A program made the position numbers and the translations under genes. Below, in pieces: positions 1-64,000 of a stretch of DNA of 64,000 nt. The stretch's first letter is position 1, and each line of letters opens with the position of its first letter. Origin of the DNA: Clavaria fumosa (lineage: Eukaryota > Basidiomycota > Agaricomycetes > Agaricales > Clavariaceae); the NCBI GenBank assembly GCA_951802425.1, contig OX637797.1:3720001-3784000 (forward strand), read 5' to 3'. The notes beneath the pieces are model-generated. The model made no database searches. It was not told the origin of the DNA and worked only from the letters and a program-made list of their open reading frames with translations.

Positions 1-493
1 ATAGGAGAACAATGTCTCAGGTGGAGACAGGCACACTGCAAGCCAGTCCGAGCAGCTAACGACGTAAAACTCCGTATTCCGGGGTAATGGAAGGCGTAAA
101 ATCCGTTGGTCAAAACAGCGAGGCAATCAGAGCAGTAGTTCTCGAGATATAGTCGACTTTTGCGCTCAGAGGCCGAGTCTCATAATCTGTCAAGGAGACC
201 TATGTAGATGAGTGTACAGGGCTCCTAGAGCCTCACTGGATGACTAGAGTCCAGTACAAGTCACTGAATTAGTAAAAGTACATAGGTAAATGAAGTACAT
301 GAGGGGACACTCACCTAGAGTCCAGTACAAGTCACTGAGGGACTGAAACTGGACTCTGTGGCGAAGTATCTATGCTTACATAAGCAACAACAGTTACATA
401 ATGCCTCAGGGTGAAAGGAAAGAGCCCTGGGCAACTATACAACTTAGGAAGGTGAAACTAATGTGAAGGAAGGATGGGCTATCACATTCAACA
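1..493 (-). mobile_element. C0: 5' end of a Ty1/copia element, cut by window edge
   Basis: Positions 1-187 match the C1 leader at 7957-8142 and 188-493 match the C1 LTR, with only a few differences. The order leader-then-LTR on the plus strand means this is the 5' end of a minus-strand copia copy whose body lies left of the window. Most of the differences I could see against C1 are G-to-A changes at CpG in the leader (for example in the stretch 31-120). The flank from 494 is the Crinkler/RHS pseudogene, so C0 also landed in that gene. Its own ORF is out of view, so its coding state is unknown. Confidence 0.9.
188..493 (-). repeat. 5' LTR of C0 (306 bp)
   Basis: It begins TGTCAAGG and ends ATTCAACA, the TG...CA boundaries of an LTR, and is 306 bp long like the two C1 LTRs. 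One clear difference from C1 is a G where C1 has an A in CACTRAATTAG. The first 5 bp of flank are AATGG; the matching duplication is outside the window. Confidence 0.92.
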
Positions 494-603
494 AATGGTG
501 ATCCTTGAGATAGGTTGTGCTGAAGATGTTGCAGATACAGGAATCTTGGGGCTGAATGATGCATGCCAACTCGAATTGGACCTCAAGCCCCAAACCATGG
601 GAC
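494..603 (-). pseudogene. Crinkler/RHS-type P-loop gene, downstream fragment
   Basis: This 110-bp island lies between copia C0 and gypsy G1. Read on the minus strand it continues the open frame that ends at 12062 on the other side of G1. If G1 and one copy of GGGAC are ignored, the codons run on without a stop through this whole island (PMVWGLRSNSSW and onward). That continuity, plus the shared duplication, shows that one gene was split by G1. In the family this part lies C-terminal to the NTPase, around an ELxPMV-like motif. It is truncated on the left by C0. Confidence 0.6.
599..603. repeat. Target-site duplication of G1 (GGGAC), left copy
   Basis: GGGAC lies immediately before the G1 LTR and is repeated at 12058-12062 immediately after the other LTR. 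A perfect 5-bp duplication is standard for Ty3/gypsy integration and fixes the G1 ends. Confidence 0.9.
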
Positions 604-908
604 TGTCAGACTTAGTCTCACGGTTCACACAACTTAACGTAAGGTCGATGATGACGATACTAACATAAGGGGAAAAGGGTACAAGTAAGAAAGTGACGTA
701 GTATATATAGCGAGCGGTTCGGGAGTTGCCGGCGTTCCCACGCTCGGACCCCGTGCGTCACGTGATGCGTCCAGGCCCGGGTCACGTGATTTTCCCATTA
801 TGTAAGCCACCACCCGTTCGGGTCACGTGACTCGTCCGCAAACTTCCCGCAACTCTTTTGCGATCCTTTCTTGGCCTTTCCAACCTGCTTATGTAAGCGA
901 TCCTGACA
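604..908 (-). repeat. 3' LTR of G1 (305 bp)
   Basis: It starts TGTCAGAC and ends TCCTGACA. On the element strand a TATATATA box is read from about 699-710. Three copies of TCACGTGA lie at 758-765, 782-789 and 823-830. A polypurine tract abuts it at 909-922. Confidence 0.92.
758..830 (-). promoter_or_regulatory. Triple TCACGTGA E-box cluster in G1 LTR
   Basis: The palindrome TCACGTGA occurs three times within 73 bp of the LTR and again at 11907-11914, 11931-11938 and 11972-11979 in the other LTR. CACGTG is the core site of bHLH factors of the Cbf1/Pho4 type. Relative to the element strand the cluster lies upstream of the TATA box, where a U3 enhancer is expected. The function is inferred from position and motif only. 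Confidence 0.5.
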
Positions 909-922
909 TCACCCCCCTCTTA
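909..922 (-). other. Polypurine tract of G1
   Basis: The minus strand reads TAAGAGGGGGGTGA immediately before the 3' LTR. This is the usual primer site for plus-strand DNA synthesis in LTR elements and confirms the orientation. It overlaps the pol stop codon TAA at 920-922. Confidence 0.75.
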
Positions 923-2895
923 AGGCTGGGCGTCTCGACCTGCCAACTTTGCCTTGTCAGGGTATTGCTGGAAGAAGTCCCGGAGCAACAGTGCAACGTT
1001 AGTGAGGTTGCGACAAGGTTCCCAGGTGTTCTCCTCTGCAGGGTATCCTAACCACTTTACCAAATACTTCACTCCCCGTCCAACCTTCTTGACATCAAGA
1101 ATTTCCTCCACCTCATACTCCAAGTGGTCATCGTCAATCGTGGGGGGTGGGGGTGGAGGCAAGTTCTGGGAAGGGAAAGAGGGAGCAATATACGGGGTGA
1201 GTAGCAACTCATTGAAAACCTGGTGAATGCGCCATGCTCGGGGGAGCTTGAGTCGGTATGCTGCTGGTCCAACCTTCTCTTCGATGGTGAAGGGTCCAGC
1301 CCGCTTGTTGTCAAGCTTCTTGGATGGTCGATCCATTTTCAGGTTCTGGGTATCCAGCCAGACTAAGTCCCCCTTTGAGTATTCACGACTCGGGCGCTTT
1401 CCTTTATCATAGCTAGCCTTCATCGCATCTGCCGCCTTCCCCATTGCATCCCTGGCTGCTCTTCGGGATTCCGTGAGCTTGGCCATCCACTCGTCTGCTG
1501 CAGGGTTCACTTCAGAGGGCGGCCGGATACCACCATTCCAAGGGTGCCGGCCATACTCCAGATAGAAAGGTGTGAATCCAGTGGCTGAGTGCTCACGGTT
1601 ATTGAGCGCGAATTCGGCTGTGGATAGCCACTCTGCCCAATCATCCTGCAGATGGTCAACATAGGCCCGGAGATACACTTCAACCTCCTGATTGACCCGC
1701 TCTGTCTGTCCATCTGTTTGTGGGTGGAAGGCAGTGCTTGGGTTCGCCTTAACTCCAATCATCCCATAAAACTCCCTCATGAATCTGGACACAAATTGGG
1801 TTCCCCGGTCACTCACAACTTTCTGCGGGACTCCATGGTCGCGGAAGACCCGGTCTCGAAGGATCCGAGCAGCACCAAGTCCCGTGAGGTCAAGGCCAAT
1901 AGCTTCGATGAGAGTTCGTTTTGTAAACTTGTCGACAATGACAAGGATCGCATTGTGACCACGTGAGAGGGGGAAAGGTCCAACAATGTCCCAAGAGATG
2001 ACTGCCCAGGGGCTCTCAGGGACAGGGTGCGGATGGAGCGGAGCGGCGCGCCTGGTACGATCAGGCTTGATTCGTTGGCATGTCTCACATCCACCTGCAT
2101 ACCGATTGGAATCCTTCACCATGCCCACCCACCAATAGGACCTCAGCAGAGCCGCCCTCAGTTTCTGTGGACCAGGGTGTCCTGCGATGGGGAGGTCATG
2201 CTCAAAGGTGAGCACTGCCTCACGTGCTTCTGGGGGCACCCAAGTGATTTCTGCCTTCCGCCAGAGTCCCATCCGATCTCTCGTCCACTCATCATCAAGC
2301 TCCTCCGGCTTCTGCACATATACCGCACTGTTTTTCTGGAGTAGCGTCTCCATCTCCGATGTGAATGATGTGCGGGTCTCAGCCTCTGGGAAGACCTGTA
2401 CTGGTGCATCCTCCTCCACCATCTCTCCATAATCTGGCCTCCGTGAGAGTGCATCCGCTTTCGTGTTTGACTTCCCAGTACGGTACTTGATCTCGAAGTC
2501 AAAGCACTGGAGCTCTCCAACCCAACGGACCTGCCTCGGTTTCAACTTCTGGGGCTTCCGGAAGTACTGGAGGTTAGCATGGTCCGTCCAGATTTCGATA
2601 GTCTCTTCCACCCCAATCAGGTAAGCCCGCCACTCGCGTAGTGCCCGGATTACAGCCAGGAACTCCTTGTCGTACACATCGTAATTCTTCTCAGCTGCAG
2701 TGAGGGCTTTGGAGATGTAGTCTACAACTCTCCAAGTCCCATCCACCTGCTGCTGTGAGAGAACTCCTCCAGTCGCCAAGTTGCTCACATCTGTTTCTAC
2801 CTTCCATCTCCCTTTGTCTTGTGGTAGAGCCAAGACCGGGGCTGATACTAGTGCCAGGCGGAGATCTTGGAAGGCTGCTTCCTCCTCCTCCTCCC
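920..2895 (-). CDS. G1 pol, C-terminal part: RNase H, integrase, chromodomain
   Basis: This is the downstream part of G1 pol, cut from its N-terminal part (8449-10101) by copia C1. Removing C1 and one CTCCC restores one uninterrupted frame. In order it has RNase H (core near ETDVSNLATGG, then VYDKEFLAVIRAL), an integrase HHCC finger (GHPG...CETCQ), the DDE core (WDIVGPFP, VSDRGTQF, ERVNQEVEVYL), a GPF module near the C terminus and a chromodomain (YEVEEILDV...YLVKWLGYPAEENTWEP). It ends at TAA 920-922, just inside the polypurine tract. Integrase and RNase H act on element cDNA; the chromodomain is thought to steer integration to methylated histone. No internal stop is seen. Confidence 0.93.
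2891..2895. repeat. Target-site duplication of C1 (CTCCC), left copy
   Basis: CTCCC precedes the left C1 LTR and recurs at 8449-8453 right after the other LTR. It sits at the 3' side of a run of CTC triplets, so the exact phase could slide, but the LTR termini fix it. Confidence 0.88.
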
Positions 2896-3201
2896 TGTCA
2901 AGGAGACCTATGTAGATGAGTGTACAGGGCTCCTAGAGCCTCACTGGATGACTAGAGTCCAGTACAAGTCACTAAATTAGTAAAAGTACATAGGTAAATG
3001 AAGTACATGAGGGGACACTCACCTAGAGTCCAGTACAAGTCACTGAGGGACTGAAACTGGACTCTGTGGCGAAGTATCTATGCTTACATAAGCAACAACA
3101 GTTACATAATGCCTCAGGGTGAAAGGAAAGAGCCCTGGGCAACTATACAACTTAGGAAGGTGAAACTAATGTGAAGGAAGGATGGGCTATCACATTCAAC
3201 A
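2896..3201 (-). repeat. 3' LTR of C1 (306 bp)
   Basis: It has TGTCAAGG and ATTCAACA termini and no difference from 8143-8448 that I could find. On the element strand it reads TGTTGAATGTGATAGCCC onward, the start of U3. Confidence 0.94.
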
Positions 3202-3212
3202 CTCCCCCTTGA
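3202..3212 (-). other. Polypurine tract of C1
   Basis: The minus strand reads ATCAAGGGGGAG directly before the 3' LTR, just downstream of the ORF stop (TGA at 3215-3217). Its position and purine run fit the plus-strand primer site. Confidence 0.7.
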
Positions 3213-3214
3213 TC

Positions 3215-6200
3215 TCACATCTCTTCCTGAAGTCCCATGAGATGCCTACATACTTCCACCTGTGCCCTAGGCAACCCTTTAGTCAGAATATCTGCAGGCA
3301 TCTCTGTAGTAGGTATATATGAGAGTGAAATCACTCCAGCCTCCACTTTCTCCCTGAGCCAATACAATCTCAAATCCAGGTGCTTCATGCGACCATGGTG
3401 CTCAGGGTTCTTTGCCACATTCATGGCAGACTGGTTGTCAACTCTCAACTTGGATGGCAAACTGGGTTTGTACCCAAATTCACTAAGAATGTTGTGCATC
3501 CATATCATCTCCTTTCCAGCCTCAACTGCAGCAATATACTCAGCCTCTGTGGTAGACAAGGCCACAATTGGCTGCAATTTGCTTCTCCAGCTTACAGCAC
3601 CAGTCCCAACTTTAATTAAGTACCCACTGGTGGACTTGCCAGACTGCTTGCACCCTCCAAAATCAGCATCAGAAAATGATGTGAACAGTTCACCAGAGGA
3701 TGAAGGACCATAGGTCAACTTCACATCCATAGTCCCCTTTACATATCTCATCACATGCTTCACTGCTTTCCAATGTGGAGGACCAGGATTAGATGAGAAT
3801 CTTGCAAGGACACCACATGCATATGCAATGTCTGGTCTGGTGGACACAGCCAAGTACATCAAAGCACCAACAGCACTCAAATATGGAGTTTCTTTCATTG
3901 CAGCTATCTCCTCAGGAGTACTGGCACCCATGTCTTTGTCCAATCGCAATCCAGGATCAATGGGAGTGGAGACAGGATGACAGTCAGACATCTTGAATCT
4001 TTCCAACACATCTAGGATATACTGCTTCTGGGATAATGAAATTGAGTGATTTGCATGATCTCTCTTAATCTCTATGCCCAACAGATAAGTGGTGGGACCC
4101 AAATTCCTGAGATCAAACTGCTTCCCCAACTCCTGAATGCATGAATTGATGGATGACTGAGATTTTGATGCAAATGTAATGTCATCTACCCAGACAGGCA
4201 CAAAAATGCGAACATCATCCTTCACAAAGACATAGATGCCATGGTCTGACTCTGATCGCTTAAATCCCATCTTTGAGAATGCAGCATGAAGAGTCTTATT
4301 CCAAACTCTTGAAGCCTGCTTCAAGCCATAGAGGGAGCGATTCAGCCTGCACACATAACCAGGTTGCACAAATCCCTGTGGTTGCTCCATGTAGATCTCT
4401 TCATCCAACTTCCCATGCATGTCCTCAATGGCTGCCAGTGCCAAGATAAGCCTGATAGCAGGAGCACAACTGGTAGGAGCAAACACTTCAGTGTAATCCA
4501 GTCCAGGCCTCTGGCTATATCCCTTGGCCACAAAACGAGCCTTGTATCTCTCAATGCTCCCATCTGCCTTCCTTTTCACCTTAAACACCCATCCTGATCC
4601 AATGGCCTTCCTTCCAGGAGGCAACTTCACTAATTCCCAAGTACCATTCTCCAAATGCATTTGGTACTCTTCCTCACATGCCTTCTGCCAAAGATGAGCA
4701 TCAGGACATTTCATTGCCTGTGCATAGTTGTGTGGGTCTGCTCCAGAAGCAAGACCAGCAAATTCAACCACTTCCTTCTCCTCCACTTCCTCCTCCTCCT
4801 CATTCTCTCCTAGGTTCAGCTCATCTCCTGAAGGTGAAGAAGTCCCCTCAACCATGGGTTCAGGTTCAGGTTTAACTTTCCACCATTCACCAGGAGGCCT
4901 CCTGAGACGAGCCTCTCGTCTCAGAGCAAGTGGTGGACTGGGAGTGCGAACCTCAGGAACTGGAGACTCCTCTCTCACTGGAGGGATTGCCATAGGATTA
5001 CCATGTGCATCCAAATCATGCTCATCCATTACTTGGATATACTCAGAGACTGCCCCAGGGACTGGAGTGTTGGTTACCCTTGGCAAACTGTCCTGCTGGT
5101 GATGTCTCTTATGAGGGAAGTAATGTTCATCAAACTCAGCCCTCTCACTGATCACAGTTTTCTTGGTGGTAGGGTTATAAAACTTCCAACCCTTGTAGCC
5201 CTCTGGATATCCAATGAAGATGCATTTCTCCATGTGTGAACCAAGAAGTGACCTCTTGTCCTTCTGCACATGCACATATGCCTGGCAACCCCAGACTCTC
5301 AAATGGGACACATCAGGTTTCTTCTTGTGCCACAGAGTGTATGGTGTTACACCATTCAGAGTTAAAGTGGCACATCTATTCCTCACATGCACAAAGGCTG
5401 CAAGTGCCTCTCCCCAGAATTGCACAGGTAACCCAGATTCCTGCAGCAGGGTGGTTATTCCATCCTGTATAGTGCAATTGGCTCGCTCTGCCACACCATT
5501 CTGCTGAGGACGATTTCTGGTTGTGTGCTGTCTCTGCACACCTTCAGCCAAAGTGTCATGTAGAAAGGCATTGGACATGTACTCCCCCCCTTTGTCATCT
5601 CTAATTGTCCTGACCTTGCATCCCAAATACCTCTCTGCATAAGCTTGAAATTGCTTGTATGCAGTAAACACTTCACTCTTTGCCTTTAGCAAGTAAACCA
5701 CCCAGAACCTTGAGGCATCATCAATAAATGTGACCCAATAGCGATATCCAGAGTGTGTTCTAACACTCAATGGACCATGAACATCAGAATGCACCAGTTC
5801 CAACAGCTCAGTAGCCCTGTGCTGGGACAAAGGGAATGGATTGGCATGCATCTTTCCAGCTAGACATGGCTCACAAAACCCAGTTGGTAAAGACTTGGAC
5901 TGCAGCCTAAGTCCAGTGACCAAAGAATCCCTGGCCATTCTCATTACTCCATCCATGTTCTGATGTGCTAAACGACGATGCCACAGAGCATAATCCATAG
6001 GAGGTGTTGCTGACAAGCAGGCTTGCTCTCTCACTACTTCAGTTCTGCCATTGGGGGAAGCATTGTTGTTGGGGTGAATAGAGGCAGTGAATTTGACTTG
6101 GCCATTCTGTCCAAAGTACAGGAACAAAGAATCAATGGACACAACATAGTGGCAGTGGCGGGTGAGGTATAGGATGGACAGGAGACTGCTGTCAAGGTCT

Positions 6201-7285
6201 GGAACATGCAGGACACGAGTAAATGTCAAAATCTTCGCATCCTTGCCTCCTACATCAGGTATAAAGTGCACCACACCTACTCCCTTTGAATAGACCACAT
6301 TTCCATCAGCCAAACGAATAGGAACAGAATAAGGTGAATATTGATGGATATAGTGCCTGTTTGGAGTCATGTGAGCTGAGGAACCTGAGTCTGCAGTCCA
6401 TTCCATGTCAGTCTTTCCCAAAGATTCAGGGGAGCAAAGACTTGCATTCCCTGCAAACTCCTGGGCTGGAGCAGCTTGCTGTCCAGAATTCCCAGTCCTT
6501 CCACTCATCCCCTGTCCCTGAGCCTTCCATCTGGCCTCCCTTTGAGCAGCAGCAAACTGCTTGCACCTATCCATGGTGTGTCCAACTCTTCCACAGAAGT
6601 CACAATTATACAAGGTGCGAGGTCTGGGAGTATTCTGCTTTGCCCCAGAGGTGGAGGCAGCGAGGGCACGAGCTGGGGAGGCAGGGGAAGCATTCTCTGC
6701 CTGCTGGCGCTGGATCTCCTCGTTTTTGAAGGCCTCCTGGAGTGTCCTCTTATCAATCTTGTCCAGGAGCATGAGAGATGAGCGAAAGGCCTGGTACTCG
6801 GCTGGGAGGGCACGAATCATTGCCATGGCCTGCAATTCATCATCCAACTCTGCCACAGTAAAGCTGTCAGGCCTCAAAGAGCGAATTGCCTGCATAGCAC
6901 TCTCAATCCTTCCCATCAACCCAATCAAAGTCTCCTCTGTCCCCTTTGTGATGGAGAAGAGCTCAGCATAGGCATTAAAGCGAAGTGCTGGCTTCTTGGA
7001 GACATGGGCAGCACCCAACCTATCCCAAATCTCCTTGGGATCATCTTCAAACCCCTCAAAATGAGCCATCTGGCTCGTCTCAACCCTCATCTTTAACCAC
7101 CCAGCAGCCTTGTCAAAGTCCTGTAAGAACTTGTCCAGGTCTGCAGACTCTGGACCAGGCTTAGTCCTCTCTCCAGTCACCACTCTCCACACTCCAAGAG
7201 CCTGGAGGGAAGACTTCATAATAGTCTTCCACTCCTTATAATTGCTGTCAGACAGCTTAGGAAAATCTGGGATAGAACCAGACAT
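3215..7285 (-). CDS. Ty1/copia Gag-Pol polyprotein, intact
   Basis: A single 1356-aa frame starts at a true ATG (7285) and ends at TGA. Domains in order: UBN2-type Gag (about 20-190); a CCHC knuckle CDFCGRVGHTMDRC (about 228-241); protease with TADSGSS (DSG 299-301); the pre-integrase HHCC finger (about 436-474, ending CEPC); integrase with catalytic D501, a D in IRDDKGGEY (about 563) and E about 600; RT with WVDD replacing the usual YVDD (about 1030); RNase H with DADFGG and STTEAEY. The order protease-integrase-RT-RNase H is diagnostic of copia. The product would assemble particles and make and integrate cDNA. No stop or frameshift is seen. Confidence 0.96.
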   Translation of the reverse strand: MSGSIPDFPKLSDSNYKEWKTIMKSSLQALGVWRVVTGERTKPGPESADLDKFLQDFDKAAGWLKMRVETSQMAHFEGFEDDPKEIWDRLGAAHVSKKPALRFNAYAELFSITKGTEETLIGLMGRIESAMQAIRSLRPDSFTVAELDDELQAMAMIRALPAEYQAFRSSLMLLDKIDKRTLQEAFKNEEIQRQQAENASPASPARALAASTSGAKQNTPRPRTLYNCDFCGRVGHTMDRCKQFAAAQREARWKAQGQGMSGRTGNSGQQAAPAQEFAGNASLCSPESLGKTDMEWTADSGSSAHMTPNRHYIHQYSPYSVPIRLADGNVVYSKGVGVVHFIPDVGGKDAKILTFTRVLHVPDLDSSLLSILYLTRHCHYVVSIDSLFLYFGQNGQVKFTASIHPNNNASPNGRTEVVREQACLSATPPMDYALWHRRLAHQNMDGVMRMARDSLVTGLRLQSKSLPTGFCEPCLAGKMHANPFPLSQHRATELLELVHSDVHGPLSVRTHSGYRYWVTFIDDASRFWVVYLLKAKSEVFTAYKQFQAYAERYLGCKVRTIRDDKGGEYMSNAFLHDTLAEGVQRQHTTRNRPQQNGVAERANCTIQDGITTLLQESGLPVQFWGEALAAFVHVRNRCATLTLNGVTPYTLWHKKKPDVSHLRVWGCQAYVHVQKDKRSLLGSHMEKCIFIGYPEGYKGWKFYNPTTKKTVISERAEFDEHYFPHKRHHQQDSLPRVTNTPVPGAVSEYIQVMDEHDLDAHGNPMAIPPVREESPVPEVRTPSPPLALRREARLRRPPGEWWKVKPEPEPMVEGTSSPSGDELNLGENEEEEEVEEKEVVEFAGLASGADPHNYAQAMKCPDAHLWQKACEEEYQMHLENGTWELVKLPPGRKAIGSGWVFKVKRKADGSIERYKARFVAKGYSQRPGLDYTEVFAPTSCAPAIRLILALAAIEDMHGKLDEEIYMEQPQGFVQPGYVCRLNRSLYGLKQASRVWNKTLHAAFSKMGFKRSESDHGIYVFVKDDVRIFVPVWVDDITFASKSQSSINSCIQELGKQFDLRNLGPTTYLLGIEIKRDHANHSISLSQKQYILDVLERFKMSDCHPVSTPIDPGLRLDKDMGASTPEEIAAMKETPYLSAVGALMYLAVSTRPDIAYACGVLARFSSNPGPPHWKAVKHVMRYVKGTMDVKLTYGPSSSGELFTSFSDADFGGCKQSGKSTSGYLIKVGTGAVSWRSKLQPIVALSTTEAEYIAAVEAGKEMIWMHNILSEFGYKPSLPSKLRVDNQSAMNVAKNPEHHGRMKHLDLRLYWLREKVEAGVISLSYIPTTEMPADILTKGLPRAQVEVCRHLMGLQEEM

Positions 7286-8142
7286 CTCTCCAACAAAGGA
7301 CTAAAAATGCGAAATAGAGGGGTGACAAAAATCGCGATGGCGAGGGAAGGGATAGTGCGATTTTGCGCGAACTCCGTAGGCTGGTGGGGCTATAGGGCCT
7401 CTATCGATGGGCCAAAGGGCTTGGTGATAGCTGTGGTCCTGAGTGAGATATGACGAAAATTCGAAATGGGTGGAGTTGAATGGCAATGATGAAATTGGCG
7501 ATTGCGAGGGAACGACTGATGCGATTTACTGCGAACTTGGGGAGCTGATGGGCGTCGATGTGTAGTATGGGCACCCGAAATGGCAAATGGGTACGATAAG
7601 ACGTTGTTGAGATACGATGAATTTTGTCACAGGAGGGCGTCTGTGAGGCAAAATGGGAAACGACGATTGTGGACGAACGACTGATGCGAATCGTGCGAAA
7701 CTCCGCGTGCTGGTGGAAACAATATGGTAGGCCGGGTCCACAAAGAATCAAGGGAATCCTAGCAGTGGTTACTGAGATATTCGCAACTCTGGGATATGGT
7801 CTGGGAGGTGAAATGGGCACAGTGCCAGATCTCGGGAACGGATGGTCGGATCGGTGTGAAACTTGGTACAACGGTGGATGCAGTAGGCGCAAGGCGTCTG
7901 ACAGAGTTTGGAGTGAATCCGTAATCAGGATCCCAAGATATGAGATGTTGGAGAAATAGGAGAACAATGTCTCAGGTGGAGACAGGCGCACTGCGAGCCA
8001 GTCCGAGCAGCTAACGACGTAAAACTCCGTATTCCGGGGTAATGGAAGGCGTAGAATCCGTTGGTCGAAACGGCGAGGCAATCAGAGCAGTAGTTCTCGA
8101 GATATAGTCGACTTTTGCGCTCAGAGGCCGAGTCTCATAATC
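7286..8142 (-). other. C1 untranslated leader
   Basis: The 857 bp between the 5' LTR and the Gag-Pol ATG contain no ORF that I consider coding. The end next to the LTR (7957-8142) is shared with C0 at 1-187. It should hold the primer-binding and packaging signals. Confidence 0.7.
8130..8142 (-). promoter_or_regulatory. Putative primer-binding site of C1 (tRNA-Met anticodon region)
   Basis: The plus strand beside the LTR reads GAGTCTCATAATC. Its core CTCATAA is the canonical anticodon loop of a methionine tRNA (U33, CAU, AA). The element strand would therefore be complementary to an internal tRNA segment rather than to a 3' CCA end. Half-tRNA-Met priming is established for Drosophila copia. 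C0 has the same 13 bp at 175-187. Confidence 0.5.
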
Positions 8143-8448
8143 TGTCAAGGAGACCTATGTAGATGAGTGTACAGGGCTCCTAGAGCCTCACTGGATGACT
8201 AGAGTCCAGTACAAGTCACTAAATTAGTAAAAGTACATAGGTAAATGAAGTACATGAGGGGACACTCACCTAGAGTCCAGTACAAGTCACTGAGGGACTG
8301 AAACTGGACTCTGTGGCGAAGTATCTATGCTTACATAAGCAACAACAGTTACATAATGCCTCAGGGTGAAAGGAAAGAGCCCTGGGCAACTATACAACTT
8401 AGGAAGGTGAAACTAATGTGAAGGAAGGATGGGCTATCACATTCAACA
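8143..8448 (-). repeat. 5' LTR of C1 (306 bp)
   Basis: Its sequence appears identical to 2896-3201. It is followed on the plus strand by the CTCCC duplication (8449-8453) and then G1 pol. Confidence 0.94.
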
Positions 8449-10101
8449 CTCCCATCTCCACGGGACTTTCCCTGTCAGCCGGAAGAGTGGTTTTGCCCGG
8501 GCAGAGAGATTTGGGATGTGCCGGCAGAGGTAGTTCAGCATCCCGTTGAATCTTTGTACTTCTTTCACATTTTTCGGTCTGGGCCAGTTACGGATCGCCG
8601 CGCCTTTAGCTGGGTCATGCTCTAGACGGTTGTGGGAGATCTTCATCCCCAGGAAGAAAACCTCACTCTTCTCGAACTCGCACTTGCTGAGTCTGAGACA
8701 TAGGCCATTCTCCCCAAACTTCTTCAAGACCCGATCCATCCAATACCGATGTGTAGCCAAATCCTCTGCAAACACTATAACATCATCGACATAGGCTCGG
8801 ACATGCCCCCCTGCAATCTCTTCTCTCAGCACATGGTTCATGAAGCGCTGGAAGGTTGCAGGCGCATTCTGCAGCCCAAACCACATAACTGCCGGTTCGA
8901 AGAGTCCACGAGGCGTTAGGAAAGCACAGCGGTGCTGATGTTCTGGCCAGACCTGCATCGATGGGAAACCTCCCTTCGCATCAATCTTGGAATAGATGGT
9001 CGCCCCCTTTAACACATCCACAGTGTCTCGTATGAGGGGGAGGGGGTACTTGTCTTTGATTAGATACGAGTTCAGCCTAGAGTAATCGATAATCGGCCGC
9101 AGCTTGTCCTTCTCACGTTTGAAGAAGAAGGGGCTTGCGTACGGGGACTTCGAAGGTCGGATTCGTCCAGAAGCTAGCTGCTCATCCACCCAGCGATTCA
9201 TTTCCACCATCTCTTCTCGCGTCAGAGAGTATAGCTTAGAGGAGAGGTGTCCAGGGTCTGTTTTAAACTCGATTTTGATATCAAAGTCAGGGCAGGAGCG
9301 GGGGAGCTCATCCCACTTTGCTTCACTAAAAACCAAAGGGTAGCGGCTGGGCCAATCAGGGGTAGGGCCAGTGTTGGGAAAACGGGTGTCCGGGATACTG
9401 GCCGAGGCCAGGGTACTCGCTTTTGGTGGACCTGAGGGTCGAACAGGGGACCGGTGGCTGTGTGGGGAGGAGGCACAGGAGTTGGGGCAGCGGGTGAGCC
9501 TTACTTCAGCTTTCACCCAGTCAATCTCTGGATTATGACGCTTTAGCCAATCATGCCCAAGGATCGCCGTGTGGGACTGAGTCTTCCCTAGCAGGAAGTG
9601 GATCCGCTCCTGGTGGTCGCCAACCGTCACAAGCAGCTCCATCCCATACCGGATCTTACCATCTCTGTTCTGTGTTCCATCCACATTATACATGGTGATT
9701 GGATTCAGCAAGGGAGATGGTTCCAATCCCACTTTTTTTGCCCACTCCAAGTCCATAAAGCAGTTGGTGCAGCCTGAGTCGACAAGGGCTTTTGTAGTTG
9801 CCCCTTTGCCAGTGCTGAGAGCCTCCAGGTGCACCTGGATGGAGAGCTCTCGGGGCATACGCAATAGGGTGTCCTTCAGCACCTCTGCAAGGTGCTTTGT
9901 TGGCTCCACTTGGCTGCTAGTCCCCTTTTCTCTTTTCGGTATTTCACTTTTAGCAGTTTCCGTTTCCGCTTTGTCCTTCACCTCAGCCCCAATCCGGGTG
10001 TGTCTCCGCTGCAAGATAGTGTATTTTGGGATACTAGCTGCGGGTACAGGGACGGGAGGGGGGCTGGGATATCTACTCCTGAGACTCCAGTTCGGACTCA
10101 C
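8449..10101 (-). CDS. G1 pol, N-terminal part: protease and reverse transcriptase
   Basis: About 551 codons lead into the copia insertion, where the reading frame hits a stop inside the C1 LTR. An aspartic protease with ALVDSGCTN (DSG about 108-110) and a late GHDWLKRHNP motif precede an RT with KLRPIIDYSRLN, the LQNAPATFQRFM motif and YVDD (about 436). The frame overlaps the end of gag and lies in the -1 frame relative to it; the first codon I can assign is GTG, not ATG. Expression by -1 frameshift or readthrough is therefore more likely than a separate start. The rest of the protein is at 920-2895. Confidence 0.93.
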
Positions 10102-11099
10102 TGGGCCTCGTCTCCAAAATCCGGCTCTTCAACAGGAGCCCTCTTCTCTCTCTCAAGCAAATCCAGGCGGTCTCGGAGCAGTGCGATCTCGTTCTCATAG
10201 TCCTCTGCACTACGTGCCTGGCTTTCCACGGCGCGGATCTGCGGCCTTGGGATCTGCGGACGTGTGTCCTGGAGCTGGCAATCTCTCACCATGTGACCAG
10301 CTTGGCCACATCGGAAGCAGGTGCGCAACACTCCAGGGGCACGGGCACGATCCACCACCATGGCGTCACCGGCATTGGTGGGACGCGGCATGGTGGGAGG
10401 GGCAGGGGTGTGGGCCAGAGGCTGGGCCAGGAAGGGACGGGGGGCTGGGGTGAAGCGGGTTTGTTGAGGGAGGGGGCGGCTGGTTGCGGGCAGAGCAGGA
10501 CGCACAGAGTTCTGTTGTGCGATGACTCCGTCGAGGCGATGCTGCTGAGCGTCTAGCTTTTCGGCAAGTGCCTTCCACTGCACGTAGGTCTCTGGCATTG
10601 GCGAAACACCATAGACCTTTCCCACTAGCCTCCTGCTCAGATTCGACTCCAGCCAATGGACCAGGATGTCCGAATTGGCCACTTCTGTCATCCCCGCTCT
10701 TCGGAACATTGTTTCGAACTTTGCGAAGAACTCAGGTGCCGTCATGACACCCTGTTTGAACTTCGCAATATCTGCGAGGGCAGTCGCACGGTCGTTCGGG
10801 TCATCGAACGCTCGCTTCATCTCTTCCACAAATTCTGCCCAGGTTCCAACCTCGTTGTTACCCAGGATTTCCTCTCCCTTCACATTTGCCCATTCTGCGG
10901 CAAACCCCTCGCCAGTAATTTTGCTGAGGGTGTAGAGGACCTTTGCCAGGTCCGTGGCATAGATTATCGGATTCGCCATAAACAGGAGGCGGAGCGACCG
11001 GAGGAATGTACAGAAATTTCTTTTTTGCCCATCAAATGGGGCAACGACTAAATCCAGCCTCGTGGCATGGACTTCAGGCGGGGCGACGTGGTCAGCCAT
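10098..11099 (-). CDS. G1 Gag
   Basis: The 333-aa frame starts at ATG 11099 (a GTG lies one codon upstream) and stops at TGA 10098-10100. The first 170 residues match the retrotransposon Gag fold (WAEFVEEMKRAF, then FAKFETMFRRAG). A proline-rich linker leads to one CCHC knuckle CFRCGQAGHMVRDC and a short coiled-coil-like tail. It should form the particle and bind RNA. The stop overlaps the pol frame. A decayed relative is at 50.7-51.7 kb (G7). Confidence 0.92.
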   Translation of the reverse strand: MADHVAPPEVHATRLDLVVAPFDGQKRNFCTFLRSLRLLFMANPIIYATDLAKVLYTLSKITGEGFAAEWANVKGEEILGNNEVGTWAEFVEEMKRAFDDPNDRATALADIAKFKQGVMTAPEFFAKFETMFRRAGMTEVANSDILVHWLESNLSRRLVGKVYGVSPMPETYVQWKALAEKLDAQQHRLDGVIAQQNSVRPALPATSRPLPQQTRFTPAPRPFLAQPLAHTPAPPTMPRPTNAGDAMVVDRARAPGVLRTCFRCGQAGHMVRDCQLQDTRPQIPRPQIRAVESQARSAEDYENEIALLRDRLDLLEREKRAPVEEPDFGDEAQ

Positions 11100-11752
11100 C
11101 ACAGACCCTGGTGGTGGTGATGGGGTTTCGGGGACGTCGGTAACAGGGGAATCGGGGGGGAGCTGGGCTCGACCCGGTCTCGGACGCAGACGCTGTAAAT
11201 AGAATTCCGGGCCTTGGGCACTCAGGATTTCTTCGATCTCTTAGCAGTCCTGTCCTCTCAGGCTGCTCTCTATGTATCTAGGTACTTATAGAACTCTTAT
11301 TCTATAAAACTTGTTGCTAGCGTGGGGCCCGAATGGTGTCCCAGGTGGTCACTCCACAACTCCTAGTGAGTTGCCCGTGTGCCCTTCTGACAATGGTCAC
11401 AGAGCAAGGGCCCTGTCCACTGGACCAGGAAACTACAGAAAAACTATGTATAGGGCCTTTCCGTGCCCTGTACACTACACGATTCACTGGTACGTAGCTG
11501 TAAAGCAAAGTTCCGGGCCTTTGGCACTCGGTGTCTCTTGGGGAGGGTCACAGTAGACTTCCTCCGGGTCTGGTCACGTGTATCTACACACAGTAAAAAT
11601 TTCACACAGTTCTGTTGCACACCGTGGGCAGGGTAAAGAGAAAGAGGATGAGGGGGATAAGCTGTCACAGAGTGTGACAGTTTGAGATAGGGGTCCAGGC
11701 TAGCCGGGTTAGGACACGGGGCTAGGGCAGACAGGGGTTGATGTTAGTATTG
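11100..11752 (-). other. G1 leader between 5' LTR and gag
   Basis: No credible ORF is present. A phrase containing TTCCGGGCC and GGCACTC occurs twice (about 11203 and 11511), so the leader carries an internal repeat, which G7 also shows near 51780. The last bases before the LTR, GATGTTAGTATTG, recur before the G7 and 58332 LTRs and mark the primer-binding-site region. Confidence 0.6.
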
Positions 11753-12057
11753 TGTCAGACTTAGTCTCACGGTTCACACAACTTAACGTAAGGTCGATGA
11801 TGACGATACTAACATAAGGGGAAAAGGGTACAAGTAAGAAAGCGACGTAGTATATATAGCGAGCGGTTCGGGAGTTGCCGGCGTTCCCACGCTCGGACCC
11901 CGTGCGTCACGTGATGCGTCCAGGCCCGGGTCACGTGATTTTCCCATTATGTAAGCCACCACCCGTTCGGGTCACGTGACTCGTCCGCAAACTTCCCGCA
12001 ACTCTTTTGCGATCCTTTCTTGGCCTTTCCAACCTGCTTATGTAAGCGATCCTGACA
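11753..12057 (-). repeat. 5' LTR of G1 (305 bp)
   Basis: It matches 604-908 with one difference seen (C here, T there, in a CpG). It is followed by the GGGAC duplication at 12058-12062. Confidence 0.93.
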
Positions 12058-13640
12058 GGGACTAGCTTCAAAGCTAATCTCCGTCTGGAATTGCTGGTGA
12101 ACACATGCTTCAAAAACCAACCCAGTCATTCCATGAGCATCACCAAAAACCAGAGACTGTCTCCACACTCCCAAAAGCTCATATTTGCTAAAATTCTTGA
12201 GCTGAGAATGAAGTGCATTGGCTACAGACTCTGAGATAGGGCTGACAGTGAAACTTGGGTCATGCACATCCCTCTGTACTGATTGTTGGATAAATATCTT
12301 GTGTGACAATGCATCCATTGAGAGAGTTTGTCCTTGCTTGAGTAGCTGTTGAAAGAGACTCCTCATAGAAGATAGGTCATGGGTTTTATTGATCTTGGCA
12401 TCATGCAATTTGCAGAATGCATCAATCTGATTATCATTGTAATTGAAGCAGAGGCATGCAGTTGGCCCAAGATTCTCATACTTTTGGAGCACATTGTTTA
12501 ACTCTTTTTGTGGGTATAGGGTTTCTGCACTGGATGTGATTGTGGTTTAGCACAAGCAAGTCATAGATGTATTTTACTTACACATACACCACTTCAGCTC
12601 TTGTCCATGGGTTCATAATAGCATGGTGCATGTTAAATTGATCAGGTTTGGACCAGGCCTCTCACTGGGGGGAGGTGAGAAAACATTTGCTAGAGCTGTG
12701 TGTATTTCATGGGGAAAGCCTTGTGGAGCATGGATGGAGTCAATGATGGTCCACATCCTTGGTTTCCATCTAAACCATGCAATTTGGGGATTACAAGAAC
12801 TCCTGCTGAGCAGAAGAGGAAGCTTTGCTTGCCCTGGTAAAGGACAGTAAGTTTTTTCTCCCCCATTTGTCATTGCAAAGTGTAGTACATCCAGTAGCTC
12901 TTTCCTAAAGACAAGCTGCATCAGAACATAGATATATCAGTGGCAATGCTATGCTTGCCAATTCCTGGTTGTCCAGTAACCACAGCAAGTTGCTTTCCTG
13001 GCTGGTCTGCACTTGCCACAAAATCATATATCCTGAGATACTCAGAATGAATAAGGAGGGTTATCCAATTGCTCTTGAGGATCAGGTTTGATTCCTTTGG
13101 AAGAAGGTTGTCATCACTCTTGTCATTCTCATTGTTCTCATTGTCACCATCATGCACATCATCATTGACATGGCATTTAATGTTAGGTGTATTCCAGGTA
13201 AAGGATTTCCCCAGAAAGCCTTGTGGAATGATAATAGATCATCAATGGGTGATTGGTCTGGTAGGAGTTGTTGGAACACTGACATAAGAGTGATAAATGA
13301 TATGGTCAATGATATAGGAGTAAACATACAATATCCTTCCATTTCCACAAAATTATTGCAACTGCCATTTCTGCAGTCTAGACAAAGGTTTTAAGAGCAG
13401 AGCCCTATGGACATGACTTACCAATCATATGAAATCTTTGGGATGCCCATTCCACCTCTTCCTCCAATCCAGGGTATAGAAGGTCCTGAATAGAGGAAGG
13501 TCTTGACAAAATATGCAAAACATGCCATGCATCACTTGTTAAAGGAAAAATCCCTAAAATGGCACTGGCCAATGGCAAATGGATAGGCAAAGTTCCAAAG
13601 GAGTTAGCAGACTTGTCATTCACAGAGCAACTCATGGTGT
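12058..13640 (-). pseudogene. Crinkler/RHS-type P-loop NTPase, pseudogene
   Basis: Minus-strand frames read in family order. An N-terminal segment lies at 13635-13405. A Walker A is at about 13000-12950 (VVTGQPGIGKHS). A frameshifted stretch follows (12921-12613) containing DSIHAPQGFP and, in another frame near 12610-12640, MNPWTRAEVV, a signature of this fungal family. Then LQKYENLGPTACLCF and GDAHGMTGLVFEA lie at 12490-12110. In Crinkler/RHS-type proteins a P-loop NTPase precedes a toxin-like or nuclease tail. The frame changes and the split by G1 make it non-functional. Family assignment rests on motif memory, so it needs a profile search. CpG is scarce, which suggests age. Confidence 0.55.
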
Positions 13641-13684
13641 CTCATGTTCATCATAATTGATGTATTATCAAAGTCTCTTCTGGT

Positions 13685-14104
13685 ATGCATAAAATGAAAG
13701 CAAATGCAATTTCCTTTGCTAATCCCATACCAAAAGTCTATGATGTTTTACCACCACCAATGGAAGAATTGGATGAAGTCTTGGCATTTATCTATACAGG
13801 ACCTTGTCAGCCAACTCAAGCAGATTTGGAAAGGACTCCACTTCTAGTTAGGAAGGACAATGTGAGATCTGCATTAGAGTGGCTTAACTCAATCATCCTG
13901 ACTATTATGACCTTGAAATATCTCTGAGAAATCTTGACAAATATCCTGATCATGGGACCTCCAGTTGTGATTGAGTATCATGAGTCATTCACAAACAAAG
14001 CTCCTGAAGCAACAGCCACTTATGACAATGAATTGGAGGATGGTACTGAAACAGGAAAATGCCTATTTGTTGTTCATGGACTTACAGGGAGAAGAGTATG
14101 GTAA
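13685..14104 (+). pseudogene. Helitron-associated DUF6570-type ORF fragment
   Basis: An 80-codon frame (PIPKVYDVLPPPMEELDEVL, then FTGPCQ-like, LLVRKDNVRSALEWL) is followed after a stop by the family continuation in shifted frames (YYDLEISLRNLDKYPDHG; then ESFTNKAPEATATYDNELE and FVVHGLTG). This block precedes the Helitron helicase in basidiomycete Helitrons. No helicase is found here. The fragment ends where the gypsy G5 leader begins near 14105, so it is a truncated remnant with at least two frame breaks. Confidence 0.6.
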
Positions 14105-14119
14105 CAAAACAGCCTGCTG

Positions 14120-15030
14120 TTGTTTATAGTTGTATTTAGGTGGAATTGACCTACTCTTGACAGTATGTTGTATGCTGTGCCACAGATGCCCCAACCCAAC
14201 CTGCTGAGGATGCACTTGAGGTCCCATCAGGATGAAACAGTACCACCTCAGGCCCCCTCACCATCTATACACACCTGACCAACAACCTCACAAGGCCCTT
14301 CAGGTCCCCAGACCCCAACCTCTGCATCAGCTTCGTTGGATGCTCAGGCCAGGTTTGGCTTCTTCAGGAGGCTCCAACCCCCTGGCTCCAGTACCCCCTT
14401 ATCCTCCCGCTTCACCCACGATGCCTCCAAGCCCTACTCCGCTACCTCGACCATCAGTCCCTGTTCATGGATTGAGATATACACTTACACTGGTACTACC
14501 CCCACTATCCCCACTCACAACTAACTACTCTGGAGTGCTACCAGCATTCCCTTTCCCAATACCCAGTGTTAACCCACCACCCTCAGCACAAGGGTCACGA
14601 TGTCCACTGCCACCAACCCCAAATCTTCCACTGCAGTTGCCACCACGACCCTTCGAGATTCCAGGGATTCCGCAAGGAATTCCACCAGCAGTACCCCTCA
14701 CAGTACCTGTCAGAAATCCACCCACCAGTCCGCCACAGTACATCTACTTCCCAATACCTGGAGACAATGGCCCCAAGCTCAAGGAGCCTGACATCTTCGC
14801 AGGTAAGGACCCAGCACAGCTAACAATGTTCATCTTGCAGTGCATTACGTGGTTTCTGGGGAAGCCGTGGAAATTTGCCACTGATCGGGATCGCATCCTA
14901 TTTGCCACATTGTACCTCTGAGACCAAGCAAATACCTGGTGGATGCCTTACCTCATCCAACAACCACCCCCTGTGATGTTGGACAATTGGGACAGCTTCA
15001 CCACAGAATTATTTCCAGGGTGTATATGAT
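14120..15030 (+). pseudogene. G5: decayed gypsy gag, N-terminal and core part
   Basis: A proline-rich N-terminal stretch is followed by the Gag core (KLKEPDIFAGKDPAQLTMF, ITWFLGKPWKF, then after a TGA DQANTWWMPYLIQQ). The frame switches several times. A second copy of the first 600 bp lies inverted at 43497-44140. The Gag stops being recognisable after about 15030. Its zinc knuckle reappears at 16.46 kb and its protease at 21.4 kb, so later material was inserted between the parts. Confidence 0.6.
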
Positions 15031-15262
15031 GTAGAAACTGGTAGGTAAATACAAGGAGAGGAGGGCAGGTAGACACAAAGAGACTACTATAGACACAAGT
15101 AAATGAAAGAATGTTTGAGTGTGATGGCCCTGTCAGTGCTGACACCACCCCTTCTCAACACTCATCACCCTCTCTGAACATGTCTTCACACCTTGTTCCC
15201 CTCTGTCCAATCATTGTACTTGCCCTGCCCTGGTAGTTATGGATATGAGTTGCAGATCCAGA

Positions 15263-15811
15263 GTTGTGGTCACAGTGTGACTGTCACAGTGTGACTGTCA
15301 CACCTGGGATCCTGGGCACAGCCACAAAATGATATAATCCCAAGGTGAGATAACAGACTCACATGCACAACTTCTACAATGCAAGGATATCTGAACAATA
15401 CTAATATGCAGAGTTGGTCACAGTGTGACTGTCACACCTGGGATCTCGGGCACAGCCACAAAATGATATAATCACAGTGTGAGATAACAGACTCACATGC
15501 ACAACTTCTACAATGCAAGGATATCTGAACAATACTAATATGCAGAGTTGGTCACAGTGTGACTGTCACACCCGGAATTCCAGGCACAGCCACAGAGTGA
15601 TATAATCACAAGGTGTGATAACAGACTCACATGCACAACTTCTACAATGCAAGGATATCTGAACAATACTAATATGCAGAGTTGGTCACAGTGTGACTGT
15701 CACACCCAGGATTTCAGGCACAGCCACAGAGTGATATAATCACAAGGTGTGATAACAGACTCACATGCACAACTTCTACATTGCAAGAATATTTGAACAA
15801 TACCAATACAT
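15263..15811. repeat. 134-bp tandem repeat, four units
   Basis: Units start at about 15263, 15413, 15547 and 15681; the last three are exactly 134 bp apart. Each opens with GGTCACAGTGTGACTGTCAC, which is self-complementary, and contains ATGATATAATC and ACTCACATGCACAACTTC blocks. Units differ by scattered substitutions. There is no coding content. Confidence 0.85.
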
Positions 15812-16440
15812 TCTCCTTTAGAACAGATATTCAAAGTGGATCTAGACTGCAATGGCTCAGTTTTATGTACAAAGGGCTCATCCTTTTCCAAAGAATATCC
15901 TGAATCAGTTGACAACCACATTTCACTCTAGTTGATAATGGCTCCATTGCATATTCAATGGGTACGTTTGCTTCTACCCTTTGAAAACCTATTGGAAGGC
16001 ATATTTGTTTTCATCTCACCCAGCTATGTCAAGTTGTCATGTAGGAGTCTCACACAATAAGGAGTCTCAAATGATGCAGGTGACCTTGTAATTTATGCAT
16101 CTATCAAATAGCATATCTGATCTTTGTTTCATAATCATGTGCATATGCTTTATTCCTAGCTTTTCTGATCTCATTTGACATGTAAGTGAGAGAAATGTTT
16201 GAATAGGGTGCTTCAGGCCCTCTACATGGGTTCCTAAAATGGGTGTCAGCCAGCCCTTTTGAAAGGGTATCATCATTACCATGGGATCCCTGTATGCTTG
16301 GCAGGATTTTGGTATATCAAGTTGATCGGCCAAGCCTATAAAGCAATATCTCGGCCGATGATTGGCTGGGCCCATAAAAAGGGCATCAGTCAAAATTGGC
16401 TAGGCCTTTTGGATAGGGGGTGGGTGTGCTGAAGGGGGTG
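15812..16440. other. No gene recognised
   Basis: AT-rich, CpG-poor sequence without a convincing frame or boundary. It separates the tandem repeat from the G5 zinc-knuckle fragment. Confidence 0.5.
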
Positions 16441-16750
16441 CAGCAACCACCCCCGCCATGACACCCACTCCGGCCAAACCCGCCTTGACCCCTGTAGCAA
16501 AGCAGAAGGAGGGTAAGACAGAGGGATCCGCTCCTCACAGACCACTCTCCACTGAGGAGAAAGACTGCCACCGGGCCGCCGGACTTTGCTTGTATTGTGC
16601 AGGTCAAGGGCATTTCTTGAATACGTACCCATCAATCCCCACTAACCACAAGTCCACTGCCTGCACTACCCTCATGTTTACCATGACCACAGCCAAGCCC
16701 TCAGCCAGCAACATGTCGGGAAACACTCCAGCGCCTCAAGGCATGTAGGG
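16441..16750 (+). pseudogene. G5: Gag C-terminal fragment with broken zinc knuckle
   Basis: The frame from 16458 reads LSTEEKDCHRAAGLCLYCAG, then QGHFLNTYPS. This is the conserved lead-in and CCHC knuckle of basidiomycete gypsy Gag. The last cysteine is tyrosine (NTYP), so the metal site is broken. It is followed by the usual ST-rich tail (NHKSTACTT). It belongs downstream of 14120-15030 and upstream of 21392-22085. Confidence 0.6.
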
Positions 16751-17052
16751 AGATTCTTGAGTCACAATATTGTTGTAGATACCAATGTCAATACTGATAC
16801 CTGTACCTTGGACCTGTACTTTTCACTCCCCCACCTATTCCTATAGGAGTCTGATCAGAATGATTGGACTCCTAGGAATCCTATAGGAATGAATCAAAGT
16901 CCTAAGAGTCTGATAGGAATGGATTGGAATCCTATAGGATTCTGATTGGAATGGGCCATCAGTGTTACAGTGACATTCTGATAAATTTCTGATGAATTTC
17001 CGATAAATTTCCGATAAATTTCCTACCCAAATTTCAAGTACAGGTACAACAG

Positions 17053-17080
17053 GTTGTTGTTGCTGTTGTTGTTGTTGCAG
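17053..17080. repeat. GTT-type microsatellite
   Basis: An imperfect run of GTT/GCT triplets inside the left half of the fold-back element. It is low complexity only. Confidence 0.7.
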
Positions 17081-17301
17081 TCAATGATGTAGATTCCTTG
17101 CAATAAACTATTGTAATTGCAATAGGTGGCCATTGCAAGAATGACTGTCAGCATATTGCAAGGCATTACAATACAGCCCTCTGTGAAAGCTGTGATCCTC
17201 CTATCTCAATGTGGCCCTTGCAATAATAAATTACAATACATGTCCTTTCCCATGCCTGCCCCTGCCTATTGCAGATGCTCCTGCCAAATAGGAATGACTG
17301 A

Positions 17302-18775
17302 ACAAACAAAGGCAAATAAAGAATGCTAAAAATAAAAACTTGAAATTGAGCAGCCCTGTGGCTGGTCCCTCAGGAACAGGTTACCAATCAGGCATGGCTG
17401 CTTTTGGTAAGCTGCTATGACCATGGGAAAATTTTTGCATGGCTTGCAAAATATGACTTTTTATACACCAAAAAATCAGCAAAAATCAGGAGATTCCAAA
17501 TCTGGACACCCCACATTTGTATCTGCCTTGGTTCAGTGTCAATTTGCAAAATACACAGAAAATATTCATTTTACACAATTCTGCAGTACTCTGGCTTGAA
17601 AATGGATAGTAGAGGATACACACACTACCTGTAGACATATGGGAAGGGTGTGGATTAGTTTAACAACACACCCACCATCTCTGCCACCTCCCTGGAGTCC
17701 ATTACTAGGAATTAGGGTGTTATTGGCCTGGGAGCATGACCATTTGTCAGATTGCAAATTCCAGCCATCAGACTACATCTTATGACATCTAATACAACCA
17801 TGCAAAAGCCCATAATATTTGGTGCAGAACTACAGATTCCCCATGTCCATTTTCCCAAAGTTCTTAAAATATCTCCCCAGACAGCCCTTTATGTCAAATC
17901 ACATATTCCTGTTGTCTGATAGCTGACAATGTATGCATGAAAATATGTTCAAAGTTTGGTGAAGTTAGGCCAAGTTCTCAGGAAGATAGCTCAGAATATG
18001 TCTGTTGGAGTGCAAGGCAAGGTTATGCAAGTCATGTCCTTGTCTCTGCCTTCATGTTAAACTGTCCTCCAAAAGACACATTCTGAGCTATCTTCCTGAG
18101 AACTTGGCCTAACTTCACCAAACTTTGAACATATTTTCATGCATACATTGTCAGCTATCAGACAACAGGAATATGTGATTTGACATAAAGGGCTGTCTGG
18201 GGAGATATTTTAAGAACTTTGGGAAAATGGACATGGGGAATCTGTAGTTCTGCACCAAATATTATGGGCTTTTGCATGGTTGTATTAGATGTCATAAGAT
18301 GTAGTCTGATGGCTGGAATTTGCAATCTGACAAATGGTCATGCTCCCAGGCCAATAACACCCTAATTCCTAGTAATGGACTCCAGGGAGGTGGCAGAGAT
18401 GGTGGGTGTGTTGTTAAACTAATCCACACCCTTCCCATATGTCTACAGGTAGTGTGTGTATCCTCTACTATCCATTTTCAAGCCAGAGTACTGCAGAATT
18501 GTGTAAAATGAATATTTTCTGTGTATTTTGCAAATTGACACTGAACCAAGGCAGATACAAATGTGGGGTGTCCAGATTTGGAATCTCCTGATTTTTGCTG
18601 ATTTTTTGGTGTATAAAAAGTCATATTTTGCAAGCCATGCAAAAATTTTCCCATGGTCATAGCAGCTTACCAAAAGCAGCCATGCCTGATTGGTAACCTG
18701 TTCCTGAGGGACCAGCCACAGGGCTGCTCAATTTCAAGTTTTTATTTTTAGCATTCTTTATTTGCCTTTGTTTGT
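17302..18775. repeat. Near-perfect inverted repeat: arms about 702 bp, spacer about 70 bp
   Basis: 17302-18004 is the reverse complement of 18074-18775. Identical 76-residue translations from 17404-17634 (plus) and 18443-18673 (minus) show that the arms are exact over long stretches. One mismatch is visible beside the spacer (AGAATATGTCT versus AGAATGTGTCT). A transcript through it would form a hairpin of about 700 bp. Confidence 0.93.
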
Positions 18776-18893
18776 CTGAGAAGTTTGGTATTCCAAACAA
18801 GTCTGATAGGAATCCTATGAAAGGAAATTCCTAGGAAATTCTGATGGTCTCACTAAATTCCTATCAGAATAAACTAGGAAAAAGAACATAGGA

Positions 18894-19175
18894 ATGCTGA
18901 TTTCATGCCAGTTTGGCTGGGATAATGTTCCTATCAGATTCCTAGGATTCCTATCAATTCCTAGGACTCCTATAGGACTCCTATCAGAATAGGTGGGGGA
19001 GTGTAAAGACCTCCCTTGGACGAACTCCCTTTATATGCTGTTCTGTTGTCCAAGGGAGGTCTTTACACTCCCCCACCTATTCTGATAGGAGTCCTATAGG
19101 AGTCCTAGGAATTGATAGGAATCCTAGGAATCTGATAGGAACATTATCCCAGCCAAACTGGCATGAAATCAGCAT
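18894..19175. repeat. Second palindrome: 128-bp arms, 26-bp spacer
   Basis: 18894-19021 is mirrored by 19048-19175 around a 26-bp spacer (19022-19047). Each arm contains the fold-back terminus plus GTAAAGACCTCCCTTGGAC. The right terminus of the fold-back element is therefore present twice head to head, suggesting a tandem-inverted insertion or a fused pair of ends. Confidence 0.9.
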
Positions 19176-19937
19176 AGTCAGAGTGCAGAGTATCTGGTGC
19201 ATAGCCTACAATCATCTACCATTGTGGCTGGTCATCAGTAGAACCTCTTGGAACACAGTTCTTTGTTCTAAGATAAGTGGTTTGGGAGAAGCATTAGCAA
19301 TGGTGCTTCATTGACTAAGCACATTACCTGCCACATCCCTCTGTATTGCCTATAGGATCACTCTTATGTCACCAGAGTGATTCTGTGGTTCTAGGTAATC
19401 TCTGACAAGTCCCATTGACAGAATAATTCCTTACTCTTATTGTGAATAAGAGTAAATATGCAAACATTACAGTTGACTATGCACATCTCATTGCATAATT
19501 GCATAGGCATATGAAGGATATATTGTAAGGATGTCATGTTTGTACTTTCAGGGTTTCAGTATGTATGCCCCTCAAAGTAGAGACATTGCATGTAGCATTC
19601 TTATAGTCAAGTCATTATATCCACCTATGAGACTGTTCTATTGTACCATGTAGCATATAGGTGTATGCTTACATTTATTGTCTACATGCCTACAAAGTTT
19701 CATGGGAAAGCAACAGGAACTGGCTGAGATATTTAGAAAAGGAATTATTGTAAATATTGCACCAAAAGTGCGAACTGTTGTAGCATGCCAAGTTCCTGTT
19801 CAACTATTCTGCATATAGTATCAAACTATGGTTATATTTTATCTCTACCTATGTGCAAAGTTTCATGAGGATTGGTTGAGAACTCATGGAGTTATTCACA
19901 GTTTGGTATAACTTGTTGACAGTCAAAGTGCTGTACC
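19176..19937. other. No gene; holds two copies of a CAAAGTTTCATG motif
   Basis: AT-rich and CpG-poor with no frame. CAAAGTTTCATGGGAAAGC near 19692 and CAAAGTTTCATGAGGATTGG near 19857 are related to a motif in the palindrome arms near 17950. It ends at the LTR start at 19938. Confidence 0.5.
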
Positions 19938-21391
19938 TGCCTAGTTGGGACAGTCATCCAGAGTCTTAGTCATCCATCCATCCTAAAGGGGGATGAATTT
20001 CACAGGGAGACCATATCTAGAAATTATTACTTAAGCAGGAGTGCTTAGATAATTGTTTATCCCTGTTGTATCCCAAAGGGCAAAGCCCTCTAGAGCCAAA
20101 ATACCTTTTAGGGATCCAGAGAGCAAGCCAGAGCGACAAAATTGCCTAATTAGGAAGGTTTAAGCGGAGTTTGAACTTTAAAATCAAACCTTCGGTTTTG
20201 AAGACTCTTTCCAGACTGACTCAGAGGCCCACACACTGATTGGGAATACCTAATAATAGTTTTACTGTATCAGGCCAATGCACAGCCTCCTCTGAGTCAC
20301 TCCAGCACAGTCTAGACTGTTTTGGATAAACCCAAATAGGGGAAATGACTCCATCTGACTCATTCTGACTCATTCTCTCAAAAACTCGAGTTGGGGAGAG
20401 GATAAAAATAGTAAATACTTATATGGCAAGAGTACATGCCTTATGCGATTATCTGAATATTTTATTATGATTTTATATGCAATATTTGGCCATGTATCTC
20501 GAAATTACTGTATTTAGTAGATAGGCTTGAAACAATATAAATAGGCCACTGAAGGACATGTTCAGTAGCACCTACTTGACCCCAGAAACTGCCTGATCAC
20601 CTTAGTAAGCTGAAGCTAAGAGCCAGCATCACTCCATAAGGAGTTATGAATATATTTGTCCCACTGATGTCTGAATACCAGTGTGGACAAATAACTGATT
20701 ATCTCATCAATGCCTTAGGCTGGTGCGATGATTTGATTATGTAAGCGTAGCCAGGCTATAGGGCTAGTGACTGAGTATCTAGTCACGCCGAAAGCTTACG
20801 TAATGCATGTGCAACGAATATTTTCATGCTTAGGTAATTTTACTGTGTTGTAACTGATGTTTTACTTTGTATTACAGGTATTAGATATAAATGTTTTATA
20901 TCTAAGGAAGTAATAGGAATTAGGTTAAGGTGTAAGAGAGTGAAAGGGAGATAGGATAGAGAGGGTATCAGAGATTTAATGTTGGAAGGATCTCCTATCT
21001 CATTGGAGAGATATGAATATTGTCATAGTACAGTATTCATATGAATAGACTTAAGTATTTAATAACTCATTATTGGTTGAATATTAAAGCAAGGTGTAAG
21101 AGGATGAAATAGTCGAGATGACTATGGGGATCCTTTGGTCAATTACCCTTGTTTGAGATATTGATGCTTGAGTCACTATAGAATATTTCTATTTGCTGCC
21201 CACATTAGCAATGCCTTGTAGACAATATTAAGGTTATCTTAGTATCTGTTTACAAGAAGGTGTGCAACCAGAAGCTCAATTGGGACATTGAGCTTGCCTA
21301 GTAATAATATTTGAGGTTCCTATTAGGGTTAACTTTAGTTTCCCTTACTTAAATATTATTATTCACAGGTAGCAAACCTGGTTCCATAACA
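19938..21391 (+). repeat. Long LTR (about 1454 bp), probable solo LTR
   Basis: It begins TGCCTAGTTG after GTACC (19933-19937) and ends GGTTCCATAACA before GTACC (21392-21396), so it has TG...CA ends and a 5-bp duplication. A TATAAATAGG box lies near 20537. The 20780-21391 part is repeated in reverse at 62031-62642, which independently fixes the ATAACA end. Coding sequence (G5 protease) resumes right after it. The left end depends on the 5-bp match and is less certain than the right. Confidence 0.55.
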
Positions 21392-22085
21392 GTACCCATG
21401 CTTGCAGATTGCAGAGCTACCAAATGTTTTGTTTTGCCTGACTTTGCACCCTTGAAATTCTGTTCAACACTAACCTGCCCTATACAACTTAGGTTATTTG
21501 ATGGGTCTGTCACAGGACTGATCACCCAGGTGACTGACCAACAATTCCACTTCAAGGACAGCACAACGCATACCAAACGCTTCTATGTTACCCAACTCCA
21601 TTCAGATGTGAAGGTTGTACTCAGACCATTGTGGCTTCAGAAACACAACCCAGACATTGATTGGCCAATCCTTTCGATGTGATTCCACAATTCTGATACC
21701 TGACCACTGACAATGAAGCCCTTGCCTGCCATGGCCACCAATGCGACAAGGCCTGTGGGGTCTCACAACCCAACCACCAATGAACTCAGGGTCCTGAAGG
21801 AGCTTGCTCCTAAGGACTGGTCGACACTGAGCCAAGGACTACCCATGGGGACCACTGCAAATCCACCATTGGAGTCAAACCCCACTGCACCTGATAGCAA
21901 TTCCGCTATGTCGGGAACTTTGAACTCCACTACACAGGACTGGGAAAACCCACCTGAGGAGCCCTTGTCACCTTTTTCTAACATTGTTGCTGCTGATAAA
22001 ATTTCCCCCAACTCAAATTTACAGAGAACGGGGTAACAGGAAAATCCCACTGCCCTGTTACCTGAGTCAGCACCCACCAACATTT
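21392..22085 (+). pseudogene. G5: decayed gypsy protease region
   Basis: The frame from 21398 reads MLADCRATKCFVLPDFA, then PIQLRLFDGSVTGLI and a tail ending WLQKHNPDIDWP. This matches basidiomycete retropepsins, where the first motif is normally DSGA. Here the active-site triplet reads DCR, so it is dead. Downstream (21713-22036) is the proline/serine-rich linker that precedes RT. No RT follows because the older G2-type LTR begins at 22106. Confidence 0.6.
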
Positions 22086-22105
22086 AAATCTTGGACCCCG
22101 CCTGC

Positions 22106-22351
22106 TGTTAGGGCCTGTCCTGTCTCATAAATAATACTGAAGGTCGACTTGTTGGTGACCAGTCCTGGAAACTCGCTAAGACCAATCAACTGTTGAGCAC
22201 AGTCGATAATGCTTGGTCCCGGAAGGTTGCGAGGACGTCTGAGAAGATGTAAGAATGAGGAGAAACAAGTAAAGAAAAGGAAGACGTTGCTGGGAAGGTC
22301 GTGAAGTCGATAGATGAAGTGTAAAAAAGGGGAAAGGCAAGTTGAGAAGAG
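22106..22351 (-). repeat. Older G2-family LTR, part 1 (host of the G2 insertion)
   Basis: It starts TGTTAGGGCCTGTC like the G2 LTR but is more diverged. It is broken at 22351 by G2 and resumes at 32920-32996 after the AAGAG duplication. G2 therefore inserted into an older copy of its own LTR. Confidence 0.7.
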
Positions 22352-23750
22352 TGTTAGGGCCTGTCCCGTCTTGATAGTAGTGCCAGAGATCAACTTGTTG
22401 GTGACCTATGCTGGAAACTCGCTAAGACCAATCAACTGTAGAGCACAGTTGAGAATGCTCAGTCCCGGAAGGTCACAAAGACGTCTGAGAAGATGTAAGA
22501 CCGAAGAAAGACAAGTATAAAGGAGGAAGACGTTGTTAGGAAGGTCGCGAAGTCGGTAGACAAAGTGTAAAGGAGGAAATTGACAAGGAGGGGGGAAATG
22601 GGTGATGCTGAGAGGGTCGCGAAGTCGACCGACGAAGCGTAGAGAAGGAAAAAGACGAGGTGAAAGAAATAGACAATGTTGGAAGGGTTGTGGTGGTCGC
22701 GACGATATTGAGAAATGTGTCAGTGAAGGCGATGACTTTGCTAACCGACGAGTGAACCTGTAGGGTTCCAAGATCAGCACCAAGACGAATAATAAAGAAT
22801 ACTTAGATCGCGTGAGTTGTACGAACGCAGAGGGCAAGTTAGAACAGAGTAGAGTGTGTCTTGGCGATCTTGTGGTCACCAAGAGAGACAAGACCTATCA
22901 ATCGCGATGGTTCCAAGCTCAAAGGGCATACTAGCCTCAAGCTTAAACCAATGTGTGTCAATATCAAGTCTGGAGTACCATAAGTACATGCAAGACCTTA
23001 TATACATATGTAGAGAGAGTATAATGAAAAAGGGAAAGTACAGAGGTTGCCAGGCGACAAGACTATGGTAGTATGGGGTATGTTTAGTCATAAAGTGACT
23101 AGGCGCGTGTTCTACTAAGGTCGCGAGGGGTTAGGTATGCATAGGTAAGGTCGCGAAGATGACCTGTCACAGGTTGCGACCTAGTTTAATAAGTATATAC
23201 GTCGCTATAACTACGGAGGGATTCTCGGATCATAAGTAACATAATTATAGACGACTGAGGAGAAGAAGGGACGCATATTTGAAGTGTTCATACAGCTGAC
23301 CATTGGTGGCGCGTTTGAGTGTTAAGGTCGCAAGGTCATAAGAGTGATCACATGGGTGACGCTAGTGACGCAGGTGACCTACGGGCGAGTAGTCACGTGG
23401 GTAATGCTGGTAACACAAGTAACGGTCGTAACGCTGGTAACGTATTGGCGCTGATAGTGGTAGCGCTGGGGGTGCCACGCGGCAAGTCACGTGCTGGTGG
23501 AAGTAGACGTGTATCGGTGTGTCGCGCATAGGATTGGTGGGTCTGGGTGAAGTATGCGTGTAGGGTGAAGTATTAGGAAGCATCGCGAGTACAGCATGGT
23601 GGTTGCGGAGGAGGTTGGAGAGACTTCCGGAAGGAGACAGCGGGTCCCGGAAGTGTGTAGAGGGACTCGTGAGGTTGTAGAGGGTCATCGGGAAGCTCGT
23701 GGATGTGGGTGAAGTCAGCTTGGGCAAGGAAAAATGAATGGGTCCTGACA
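22352..23750 (-). repeat. 3' LTR of G2 (1399 bp)
   Basis: Bounded by TGTTAGGGCC and GGTCCTGACA. Differences from the 5' LTR are mostly transitions at CpG, plus length changes in a GGTAACGCT-type micro-repeat near 23400 and a short block near 23560-23600. CACGTG occurs near 23393 and 23488. ORFs inside it look like chance frames. Confidence 0.9.
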
Positions 23751-23765
23751 TTACCCCCCCTTCAA
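23751..23765 (-). other. Polypurine tract of G2
   Basis: The plus strand reads TTACCCCCCCTTC after the LTR, giving GAAGGGGGGGTAA on the element strand. The same tract is seen at 49200-49216 beside the G6 LTR. Confidence 0.75.
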
Positions 23766-23866
23766 GCCTCGAGCCCTGCGAGAGTGGAGGTCACGTGATG
23801 ATTAGTCAGCGCGATGTTTGTTGATCAAGTCATGACACCCGAAATTTTTCTCTAAGTCAAACCACC

Positions 23867-25915
23867 ATGGTCTCCGCTTTCATCAAACAACACGAAACCG
23901 AAACCGATAACGACCAAAACAAGGTCATGCGCGAAATGCGCTTATACAATGAAACGGAACCCGGCCTTAACCTGGGAATCCTGGAAGACGCGCTGGCCCG
24001 TCAAAAGGCCGAACAGGCGCGATGTGCGTGTTCTCGGGAAGAAGTCGAGAAGCGCAAAAAGAAGAGAAGTAGGGTTGCGGATCCCAACGAAACGAGGGAC
24101 AACGTCGCGGGCCCAAGTTGGGCAGAAGAGAATGTCGTGGAGACAGTGGACCTGACGTCCGCGGAGTTCTCAAAGGCTTGGAAGAAGATTGGGTCAGTTA
24201 AGGAGAACAAGGATTGGAATGAGAGGGAACGGGAGGTGTGTAATAATAATTCTTGTTCCTATTCATTCTTCTAACTGTTGGATTGTAGGATTGTGGGAAT
24301 TGCGTGTCGAAGGGCCGACAGTGCGAATGCAGTACTGCCGGCAAGTGTCGTCAGTGTGCGGAGGACCACGGAAAATGTTCGTGGGTCCAAGATTTTCGTC
24401 GGTGGCGTGTCAAGGCCCAGCTTGGGTGGGATGATGCCCGGGTGGACGAGGCGTTGAAGCGCATCGACGGGCCAGAAACGGGGGGCACAGGGGCGCCCAA
24501 GGTCGCGAGCCAAGTGGGGGGAAAACTTCATGCCCTATCGATTCCGGGGACCCCAACGCAAGCAGGGCGCGGAAAATGAGTGAGGGCGCGGAAAACGAGT
24601 GAGGGCAAGGTCGCAGTTGCCGCCGGGTCCTTCGACGTCGAAGAGGCGAGTCGGGAGTCCATCGGAGGAGGAAACGGAGACGGAGGAAGACACACCGGTG
24701 CGTCTAACGAACGTCGCAAAGGTTCGTGTGGAGAAGGTGCGGGTTCTGGCAACCCTGGGAGAGAAGGGGCGGCTGCTTCGGAAGGTGATGGACTGTGAGG
24801 AAGAAGTCAAGATTCTTCAAGGGCGATTGGATGTAAGGGCGACGAAGGAGCGCTGGTTGGAAGGGCGGCTGAAAAAGAGTGAGGAGGAGGTGAGGAGGTT
24901 GAAGCAGGTCGTGACGACAGTGCGGGCGAAGGTGACGACCTCGTCACAAGAGTCTGGGATGAGAGAGGAGTTGGAGAGGGAACTCATGACGTTGAGGCAG
25001 CAGGTCGTGGAGCCCTCGAGGAAGATGTTGTGGTTGGAGAAATCTAACAGGGAAGTGGAGTTAGAGGGAGAGCTGGTGGCGGCAAGACGCGAGTTGGAGG
25101 AGGTGCGGAAAAGCGCAAAAGGTGAGTTTTCTTTGTGTTCAGTGACTTGTTACCGAACTCGCGAGTTTTTAGGGAAGGGCAAGGAAGTAGAGGGGGTGAA
25201 GGAGAGATCGTCGAAGGTGCCTGCGTCGAAGATTGTGGACCCAGCGGTTGCGGAATTGAGAGTACGGGCAGAGGGAGCAGAGAGGGAGTTTGAGGCTTTG
25301 CATGGGGAGTGGCAGGGTGAGCAATTATCTTGTCATCTCTCTAGTTGGTGAATTGACATTTCTATCTTGTCTAGACCAAGAGGTGAAGTTGAGGGAAGTA
25401 CAACGAGACTTGAAAAAGTTGCGGGAAGGGGAAAAAGGTGAGTTTTGTGGTCGTGAGTACGAAATAACTAAGTCGTATTCGCAGAGTTGTTGCCGGCGGT
25501 AGAGGAGACGCGTAAGGAGTTCGAGGAGTTGAGGAGTGAAATAGCGGCAATGAGGAGAGAGGAACAAGGTAAGTGGCTTGGTGAATTATCAGGGTATCAT
25601 TACTGATGATTCTTGTAGCTCTTCATGGCATGCTGGAGGCTGTTACGGAAGAACGCGACGCTGCCCGTGCTCGTGGGCGGCGTGTCCTTGAAACGGTATA
25701 CTTCAGTTTCGACAACTTGTGGAGAAGAATCGAGAAGTCACAAGAAAAGTCGAAGTTGTATAGCTGGGTGACGGCGGAGCAATTCCGTCTGAAACGAGAT
25801 TGCGAGGTTCCTGCGAGTGGACGGGGAGGGACGATTGATTGAGGAAGAGGAGGGAAGACAGGCAGAGGAGAGGAGTCCCAGTGTGGAGGAGGTAGACGAG
25901 GCGAAAGGGTCGTGA
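23867..25915 (+). pseudogene. G2 antisense gene: Cys-rich, coiled-coil protein with five introns
   Basis: The ATG at 23867 sits in a strong fungal context (CACCATGG), 117 bp from the LTR. Exons by GT-AG and phase: 23867-24235, 24289-25121, 25173-25316, 25375-25437, 25485-25568, 25619 to 25842 (or 25915 in another frame). The introns are 47-58 nt and all preserve phase. Exon 2 opens with the cysteine block DCGNCVSKGRQC, then CRQCAEDHGKC; the rest is long acidic/basic coiled coil. A 19-bp tandem duplication (24567-24604) shifts the frame and one copy contains TGA; further TGAs lie near the end. It is convergent with pol. Its function is unknown; it may bind metal and nucleic acid. I know of no named family. 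Confidence 0.7.
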
Positions 25916-25939
25916 AAAGGGAAGGAGAAAGCTCGCGAC

Positions 25940-26040
25940 TAGTAAATAAAAATTTTCTTGTTGTATTTTATTGTGTATATATGAATTGCTGTGAAATCCG
26001 AAGTGAGAAAGTGAAGAAAAAACGAGAAAGAGGCGAGGAA
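25940..26040. terminator. AT-rich convergent 3' ends of G2 pol and antisense gene
   Basis: Between the antisense gene end and the pol stop (26043) is an AT-rich stretch with TAAATAAAAATTTTC and TTGTATTTTATTG. The two transcription units converge here, so it probably holds polyadenylation signals for both. No experimental mark can be read from sequence. Confidence 0.3.
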
Positions 26041-26042
26041 AA

Positions 26043-29000
26043 TTATTGAGTTGCGCGAGTCGCACGAGGTTTTTCCGGGTAGGTCGCATGGAAGTCCTTG
26101 AGGAGTTCCTTCGAGCCGGAAAGTGATTCTATTGGTTCCCAGGTGTCATCCTCGGGTCCGTAACCTTCCCATCGTACGAGGTAAAGCACTTTCCTACCCC
26201 TCCTTCGAGAATCTAGTATGTTGGCAACTTCATAATGTTGTTTGCCGTTGACCTTGATAGGGGGCGGGGGTTGCTGTTGCCGCTGGGGGAAAGGGTTGTC
26301 GTAGACCCTTTCGAGTAATGAAACATGGAAAACGTCATGAATTTCTCGCATCGATTTTGGTAACTGGAGACGATATGCGTGAGTCAAAACTTTCGCAAGT
26401 ATGGGGAAAGGTCTGGCTCGTTTCGAGTCCAATTTCTTCATCGGTCTCTTCGTCTTCACATTCCGCAAGTCTAACCACACCTTCGTTCCTTCTTTCCAGT
26501 CCGGTGTAACCTCTCTCTTCCTGTCTGCAAAGCGCGAGTAGGCCTCGTTCGCGACCCTGAGTTGATCTCGTAAGTGCTGATGGAGTGTCTTGAGATCGGT
26601 CGCGACCATGTGGGCTTCATGCGCGGGTATCCCTTCGAGGGAAATCGTGAGTCTTGGGTGGTATCCCTTGTTCGCGAAGAATGGGGAGACACCAGTTGCG
26701 CTGTGGGGGGTGTTGTTGTATACGAACTTGGCGAGCGGAAGTTGGTGGGTCCAGTCGTCCTGCTGGTAGTTCATATAGATTTGTATATATTGTTCCAAGA
26801 TCTGGTTGACTCATTCAGTTTGTCCGTCGGTCTCGGGGTGATAGGCTGTGGAGAGATTGGAAGTAATATCCAGAGCCTGACATAATGAAGACCAAAACTT
26901 AGAAACGAATAATCTTCCTCTATCCGACACTATATCCGCGGGTAGTCCATGCTTTGAGAAGACGTGGGTGACAAAATGTTGAGCTAACTCTTTCGCGGTG
27001 TCGGTAGTGTTGGTGGAGATAAAGATTGCTTGTTTCATAAGTCGGCAGACGACAACGAGAATCGAGTCAAAGGTTGCGGAGAGGGGGAGGGCTTCGATAT
27101 GGTCCATCGAAATCGAAGACCAAGGTCGCTCGCCTATGGGCAAGGGCTTGAGGAGTCCGTAGGGTTTGTGCCGGACGGGTTTTGCCCTTGCGCAGGTGTG
27201 ACAACCATGGACGTAGATGGTTACGTCCTTTCGGAGTCCTGGCCAGAAAAACAACCTATTTATTAGTTGGGTTGTCTTCCTTATACCTGGATGTCCTTGT
27301 AGTTTATGGTCGTGGTTGGAGCATAGGATATCGAATCGGAGAGAGTTGTGGTCGGGGACATATATTTTGCCATTTCGAAGTAATAGTGAACCGTCGGGCG
27401 AGAGCAAGAATGCTTTGTCGCGACCTTGCAAAGCGCCCCTTGATTTCTTGGAGAAGTAGGAGTCGCGAGGGGTGTGTCGAATTCGCGAAATCAGGGCTTC
27501 TTTGTTGAGGATGATGGCTGCTCGAAGTAATTCCAGTGGTATCGCGACCTTATTGTTTTGTGCATTGGTTGCGGGTTGGTCGGATTTCTTTGGGTAGACG
27601 TCGGGTCGTCGTGTGAGGGCATCTGGCTTTGCGCCTAGCTTTCCTGCTCGATAATGAATTACATAGTCGAAACTGGAAAGGTACTCTGCCCAGCGGGCTT
27701 GTTGATGGCTGAGTTGCTTCGTGGTGGTGAAATAACGTAAGTTATTGTGGTCTGAAAAGACCTGAATTTGGTATCGCGCGCCTTCGAGGTACGCTCTCCA
27801 TTGCTTTAACGCATTGTGTATCGCGAGGAGCTCTTTGTCATAAATGTCGTAGTTGAGCTCTGCGGTGATCATTGTACGTGCGTGGAAAGCGATGGGACGT
27901 AGCTCGTTAGTCGCGGGATCGGTATGAGAGAGAATGGCCGCTATCGTGTAGTCGGAAGCGTCGCATTCGAGGGTAATGGGGTGATCGGGGTCATAATGCC
28001 GGAGGACGGGAGCTTCGGTAAAGGCTTGTTTGAGGATATCGAAGACTTCTTGGCATCGTGGGCTCCACTTTCAAGGTGTATCCTTGCGGAGGAGTCGCGT
28101 AAGTGGAATAACAATGCTGGAATAGTTATCTATGAATCTTCGATAGAAATTAGCAAAGCCTAAAAAGCTCTGAAGGTCGCAGATCTTCATGGGTATGGGC
28201 CAACTTAGAATGGCCTGTATTTTTGAAGGATCCATGGCAATTCCGTCGGGGGACACTATAACTTCAAGGTATTCGACCGTCATGGTGTGGAAATCACACT
28301 TCTCGGGTCACGTGTGTAAGTCTGCCTTGCGTAGACGTCGTAGGACCTCTCGGATGTGGTCACGATGCTGTTCGAGGTTGTCTGAGTAGATTAAGATCTC
28401 GTCGAGGTAGACTACTACATTGACGTCGACCAGATCGTGAAAGATATCGTTCATAAGGTGCTGAAAGGTCGCGGGTGCGTTCGTGAGTCCAAATGGCATG
28501 ACAAGATATTCGAACGCGCCGTAGCGAGTGCGGAACGCAGTTTTCCACTCGTCTCCTTCAGCTATCCTCATGTTGTTATACCCAACACGGAGGTCGATCT
28601 TCAAGTAGATTTTGGCCAAGCATAATTGGTCGACGAGGGTCTCAATTCAAGGAATAGGGTAGCGATTTTTGCAGGTGATTTTGTTGAGACCTCGATAGTT
28701 GACGCAGAGGCGAAGGCTTCCATCTTTCTTCTTCGCAAAGAGTACCAGTGCACCTGCGGGGGATTTCGACAGCCGAATGAAGCCTTTGTCCAACATGTCG
28801 TCCAAATAATCTTTCAACGTTTTTAACTCCACTTCTGACATGTTGTACAGCTTCCCGTGAGGAGGTGTTTCGCCTTCCTCAAGTTCAATTTGGTGGTCAT
28901 AGTCGCAGTGCGGAGGTAATTCCCGGGCTAGATCTTCAGAAAAGATGTCTAGGAAGTTGTGATACTCGTGCGGGACTGTTTCTTCGGGTTTCGGAGGGGG

Positions 29001-29700
29001 TTGAATGGTTGCGGAACTCGTGAGTATGGATTCGTCGTCATAGGGGTTGCTCGCGGGTTGGAAGTATAGGAGACCTATAAATTCTCCTTGTTGTTCCAAT
29101 TGACGAAGCGTGGTGGCCTTGACCAATTGAACTCGTGGGGGTTTAGAGGGTTTCGGTATCGAGTTCGTGAGGTCAGGGGAAGGTTTACTCGGGGGTTTCG
29201 CGTCCAGAAGAGTGAGAGGGATAGTCGCGGAGTGGGCTGTCTGTCCGAAACTGAAAGTGAGGTTGGTCCAATCGATCCTAGGGTTCCAGATTCGCAACCA
29301 ATCGAGCCCTAGAACCACAGGAGTGAGAGGATGAGTTTTAGTGACAAGGAACTTAATGGATTGGATAGTATCATCGGGGAATTTCGTATTAGCGTGGACG
29401 TAGTGGGTTATATTGGAGCTGGAGGAACTTCCGTCGAAGTATTGAAGTGGTAGAGGTTGCGAAAGTGGCATTAAGAGGTTTGGACGGGAGTTCGCAAGGG
29501 TGAAATCGATGAAATTCATTGATGCGCCGCAATCAACAAGAGTATTTAAGGGAATCAAGCTGAAATCTGGTATTTGTGTCTTTATGAGGAAGGATTGGGA
29601 AGACTGGGAAGCAATGGGAGTATTAGAAAGGTCGCGAGGAAATTGAGGGGAAGAGGAACTAGTCGCGGCCCGCGCGAGTATGGGGGTTGGATTGTCGCGA
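26043..29700 (-). pseudogene. G2 pol: protease, RT, RNase H, integrase, chromodomain with TGA stops
   Basis: All parts share one frame. Protease has [10 protein letters not shown] and [11 protein letters not shown] (about 29550-29280). RT has [23 protein letters not shown] and [10 protein letters not shown], where the second catalytic Asp of YLDD is Glu. RNase H reads ECDASDYTIAA and YDKELLAI. Integrase has a CHTCARAK finger, SMDHIE, VSDRGRLF and YHPETDGQTE. Near the end are a GPF-like part and a chromodomain (YEVANILD...YLVRWEGYGPEDDTWEP). TGA interrupts at 28647-28649, 28308-28310, 28071-28073 and 26811-26813; at least three fall where the family has Arg (PIP-R-IETLVD, HT-R-PEKC, TE-R-VNQ). 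The final stop is at 26043-26045. Confidence 0.88.
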
Positions 29701-29851
29701 CTCAGAGTTCCCCTGGAAGCTCCTGAGTCGCTTCCTCGTTTAACCCTTCGTGCGGGTCATCCACATCCTCTTCTACCTCTTCCTCAACTTCGTACTCTTC
29801 CTGGATCTCTTCCTCTCCTTCCTCTAGCGTGAAGACGGCTCGTCCGGCTAA

Positions 29852-31483
29852 TCATCGATCGGGGCATGCAACACTGTAATGTCCCAGTTTCCCACATCTC
29901 AAACAAAGATTTCCCTGATGACGATGTTCTCGTTCCTCATTGCTGAGGGGGACGTAGGGCGGATTCGGATTCGGATTCGGCTGATGGGGTGGATTAGCGG
30001 GTCGCGGCGAAGTTGCGGGATTCCCTGTGGCTGGTCGGAGCGTTGTAGGATTATTGCCAGTGGCTGGATAAGGTTGCAACGTCGTCTGGTAGTTGCGATT
30101 TCCGCCTTGTTGAGCCAAGGGGCGATTTCCACCTTGTTGAACAGGGGGACGGGGAGCAGGAGGGTTAGCGTGGAATTGAGTTCTGCATGGCTAAATCGTG
30201 AAGTTCCTGATATGTCGTAGGTCGCGGAATGACTTTCATGGCCTCTTTAATACGTGTGGACATCGAGCGGTAGAGCTCTGATTGCAAGGCGGCCGAATTC
30301 CAGTTGGATTCGAAAGCGAAGGACTTGAAACGGATGATGTGGTTCGAAAACCGTTCGTTTTCGCCCATCTGCAACAAGCAAAGGTTCTGGTCGGCTTCAA
30401 TCTGTGTGTTGACCACTCCAAACATCCCCCCAAACTTGCAGATGAATCCTTCCCAGGAATGTAGAGCCGGGTGTTCGGTGTTGAATTGAAGGAGGGAGGT
30501 GTAGTGGCTTTGCGCGGTGTCCGTGAGGTAAGAGGCAGTGAAAGTAACCCTCTTGTGATCTCCTTGGAAGGTTACGGGCTTGGCAAAGAAAGTCATTAGG
30601 CATTCCATGACGAAAGGTTTCCACTTGCGTTGGTCACAACCATTGAACGGTTCGGGACGTCTGGTGTCGAGCTTGGATTCTCGAGTGAAGGCGTCTTGGG
30701 CCGATGGTCCTTCAGAGGGAGGGGCCTGATAATAGTAGTGGTGATGGTGGGTTCCAGGTGCCTCATCTCGAAGTGCGGTGGCAGGGTGTGGGGGCATAGG
30801 GGGGACCGGAGGGACCTGCGGAGCTTCAGTCTGTGACGGAGGGCGAGATGCTGGTCACGTCTCCATCTGGGGTACTGGTCGCGCTTCCGGTTGTGGAATA
30901 CGGAAGGGCTCGACCAGAATCTCGAGGCGAGGGGCAGGTTGAAGCATTGCTTCGGTCCCTATAGGGTCGCAAGGGAACACCCTACTTGGAGTAGTGGCTG
31001 GCTGCATCCACATAGGTCGGGAGGAGTCGGGACTCTGCGGTCGGTAGTCCCTGGATACTGACGCTGACTCTCGTATAACCGGTTCTGTGGGTTAGCTCGG
31101 AATCCATCCATTAATCATACCAATGCCTCGTAGAGATTTGTCGTCTCAATGAGATACGCTAATTCTTCATCAAGAGTTCCGGTTTCGTATTGGCGGCGAG
31201 TATTGTTGAGAATTTGGTAAGTACGGTGGCGAGGGCGGTCGAAGCGCGGGTAGCCGAGCTGCTCCACAAGGGTCTCGGCTTCTTCGCGCAGGGACGAGGC
31301 GTGGCTAGGTGCGATTTGGGCGGGTTCTTCGGGCTGTGATTGAACGACGGATGCGGGTTGTTCTTGTACGGTGGTAGGTGGCTCACGAGTAGTCTCCAAG
31401 ACCATTGGAGTGATTGCGCGGCTACCTGTGCGTGTCTGGAAGTGATGAGTGGTTGGTTGGGGAGGAGTGTGACTGGAAGACAT
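29852..31483 (-). pseudogene. G2 gag with zinc knuckle, frame-broken
   Basis: An ATG at 31483 opens a 122-codon pre-core region ending in TGA 31115-31117 (ALV-stop-LMD, Arg expected). The Gag core follows at about 30797-30165 (FNGCDQRKWKPFVMECLM, FGVVNTQIEADQNL). A frame change leads to the knuckle CLRCGKLGHYSVAC, then TGA 29852-29854. Normal Gag would package the RNA. The unit has at least two TGAs and one frameshift. Confidence 0.8.
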
Positions 31484-31539
31484 AATGGTTTGTGTTATCC
31501 AGGTGTTGAGTGGTGGGGTGAGGGGGAGACTTGATATTA

Positions 31540-32919
31540 TGTTAGGGCCTGTCCCATCTCAATAGTAGTGCTGGAGATCGACTTGTTGGTGACCTATGCT
31601 GGAAACTCGCTAAGACCAATCAACTGTAGAGCACAGTCGAGAATGCTCGGTCCCGGAAGGTCATGAAGACGTCTGAGAAGATGTAAGACCGAAGAAAGAC
31701 AAGTATAAAGGAGGAAGACGTTGTTAGGAAGGTCACGAAGTCGGTAGACGAAGCGTAAAGGAGGAAATTGACAAGGAGGGGGGAAATGGGTGATGCTGAG
31801 AGGGTCGCGAAGTTGACCGATGAAGCGTAGAGAAGGAAAAAGACGAGGTGAAAGAAATAGACAATGTTGGAAGGGTCGTGGTGGTCGCGACGATATTGAG
31901 AAATGTGTCGGTGAAGGCGATGACTTTGCTAACCGACGAGTGAACCTGTAGGGTTCCAAGATCAGCACCAAGATGAATAATAAAGAATACTTAGATCGCG
32001 CGAGTTGTATGAACGCAGAGGGCAAGTTAGAACAGAGTAGAGTGTGTCTTGGCGATCTTGTGGTCACCAAGAGAGACAAGACCTATCAATCGCGATGGTT
32101 CCAAGCTCAAAGGGTGTACTAGCCTCAAGCTTAAACCAATGTGCGTCAATATCAAGTCTGGAGTACCATAAGTACATGCAAGACCTTATATACGTACGTA
32201 GAGAGAGTATAACAAAAAAGGGAAAGTACAGAGGTCGCCAGGCGACAAGACTATGGTAGTACTGGGTATGTTTAGTCATAAAGTGACTAGGCGCGTGTTC
32301 TACTAAGGTCGCGAGGGGTTAGGTATGCATAGGTAAGGTCGCGAAGATGACCTGTCACGGGTCGCGACCTAGTTTAATAAGTATATACGTCACTATAACT
32401 ACGGAGGGATTCTCAGATCATAAGTAATGTAATTATAGATGACTGAGGAGAAGAAGGGACACATATTTGAAGTGTTCATACAGCTGACCGTTGGTGGCGC
32501 GTTTGAGTGTTAAGGTCGCGAGGTCATAAGAGCGATCACATGGGTGACGCTAGTGACGCAGGTGACCTACGGGCGAGTAGTCACGTGGGTAATGCTGGTA
32601 ACGCTGGTAACGTATTGGCGCTGATAGTGGTAGCACCGGGGGTGCCGCGTGGCAAGTCACGTGCTGGTGGAAGTAGACGTGTATCGGTGTGTCGCGCATA
32701 GGATTGGTGGGTCCGGGTGAAGTATTAGGAAGCATCGCGAGTACAGCATGGTGGTCGCGAGTGTCGTGTGAGCGCAGAGGAGGTTGGAGAGACTTCCGGA
32801 AGGAGACAGCAGGTCCCGGAAGTGTGTAGAGGGACTCGCGAGGTTGTAGAGGGTCATCGGGAAGCTCGTGGATGTGGGTGAAGTCGGCTTGGGCAAGGAA
32901 AAATGAATGGGTCCTGACA
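31540..32919 (-). repeat. 5' LTR of G2 (1380 bp)
   Basis: Same termini as 22352-23750. A TATA-like TTATATA lies near 32190 on the opposite strand. It is followed by AAGAG at 32920-32924 and the remainder of the older LTR. Confidence 0.9.
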
Positions 32920-32996
32920 AAGAGTAGTTAACGCTGAGAAGATTGCGAAGCCGGCCAACTAAGTGTAGTAAGAGAAATAGACAAGGTGGGAGAAAC
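32920..32996 (-). repeat. Older G2-family LTR, part 2
   Basis: AAGAG then TAGTTAACGCTGAGAAG, matching the LTR region around 22600 (GATGCTGAGAGGGTCGCGAAG). It is the continuation of 22106-22351 beyond G2, and is cut at 32997 by the G3 LTR. Confidence 0.65.
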
Positions 32997-33250
32997 TGTC
33001 ATGGGAAGAATGACAAAGTCGATTATGTAACCAAGGCAAACTACAACAAAGGCAACACGACTAGGACAACCGCAACACTAGAGACAGGAAAACCAAAGTA
33101 CCAATGGCAATCAAGAGCGAGGAGATGCTCCTCGCTGTTGATGGCCATTGGGGATTGGTTTATGGAATCGAAGCACCTAAGTAATACAAAAACCAATCCG
33201 AAACCAGAAACTATGTATTACGTCAAAAGGAAACTTCGACGTTCGGGCCA

Positions 33251-33740
33251 CTAGACCCAGAGCCTATCCTCATCCACCGATTGAGAAGGAGACTCCCCAG
33301 CCTGGACATACTCACCCTCGACGTCTGGTAAAGCCACCGTAGCCATCGCAGGGGCTGACGGAGGGGATGAGGGCGGGGGAGTGGAGTTCCACCCAGAGTA
33401 GGAGGTGGGAGAAGTCCACCGAGTAGGGGGAGTGCAATCCCATCCTGCAAGAAAGTGATCAGCAAAGTGAATGAGAAATGGAAGAAAAGACGGTACTGTG
33501 GGGGTCCTCGAGTAGGTCACAGATAAGGTTGCCTGGGCGGACGACCCAAGGGCATCCCGACGCAAAATGGCCAGGATGGCCACAAGTGTAGCATCGTCGA
33601 GCAATGGTAAGAATGAGGAGGTTGTCGGCTCCCCTCTGAACGGCCCAGTGGAAGGCCGCGCAAGAGAGTACGAGGGGGGTGACTTGTTGGAAGACATTGG
33701 AGGAGGGGAGGAAGTTAAGTTTGTGAGGGCCCCAGCACAT
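33251..33740 (-). CDS. Antisense spliced CCHC-knuckle ORF inside the G3 5' LTR
   Basis: The ATG at 33740-33738 opens exon 1 (33740-33497). An intron of 52 nt (33496-33445, GTACCG...TGCTGAT...TTGCAG) joins in phase to exon 2 (33444-33251, TAG stop), giving 145 aa. Exon 1 encodes RRCYTCGHPGHFASGCPWVV, a perfect CX2CX4HX4C knuckle; exon 2 is S/P/T-rich with an acidic tail. A minus-strand TATATAAGG lies about 40 bp upstream. The product may bind RNA. The same gene model holds in the 3' LTR. The intron is predicted from sequence, and function is unknown. Confidence 0.55.
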
Positions 33741-33777
33741 AACAAAGGATGGGGAAGAGAAGCGGTACAGGCCCCCC

Positions 33778-33784
33778 TTATATA
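33778..33784 (-). promoter_or_regulatory. TATA box for the G3 antisense ORF (5' LTR)
   Basis: The minus strand reads GTATATAAGGGGGCCTG, the same core (TATATAAGGGG) as the sense TATA at 34161. It sits about 40 bp from the antisense ATG, so the leader would be very short. Confidence 0.45.
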
Positions 33785-34160
33785 CTACAAGGGACGGATA
33801 AGAGCCGGAAGATAAGTGAGGCGGTGGGAAAGAACCGTCACACAGGAGCATATGATGGGTGAAGGAGCATGTGGAGATAAGCCGTGCCATGTGGAAGACT
33901 GCGGAGCAGCACATGGGCCGATAAGCGAAAGACGATGACGTCCAAGATAAGAGTGTAGGGCAGCATTCGGCAAGCTGCGGGCTGCGTGGCCCCACAAGGG
34001 CAGCTGCGTCGAAGAGCAGTAGCAGGCAGCTGTGTCGAAGAGCAGTAGCAGGCAGCTGCGGACTGAGCAGGCTTGCGGGAGAATATGCCGCAGTAGATGG
34101 ATAGCATCCTTGGGCTGCGGACGATGGACTGCGCCGCAGGAACCCGCAGCACCCCTGAGG

Positions 34161-34167
34161 TATATAA
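34161..34167 (+). promoter_or_regulatory. TATA box for G3 gag-pol (5' LTR)
   Basis: The plus strand reads GAGGTATATAAGGGGTGCAG inside U3. Transcription would start near 34190 and run through the rest of the LTR into gag. The equivalent in the 3' LTR is at 40657-40663. Confidence 0.55.
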
Positions 34168-34365
34168 GGGGTGCAGTGACATGGGAAACCCCTCAGCGTT
34201 GTTCACTTGTCCCTTATCACCTTATCGTACTTTGGTGAAATCACACTGGCTTTCCCTACTGCCGACGAGAGATACCCCCTCTCCTCCTGGCCCGAAGTAG
34301 CAACTACGCCAACCTCCGGACGGATCTACCCGACGCTGACTCAGCGACGAACGCAGATCACATGA

Positions 34366-34998
34366 CTCACACACCACCTGACTGAGTTCAGTCATTCTAT
34401 TTGCGTCGATATCCTTGGACGCGACCACCCCGACCGCCAAGCCCTTGAGCACGCATTCGCACGAGGAATAGCCAATCTCAGGCAACGAGTCATCGAAGCC
34501 TCCGACTCCGAGTACAGAGCCAGACCCACCCTACTTCGCTCCTTCCTAGGTCCCAGAAGACCCAGCGACAGAGTAATTTCCCAATTTGACCCAATCGACC
34601 AGACGGCGTTCGATCCTCTCATTTCGGCACTTGGGACTAACATAATCCCGGCACCCGATCACCTGACAGAAAGCACCTCCGAGCCTTTGGCCCCACTTCC
34701 TGTAACACCTGAACAACACTCTACGGAACAAGAGGAGACAACCGAGGAGTCAGAAAGACCAGACCAAGAAAGACCAGACCGACCATTGCCACCCTCGAGA
34801 GACGAGGCACATGGAATTGCAATAGAATTTGGAGACGGAATAACTCTCCCACACGTCCACTGCAACCCACAAGACTATTGCCGAAAGGCGCGATTAACAG
34901 GCCTACGAGGAAGCCCGACAATTGGACGAGACCAATTAGGAAGAATTCAGAACATTAGCTTCGACTATATCTACGACGTGAATTACTCAGTGACATGA
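34366..34998 (+). CDS. G3 pre-gag open frame beginning in the LTR
   Basis: A frame open from just after TGA 34363-34365 runs about 210 codons across the LTR end and stops at TGA 34996-34998. That stop overlaps the gag start as ATGA. It reads like real protein (DILGRDHPDRQALEHAFARG, then DSEYRARPTLLRSFLG; acidic RPDQERPDRP later). It has no internal ATG in its first third, so it needs an upstream spliced start, readthrough or a non-AUG start. The LTR part is preserved in the 3' LTR at about 40888-41203. It may be a Gag N-terminal extension, comparable to the pre-core ORF of G2. Confidence 0.45.
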   Translation, partial: LTHHLTEFSHSICVDILGRDHPDRQALEHAFARGIANLRQRVIEASDSEYRARPTLLRSFLGPRRPSDRVISQFDPIDQTAFDPLISALGTNIIPAPDHLTESTSEPLAPLPVTPEQHSTEQEETTEESERPDQERPDRPLPPSRDEAHGIAIEFGDGITLPHVHCNPQDYCRKARLTGLRGSPTIGRDQLGRIQNISFDYIYDVNYSVT

Positions 34999-36077
34999 GT
35001 AAAGAGACATTAGCCAAGTTCGGAATAGGAACAAAGAAAGGGCCGGCAACACCAGCCAGAATAGACCCGGCGGGAGCAGGACTGACCGCCGGCCCCTCAG
35101 AGATTGAAGGATCGACAACCCCCAGAGGGGAAGGATCACTGGTGGTACCATCATCCGTTGTAGGAGAACAGAGTATGGAAATCCCCAGACCAGAAATGGA
35201 GTCCCCAGGAGAGGAGTGGAGGCCTGATCCGGACCCATTCAGAATCCGGACAACCCGAATCCCCACCTCTACCCCGGCCCCAGACCCAGATTCGAGGGAT
35301 GATGGGAGAGGACCGAGACCCCCGGCACCCAAACCCTTTGACGGCCAAAGGAAGAACTGGGGACCATTCACAATCCAGCTACGGGTGTACTTCCAGAGCT
35401 ACCCAGGGTACTTTGCTTCAGACCAAAACAAGGCAATGTACCTGTTACGACTCTGCGAAGGAGAGAACGTCCAGCCATGGGCCTATGGGATCCTCCAGTC
35501 CCTCGAGCAAGCCATCCCAGACCCACTTTTGGATGACTTCGAAACCCTAGTCAGGGAGGCTAGGAAACTCTGGGGACCATTGGACACAAGGATTGAAGCA
35601 CAGCAGAGAATTGAGAAGCTCCGACAGACCACCACTGTAGCTGACTACTACGCAGCCTTCATGAAGGACGCACCACTCATGGATTACAATGGAGCCGCAC
35701 TGACGCATCAGTTCTACGCTGGACTAAAGGAAAGCATCAAAGATGCGATGGTCAATATAACACGACCAGAAAGCATGTCCGACCTGCTGCATGCGGCCTT
35801 ACGATTCGAAGAAAGAATCCTCACACGCATGAGGGAGAGGGGTGGTCTGGTACGAAGGCCAGCTGGGCGACAGATCCGAGCAGTGCGAATGAATCCAGAA
35901 GAATGCATCAGACACTTTAAAGAAGGACGATGCTTCACATGCCACGAAACTGGCCATTTGGCCAAGAATTGCCCCAAGAAGCAGACTGCGAACCAGACCT
36001 ATGCCAAGAAAGTATCGGTTAGTGAAGAAGGAGATGAGGAAGGTAGTGCTCAGGAGCAGGATTTTGCCCAAGACTGA
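34995..36077 (+). CDS. G3 Gag, intact
   Basis: A 360-aa frame from ATG 34995 (overlapping the previous stop, ATGA) to TGA 36075-36077. A disordered proline/acidic N terminus is followed by the Gag core starting at PKPFDGQRKNWGPFTIQLRV, through LWGPLDTRIEAQQRIEKLRQ, to a CCHC knuckle CFTCHETGHLAKNC near residues 312-325. It should form particles and bind element RNA. Pol follows in the -1 frame with overlap, so frameshifting is the likely route to Gag-Pol. Confidence 0.93.
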   Translation: MSKETLAKFGIGTKKGPATPARIDPAGAGLTAGPSEIEGSTTPRGEGSLVVPSSVVGEQSMEIPRPEMESPGEEWRPDPDPFRIRTTRIPTSTPAPDPDSRDDGRGPRPPAPKPFDGQRKNWGPFTIQLRVYFQSYPGYFASDQNKAMYLLRLCEGENVQPWAYGILQSLEQAIPDPLLDDFETLVREARKLWGPLDTRIEAQQRIEKLRQTTTVADYYAAFMKDAPLMDYNGAALTHQFYAGLKESIKDAMVNITRPESMSDLLHAALRFEERILTRMRERGGLVRRPAGRQIRAVRMNPEECIRHFKEGRCFTCHETGHLAKNCPKKQTANQTYAKKVSVSEEGDEEGSAQEQDFAQD

Positions 36078-36079
36078 AG

Positions 36080-39000
36080 GAGGACGCCACGCTCCCTTCA
36101 GTCCTTTCGAAAGTGTCTCGATGTACTGTAGTTTGGTCTGACCCTTATGAAAACCAGATTTATGTTCTGATAACAATCTGGAAAGGGGAAACCCGAACCA
36201 GTACACAAGCATTAGTAGACAGTGGCGCAGACGTGAACTTCTTGTCAAAGAAGCTAGCAAAGACAACAGGGCAGAAACTACTTGAGGAGCCGATTACACT
36301 AATCAACATCGACCTCACCACAAACAAAGGAGGAAAGGTCAGATACTCGACCAGAATAAAGGTCACGATCGCAGGGAAAGAAAGCTGGGAGACATTCCTA
36401 GTAGCAGACATAGGAGAAGACGACATGATACTAGGGATGGAATGGCTCCGGAGGCATAACCCGAGGATTGATTGGCAGAAGCGAACGGTAGCCATCCCCG
36501 AGATCACAAACCCATTACGAATTGCAGCGGGATCGACCTGGTCCCAGCGAATCACCGAAGAACAAGAGAAGGCACGACCCAAGGAAACGGAAGTGCCACT
36601 GGAATTCTGAGACTTCAGAAAGGTCTTCTCGGTTGAGGAATCAGAACGAATGCACACAAGAAAACCTTGGGACCACGCCATCAACCTCCTACCAGGAACG
36701 GTGTTGCCCAGATCCAGGCGCTACCCGTTGGGGCCAAAGGAGGAAACAGCGTTGAACGAATACATTGATGAGAACCTTAGAAAGGGGTATATCCAGGAGT
36801 CGAAATCCGAAGCAGCCGCACCAGTGTTCTACATTAAGAAAAAGAACGGAGACCTACGACTGGTGGTCAACTATCGGAAGTTGAACGCAATTACGGTGAA
36901 AGACCGTTACCCAGTGCCACTGACACAAGAACTACTGGATCGCCTCACCTTTGCGAGATGGTTCACTGCCCTAGATTTGCGATGGGGGTACAACAACATA
37001 CGAATCAAAGAAGGAGACGAATACAAAGCCGCATTCATCATGAAACGAGGGTTGTACAAGCCAAAGGTGATGGGGTTCGGGCTGTGCAATGCACCGGCAA
37101 CCTTCCAGAGAATGATGAATGCGCTGCTGTGGGACCTCCTCGATTACGGAGTCGTGGTGTACCTGGACGACATCCTCATCTTCACTCGAGATTGGGAGGA
37201 ACACATCCAACTAGTACGGGAAGTACTAAGAAGACTAGAAGAGAACGATCTGTTCTGCAAGCCAGAGAAGTGCTCCTTCCTCCAGAAGGAAGTAGAGTAC
37301 CTTGGATTCCGCATTGGAAATGGACAAGTCCAGATGGATGAAGGGAAGGTCCAAGCAATCTTAGATTGGCCAGAGCCAGGGACAGTCAAAGCTCTACAAG
37401 CCTTCTTAGGATTTGCCAATTTCTACCGAAGATTCATAGATCGATACTTGGAGATAGTGACCCCGATGACCAAGTTGACAAGGAAAGGGCAACGATACGA
37501 ATGGAGAGAGGAGCAGCGAATAGCCATGCAGCAACTCAAGGAGGAGTTCAAGAAGACCCCAGTGCTGGCGTTTCCAAACCTGGAAGAACCGTTTATCATT
37601 GAGTGTGATGCCTCTGACTATGCCACTGGAGCCATCCTCTCTCAACGGGGAGTGGACAGGAAGATTAGGCCAGTGGCCTTCTGGTCAGCAGCCATGAAAC
37701 CCGCCGAGTGAAATTACCAGGTGTTTGACAAAGAACTCCTGGCGATCATACAAGCACTCAAAGCCTGGCGGCACTACTTGGAAGGGGCAAAGCATCAGGT
37801 TGTAATATACTCTGATCACCAGAACCTCCAGTATTTTAACCAGGCCCAGACGGTGACCAGGAGACAGGCACGCTGGGCCCAGTTCCTCACCCGGTTCGAT
37901 ATCAAGATACAGCACCGACCAGGACAACTGGCCGGGAAGCCGGACAAACTCTCATGACGAGAGGATCACAAACCGACAGAAATTGATAATCAACAGGTTA
38001 GGGTACTACGACTGGGGGCCGGGCGAACGCAAACAGATGAGGAAAACCCATTTACAGACAGAATCAGAAGAATAGAAGAAAGGGACGCAAAAAGTCAGAA
38101 AATCAGGCAGGACATGGGAAAGGAATCCCGAGACTGGAAGTTCGAGCAAGGAGTACTGTGGAACAGGGGAAGGCTCTATGTCCCAGAAGACAAAGGATTG
38201 CGAAGGGAAATACTGCGACTGCATCATGATACACTCGAGACAGGACACCCAGGGAATCACCGGATGCAGGAACTAGTGATGCGAACCTATTGGTGGCCCA
38301 GGATGTTTCAGGACATCAAGGAATACACGCGAGAGTGCGATGTTTGCCAGCGGAAGAAGATCAGACCACAGAAACCTACAGGGCAGCTACAACCACTCGG
38401 AGTACCAGAAGGACCGTGGAGGGTAGTGTCCAACGACTTCATCATCGAACTACCAAGATCGCGGGGGAATACTGCAATATGGGTAGTTGTCGACCTGTTC
38501 TCAAAGGAAGCCCACTTCATCCCATTACCCAAAATCCCAACCGCAGAAGAGACGGTCGACCTTTACCTGAACCACATCTGGAAGTTACATGGTGTCCCAG
38601 AGGCGATGGTTTCAGATAGAGGGACCCAGTTCACGTCTCATCTAATGCAAGGGATCTTCAAGAAGTTAAGGACAGAGGGGGCCTACTCAACGGCATACCA
38701 CCCGCAAACTGATGGACAGACGGAAAGAGCCAATCAGGAACTAAAACAATACCTCTGACTGTTCTGCGAATATCGACAGGAGGACTGGGCGGATTATGTC
38801 TCAATGGCTGAGTTCGTGCACAACAACTCGATGAATGCGTCCACCAAGATGTCACCATTCTTCGCCACGCGAGGCTACCACCCATGCCTGACCTTCACCG
38901 AGAAGGATGTAGCAACCCCACACGCCGAAGAGATCGCTGACAACCTCAGTCAAGCGCAGCAAGAACTTAAAGCAGCGCTGGCGATGAGTAAAGAACAGAT

Positions 39001-39469
39001 GAAGCGACATTACGATCGGGGACACAAACCAGCCCCAGAGTACCACAAAGGAGACATGGTCATGCTGGATGCAAGGAACTTGGAAATGACAGCGCCCAGC
39101 AAAACTCTAGCAGACAAATGGCTGGGGCCATATGAGATAGAGGAAAAAATCAACAACGTGGCATACCGACTGAAGCTACCACCAACTATAAAGGTCCACC
39201 TGACATTCCACATAGCCCTACTCACGCGGTACCAAGGGGACGATAGGAATGCATGACCCCCACCGGTGGAAGTAGAAGGTGAAGAAGAGTATGGAGTGGA
39301 GAAGATCCTAGACGGATGGCTTTGGCGAAATCAAAAGCAATACCTAGTGAAGTGGGAGGGGTACCCAGATTCAGACAACACCTGGGAGCCACCTGGAAAC
39401 CTCATGCACGCCGAAAAAGCCATTGCATTCTTCCATGACCGCCATCCACAGTTCAAGTGGTTGTCTTGA
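36080..39469 (+). pseudogene. G3 pol: complete chromoviral pol broken by five TGA codons
   Basis: One frame throughout. Protease ALVDSGADVNF and LGMEWLRRHNP; RT DLRLVVNYRKLN, FGLCNAPATFQRMM and YLDDILIF (intact catalytic pair); RNase H ECDASDYATGA and DKELLAIIQAL; integrase finger CDVCQRKK with GHPGNH, core NDFIIELP, VSDRGTQF, TERANQELKQYL; then GPYEIEEK and a chromodomain YGVEKILDG...YLVKWEGYPDSDNTWEP. TGA interrupts at 36608, 37709, 37955, 38756 and 39254. Each stands where homologues have Arg (AE-R-NYQV, LS-R-RED, YL-R-LFC and so on), so each can be explained by CGA to TGA. The normal stop is TGA 39467-39469. Confidence 0.92.
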
Positions 39470-39505
39470 AGACATACCCATCCTCGCAAAGCTCCAGTGG
39501 AATCT

Positions 39506-39518
39506 TGAGGGGGAATCC
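39506..39518 (+). other. Polypurine tract of G3
   Basis: TTGAGGGGGAATCC directly precedes the 3' LTR start TGTCATGG at 39519, downstream of the pol stop. Confidence 0.75.
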
Positions 39519-39772
39519 TGTCATGGGAAGAATGACAAAGTCGATTATGTAACCAAGGCAAACTACAACAAAGGCAACACGACTAGGACAACCGCAACAC
39601 TAGAGACAGGAAAACCAAAGTACCAATGGCAATCAAGAGCGAGGAGATGCTCCTTGCTGTTGATGGCCATTGGGGATTGGTTTATGGAATTGAAGCACCT
39701 AAGTAATACAAAAACCAATCCGAAACCAGAAACTATGTATTATGTCAAAAGGAAACTTCGACGTTCGGGCCA

Positions 39773-40262
39773 CTAGACCCAGAGCCTATCCTCGTCCACT
39801 GATTGAGAAGGAGACTCCCCAGCCTGGACATACTCGCCCTCGACGTCTGGTAAAGCCACCGTAGCCATCGCAGGGGCTGACGGAGGGGATGAGGGCGGGG
39901 GAGTGGAGTTCCACCCGGAGTAGGAGGTGGGAGAAGTCCACCGAGTAGGGGGAGTGCAATCCCATCCTGCAAGAAAGTGATCAGCAAAGTGAATGAGAAA
40001 TGGAAGAAAAGACGGTACTGTGGGGGTCCTCGAGTAGGTCACAGATAAGGTTGCCTGGGCGGACGACCCAAGGGCATCCCGACGCAAAATGGCCAGGATG
40101 GCCACAAGTGTAGCATCGTCGAGCAATGGTAAGAATGAGGAGGTTGTCGGCTCCCCTCTGAACGGCCCAGTGGAAGGCCGCGCAAGAGAGTACGAGGGGG
40201 GCGACTTGTTGGAAGACATTGGAGGAGGGGAGGAAGTTAAGTTTGTGAGGGCCCCAGCACAT
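39773..40262 (-). CDS. Antisense spliced CCHC-knuckle ORF inside the G3 3' LTR
   Basis: Second copy of the LTR-embedded gene, 6522 bp from the first. ATG 40262-40260, intron 40018-39967, stop 39773-39775. The knuckle CYTCGHPGHFASGC is unchanged; a Thr/Ala change (QQVTPL versus QQVAPL) and a few in exon 2 are seen. The frame, the splice sites and the minus-strand TATATAAGG (40300-40306) are all kept. This copy faces gag-pol of its own element and could make antisense RNA over its 3' end. Confidence 0.55.
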
Positions 40263-40656
40263 AACAAAGGATGGGGAAGAGAAGCGGTACAGGCCCCCCT
40301 TATATACTACAAGGGACGGATAAGAGCTGGAAGATAAGCGAGGCGGTGGGAAAGAACCATCACACAGGAGCATATGACGGGTGAAGGAGCATGTGGAGAT
40401 AAGCCGTGCCATGTGGAAGACTGCGGAGCAGCACATGGGCCAATAAGCGAAAGGCGATGACGTCCAAGATAAGAGTGTAGGGCAGCATTCAGCAAGCTGC
40501 GGGCTGCGCGGCCCCACAAGGGCAGCTGCGTCGAAGAGCAGTAGCAGGCAGCTGCGGACTGAGCAGGCTTGCGGGAGAATACGCCGCAGTAGATGGATAG
40601 CATCCTTGGGCTGCGGACAATGGACTGCGCCGCAGGAACCCGCAGCACCCCTGAGG

Positions 40657-40663
40657 TATATAA
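40657..40663 (+). promoter_or_regulatory. Sense TATA box in the G3 3' LTR
   Basis: GAGGTATATAAGGGG, as in the 5' LTR. Here it would drive transcripts outward into 41.2 kb and beyond. Confidence 0.45.
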
Positions 40664-41203
40664 GGGGTGCAGTGACATGGGAAACCCCTCAGCGTTGTTC
40701 ACTTGTCCCTTATCACCTTATCGTACTTTGGTGAAATCACACTGGCTTTCCCTACTGCCGACGAGAGATACCCCCTCTCCTCCTGGCCCGAAGTAGCAAC
40801 TACGCCAACCTCCGGACGGATCTACCCGACGCTGACTCAGCGACGAACGCAGATCACATGACTCACACACCACCTGACTGAGTTCAGTCATTCTATTTGC
40901 ATTGATATCCTTGGACGCGACCACCCCGACCGCCAAGCCCTCGAGCACGCATTCGCACGAGGAATAGCCAATCTCAGGCAACGAGTCATCGAAGCCTCCG
41001 ACTCCGAGTACAGAGCCAGACCCACCCTACTTCGCTCCTTCCTAGGTCCCGGAAGACCCAGCGACAGAGTAATTTCCCAATTTGACCCAGTCGACCAGAC
41101 GGCGTTCGATCCTCTCATTCCGGCACTCGGGACTAACATAATCCCGGCACCCGATCACCTGACGGAAAGCACCTCCGAGCCTTCGGCCCCGCTTCCCGTA
41201 ACA

Positions 41204-42600
41204 TCTAGCATTAATGTTGTACACCATTTCCCCTCCCCAATTTGATAACTACTGCAGTGATGTGACTGAGCATTTCAGGTAGAAGAACAATGTTCTGCAA
41301 AGGTGTGTTCCATCAGACTACAATGACATCTGCGCTTACCCTTTGCTCAGGCACATGTGGAGGGAAAGGTAAATGTCATACCTATATTGCCTTGCAACAT
41401 GCACTATCTGATGAGTGCCTCAGAAAAGGAAGAGAGGTGGACCTGCCTTGCCCCCTGCAACCCAAGAATCTGTGCCAGACCTATCAACACAATGTCTACA
41501 AGTGATGAGAGTGAGTCTGTGGAAGTCACTGCAAGACCAGGTGTTAGGAGTAGTCCTCATAAGAAACAGGTTGTTGGGTAAGAAGGGAGTCAACATGGAC
41601 TTGGTACACCAGTATTCAGCTCTGCTATGTGCAGCAAGCTCTCATACACTCATCCTAAATTTTGCAGAGCTTACCATGAAGCTGCCCTCTGAACTGATGG
41701 CAGGAAATCCAGGTTGCAATGAGGTCTGTGCTGATGCTAGCTCCTGCTCACCCCACCTACTTAGTCATCAGTCACAGCTGGAAGTAGATGACAGATCTGT
41801 CACTGGTGGGGTTGCAGGGTTGGTTTCCACACTTAATGAAGGCCAGGGTGAGCTCCATTTTGCAATTTTGGTGCTGGCCCAATGCTCATGGCTGTCTCTG
41901 AGTCAGCCTTGCTGCTTCAGTGCCTGATGAGAGGAACAAAACAGTGGGAGGGAGTATGGTATGTCTGTGTACTTGTTCATTCTACACATTTTGGGTATTC
42001 AGTTCCAGTGTGTAAACTTGACAGACATGATGGTGGTGGCTTCATCATGTCTGTCAAGTTTACACCCAGCCATGCTCCATGCAGCAGTTGGTTTTGACTG
42101 CCACTAGAGCTGCAGGATCAATGGCACTTGCCTAAGGCTGAGTGAGGAAAGGAGATGTGACAAGGGAGGCAAATGAATGTATGAAGTTGGTCAAAGAGAG
42201 TGAGTGAGGAAGGGTTGGTATGATGATAATGAGACAAAGGGTGCAGGAGACACAATGCCATGAATATGGAGAAAGGAAGAGATGATGAATGGGCTCAAAC
42301 ATTCTCTCATTCACTTGTGTCTAAGAGAAATCATTTTTAAGAAAGGTTTCAAACAGGTGGGAAGATGTAGTTCCCACTACCACTAACATCCCATGCCATT
42401 ATCCTGTCAGCAGCTTTGTCATCAAGTTTTGACACTGTGGAAGTAATCAGTGCTGTGGTGATGTCAAGTTACAACACATTTAGAGTTACAAAATACAATA
42501 GTATGTGCCAGGTTCCTGGCATGGCCTTGATTATTACAGATCATTGTGTACCAAGTCCCATTTGCTGCAGGTCCCAGGTAAGCATGGAAGACTGGATGGA
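41204..42600. other. No gene recognised; contains a perfect hairpin
   Basis: CpG-poor sequence with frames up to 170 codons (41415-41927), none resembling a known family and without codon coherence. It is the right flank of G3 and does not continue the older LTR found on the left flank. Confidence 0.5.
42010..42065. repeat. Perfect 23-bp inverted repeat with 10-nt loop
   Basis: 42010-42032 (GTGTAAACTTGACAGACATGATG, written here only as its start and end: GTGTAAAC...CATGATG) pairs exactly with 42043-42065. The loop is GTGGTGGCTT. It could be an RNA hairpin or a minimal fold-back element. There is no U-run beside it. Confidence 0.8.
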
Positions 42601-42604
42601 TGGG

Positions 42605-42990
42605 AAGTGCTCAGCACTGTTGCACCTAAAAGACTTGGGACCTGAGAAACCTGGGACACCTGCCTGAGACCCTGGGTCACCTGAGACCTGGGACACCTGA
42701 GGCCTGGGGCACCTGAGACCTGAGACACCTGAGACACCTGAGACACCTGGGACATGGGTTACATGGGACCTCAGGTACAGGGGACTTGGGACACCTGAGG
42801 CATGGCACCTGGGAGACCTGAAACCTGAGACACCTGGGAGACCTGGGACTTGGGGTATATGGGACCTGGGGTACAGGAGACTTGGGATACCTGAGGCATG
42901 GCACCTGGGAGACCTGGTACTTAGAATCTGAAATATTGGACTTGGCACACTATAGGTCCCAGGCACCAAGTCCCAGGTCCCAAGTCCCAG
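42605..42990. repeat. CCTGGGACACCTGAGA minisatellite
   Basis: Degenerate units of GGGACACCTGAGACCT type, 10-24 bp, run through this stretch. A reverse-complement relative is at 58585-58955; frames read across the two give similar serine/arginine/valine strings only because of the repeat. Confidence 0.8.
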
Positions 42991-43496
42991 GTGTCCATAT
43001 CAGGCACAACAACCAGATCCCAGGCACAAAATGTGTCCCCTGTGTCACCTGCATCACCAGTATATCCACCTGGGGGAGTGGGCTGTCACAAGTGTGGCAT
43101 GAACAAGTCCTTCATTACATGAAAAACAAACCCCAGATCCACTAAGTTCAGACATATAATGTGCATACAGATGGTGTACTTGTGATGGCCCACACTCCCA
43201 AGTTATCTTCTGGGATGGAGCCTCTTCTGAGCAGTGAGTACCTGAAAGTTTACAAGGTCCAAATCAAAATCAAAAGCAGGACTCATACTTGTTGTGAGGT
43301 GATTGTTAGCATTTGCAAATATGTGGCATGTTCCCTTCAGTCCTGTTGCCTGTGGTGACAATCATTGTGGTTGCCAAATGGTGTTCAGTGGTTTGGATTA
43401 CAACATACTGCTTGTTGACTCAAGTTTACATTATTACATTGACACAAACACAATTTTTTTGTTTTTCAGGGGATTGTTGAAAGTATAAGCTTAGGG
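42991..43496. other. No gene recognised; ends in a splice-flanked 33-bp block
   Basis: CpG-poor, no coherent frame. At 43470-43502 a 33-bp block lies between TTTTTCAG and GTAAGT; a close copy is at 47058-47090. Confidence 0.45.
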
Positions 43497-44140
43497 AATC
43501 AGGTAAGTAGATGTAGTATGGCAGACCGGCGGGCAGATTTCTGATGGGTACCACAGGAGGTACCGCCGGTGGAATTCCTTGCGGAATCCCCGGAATCTCG
43601 AAAGGTCATGGCGGCAACTGTGGCGGGAGGCTCGGGGTTGGCAGCAGCAGACATCATGACCCTCATGCTGAGGATGGTGGGTTGACACTGGGTATCGGAA
43701 AAGGAAGCACTGGTAGCACTCCAGAGTAGTTAGTTGTGAGTAGGGATAGTGGGGGTAGTACTGGTGTAAGTGTATATCTCAACACAAGAGCAGGGACTGA
43801 GGGTTGAGGTAGTGGAGTAGGGCTTGGAGGCATTGTGGGTGGAGCAGGAGGATACAGGGTTACTGGGACCAAGGGGTTGGAGCTCCCCGAGGAAACCAAA
43901 CCTGGTCCAAGCATCATCCCTAACAAAGTGGACACAGAGGCTGGGGTCTGGGGACCCGAAGGTTGTTGGTCAGGTGTGTATGGATGGCGAGGGGGCCTGA
44001 GGTGGCACTGTTTCATCCTGATGGGACCTCAAGCGCATCCTCGGCAGGTTGGGTTGGGGTGTCTTTGGCACAGCATATGACATACTGTCAAGAGTAGGTC
44101 AATTCCACCAAAATACAAGTGTAAATGACAGTGAGGGAGG
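43497..44140 (-). pseudogene. Second, inverted copy of G5-type gag N terminus
   Basis: The minus-strand frame 44016-43663 repeats the proline-rich Gag start seen at 14232 onward (MKQCHLRPPRHPYTPDQQPS). The homology extends upstream to about 44137 through the same leader (TTTTGGTGGAATTGACCTAC). It stops at about 43497, before the Gag core. Frames shift near 43660. It is an old 5' fragment of a G5 relative. Confidence 0.6.
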
Positions 44141-44776
44141 GTGTAGCAGTAATTCTGATGGTGAGAGGGAATTCTGCATGCAAGCTGCATTGGCAGGAAG
44201 AGGCGCAGATACAACAGGAGGAGGTGGGAGGTAGCAGAACAACATAAGGGGGGGTTTTGACCTGGAGACCACATGAGAGGGTGGCCACTATGTGATGCCC
44301 AGTCCAGTACCTGAGGCAGCTCTCGACAGCGATCCTTGTGCATAAGCGGGTAATCGAGTTTATGTTGTATGCTGTAGTAACTACTACAACCTTGGGGTTT
44401 ATATAGTAAGTGGTATCTAAAATAGGATAGCGTAGGAGAAAATCTGCAAAGAAGAAGTTATAAAACAAAGACCAAGGAATTGCCCAGAAACATGTTTCAG
44501 CCACAGTATCCAAATCCCCAAATCTAATATTGTTAAGGGACCTTCATTAACTCATCTGGTGACCACCCTGCAAGTCCTAAACTGACTCCACTTGTTTCCC
44601 AAGTTTCCTGATGTCAGCTGAACAATGGCGAAGCATGCGGAGTATGTTGGAATTTTGACCCACACATGGTATTGCTGATTGTCAATTTGGGACAGCAGTC
44701 GGGCAGCAGAATTACATCGGGAGTAGTCGTGGTGTGTGTGGGTGCATCAGGCGGCCCATAGTGGGGTGTGTTGGGT
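44141..44776. other. Probable leader of the inverted G5 relative; no gene
   Basis: Only short overlapping frames. Given the orientation of 43497-44140, this would be its 5' untranslated region. It ends at the LTR-like sequence starting TGTGACACC at 44777. Confidence 0.4.
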
Positions 44777-45303
44777 TGTGACACCTGCCTGATATGTAAA
44801 CCTACCAAATTCTCCTTAATTTAGAGTCCTTAAATGGTATGTTAGGATTACTAGTTAAGGAGCTATGTTGAATCTTTCCAAATGTAGTAGATATGCAAAT
44901 TTGAGTATAAATAGCTGACGGAACCTCTGTTGCAGGCATCATTACATACCCACTTATCGATTACACCATCCCCCAAGAGGATTAAGCCTATGTCTAGCCC
45001 AGCAAGGAGCTAAGGACAAATTTAGTTAAACTAAATCTAGTAATTGCTGACTAAGGACTTAGTCTGGTCAAGTGATCTGGGTACCCAAGGGTACCCAGGC
45101 TTTGATCGAGCCGCCCTATGCCGACTCCCTCGGCGCGGTAAGTATTGAGCAAGTTACAGATATCTTGGTATAGGGTACAAGCTGTTCTACTGTACAATGG
45201 CTAAGCCCATGGGATGTTGTGACTTAGGTTACTAACTAATAATAATATCTGCCCAAAGCAATGCCTTGCTAGCAGTGTTGGTTTCAATACTGTTAGCAGG
45301 AAG
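44777..45303 (+). repeat. LTR-like sequence, ends unsure
   Basis: It starts TGTGACACCTGCCTG and has a TATAAATAG box near 44904. A block CTGCCCAAAGCAATGCCTTG near 45246 is shared (inverted) with 58985-59065, and a diverged form is in the LTR at 19938-21391. No target duplication was found, so the right end is a guess. Confidence 0.4.
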
Positions 45304-45409
45304 GTATGGAACTGGAGGGTCTACTAGTCCTGTAGGCCAACTGCATAAGGAATTGAGGACCTGTCTGAGTCATCCTGATTCTCAGTGACTCATTTCTGAC
45401 TGCACCCAG

Positions 45410-45665
45410 TACCAGATCCATAACAGATGTGCAATGGGGTTCAGGTGGTAGGTATGCATAAGGTGTGTTAGGGAAGGGCATTGCAAGTACAGCCTGGTGG
45501 TTGTGAGTGTCATGTAAGAGCAGGGAAGGTCGGAGAGGCTTCTGGAAGGGGACTGCAGGTTCCAGAAGTGTGTAAAGGGGCTCGCAAGGTTGTAGAAGGC
45601 TGTTGGGAGGTTCATAAGTGTCAGTAGAGTCTGCTTGGGTAAGGGAAAATGAATGGGTCCTGACA
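45410..45665 (-). repeat. Truncated G2-family LTR (one end)
   Basis: From about 45437 to GGGTCCTGACA at 45655-45665 it follows the last 250 bp of the G2 LTR (GCAAGTACAGCCTGGTGG and CTGCTTGGGTAAGGGAAAA blocks) but is CpG-depleted. It therefore derives from an older insertion. Confidence 0.65.
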
Positions 45666-46338
45666 GGCCACTCACATATATATACTGTGTCACAACTGTA
45701 CAGAGGGGTGGATCCCTCTACATAGAACTACTAGCTCAATATACCATTGAGTCCAGTTCATTTGAGGGATAGAAAGTATTACACCTGTGAAGGACAAGGG
45801 ACCATCACAGTCATGAGAAAAGAAGCCTGAACCCCACTCTCAGTCACCTTCACCCCTCACCTTCACCTTCATGAACACTCTTACTCACCCTCACCCACCC
45901 CATTTACTCTGTCACTCTCACAATCATCTTCACTCTCACCCTGGCTCACACTTCTGCTTCATCTGCACACCCACTCTACCCTTTACATTAAATCATGTAA
46001 ATTCATATAAATATTACTGAAGATACTGCTCATAGGTATGCATCTACTCACAAAGTCTGATGAAAATATATGAAGTGTTTGCTGAGATATAGCCAATGTG
46101 CCATGCTCATTTAATATCAAGAATAATGGGGATCTTTGGAACAGATGGAAAGTGGGATGTGGTTTCCATACAAAAGATGATGCCAAAAATGGGAACTAGG
46201 CAGATGAATATTTTGGTGATTATTGGAAATTATTTAACAGAAGTTGGCCAATGCTGCATTGGCCAAGTGTTGTGGGTAGCAGAAAGTGGAGCATTGGCCA
46301 CTTGGTAGTGAATGGTATGGGGGGTTAGAGGGGGTATA
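45666..46338. other. No gene; TCACC-rich low-complexity block at 45835-45970
   Basis: The stretch 45835-45970 is built of TCACC/TTCACC words. The rest has no frame of interest. It ends in GTATA, the left duplication of the solo LTR. Confidence 0.5.
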
Positions 46339-46967
46339 TGTCGCGGTCGATCCTAAAACTGGAGCTCAAAGGTCGCGGTGAGGTCACGACGAGGTCGCGA
46401 AGGTCACATGGATAGCTGACATAAGGGCTCAACGAAGAGGTAGAAAGAGGCGATTTCTGAAGAATATCAAAGTCTAAGGAGTACATACTAAGTGCCTACT
46501 TGTATATATATACTAGAGTCCAAGACCGTAGAAACGGTATTAGTACAAGGTAGTAAGGGAGGGCATACAACGAGAACGACGATAGGGAAGAAATGAAGGT
46601 ATCCGGGCGATGATCGCGAAGTCGTCATAGTCCCAGGAAGGGAAGCGTCGGTCGGCGGGGGAACGGGATGGTGGTACAAGGGCGCCAGGGGAACAGGAAG
46701 TCGTCATGGGAAGGAGATGGGGACGCCAAGGGGACGGGATAACGGTAAGGGTGGGGTGCGAGAGAGAACAAGGTCGCATGGGAACGGTCGCTTGATGGAC
46801 AATGTCAAGTGTCAGCTCGTTGACAGGGTGATGGCATCCCGCTTGATGTGCCATCACATATTTGGGCCGTACTGTCGGTGATAGTCACGTGAGCTCTCGT
46901 GACTTACTGATCATGTGACAGGTCACGTGTTCGCAACCTTTGAGGATCACGTGATGTCGCCGCGACA
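46339..46967. repeat. Solo LTR (629 bp) with GTATA duplication
   Basis: It starts TGTCGCGGTCGATCC and ends GTCGCCGCGACA. Perfect GTATA duplications lie at 46334-46338 and 46968-46972. CpG is abundant and several CACGTG sites are present near 46892-46950, so it is young. A TATATATATA box is near 46502. The internal region is gone, consistent with LTR-LTR recombination. Confidence 0.82.
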
Positions 46968-46972
46968 GTATA

Positions 46973-47210
46973 GGGAAAGGGTGTGGGTGCTTTACATAAG
47001 TGTTTTAGTGTCCAGGTCCAAAGATCCCGGGAAAATGAGTTTTTTGGGCATTTTCAGGGGATCTTTGAAAGTAGAAGCTTAGGGGATCAGGTAAGTGGCC
47101 ATAAACCATTGATATACTATAGAGAATGTCTCCTCAAAGTTTCATAGGCCTCCCATGCCTACGTATTGTACAATATGCTATTCTTTGTAATGATACACTA
47201 GGAAGAGGCC
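46973..47210. other. No gene; second copy of the splice-flanked 33-bp block
   Basis: It contains 47058-47090 (GGGATC...GATCAG) between TTTTCAG and GTAAGT. Nothing else is recognised. Confidence 0.45.
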
Positions 47211-47213
47211 AAA

Positions 47214-48716
47214 ATGAAAACCAGGGGATCTTTTGAAGTAGCAAGTGGGGTGAGACATGATCCATACAAAAGTTGTATTGTTTTACCTATAGAACATGTC
47301 TACAAGGTTCCTGTGACACATTTTGCAGTTTTTTATTGTGTGGCCGAACTTGCATTGGCCATTTGTTTTACAGCTAGGGCAAAAGGAAAGCACCTGCACC
47401 CCGAAATAACGATCCACAGCCATCTAGGTTACCTCCCCCGCCCACCATTGTCATTACGCCGACTCAGGTTGCTCATCCATCAAAGCTGGAAAGAATTGAA
47501 TGACCTGACGACCACGAATTCCCCTACAAATCGGACATGTAACTTCTGTTTGGAACTAGGTCATTTTGTTAGTGCCTGTCCAAAAGCCCTCAAATACATC
47601 AAGTCCAGTAAATGTATGCGGAACACCAAAGGCAGGATTTGCCTTCCTTCCAGATGATACTTGCCAGGTACTATTGTGGGGAACAATCTATCAGAGTGCT
47701 TTGATAAGTACTACACCACTTACCAATCCCAGAATATGCAGCTGGCAACTACTGTGGTATTTGAAGCACAGCCAATTGATTCATCCAGTGATGCCCTGGA
47801 GATTGAAGATGCATTGGGCGAAGAAGATAACGAAGGAACTGCATTGGAAAACATGGTTCACACCTTCGCAAATGATGTAGCAAAGAAAATAGACAAGGGC
47901 AAAAGGAAAGCGCCCGCACCCCAAAATAACGATCCACAGCCATCTAGGTTACCTCCCCTGCCTGCCATTGTCATTACGCCAACTCAGGTTGCTCATCCAT
48001 CAAAGCCAGAAAGAATCGAATGACCTGACGTCCAGTATCATTACCAAGCTCCCATTGAGAATCCGGTAACCGTTCAACAAGTTTTTGATCATGCACTCAA
48101 CATCCTGGTCCATGTGACACCTCGTGAACCACTCGCCATTTCCAGAGATGTCCACAAAAAGATGAAGGATATGGTTACCACCCGCCGTGTTCCGGTCACC
48201 GCTTCCATTGTACAGGATATGCTCTACACAAACATTACGGCCCCAGACACCTCCAATCTCATTGTGGCAGTCGATGCCGCTCCACTCCGCATCGTTGAAG
48301 GCATATTGGATGGTTGAATCGCTGCGGAGTGCCTTCTTGATCAGGGAAGTTCCATTGTAGCAATGCGGCGAGACATTTGGGAGAAACTCGGCAATCCACT
48401 ACACTCTGAACACATTATTCACATGGAATCCTCTCATGGCACCATTGCTCTGATGCTCGGACTCATCAAAAATTTCCCTTTACAGATCGGTCCATGCATG
48501 TTCCATGTTCAAATGCAAGTGGCAGACATGCTGCCCTATGAGGTTCTTGTCAGACAACCATTTTTTATGCTAACTGGCCCCCAAACAATCGATCATCCCC
48601 ATGGGGCCCAGGATCTCATTCTAAACAATCCAAACACAGGGGAACAAATTATAGTGCCAACAAAAGAGCGAATCCCGATCCGCAAAACATTGAAGAAACT
48701 GCATCCGGATTTTTGA
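47214..48716 (+). pseudogene. G6: gag-protease ORF with zinc knuckle and retropepsin
   Basis: The knuckle CNFCLELGHFVSACPKA lies near 47540-47590. After a frame break, one frame runs 47661-48716: a linker (NQ/P-rich), then LLDQGSSIVAMRRDIWEKLG, the retropepsin active site in the DQGSS form typical of this basidiomycete Gag-protease family, ending near NPNTGEQIIVPTKERIP. TGA interrupts at 48021-48023 (IE-stop-PDVQYHY) and 48315-48317, again where Arg would fit. A 135-bp segment is duplicated (47378-47512 and 47896-48030). No RT or integrase follows; instead the G2-type tail starts at about 49071. Confidence 0.65.
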
Positions 48717-49070
48717 TGGCTGGAGCCTCGAACATCCGCAAACCTACAGACTCACCTCCAATCAATGCGGACACGGAAACTATACCCAAATATGAGACTC
48801 CAGCCATCTTTTCCACTTCCATTCAGAATTCCTCATCGTCTCTCTTTGTAAATCTAGCCCCTCTCGATCCCATTCCTTGTATCAGTGTCTCGGACATTTC
48901 TCTCAATTCCATTGATTCCCTGGTCACTATCGGATGTGAACCGATGCACCCGAATATTGCATATCCCCTGTACAACAATACCTCCAAACAAACTGCATCA
49001 ATCCAATCAAAGCGACAGTGCCCAAAGAATTCTGGATTGTCTGATGCCGGCATCCAGACCCCCTAGCTGA
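48717..49070 (+). pseudogene. G6: downstream open frame after protease
   Basis: A 117-codon frame (48713-49066) rich in S, P and I with no recognisable domain. By position it would be the linker between protease and RT. It ends four bases before the G2-type 3' tail, which suggests a deletion or recombination join there. Confidence 0.4.
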
Positions 49071-49216
49071 TACATGTTGTTTGACGAAGGGAGAGACCAT
49101 GGTGGTTGGATTTAGAAAAAAAAAAAGGGTGTCGTGACCTGATCAACAAACATCACACTGACTAATTGTCGCATGACTTCCACTCTCACAGGGCTCGAGG
49201 CTTGAAGGGGGGGTAA
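49071..49216 (+). other. G2-type 3' internal tail with remnant start of the antisense gene
   Basis: Reverse complement of 23751-23880 in diverged form. It contains the polypurine tract (GGGGGGGTAA before the LTR), the TCACACTGACTAATTG-type spacer and, at 49100-49075 on the minus strand, an ATG followed by VSPFVKQH, matching MVSAFIKQH of the G2 antisense gene. Thus G6 once carried the same opposite-strand gene. Confidence 0.6.
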
Positions 49217-50652
49217 TGTCAGGACCCATTCATTTTTCCCTTGCCCAAACCGACTTTACCAGCACCTACGAGCCTCCCGACATCCCTCTACAACCTCGCG
49301 AACTCCTCTACATGCTTCCGGAACCCGCCATCCCCTTCCAGAAGCCTCCCCGACCTCCCCTGCGTTCACACGACACTCGCAACCATCATACTATACTCGC
49401 GTCACCCCCCGCCACCTTACCCTATGCATGTCTACCACCTGAACCTGCCAAATCGATGTGCGACATGCAGTTATGCAATCTTCCTCAGCCGGCACATGAC
49501 TTGCTGCGCGGCACCACTGGTGCCACTAGCATTACCCACGTGACTTCCCGCCCAAGGTCACCTGCGTCACCACCACCACTCATGTGACCACTCTTGGACC
49601 TCACAACCTTAACGATGAAACACACTGCCAGTGGCCAGTTGAGCACTACTTCAAATTATGCTTCCTTTCTTCTCCCCAGTCATCTATAACTATGATACTT
49701 ATGACCAAAGCACCTCTTTGTAGTTATAGTTACCCATATGATTATTTAACTAAGTCGTGACCCATGACTGGTCAGGTTCATGACCTTACTTATGTTTCCC
49801 TTACCCCCACAACCTTAGTAGAATATGCACATGGTCACTTTATGACTAGCTATACCCCATACTACTATAGTTCTGTCGCTTGGTGACCTCTGTACTTTTC
49901 CTTTTCCATTATACTCTCTGTACATACATATATAAAGTCTCACATGTACTTACAGTACTCTAGACTTGATATTGACACACTTTGGTTTAAGCTTGAGGCT
50001 ATCATGCCCTTTGAGCTTGGAACCACCATGATTGATAGGTCTTGTCTCACTTGGTGACCTCAACAACACCAAGACACACTCTGCTTTATTCTAACTCATT
50101 CTCTGTGCTCGTATAAACTCGCACACCTAAGTATTCTCTCTCATTCGTCTTGGTACTGATTCTTCGAACCCTACAGGTTCTCTCGTTGGTCGGCAAAGTC
50201 ATTGCCTTCACCAACACACCTCTTAACACTGCCATGACTACCTGCAACTCTCTCAACATCATCTATTTCCCCCTCTTCATCTATTTCTTTCTCTACACTT
50301 CATCGGTCAACTCCACAACCTCCTCAGCAATACCTGTTTCCCCCAATTTGTCTATTTCTCCTTTACGCTTCGTCAGTCGACTTTGCGACCTTCTCAGTGT
50401 TACCTATTTCTCTCAACTCGTCCTTTTCCCTCTCTACACTTCGTCTACCAACTTTGCAACCTTCTCAGCGATGTCTCCCTCCTCTCCACTTGCCTCCCCT
50501 CATTCTCACATCTTCTCAGACATCCTCGCGATCTTCCGGGACCAAGCATTATCAACTGTGCTCAACAGTTGATTGGTCTTAGTGAGTTTCCAGGACCAGT
50601 CACCAACAAGTCGACCTTTGGTATTACTTACAAGACGGGACAGGCCCTAACA
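49217..50652 (+). repeat. G2-family LTR in plus orientation (3' LTR of G6)
   Basis: It runs from TGTCAGGACCC to CAGGCCCTAACA, 1436 bp, the reverse complement of the G2 LTR type. Many former CpGs read TpG/CpA. It sits inside G7: the sequence right after it (AGAGCCTCC) is G1-type protease sequence. Confidence 0.8.
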
Positions 50653-50752
50653 AGAGCCTCCAAGTGCACCTGGATGGCTAGCTCTCATGGCACATGTTTC
50701 CCCACTTCCGGCCACACCACAGTTAGGTGCTCTGCCAGTCTCACTTCCTCCT

Positions 50753-51699
50753 TCACCTCAGCCCCAATTCGGGTATGTCTCCACTGCAAGATAGTATATT
50801 GGGGTATACTTGCAGTGGGCACAGGGACAGAAAGGGGGCTGGCACAGTTCTTCTCTCTCTCTCACACAGCTCTATGCAGGCTCGGAGCCATGCAATCTCT
50901 TTCTCATACTCCTCCACCATTTGGGGGGTGCATGGTACTGCACGGGTTTGGGCCCTTGGGACCTGCAGATGCATATCAGGCAGGGGGCAGAATTGGACAG
51001 CATGACCAGTCTGGTGGCATTGGAAACAACATTGGAAACAACGTCTCTCATTGGCAGGGGCCCATCCTCGGGCATCACCACATCCAGAGGTCATGGAAAG
51101 GTTGCGCCAGGTCATGGTAGGGTCGCCATGGGTCTCGCAGAGGTTGCGAAAGGTTGCGAAGGGGTCACGAAAGGTTGTGCAGAGGTTGTGATGGGTCATG
51201 GTATCTGTTCCACAAGTATCCCATCCAGTTGTCTTTGCTGGGCATCAAGTCTTTCTGCCAGCATCCTCCATTCTCCATAAGTCTCTGGCATCGGGGAGAC
51301 ACCATAGATTCTCTCCACCAACCTCCTACTCAGGTTCAACTCCAGCCAATGGATTAGGACTCCTGAGTCCTTCTCTGCACTCAACTCTGCCCATTGGAAC
51401 AGCGTCTCAAATTTCACAAAGAACTCTGGTGCCATCATGGCACCCTGTTTCAACCTTGCAATATCAGCAAGGGCAGTCACACAGTCATTTGGGTCATCAA
51501 ATGCCTGCTTCATGTCATCCACAAACTCTGCCCAGGTTCTGGCCTCACCACTACCCAGGATCTCTTCTGCCTTCATATTCACCCACTCTGCAGTGAATCC
51601 TTCTCCAGTAATTCTGCTCAGAGCAAAAAGGACCTTCACCAGGTCCACAGCATAGACAGTCAGGTTCACCATAAACAGGAGGTGAAGGGATCAGAGGAA
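50753..51699 (-). pseudogene. G7 Gag, decayed
   Basis: The frame 51672-51196 matches G1 Gag residue for residue in long parts (KVLFALSRITGEGF, TWAEFVDDMKQAFDDPND, MPETYGEWRMLAERLDAQQ). A break follows, then 51199-50753 holds the knuckle region (RCFQCCFQCHQTGHAVQFC), where extra bases have duplicated part of the cysteine motif. It is non-functional. Confidence 0.75.
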
Positions 51700-52005
51700 C
51701 ATATGAAAGTTCCTTTTCTGCCCATTGAAGGGGGCAACAGCTAGGTCCAGCATCATTTTATGGCACTGTAAAATAAGGTTCCGGGCCTTGGGCACTCAGT
51801 GTCACACAGAGAGGGTCACAGTAGTCGTCCTCCAGTGTATCTACACAGTAAAAATTTTGCACAGTTCTGTTACACACCATGGGCAAGGGAAAAGGAGAAG
51901 AGGATGATAGGGGCTGAGCTGTGACAATGTGTCACAGTTTGAAATTAAGGGTCCAGGCTAGCTGGGTTAGGACATGGGGCTAGGGCGGACAGGCAGATCT
52001 TAGTA

Positions 52006-52295
52006 TATCAGACTGGGTCTCACACAACTTAGGGGTAAGGTCATGATGACAATACTAAGATAAGGGGAAAAGAGTACAAAAAAGGAAAAGCAAAGGTACT
52101 TATAGCAAACACTTCGGCACTTGCCAGTGTTCCCATGCTCGGACGCTCGAATCACGTGATGTGCCCAGGCCTCAGGTCATGTGATCTTACAATTATGTAA
52201 TCCCACCCCAGCCACAGGTCATGTGACCTTCTGACAACCCTCCCCAGTTTCTCCACAACTCCTCTTTGGGATGGTTTATGTAAGCAATCCTAACA
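52006..52295 (-). repeat. 5' LTR of G7
   Basis: TATCAGACTGGGTCTC to GCAATCCTAACA, aligned with the G1 LTR. TG at one terminus has become TA. One intact CACGTG remains (near 52155). Confidence 0.75.
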
Positions 52296-52990
52296 CAGAG
52301 AGGGCGGCGAGGGCAGCAAGGGCCATGGTAGTGGTGAGGCCAGTGATGGGATGTATGATGAGGGCAGCAAGGGAATGCATGATGAGGGTAGCAAGGGGAT
52401 GCACGATGAAGACAGCAAGGGGATGCATGATGAGGATGGCGAGGGAATGCATGATGAGGGCAGCAAAGGGATGCATGATGAGGATGGCGAGGGGATGCAT
52501 GATGAGAGAATGCACAATGAAGGATGCATGATGAGGGAATGTACAATGAGGGATGCATGACAAGGGCAGTAGGGGTGGCAAAGGGATGCATGACAAGGAT
52601 GGCAAGGGAATGCATGATGAGGATGGCAAGGGATGCATGATGAGCAATGAGGTATGCATGATAAGCAATGAGGGATGCATGATGAGCACAAAGAAGGATG
52701 CATGACAAGGATGGTGGAGGGATGCATTGCACACAGTAGTGGCAGTGTACAGTAGTTAGCATACATAATGCATAGAATCGCCTGCATCTGGTGACAGGTG
52801 TCCAATATTGACATGGTGATGGCATCCTGCACAGACATCCCATCATGAAAATGGGCAATCCCCTCAGTACTGGTCACATGGCCTAAATCAGATGATCAGG
52901 CACTTACTGCATGGTCACATGATGTCACTGCAACACTCAAGCCTCTTGCATGCCACCCACTCTCACAGATATGGGCTCAGCTCCAAGCCA
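52296..52990. repeat. Decayed LTR-like sequence with GATGCATGATGAGG minisatellite
   Basis: 52330-52720 is made of 20-30 bp units around GGGATGCATGATGAGG(A/G)(C/T)GG. The right part (52780-52930) resembles the end of the solo LTR at 46339-46967 (GGTGATGGCATCC, CATGTGAC/GATGTC blocks), so the minisatellite probably expanded inside an old LTR. Apparent frames on both strands are repeat artefacts. Confidence 0.6.
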
Positions 52991-53568
52991 AGCCTTGCCA
53001 AATGGCTTGGACAGTTAGCCAAGCCAAGCTGAGCTGTGGCAACTAATCTTGAGAGAGCCTAGCACAGGTGTCATAATCTCACAGCAGTGCAGCTTCACCA
53101 CAGAACTGGAGTTCATGCAGGAGAATGAGAATGCATTAATCATATTGATGTAAGGTGAATAAAGAGCAATGAACCTGGAGTTCATGCAGGAGAACAAGAA
53201 AACATGAACTCCTCACTGTCAGAGATATGAAGTACAGGCAAAAAGAAGTGCACAAAGCACAAAGTCAAAAAGGGCATGCTTAGTAAAGTCCAAACAGTTA
53301 AATGATACATGATGGCAGGAGACAAACTGATGGCTCACGAGGCATGGATCTGGTCAAGTGGGGACGAGGCGCATAGTTTTCATCATGCTGCCACTGGATG
53401 GCCAAGTAAAGGTGCATAGGCTCAGGGCCAGGAGGCAGGTCTAATGATAGTGCTTTTTTACAGAGCAGTCAGTACATTAGCTAAGTTACATGTTGTAGTA
53501 TACAAATACTGATTCAACAAAACATTACTCAACTGTCCCAATAACTGCAGACACCAATTACTGCAGTG
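52991..53568. other. No gene recognised
   Basis: CpG-poor with a repeated phrase GGAGTTCATGCAGGAGAA (near 53109 and 53169). No coherent frame. Confidence 0.45.
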
Positions 53569-53891
53569 TAGTACAAGGGACAGGTAGACGAACAAACCAC
53601 TCAGAATAGGAACTCGTGCAAGGTTTCGTACCAGTCAGCTGCATTTCAACGAGGCGACGACAAGCTGGAACCAGCTGGAAAAGGCATTCATAGCTGAATG
53701 CTTCGAGGAATCCCACCGCGGGAAGACGAAGATATAAAGGCTGGTGCTGTGACACTGTTGCATTCGTGATGGCTTGTGACGCTATGAGGGAGAAGGAGGC
53801 ACTGGTGGCCACAATTGAGATTGCGATGGGGCGGCTAGGATCGTCGGATCGTCGCCTCAGTGCGGCCGAAGCGGACGGTTCCGTCGAATAG
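53569..53891 (+). other. CpG-rich island with a 40-codon ORF
   Basis: Unlike its neighbours this 320-bp stretch keeps many CpGs (CGAGGCGACGAC, CCACCGCGGG). An ATG at 53769 opens 40 codons (ACDAMREKEALVATIEIAM, then LGSSDRRLSAAE) ending TAG 53889-53891, a helix-like coil. It could be the first exon of a gene or a recent insertion. I cannot assign it. Confidence 0.3.
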
Positions 53892-54087
53892 GCTCTAACC
53901 TTTCCTTTTCCAAGTGTTCCTTCTCTTAAGATCTCCTCCTTTTATCTCAACTCTGGCCTTTGCAGTTTTCAAAGACCCTGGCTCATCAGCATCAGGGGAC
54001 TCGGGTTTAGATGTGGAATTGCCAGTGATCGGATTCCATTGTCATGTCACCTTCAGAGTCACATTGGAACTCTGTCTCTCTATATGT

Positions 54088-55200
54088 TCAAAAGCTCAGT
54101 TTGATATTAGAGAAGAGGAAAGAGGAAAAACTCAAACCTGTTTCCAACATATCATCAAGGTCAGACAACCCAGACACCTCTTTGTCAAGCGGACTTGCAT
54201 CCATCACAATGCTCCCGAGATCAAAAAATGAATTCCAATGAGCAGGATTGGTAGTCGCACAAGGATACATGGACATTGTGACTTGCTTCAAGGAATCTTG
54301 TTTGGGGTCAAACATGTCTGTGATTTCTTTTGACTGTTGTAACAATTCTTGGTATGTGTCGTTATCCTGAGGACGAATCGCCCTAAAAGTAGCAGATGAC
54401 ATATGGCCACACCAGATGTCGAAAGAGGTGTAGTTGTGGTTAAGTGTGCTCTGAGCTTTCTGTGAAGACATTCGTTTGCATGAAGACATTCATCTGCCAC
54501 ATTGCATGATGCAAACAACAGATTTGCGAGCCGCAAGTGCATATACCATGCAGATTATTGGCCGAGGGTTTGGCTCTGACTTGTTGAAAAACTTCAAAGT
54601 GAAGGGGCTCATAGCGGAAAAGATGTATGGCTTTGGAGTGACTGAGAATTTAGCATCATTCTTGATCTGTATCAGGATGGCAGTAATATTCATCCTATTC
54701 AACCTTTTGTCATTGTAGAGCATCGGGAGGATGATATCGATGCCGGCTTGGTTGTTGGCACAGATAATTCCTACTCCCCAGGCAACACACACCAAGATGA
54801 AGCCATCGGACAATCCCAAGAAGTCGTGAACCTTGATAAAATGGGTGAGGTAGATATGAGAGTCTCTGAATGTCTCCGCAAAGCTCTTGTCATCCCTGTA
54901 ATCTCGCAACCTCAATGGCAGAGCATTCTTGATATGCTCCTGGTACAGGTTTTTGGCAAATAGAGCCTCAAAGAATGATGTCGTCTTGACAATGAACAAC
55001 TGGAGTTGCCCGTGTTTGAATGAGAGACTATCGATTGTGTCAATGATGATATTGGTGACAATGAGTTCCCCTTGATCTCCCTTGCTCATCCCAGACCATT
55101 GCAAGATCTGGCGCAGTGCATGGCAAGAACTGAAGTGACTATGCTGCATGAGAGTGGCTGTGGCTTCAGCCAGGATCGGTTCTGAGGCTGCTACAGTCAC
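54088..55200 (-). pseudogene. Agaricomycete multicopy P-loop family, copy B (C-terminal part)
   Basis: Frame 55200-54490 (GDQGELIVTNIIIDTIDSL, then SHIYLTHFIKVHDF, GVGIICANNQAGIDIILPML, NITAILIQIKNDAKFS, MSPFTLKFF) continues after a break in 54489-54088 (TSFDIWCGHMSSATFRAI, YQELLQQSKEITDMF). I recognise these blocks as the C-terminal half of a large, uncharacterised protein family that is highly repeated in agaricomycete genomes. The NTPase part is missing. The function is unknown; a nuclease-like (PD-(D/E)xK-type) fold is a guess from ILIQ(I/V)K(N)xxxF. CpG-depleted and frameshifted. Confidence 0.5.
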
Positions 55201-55359
55201 AAGAGATTTGAGCTGCTGATGGAATATCTACATGCAATTAATATTAGCCTGATAAGAGAGGATTACTACTGGCAACTGGCCTCATCCGCCAATTCAATGA
55301 TGTTGTCATAGAAGTTGATGTGAAGGTCGCCTTGCTTGGAAAACCTCTGCCTGATTGTC

Positions 55360-55815
55360 ATGAACAGCCGGAATTGCCCTGGAAGATCGCTTGGATAATT
55401 CACTTGTGCTGTCCAGAAGGACAGTTCGAATACACGGTAATGGGATTTGGACTTACCAACACTCCCACCTCATTCCAGCGCTTTATGAACACCATTCTTC
55501 AGGACAAAATCGCCACTGGACACGTCCATGTGTACATCAATGACATTCTCATCCACACACCAGACCTAGAGACTCACCAATGAATCACGCAATCCGTACT
55601 CCGCAAGCTTGCCAAGAACTTGCTCTGTCTGAGACTGGAAAAATGCAAATTCCAAAAGAAAGAGGTAGAATTCCTGGGACACTACATCTGCGAAGGGCAT
55701 ATAGAGAAGTTGGAAAGATTATGTGCTGGGATTAGAGAAAGGCTGGTGCCAAAGTGTAAGAAGGACATTCAAAGATTCCTTGGATTCCTTAATTATTTCA
55801 GGAGACACAAGGCAT
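55360..55815 (+). pseudogene. Gypsy reverse-transcriptase fragment
   Basis: YTVMGFGLTNTPTSFQRFMN, then YINDILIHTPD (YVDD replaced by YIND, so catalytically dead), a TGA, then LRLEKCKFQKKEVEFLGHYI and IQRFLGFLNYFRR. Only RT palm/thumb sequence remains. It lies on the opposite strand between the two copies of the P-loop family. Confidence 0.75.
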
Positions 55816-55994
55816 GATAACAGATCAACTACAAGAACAGCACACATTTTGACATCAAAGAAGAGTTAGATCTGCAATGTGAAACATAAATTTTAAACAC
55901 AATTATCGTAAAGCCATAAAGGAATTGCTGGCTACAAAACTGGTCATTTAACAGACCAAAGCACTACTAGTAGAAACACAATTTTACATATTCC
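55816..55994. other. Short unassigned spacer
   Basis: AT-rich sequence between the RT fragment and the end of copy A. Confidence 0.4.
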
Positions 55995-57977
55995 AAGGTC
56001 ACTGTTCATCACTGATAACGTACTCCTGCATCCAAGCCATATTTGGTGAGTTTTCTTCCAACTGGCCTAGAGGCTGCATGTGCTGAATTGTAGTATCTTG
56101 ATGGGTGGGCAAAGGCATGGTGATGGCAACCAAAGTGGCAAACTCCCTGACTATATCTGCTGTCTCTAGTATGCCATAGGCAGTCAGAGAGCTACCCCTG
56201 ACACAAATCAAAAATCCATAGCAAGAATCCATTGCAAACCGCTTTGCTTCAACCTCCTCCTCCTGCTCCCGAAGACGTTTCTTAGTTGATGATGCCTCCT
56301 TTCAGTCCTTTGCAAGGATATACTTGGCTGCAAGTCATTCACCTCTTAGGTCTTGGAATTGGCCATCACAAGGGGTGTCCGAGGTGGTAGACTTGATTCT
56401 CGAGTGTGGGGTCCCTTGGTATAATGATTCATTGCCAATCTCCATGAGGAGTGTGAGATAAGGAAGAGGTTCGTCGAGGTCATGTGGAATTGCAACAGGT
56501 CGCACATATGTTTCTGCTTTCGTGGCAGGGTCTACCTTGAGCTTGACTTGGATGATGAACCCCGAAAGCAGATTCGGATCAAATATATCATTGGGCAAGA
56601 CAGAACCAAAATAGGTGACAAAAAGCAAATCAATCGAGGATTGGTTGTGGCAGCATTGCAGGAACACTCCATGAGCCAACAGGTTCACAAGCAGTTTCCT
56701 GATAAACTGGTCAATGTATCATTGGGAAGCACGCAATGACTTGGCTCACCGACTGGGTACCTTGGGTAGCAAGTCCCTTGTGACAGTCGCATGCATGAAA
56801 TTGACATATGCATTCGCAAAGGTGCAGTCAAAGCTCACTTTATTTGAATCAGCCCACATTGTCGTGCCAAAGAGTTGGTTGAGAAGGTGTATCACAGTGA
56901 CAGGTTTTAAGAGGTTATGGTGAAAATTCTCGATTGGGGCTGCGTAATCACGGGCTGTGAGAAGGAGAACCCGGGCAGCAAGTTCGCCTAAATGGCCTTT
57001 GTTGACCAAAGAAATTGTTGCTCAACATGTTCAGAACCTGGCCAAATATTTTCGTATTGCCAGAATTGCACAATATCTCAGCAGCACCTAAGGCAAGGAC
57101 TGGTTCTGATGGGGAGCGGGTGAAGAAGAGTGAATGGTTGGCCGAGAAGCCACTAAGGAGCCTCATATGATGGGAAACACTTCGGTCTGCTAGTCCAATC
57201 ACTTCGGTGCCTGACAATACCAGATCAAGGCAGAACTGCTGCAAGAGTACAGCAAAAACGTGATCTTTATCCTTTGCATCAAACATCTTGTCATTGGTGA
57301 GCTTCAGAGATGCAAAGTGAATGACTTCAAGGGACCCTGACCCCCTCATGTTTGCACGCCATCTGACAAGAATGTGAGCAACCTTCTATGTGGAGCAAGA
57401 ACAGCATACAAGGGTCACCCATATTGGGTGAGATGAGTGATCTTCTCAAAATCACCAAGGCAAAAATCCTTTAACGGTCATTCCTCAGCTATCGCATACT
57501 GATCAAAACCAAGAGCAATATAGGGTGGCACAAGATGGCACAGTTCCTCTCTGAGTTTCAGAGAGAGCACTGCATAATACAGTGAGGCAAGACAGGACAG
57601 ACATGAGGGAATGGCTCACTATTTTCGGGATTAGGGCGGTAATACGAGATGCTTGACTTTGTTCCCAGGAAGACATACCACATCCTCATTGACAAAGGCT
57701 GGGCTTGCAATAAATGCAACAGAATCCAAAAGCACTGCTCCAGCTCATGCACCTCATCAAAATATGTCACACAGAGAGGATTTTTCTTGGCGAACAGACC
57801 CTTGATAAAGTCCATAAGCATGCTGGTTGCCTCCATGGCAAATTTCTTGTAATGGTCCCTGGCTGTCTGAACTGAATTGTAATGCAGGTCATTCGGCCTC
57901 CCATCAGGCTGGTGTTTAGGGCTTTTTTTCATAGATCCATCCATGGGCCAAAGCCTTTTTAACTGCAAGCAAGCCAT
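55995..57977 (-). pseudogene. Agaricomycete multicopy P-loop family, copy A
   Basis: In order on the minus strand: 57977-57558 (MDGSMKKSPKHQPDGRPNDL, then LCVTYFDEVHELEQCFWILL, a Walker B, then MWYVFLGTKSSISYYRP); 57349-56948 (KDKDHVFAVLLQQFCLDLVL, ADRSVSHHMRLLSGFSANHS, RSPSEPVLALGAAEIL); 57009-56746 (GHLGELAARVLLLTARDYAA); 56688-56335 (CHNQSSIDLLFVTYFGSVLP, FIIQVKLKVDPATKAETYVR); 56232-55999 (VRGSSLTAYGILETADIVRE). These are consecutive blocks of the same family as copy B, broken by several frameshifts. The Walker A region should lie beyond 57977 and is not recognised. The product would be a P-loop NTPase with a nuclease-like tail. Confidence 0.55.
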
Positions 57978-58317
57978 TACCTTCGGGAATATATATGAAA
58001 GTGGTAGGATTTACCTTCTTGGCTCATGTCACCATGTTCAAGAAAAAGTTCTGACAATAAACCCTTGGATTTTCTTTCTCCATAGATTGGTGCCAAGACA
58101 CAAGTAATTTCTCTCCATCAAGGTGGTGATTGTTTTGCATTTTCTTGAGAGAAGTAAGCATGGTTTTGTGAGCAGCAGCAAGGAAACAGGCAATGTCCCA
58201 AATCACAGTTAGGCTCAAGTCATTATCCTTGGGTATTTGCCTGAAGTACTGGAATACAGTGACATCAGATGGCGGGTGCAGCTGTGGATGTGCTCAGAGT
58301 GAGACATTAGTCATTGT
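57978..58317 (-). other. Upstream part of copy A, no clear motif
   Basis: A short frame (58218-58024) lies upstream in the same orientation as copy A but shows no P-loop. It may be 5' exon or intron sequence of the pseudogene. Confidence 0.3.
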
Positions 58318-58331
58318 GGATGTTAGTATTA

Positions 58332-58582
58332 TATCAGACTGGGTCTCACACAACTTAGGGGCAAGGTCATGATGACAATACTAACATAAGGGGAAAAAGG
58401 TACAAAATGGAAATGCAAAGGTACTAATAGGTGGAGCTTCAGAACTTGATGGCATTCCCATGCATGGACTTTTGAGTTACATGATGTTTGTACATGTTTG
58501 TACCTGCAGTCACCAGATCACATGACTTTCCTGTGACCTTTCTCATGACCTTTTGGGATGGCTTATATAAGCAATCCTAACA
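58332..58582 (-). repeat. G1-family LTR, old copy (251 bp)
   Basis: TATCAGACTGGGTCTC to GCAATCCTAACA, preceded by GATGTTAGTATTA, which matches the leader bases beside the G1 5' LTR. It is thus a 5' LTR with only about 15 bp of internal sequence. E-box positions read TTACATGA and TCACATGA. Older than G1. Confidence 0.7.
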
Positions 58583-58584
58583 CC

Positions 58585-58955
58585 TGGGACCTGGGCACCT
58601 ACAACTTGAGCACCTTGGGACCTGGGACTTGGTGCTAAAGTGTGCCAAGTCCAATATTTCAGATTCTAAGTACCAGGTCTCCCAGGTGCCATGCCTCAGG
58701 TGTCCCAAGTCTCCTGTACCCCAGGTCCCATATACCCCAGGTCCCAGGTCTTCTATGTGTCTCAGGTTTCAGGTATCCCCAGTGCCATGCCTCAGGCACC
58801 ATTCCTCAGGTGTCCCAAGTCCCATGTACCCCAGGTCCCAGGTGTCTCAGGTGTCTCAGGTCTCATGTGTCTCAGGTCTCATGTGTCTCAGGTCTCAGGT
58901 GTCTCAGGTGTCTCAGGTCTCAGGTGTCTCAGGTCTCAGGTGTCTCACACAGCTC
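58585..58955. repeat. CAGGTGTCTCAGGTCTCAGG minisatellite
   Basis: Units of CAGGTGTCTCAGGTCT type, the reverse complement of the array at 42605-42990. The left part is degenerate and the right part (58825-58950) more regular. Confidence 0.8.
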
Positions 58956-58984
58956 CTCAACTCCTTTTACAGTCTAGCCCACAG

Positions 58985-59065
58985 GACTAGTAAGCTAGCA
59001 TTGAAACCAACACTGCTAGCAAGGTATTGCTTTGGGCTGATATTATTATTCATTGATAAGCTATG
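58985..59065 (-). repeat. LTR-end fragment, inverted relative of 45225-45300
   Basis: AACCAACACTGCTAGCAAGG and TTGCTTTGGGC blocks are the reverse complement of 45235-45285. It abuts the G4 pol fragment, marking the point where G4 was truncated. Confidence 0.6.
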
Positions 59066-59084
59066 GCCTTAGCTACTGACCCCC

Positions 59085-59396
59085 ATGGTCTGTCCCAACC
59101 CAGTAGTAGTCCACAGGTTGGTCACTCCGAATACAATTCCAAATCGTACCATCTCCCCACCTCCTTCAGTAGAGATCGACGGAGACTTAGAGCATGAAAT
59201 CTCTGAAGTGCTCGACTCCAAGATCAACAAACGCTGCACCTGCAAACTCCTATACCTGGTGCGGTGGTCCGGATACGAAGGAACTGATGAGGAAACATCC
59301 TGGCTTCCTGCTACAGAACTTGTTCATGCCTCCAAGGCCATTTCGGATTTCCACCAAGCTTATCCGAACAAGCCCGGACCTCTCAATACCCTCTAG
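59085..59396 (+). pseudogene. G4 pol C-terminus with chromodomain
   Basis: The frame begins in the linker before the domain (VHRLVTPNTIPNRTISPPPS) and continues through HEISEVLDSKINKRCTCKLL, YLVRWSGYEGTDEETSWLPA and FHQAYPNKPG to a stop. Aromatic cage positions (E-I-S-E-V-L start, YLVRW, SW) are kept. It targets integration in chromoviruses. All upstream domains are absent, so it is a remnant. Confidence 0.85.
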
Positions 59397-59400
59397 ACCT

Positions 59401-59646
59401 TTCTCCGTTCACTCCAATACCCCGAAATTTCTCTTATGCTTCTATTTACGTACATTTTCCATTCAATACAACTCCGTCTCTTTTCTCTGTTCACTCTGAT
59501 ACCCCAAAATCTCTCTTATGCTTCTATTTATGTACATTTTTCATTCAATACAACTCCGTCTCTTTTCTCCGTTCACTCCAATACCCCAAAATCTCTCTTA
59601 TGCTTCTACTTACGTACATTTTCCATTCTATACTACTCCGTCTCTC
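59401..59646. repeat. 82-bp tandem repeat, three units
   Basis: TTCTCCGTTCACTC recurs at 59401, 59483 and 59565. Each unit also has TCTCTTATGCTTCTATTT and CATTCAATACAACTCCG. It lies directly after the pol stop. Confidence 0.85.
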
Positions 59647-59995
59647 TCTTTTCTGTCTTCTCCAACACAAATAAATAAATAAAAAATCCGTATTTCTGTC
59701 TCTCCGTCTCTCTCTCTGTTCCTTTCTCCGAAAACTCCGAAAACTCTGAAAAAACCTCCTTTCTTCTTATTCCTTTTCTCCGAAAACTCTGAACTTTTTA
59801 TTTTTTTTCTCCCAAGTCCAACTCCCAAGTCCAACTCCGAATCTCTCTTTGTCTTCTCCGTCTTGTCTTACTTTATTTTCTTTCATTCTGCTTACTTTTC
59901 ACTCAAGTTCAAAGATAAAACAAACAAAAAAATTATAAAAAGAAAACAATAAAAAGGAACAATAAATAAAATGTAGATATATATTTTTATTTTTT
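59647..59995. other. Pyrimidine-rich, then A-rich spacer
   Basis: CT-rich words (TCTCCG, TCCAACTCC) give way to AAATAAA/AAAAATT runs near 59925-59985. It lies between convergent pol and antisense gene and probably holds their polyadenylation signals. No gene. Confidence 0.45.
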
Positions 59996-60889
59996 TTAGG
60001 TGGAGGGGGGTGAGCCAGGCGATGCTTGTAAAACTCCCTCAGGCTCCTTAAGCCTGGACTCCCCTCCAACTTCTCCCTCCTCTGCCTCCGCCGCTTTCTC
60101 CGCCTCCACTTCTTTCTCTGCTCCCGCTTCCTCTGCCTCCTTCTTCTCCACCTCCGTCTCCACCCCCTTTTCTGAACCCGCCACCTCCACCACCATCTTC
60201 TCCACCTCCTCCTTCTCCTCCCCCGCTCCCTGCTTCCCCATCAGAAATTCCCAGAGGATCTTCCGATCCTCTGCCGCTGCCTTCCACTCTGCCCTCGCCT
60301 CCTTCTGCCACTCCTCCAACTCAAACACCCCGTGGACCACCAACTTGTAGATGGTTTTCACCACCCCAGTCCGCTCCACCTCTGCCCTGTCCACATCCGC
60401 CCATGGCGCCCGCACCTCCTTCACCTCCTCCTCCGACTCCACCACGGTCTTCTTCAACTGTGCGGAGCAGAATTTCTTCCGCTCCGGCCCCTCCACCTCT
60501 CCGCCCCCGCACCGCTGTTTCGCCGCCGCACATGCAACACACGCGGTGCCCCGCCCTCTGCTCGGCCACACACACCCCATTCCGAGCTGGACACATCACG
60601 CGCAGTCCATGCGCTCCATGTCTGACTCCGTGGCTGGTGTCCACTTCCTCCCCATCCCCTGTGCCTTCGCGATTTCCTCTGCCCTCCGCTTCACCTCCAC
60701 GGCCCTTGCCCTCTCCATCTCCTCCCGCCGCACCTTGTCTGTGGCCTCCCTCTTCTTCCGCTCCTCCTCCTCCTGCTTCTGCCACTCCTCCTCCTCCTGC
60801 GCCTTGATCTGGCGCATAAGGACCACGATCTCGGGGTCCTCATCCTCCACGCACGACTGCGTGGGGTGGGGATGGCGACCACGGGGCAT
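59996..60889 (-). pseudogene. G4 antisense ORF: Cys-rich, E/K-rich coiled-coil protein
   Basis: From ATG 60889 one frame of 298 codons reaches TAA 59996-59998, broken only by TGA at 60598-60596. N-terminal basic start (MPRGRHPHP), a K/E-rich helix (EEEEWQKQEEEERKKREA), then the cysteine block DCA-stop-CVQLGMGC, TACVACAAAKQRC, and a long E/K/A-rich tail. The TGA sits inside a CXXC pair and is explained by CGA to TGA. The cysteine spacing resembles the G2 gene (DCGNCV...C, C..C...C). It is convergent to G4 pol. No homology to a named family is claimed. Confidence 0.65.
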
Positions 60890-61207
60890 GGTCAAGGGCA
60901 GGGAGGCTGGCTGGGCCCTGCTCCGGGTGTGCTCAGGTTGTGCGACATTGAGGTTTTTTTAAATAAAAAATAAAAATAAAAAAATAAAAAAATAAAAAAA
61001 TAAAAGAATAGGGATTGCCCGTGCTAGGGGCTAGTGATGATGGTAGCAGGTTAAAGAAGAGAAAAAAATTGGTGTATGATGCATGCGGCCTTTTGACCCC
61101 CAAAATTTTTTCGGACTCCGCTTGACACACTGCGAAACTCTGACGCTAACTTGTTATGGGAGCCACATGTTCATGCGGACTTTGGCCACAGGGTCTCAGG
61201 GGTTTGA

Positions 61208-61224
61208 CCCTAAGAGGGGGATAC
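61208..61224 (+). other. Polypurine tract of G4
   Basis: CTAAGAGGGGGATAC directly before TGTTACGACC at 61225. Confidence 0.7.
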
Positions 61225-61955
61225 TGTTACGACCCCATCCGCTTGCATAAGCACGATCCCCGCTCTGGACTCCGAGTTCTGTACCAGCCCCGATCCGCTC
61301 TGCTGTAACTCCGTGCGCTCCGCTCTGCACCTTCATCGGACTTTACTCCACCGGCCTTCGGACCATTCGGACTTCGTTCTAGAACCTTCTCCCTCCATCC
61401 CCTCATTCTGTTTACCATTGAGAGGATACCCTTGACCCATGGGAGTCGCTTTTTTGTTGTTGTTTCTTTGTTCCATGAAAATTGCACAGGCACATGTGGT
61501 GAAACTCTCCTAGTAATTTGATATGTACATTGTTTCACATTACTCCTATACTCTGTCCTTGCAGTATAAGTTTCCACCTGTATCTCCCTGCTCCTCAGTT
61601 GGAATATTAACGTCTCTTGATCCTAAAAAACACCTCTGAGCTTTTGTCCTCATCATCCTCAATGTTCTCCATGTCATCCAACCACTTCGGAGTTTGACTT
61701 ACGTTCTGATTCTCTCTTAGGTATTGTTCTTGTTTGATAAATAGGGACAAGTATATACATGGTGGCACAACACATACGTTGAGGCTGCAGTCCCATAAGT
61801 CTCCTTCCTCTTGTTTACTTCTCCATTTCACTGATATCAGACTCCGACCTGACTCTGATAGAACATCTCTGCTCCACTCCGCTAACCCCTTCACCGCTAA
61901 CCTTGTTAGGACTGTGACACTACAGCTGATCCTACTAATGTCAGCAAATGCTGTG
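61225..61955 (+). repeat. 3' LTR of G4, right end uncertain
   Basis: It starts TGTTACGACCCCATCC after the polypurine tract. No partner LTR is in the window, so the right boundary is set only by the tandem duplication that begins near 61962. Confidence 0.6.
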
Positions 61956-61961
61956 AAGGCA

Positions 61962-62030
61962 GTATACTTACATCCAGCTACTGCTGACTATACTAGTATA
62001 CTTACATCCAGCTACTGTTGACTATACTAG
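61962..62030. repeat. 34-bp tandem duplication
   Basis: TATACTTACATCCAGCTACTG(C/T)TGACTATACTAG occurs twice in a row, immediately left of the LTR starting at 62031 (motif given in two parts because of its length: TATACTTACATCCAGC and TGACTATACTAG). Confidence 0.8.
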
Positions 62031-62642
62031 TGTTATGGAACCAGGTTTGCTGCCTGTGAATAATAATATTTAAGTAAGGGAAACTGAAGTTAACCCTAAT
62101 AGGAACCTCAAATATTATTACTAGGCAAGCTCAATGTCCCAATTGAGCTTCTGGTTGCACACCTTCCTGTAAACAGATACTAAGATAACCTTAATATTGT
62201 CTACAAGGCACTGCTAATGTGGGCAGCAAATAGAAATATTCTATAGTGACTCAAGCATCAATATCTCAAACAAGGGTAATTGACCAAAGGATCCCCATAG
62301 TCATCTCGACTATTTCATCCTCTTACACCTTGCTTTAATATTCAACCAATAATGAGTTATTAAATACTTAAGTCTATTCATATGAATACTGTACTATGAC
62401 AATATTCATATCTCTCCAATGGGATAGGAGATCCTTCCAACATTAAATCTCTGATACCCCCTCTATCCTATCTCCCTTTCACTCTCTTACACCTTAACCT
62501 AATTCCTATTACTTCCTTAGATATAAAACATTTATATCTAATACCTGTAATACAAAGTAAAACATCAGTTACAACACAGTAAAATTACCTAAGCACGAAA
62601 ATATTCGTTGCACATGCATTATGTAAGCTTTCGGCGTGACTA
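62031..62642 (-). repeat. Partial LTR, inverted copy of 20780-21391
   Basis: TGTTATGGAACCAGG onward is the reverse complement of 21391 back to 20780, with few differences. The copy breaks at GTGACTA, where the DDE transposon begins. The intact copy reads GTGACTAGATAC, giving an empty-site reference. Confidence 0.85.
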
Positions 62643-64000
62643 CAGTTGCGGACAACCAAACACAACCACTTTCTTGACCGAATTTTGTAGCCTTGATCTC
62701 ACAATAGACGGGGTATTTTATTGCAGAAACATCACGAATAGGACATAAGGAGTCAATTTCTACGAGCCGATTTTTGCCAATGGCTGTATTTAAATTTTAG
62801 ACCTCGAAAATTTGGCACACCCCCTTAAAAATTCGCTAAAATCTTGAAAAAATGTGGAAACTGCTCCTTTTGAACAGTCGAACACGATCGAGTCATAAAA
62901 ATTTAAAAACCAGCTCCGAATACACCAATTAAAATCCCGATTTTTTCAGGCATTTTTTCCCTATGCCTGCTGGGCGACCAAAAAAACATGCCCGAAATAC
63001 TGAGGGACTCTGAAACAAGTCTATTCGCTTTGCTGCTAGTCAATCCCCACCCGAGGAAGAGCCAGCACAAGACAGTGATGCCGAATGGAATCCCAAGCTC
63101 TTTTTCGACAGTGCAAGGTTCATTCCTGGGGATGATTCTGATTCAGAAACTGATGAGGAGATTCAAGAATGGGAGGGTTTAGAAGACGAGGAGCTCCGTG
63201 ATTATTTAGTGGACATGGCTAAAAGCCAAGGAGATGACCCAGCGGATGAGGACTGGCTGCCGGCGCCACTGCTTAGGAAGAGACGAAGGCTGGAGAACTG
63301 TGTGTTTGAAGTCATATCTCACCGGCTACACACTGATTCTGGAGTGCAGCAAGGCCAAAAGAGTACATCAAGGGCCCTGATGTAGGAAGCAAATCAAAGC
63401 GCACGCAATACCGATACAAGAAGTTGCTATCCAACCAAATGGCACTCACAAATCTGGGTTTCACTGTATCCCGCATATCCCGCGATCACGAGAATCATCC
63501 CAATGCTTCTCGAGAGGACCTCTCTGACCCAGATGATCTTGGTGAACCTGAAATCGCCGAACCAGAAGACCCGGCAATATTACCTGCCTCAGCCAACGAA
63601 GTACTGCAACCCGCTTTTGACGAGCTCGGAGATCCTATTGAGCTTGGGGAAGAATTATGGGAAGCAGAGCTTAGCGATCGCATTACGATTGGAGCGGAGA
63701 TCCGAAGCTGGGAAGAGCTGAGAGAGGAAGTCAAAAAACAGCTAAAGAGTGGGAAGCGCATCTTGCCGCTATCGCAAATGAATCAATACTTAATCATTCG
63801 TAACTTTGCAACCCTCCGCATCAAGGGCTTCGGTTCACTTGCTGCAAGCAGAGAGATTGCGCAACAGTGGCATGAAGGCAAAGGAAGCCATCTTGCTCGT
63901 CGTGTCCGTGCGCTGGCACGACACTATCAAGTTTTTGAACAACTTCCAAAGGAGAAGCGTGGCGGGGAACGACGTGGCGGGTCACTCCTTTTCAACAAGT
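62643..64000 (+). mobile_element. DDE DNA transposon inserted at TA, 5' half
   Basis: CAGTTGCGGACAACCAAAC follows TA (62641-62642) at the exact point where the LTR copy is interrupted. A TA target and a CAG-start terminus fit the Tc1/mariner-pogo superfamily. A transposase frame follows from 62963. The other end lies beyond the window. Confidence 0.7.
62963..64000 (+). pseudogene. DDE-superfamily transposase, N-terminal part
   Basis: ATG 62963 (MPAGRPKKHARNTEGL) meets TGA at 63011-63013 where CGA (Arg) fits; the same frame continues in acidic sequence (FFDSARFIPGDDSDSETDEE) to TAG 63383. From about 63352 the -1 frame carries on with RPKEYIKGPDVGSKSKRTQY, LPLSQMNQYLIIRNFATLRI, EIAQQWHEGKGSHLARRVRA and LPKEKRGGERRGGSLLFN, blocks I recognise from a widespread agaricomycete DDE endonuclease family. 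This N-terminal half should bind DNA; the catalytic part is beyond 64000. One stop and one frameshift make this copy inactive. Confidence 0.7.

Follow-up and report, generated by a model that had tools for sequence, protein, structure and literature searches.

HTLV-1, a retrovirus of mammals, carries at its 3′ LTR the antisense gene HBZ, which encodes a nuclear bZIP protein that takes part in the viral life cycle. HBZ has been named alongside the antisense ORFs of LTR elements (PMC7264820, PMC11963269), and the relevant passages of PMC7264820 place such accessory ORFs in several plant families and in Boty; the antisense ORF of Grande is further described there as having its own promoter (PMC7264820, PMC11963269). 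The terms "zinc finger" and "intron" are absent from the available main text of the Retand paper (PMC11963269), as is the word antisense from that of the survey "LTR Retrotransposons in Fungi" (PMC3248453). Literature searches on antisense or accessory genes of fungal LTR elements and on Boty listed no such gene for a basidiomycete LTR element, although this does not demonstrate that none exists. The original paper on brtn of Boty is reportedly that of Zhao et al. (2011).

The VANDALs of Arabidopsis are DNA transposons. Each of their families pairs a VANC protein with its own short motif (PMC5735166, PMC10398659), and the pertinent sections of PMC5735166 describe these motifs as tandem repeats in non-coding DNA, with binding demonstrated. 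Fungal DNA transposons have been reported to carry TET/JBP enzymes directed against methylation, while the corresponding part of PMC12730594 records no retrotransposon found to do so. A private protein–motif system of retrotransposons was not found in the anti-silencing literature that we searched. Here, we analyze a window of 64,000 nucleotides (positions 3720001-3784000 of contig C4) against the 48.8 Mb, 17-contig genome of Clavaria fumosa, and describe antisense genes in its chromoviruses.

An antisense gene between pol and the 3′ LTR

The element G2 is delimited by a 5′ LTR at 31540..32919 (−) and a 3′ LTR at 22107..23751 (−), both recovered by self-comparison of the window; as the pair is 92.7% identical (1,416 columns), the insertion is not young. 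Its gag and pol extend from 30854 down to 26043 on the minus strand, with the gag and upstream pol frames (28647..30854) matched in relatives, and with the RNase H, integrase, SH3-like and chromodomain regions (Pfam PF17917, PF17921, PF24626 and PF00385, respectively) in the 3′ part of pol (26043..28070). The chromodomain at the pol C-terminus (PF00385, 54.9 bits; cut-off 25.1) marks G2 as a chromovirus. The space between the end of pol and the 3′ LTR is occupied on the plus strand by what we term gene A, whose start codon is 115 bp from the LTR and whose stop is about 90 bp from that of pol. If transcribed, it is transcribed towards pol.

Exon 1 of gene A (23867..24235) starts with CACCATGG and ends in phase 0; it is followed by intron 1 (24236..24288; 53 nt, phase 0), which has a CTAAC-type branch sequence before its acceptor. 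Exon 2 (24289..25121) opens with a Cys block of zinc-cluster-like spacing, C-x2-C-x6-C-x7-C-x2-C-x6-C (24289..24381), and proceeds through a basic Ser/Arg-rich stretch into the start of a long coiled coil. The remaining introns, namely 2 (25122..25172; 51 nt), 3 (25317..25374; 58 nt), 4 (25438..25484; 47 nt) and 5 (25569..25618; 50 nt), are all in phase 1 and separate exons 3 (25173..25316), 4 (25375..25437) and 5 (25485..25568), which were placed with aligned copies, and exon 6 (25619 to about 25952).

Gene-A copies were taken from the genome as two sets of 20 stretches, each stretch being 10 kb long in the first set and 2.6 kb in the second. The splice-site alignment comprises 21 of them (the window copy and 20 others, 11 of which are near-identical non-autonomous copies), and GT..AG is found at the aligned boundaries of introns 1 to 5 in 19/21, 21/21, 21/21, 18/21 and 9/21, respectively. 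The drop at intron 5 is mostly due to the 11 non-autonomous copies, which match gene A over its first ~1,460 nt only and do not align there. Thus, the five phase-keeping introns of 47–58 nt which the first-pass annotation had read from the window alone are all present, GT–AG in type, in phases 0,1,1,1,1 and with boundaries kept in relatives; the CACCATGG start, the Cys block at 24289 and the location opposite to pol, between its end at 26043 and the LTR at 22107-23751, likewise stand. As for the span of 23867..25915 assigned to the gene, the start holds and the end does not, since the window copy stops at 25915 through decay of a CpG and the stop of relatives lies at ~25951.

The window copy is unable to encode the whole protein: the frame of exon 2 is broken by a frame-shifting tandem duplication absent from six other aligned copies, while exon 6 has a small frame-shifting deletion and the early stop. 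Three relatives (L009, L011 and L024) continue to the stop equivalent to about 25951, giving 595–606 codons when spliced, with two or three in-frame stops each, and an uninterrupted frame was seen in 0 of the 21 copies spliced. At the other extreme, the element G6, which had been said to keep the first codons, has just nine of them (49075..49100, −), after the same leader and LTR (49217-50652). Gene A is nevertheless, near certainly, a real antisense gene, and its splicing is a strong inference.

Purifying selection and divergence of gene A

Gene A is clearly under protein-level purifying selection in every exon group. With CpG-type changes removed, pooled pN/pS in the spliced frame is 0.42 for exon 1, 0.18 for the Cys block, 0.34 for the rest of exon 2 and 0.40 for exons 3–6, as compared to 0.12 for pol and 0.78–2.76 for shifted frames of gene A. 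The dN/dS comparison across copies, proposed earlier as a check, hence speaks against neutrality (0.18–0.42 versus 0.78–2.76 shifted). The Cys block is present in 38/41 sequences, and across 19 representatives of <93% identity its pN/pS is 0.24 (0.19 without CpG-type changes) and falls below 1 in 171/171 pairs, with shifted frames at 1.11 and 1.52. Gene A is thus conserved in the manner of the element's own proteins (0.18–0.42 versus 0.12 for pol), more weakly outside the Cys block. Further, the constraint on exons 3–6 operates in the frame dictated by the introns, providing independent support for splicing.

At synonymous sites, gene A can be far more diverged than pol between the same elements. 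In L024 synonymous divergence is 0.66 in the Cys exon (versus L009) and 0.12 in pol (versus L010); the corresponding values for L013 are 0.16 (Cys exon), 0.70 (exons 3–6) and 0.10 (pol). This suggests that gene cassettes are exchanged between elements or that gene A runs on a faster clock.

Two clade-specific genes in one position

A second element of the window, G4, has a plus-strand pol C-terminus with a chromodomain (59073..59393; PF00385, 29.9 bits, cut-off 25.1) and a 3′ LTR at 61210..62029, with ends set by inspection and an approximate start. Between them is a minus-strand Cys6 ORF, gene B (59996..60958), antisense to pol and apparently without introns. The first-pass annotation had seen here an ORF in the same place and orientation as gene A and with a Cys block, which is indeed so, with the addition of an in-frame stop inside that block; it had further proposed an accessory gene common to the gypsy lineages.

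With a 61-residue Cys query, 150 of 152 candidates were scored and 150 matches obtained, and the chromodomain searches scored 150 of 1,348 and 150 of 1,321 candidates, making the counts lower bounds. We delineate clade A by chromodomains whose likeness to that of G2 is 68% or more, and clade B by those whose likeness to that of G4 is 74% or more. Among the matches listed, the Cys exon of gene A lies antisense and downstream within 5 kb of 75/94 clade-A chromodomains (median 1,734 bp), with gene A upstream of 1/94 and absent within 5 kb of 18/94; around the more distant chromodomains it is antisense downstream in 1/56 (at 4.7 kb) and upstream in 1/56. Likewise among the matches listed, gene B is antisense downstream of 101/122 clade-B chromodomains (median 1,016 bp), in the same orientation at 2/122 and missing at 19/122, and is antisense to 0/28 chromodomains of the clade next to B (67–73%). 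Taking the nearest match among those listed, there is no crossover: gene B is antisense at 0/94 of clade A and gene A at 0/122 of clade B. Two other gypsy elements of the window, G1 and G5, could not accommodate such a gene, their LTRs lying 12 and about 262 bp, respectively, from the end of pol, which again renders the gene clade-specific.

Comparison of the gene-A and gene-B profiles, both thin, aligned Cys to Cys with a probability of 1.4% and an E-value of 0.036, on which grounds their homology was set aside. The absence of crossover suggests that, as far as shown, G2 and G4 carry two different clade-specific genes in one position. The proposed common gene therefore survives as a same-position antisense ORF in most members of each clade (75/94 and 101/122 among the matches listed), and fails as one gene shared by the gypsy lineages, given that the two clades have different genes and G1 and G5 none.

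A zinc-cluster-like block followed by a coiled coil

The Zn2Cys6 domain (PF00172) has the consensus C-x2-C-x6-C-x5-12-C-x2-C-x6-8-C, and Gal4-type dimers have a coiled coil downstream of this zinc cluster. The six cysteines of protein A are invariant in 22/22 aligned sequences, whose rows were picked by a pattern fixing four of the six, and the Zn2Cys6 spacing is matched by the same 22/22 (rows thus partly Cys-chosen); P0016, a short relative of A outside those rows, does not have the sixth cysteine. The spacing also recurs in 9/13 B proteins, the other four being without part of the block. In the six frames of the window, an open Zn2Cys6 pattern finds only gene A and one low-complexity place, and the block is thus more than a chance match. 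Matches to PF00172 itself are sub-threshold in 5/22 A members (best E 0.96; first member 7.9 bits against a gathering score of 21) and in 8/13 B members (best E 0.0026; P0002 with 16.5 bits), while a 44-residue B piece attains 21.5 bits over only 18 of the 39 profile positions. The A block is therefore best termed zinc-cluster-like, at a sub-threshold level with respect to the PF00172 gathering score.

The structural model of protein A has helices at 151-214 and 220-271, with pLDDT mostly 75-93, and a low-confidence Cys block in which a short helix follows each CxxC; in the model of the gene-B product, the Cys block is set between two long helices. Foldseek/VIA-align with the low-confidence model A passed seven chains and aligned six, with zinc-cluster chains numbering 0, a result which excludes nothing. 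Pfam on the full protein A returned coiled-coil noise and no family above cut-off; searches of PDB sequences recovered no zinc-cluster match, tblastn of viral contigs no match, and Rfam on 22000-33000 no matches. From the protein database, a 600-residue query retrieved one relative and the exon-2 profile three, that one included. These three relatives outside C. fumosa are on short ENA or JGI contigs of unknown context. Gene B, for its part, has 13 related proteins in the protein database.

A conserved leader between the LTR and the start codon

The 115-bp leader (23752..23866, +) holds the polypurine tract of G2 and is the presumed promoter or 5′ UTR of gene A. In alignments restricted to copies with exact CACCATGG, mean divergence is 0.067 for the leader (10 copies, 45 pairs), as against 0.239 over 33 pairs for the adjacent end of the LTR and 0.314 for the opening 60 nt of exon 1; in a set of 18 copies, the 97 bp of leader nearest the start codon are 10.4% divergent as compared to 22.2% for the Cys exon and 31.5% for intron 1. 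Non-autonomous elements retain the leader too. A bacterial promoter scan of the leader gave little, the model being bacterial and the host a fungus.

Such conservation might alternatively serve reverse transcription or RNA packaging, via the polypurine tract and 3′ cis signals, rather than a promoter. A G/C run adjoining the LTR and the retention of the leader by non-autonomous elements are in keeping with this, and we give it an appreciable, though minor, share of the probability. However, a polypurine tract requires about 15 bp, and the conservation goes beyond these to reach the start codon; moreover, both functions can coexist. Judging from this pattern, the leader most likely serves gene A as promoter or 5′ UTR, in addition to holding the polypurine tract.

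Family-specific words dispersed in LTRs and pol

In G2 (22107..32919), TCGCGA occurs 30 times against 3.3 expected, the strongest over-representation of any 6-mer with 8 or more occurrences, including 7 versus 0.28 expected in the 3′ LTR and 10 versus 0.39 in the 5′ LTR. It ranks first in a 6-mer scan of the A LTR without prior choice, and a codon-shuffled scan of A pol puts CGCGAC first and TCGCGA third (10 versus 2.3, 0/400); in L010, pol has 10 versus 2.2 under codon shuffling (0/1,000), and the upstream 559-codon frame has 3 versus 0.9. The L009 copy of gene A, once spliced, has GTCGCG 9 times versus 2.4 (0/1,000) and TCGCGA 3 times versus 0.7 (23/1,000). Genome-wide, AAGGTCGCGA has 1,143 exact sites and its reversed string 270. 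On contig C1, 22/88 of these sites have a clade-A gene or chromodomain within 10 kb (4.3 expected) and 2/88 are near clade B (4.7 expected); several of the remaining clusters, near 141, 1,911 and 3,728 kb, fall at clade-A LTRs.

Clade B displays a different word: in a scan without prior choice ACTCCG is first in B pol (L050; 22 versus 6.0, 0/400); it is third in the B LTR (L049; 4 versus 0.3) and is seen 5 times versus 0.27 expected in the 3′ LTR of G4 (0/500). GACTCCGCTC has 269 exact sites genome-wide (69 for the reversed string), with 10/29 of those on contig C1 near clade B (1.6 expected) and 2/29 near clade A (1.4 expected). The pol of each clade shows no enrichment of the other's word (1 versus 2.4; 0 versus 1.2). 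The best joint LTR and pol word attains a minimum z of 7.3 in A and 6.7 in B, as against 2.2 in G5, 2.6 in G1 and 4.0 in the copia element, three elements free of such a gene. Word matches fall in all codon frames, and this, with the codon-shuffle control, led us to drop the word as a by-product of the amino-acid sequence. Classic CGG-N11-CCG sites were also dropped, with 0 found in A LTRs.

The pattern has exceptions. TCGCGA is absent from the window gag fragment (0 versus 0.3 expected) and is found 0–3 times in each of the broken frames of L024 and L025 (0.55–0.96 expected), and ACTCCG is absent from the window gene-B ORF (0 versus 1.1 expected). The internal part of two non-autonomous elements has 0 TCGCGA and 2 GTCGCG (versus 0.3). 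By LTR rank, TCGCGA leads in both LTRs of G2 and in L009, L010 and L025 and comes second in the diverged L012, but is fifth in L011, 18th in G6 and 169th in L015. The most diverged LTR pair has kept 6/10 TCGCGA sites versus 16% for one-CpG words, and in the other two pairs they are not clearly better kept (4/10 versus 23%; 3/10 versus 29%). There is also a strand bias, with GTCGCG in G2 on 10 sense and 29 antisense sites and ACTCCG in B pol on 19 sense and 3 antisense. With these absences, the strand bias and the repetition of words in gene-free LTRs as well, though not in pol, it is by inference that the antisense protein reads the word.

A possible but doubtful explanation would be that the words are host transcription-factor sites or result from composition or mutation bias, with the protein acting in nuclear import, packaging or Gag assembly. 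The strand bias would suit it, and the LTRs of G5 and G1 repeat words (CTTATC and ACGTGA/CACGTG, respectively) without an antisense gene. We take CTTATC to resemble a GATA site and ACGTGA/CACGTG presumably to be a bHLH site. Some antisense proteins of plant elements are likewise nuclear with role unknown, according to the passages of PMC7264820 concerned. However, the top LTR words of G5 and G1 are not enriched in pol (0 versus 1.1 and 3 versus 3.1 expected), whereas A and B each have one word enriched in LTR and pol alike, and this word differs between two families of one host, which genome-wide mutation bias does not produce.

A proposed regulator of its own family

We posit, with belief and doubt about evenly balanced, that the gene-A product is a sequence-specific regulator of its own family. 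Its transcript, starting from a promoter within the conserved leader or at the LTR edge, would be spliced and would yield a nuclear coiled-coil protein, probably a dimer, with a zinc cluster of six cysteines. This protein would recognize (G)GTCGCGA in the LTRs and inside pol of its own family and act in the manner of TE-encoded anti-silencing or activating factors. Clade B might have an analogous pair in its Cys6 protein and ACTCCG. That at least these two clades each possess a private pair, comprising an antisense Cys-cluster protein and its own word in LTR and pol, by which the protein would mark only its own family for anti-silencing or activation, is a more tentative proposition, which we would hold at less than even strength. 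Among the three roles suggested by the first-pass annotation, the regulator is favored by the family-specific dispersed word, pure antisense-RNA control is disfavored by the selection on the protein, and packaging may yet be a role of the gene-A protein.

The introns, being antisense to the genomic RNA, would escape splicing during retrotransposition and hence persist; introns antisense to the copied strand should be neutral for reverse transcription-based retrotransposition. The five of them would accordingly be a natural record of the retrotransposition route, surviving, we presume, since the copied RNA is the other strand. Introns are unusual in an LTR element and suggest that the gene once derived from a cellular one, as would be expected of a captured host gene hitchhiking without a role in the element. 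This is improbable in view of the one place and orientation in 75/94 clade-A members (among the matches listed) and the continued selection across diverged subfamilies; moreover, a cellular relative was not found, with no Pfam family above cut-off and just three protein-database entries on short contigs. That the antisense transcript is itself the agent, pairing with genomic RNA to tune silencing while the open frame is incidental, is very improbable: the gene is convergent with pol, and antisense transcripts are discussed as regulators of LTR elements in the relevant part of PMC7264820, but this is countered by the purifying selection in each exon group, the conserved cysteines, and the introns and their phases.

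If a regulator of its own family is indeed encoded, a motif-guided protein would be another way against methylation besides TET/JBP, and private protein–word systems would offer a reason for the recurrence of antisense genes next to 3′ LTRs. Antisense accessory genes are described in PMC7264820 without a known function. A lineage-specific word accompanying the gene offers a concrete and cheap test of what such a protein might do.

Comparison with known systems

With respect to Zn2Cys6 factors (PF00172), gene A is alike in Cys spacing, sub-threshold matches and a coiled coil downstream, and unlike in being far below the Pfam cut-off. HBZ shares the antisense place at the 3′ LTR, but has a bZIP instead of a Cys cluster. 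VANC is the nearest working model for a protein with a word: here too a family-specific word has accumulated in the family's own copies while being weak or absent in some copies and parts. Unlike the VANC motifs, the words are dispersed rather than tandem and are also in pol coding sequence, and their pairing with the protein is putative.

The closest likeness is to the aORF-3R class of antisense ORFs, as described in the relevant passages of PMC7264820 and PMC11963269, in place, orientation, presence in most copies and a possible nuclear or DNA-binding role; gene A itself lies between pol and the 3′ LTR, in the opposite orientation and in most scored copies. By description, brtn of Boty (Botrytis cinerea, Ascomycota) is likewise fungal, antisense and between pol and the 3′ LTR, a likeness drawn from the account in PMC7264820 and from the title cited in PMC8365987. 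Gene A differs from the plant aORFs in belonging to fungal chromoviruses, in its five introns and in having a Cys6 block where those have TRP28 or SMC domains; moreover, there are here two genes in two clades of one genome, along with family-specific dispersed words. The best reading is therefore of gene A as a fungal chromovirus variant of the known antisense accessory ORFs, one that has introns, a Cys6 block and, judging by the sequence, a family-specific word.

Non-Autonomous Elements and Decay of Gene A

The start of gene A, the six-exon Cys6 gene lying antisense to gag-pol in clade-A chromoviruses, is also found in 11 non-autonomous elements (loci L015–L022 and L026–L028), which combine clade-A LTRs with the leader (the 115 bp between the 3′ LTR and the gene-A start codon) plus the opening ~1,460 nt of the gene. 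All 11 copies share a stop just 3′ of the Cys and basic region, and none of these loci is more than about 250 kb from the end of its contig. No match to gypsy pol was found in any of the 11, and one element tested, L016, has a copia-type gag ORF (PF14223, with a zinc knuckle). Across gene-A copies, many of the stops and amino-acid losses resemble CpG-type transitions, with Arg codons changed to stop, Cys, Trp, His or Gln; hence, judging from these sequences, CpG-directed decay seems to act on gene-A elements.

Remnants, Paired Copies and Inverted Repeats

At the gene-A remnant G6, two clade-A LTR pieces face each other (window 45438–45665 and 49217–50652), one of them adjoining the first nine gene-A codons; there is no further gene-A match between them. 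Gene B, the separate Cys6 gene occupying the same antisense place in clade B, is present at three places on contig C2 of the source genome G000 (near 1246–1249, 1322–1325 and 1389–1393 kb) as an inverted pair whose two members are separated by about 1.7 kb.

The window itself holds two inverted repeats with 100% complementary arms, one at 17302–18775 (arms of 709 nt, spacer of 56 nt) and the other at 18894–19175 (128 and 26 nt, respectively); they are of very recent origin or else result from a fold-back in the assembly. Additionally, a 615-bp inverted repeat, 98.5% identical, joins 20780–21394, beside the gene-A element G2, to 62028–62642, directly after the LTR of the gene-B element G4.

LTR Features

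The 3′ LTR of G2 starts with a tandem duplication (window 22107–22571; ~246-bp spacing, 82% between copies) that its 5′ LTR lacks. Among the gypsy elements without an antisense gene, the G5 LTR (32996–34710) repeats CTTATC eight times versus 0.7 expected, and the G1 LTR (604–908) has six occurrences of ACGTGA versus 0.3 expected; both motifs are perhaps host factor sites.
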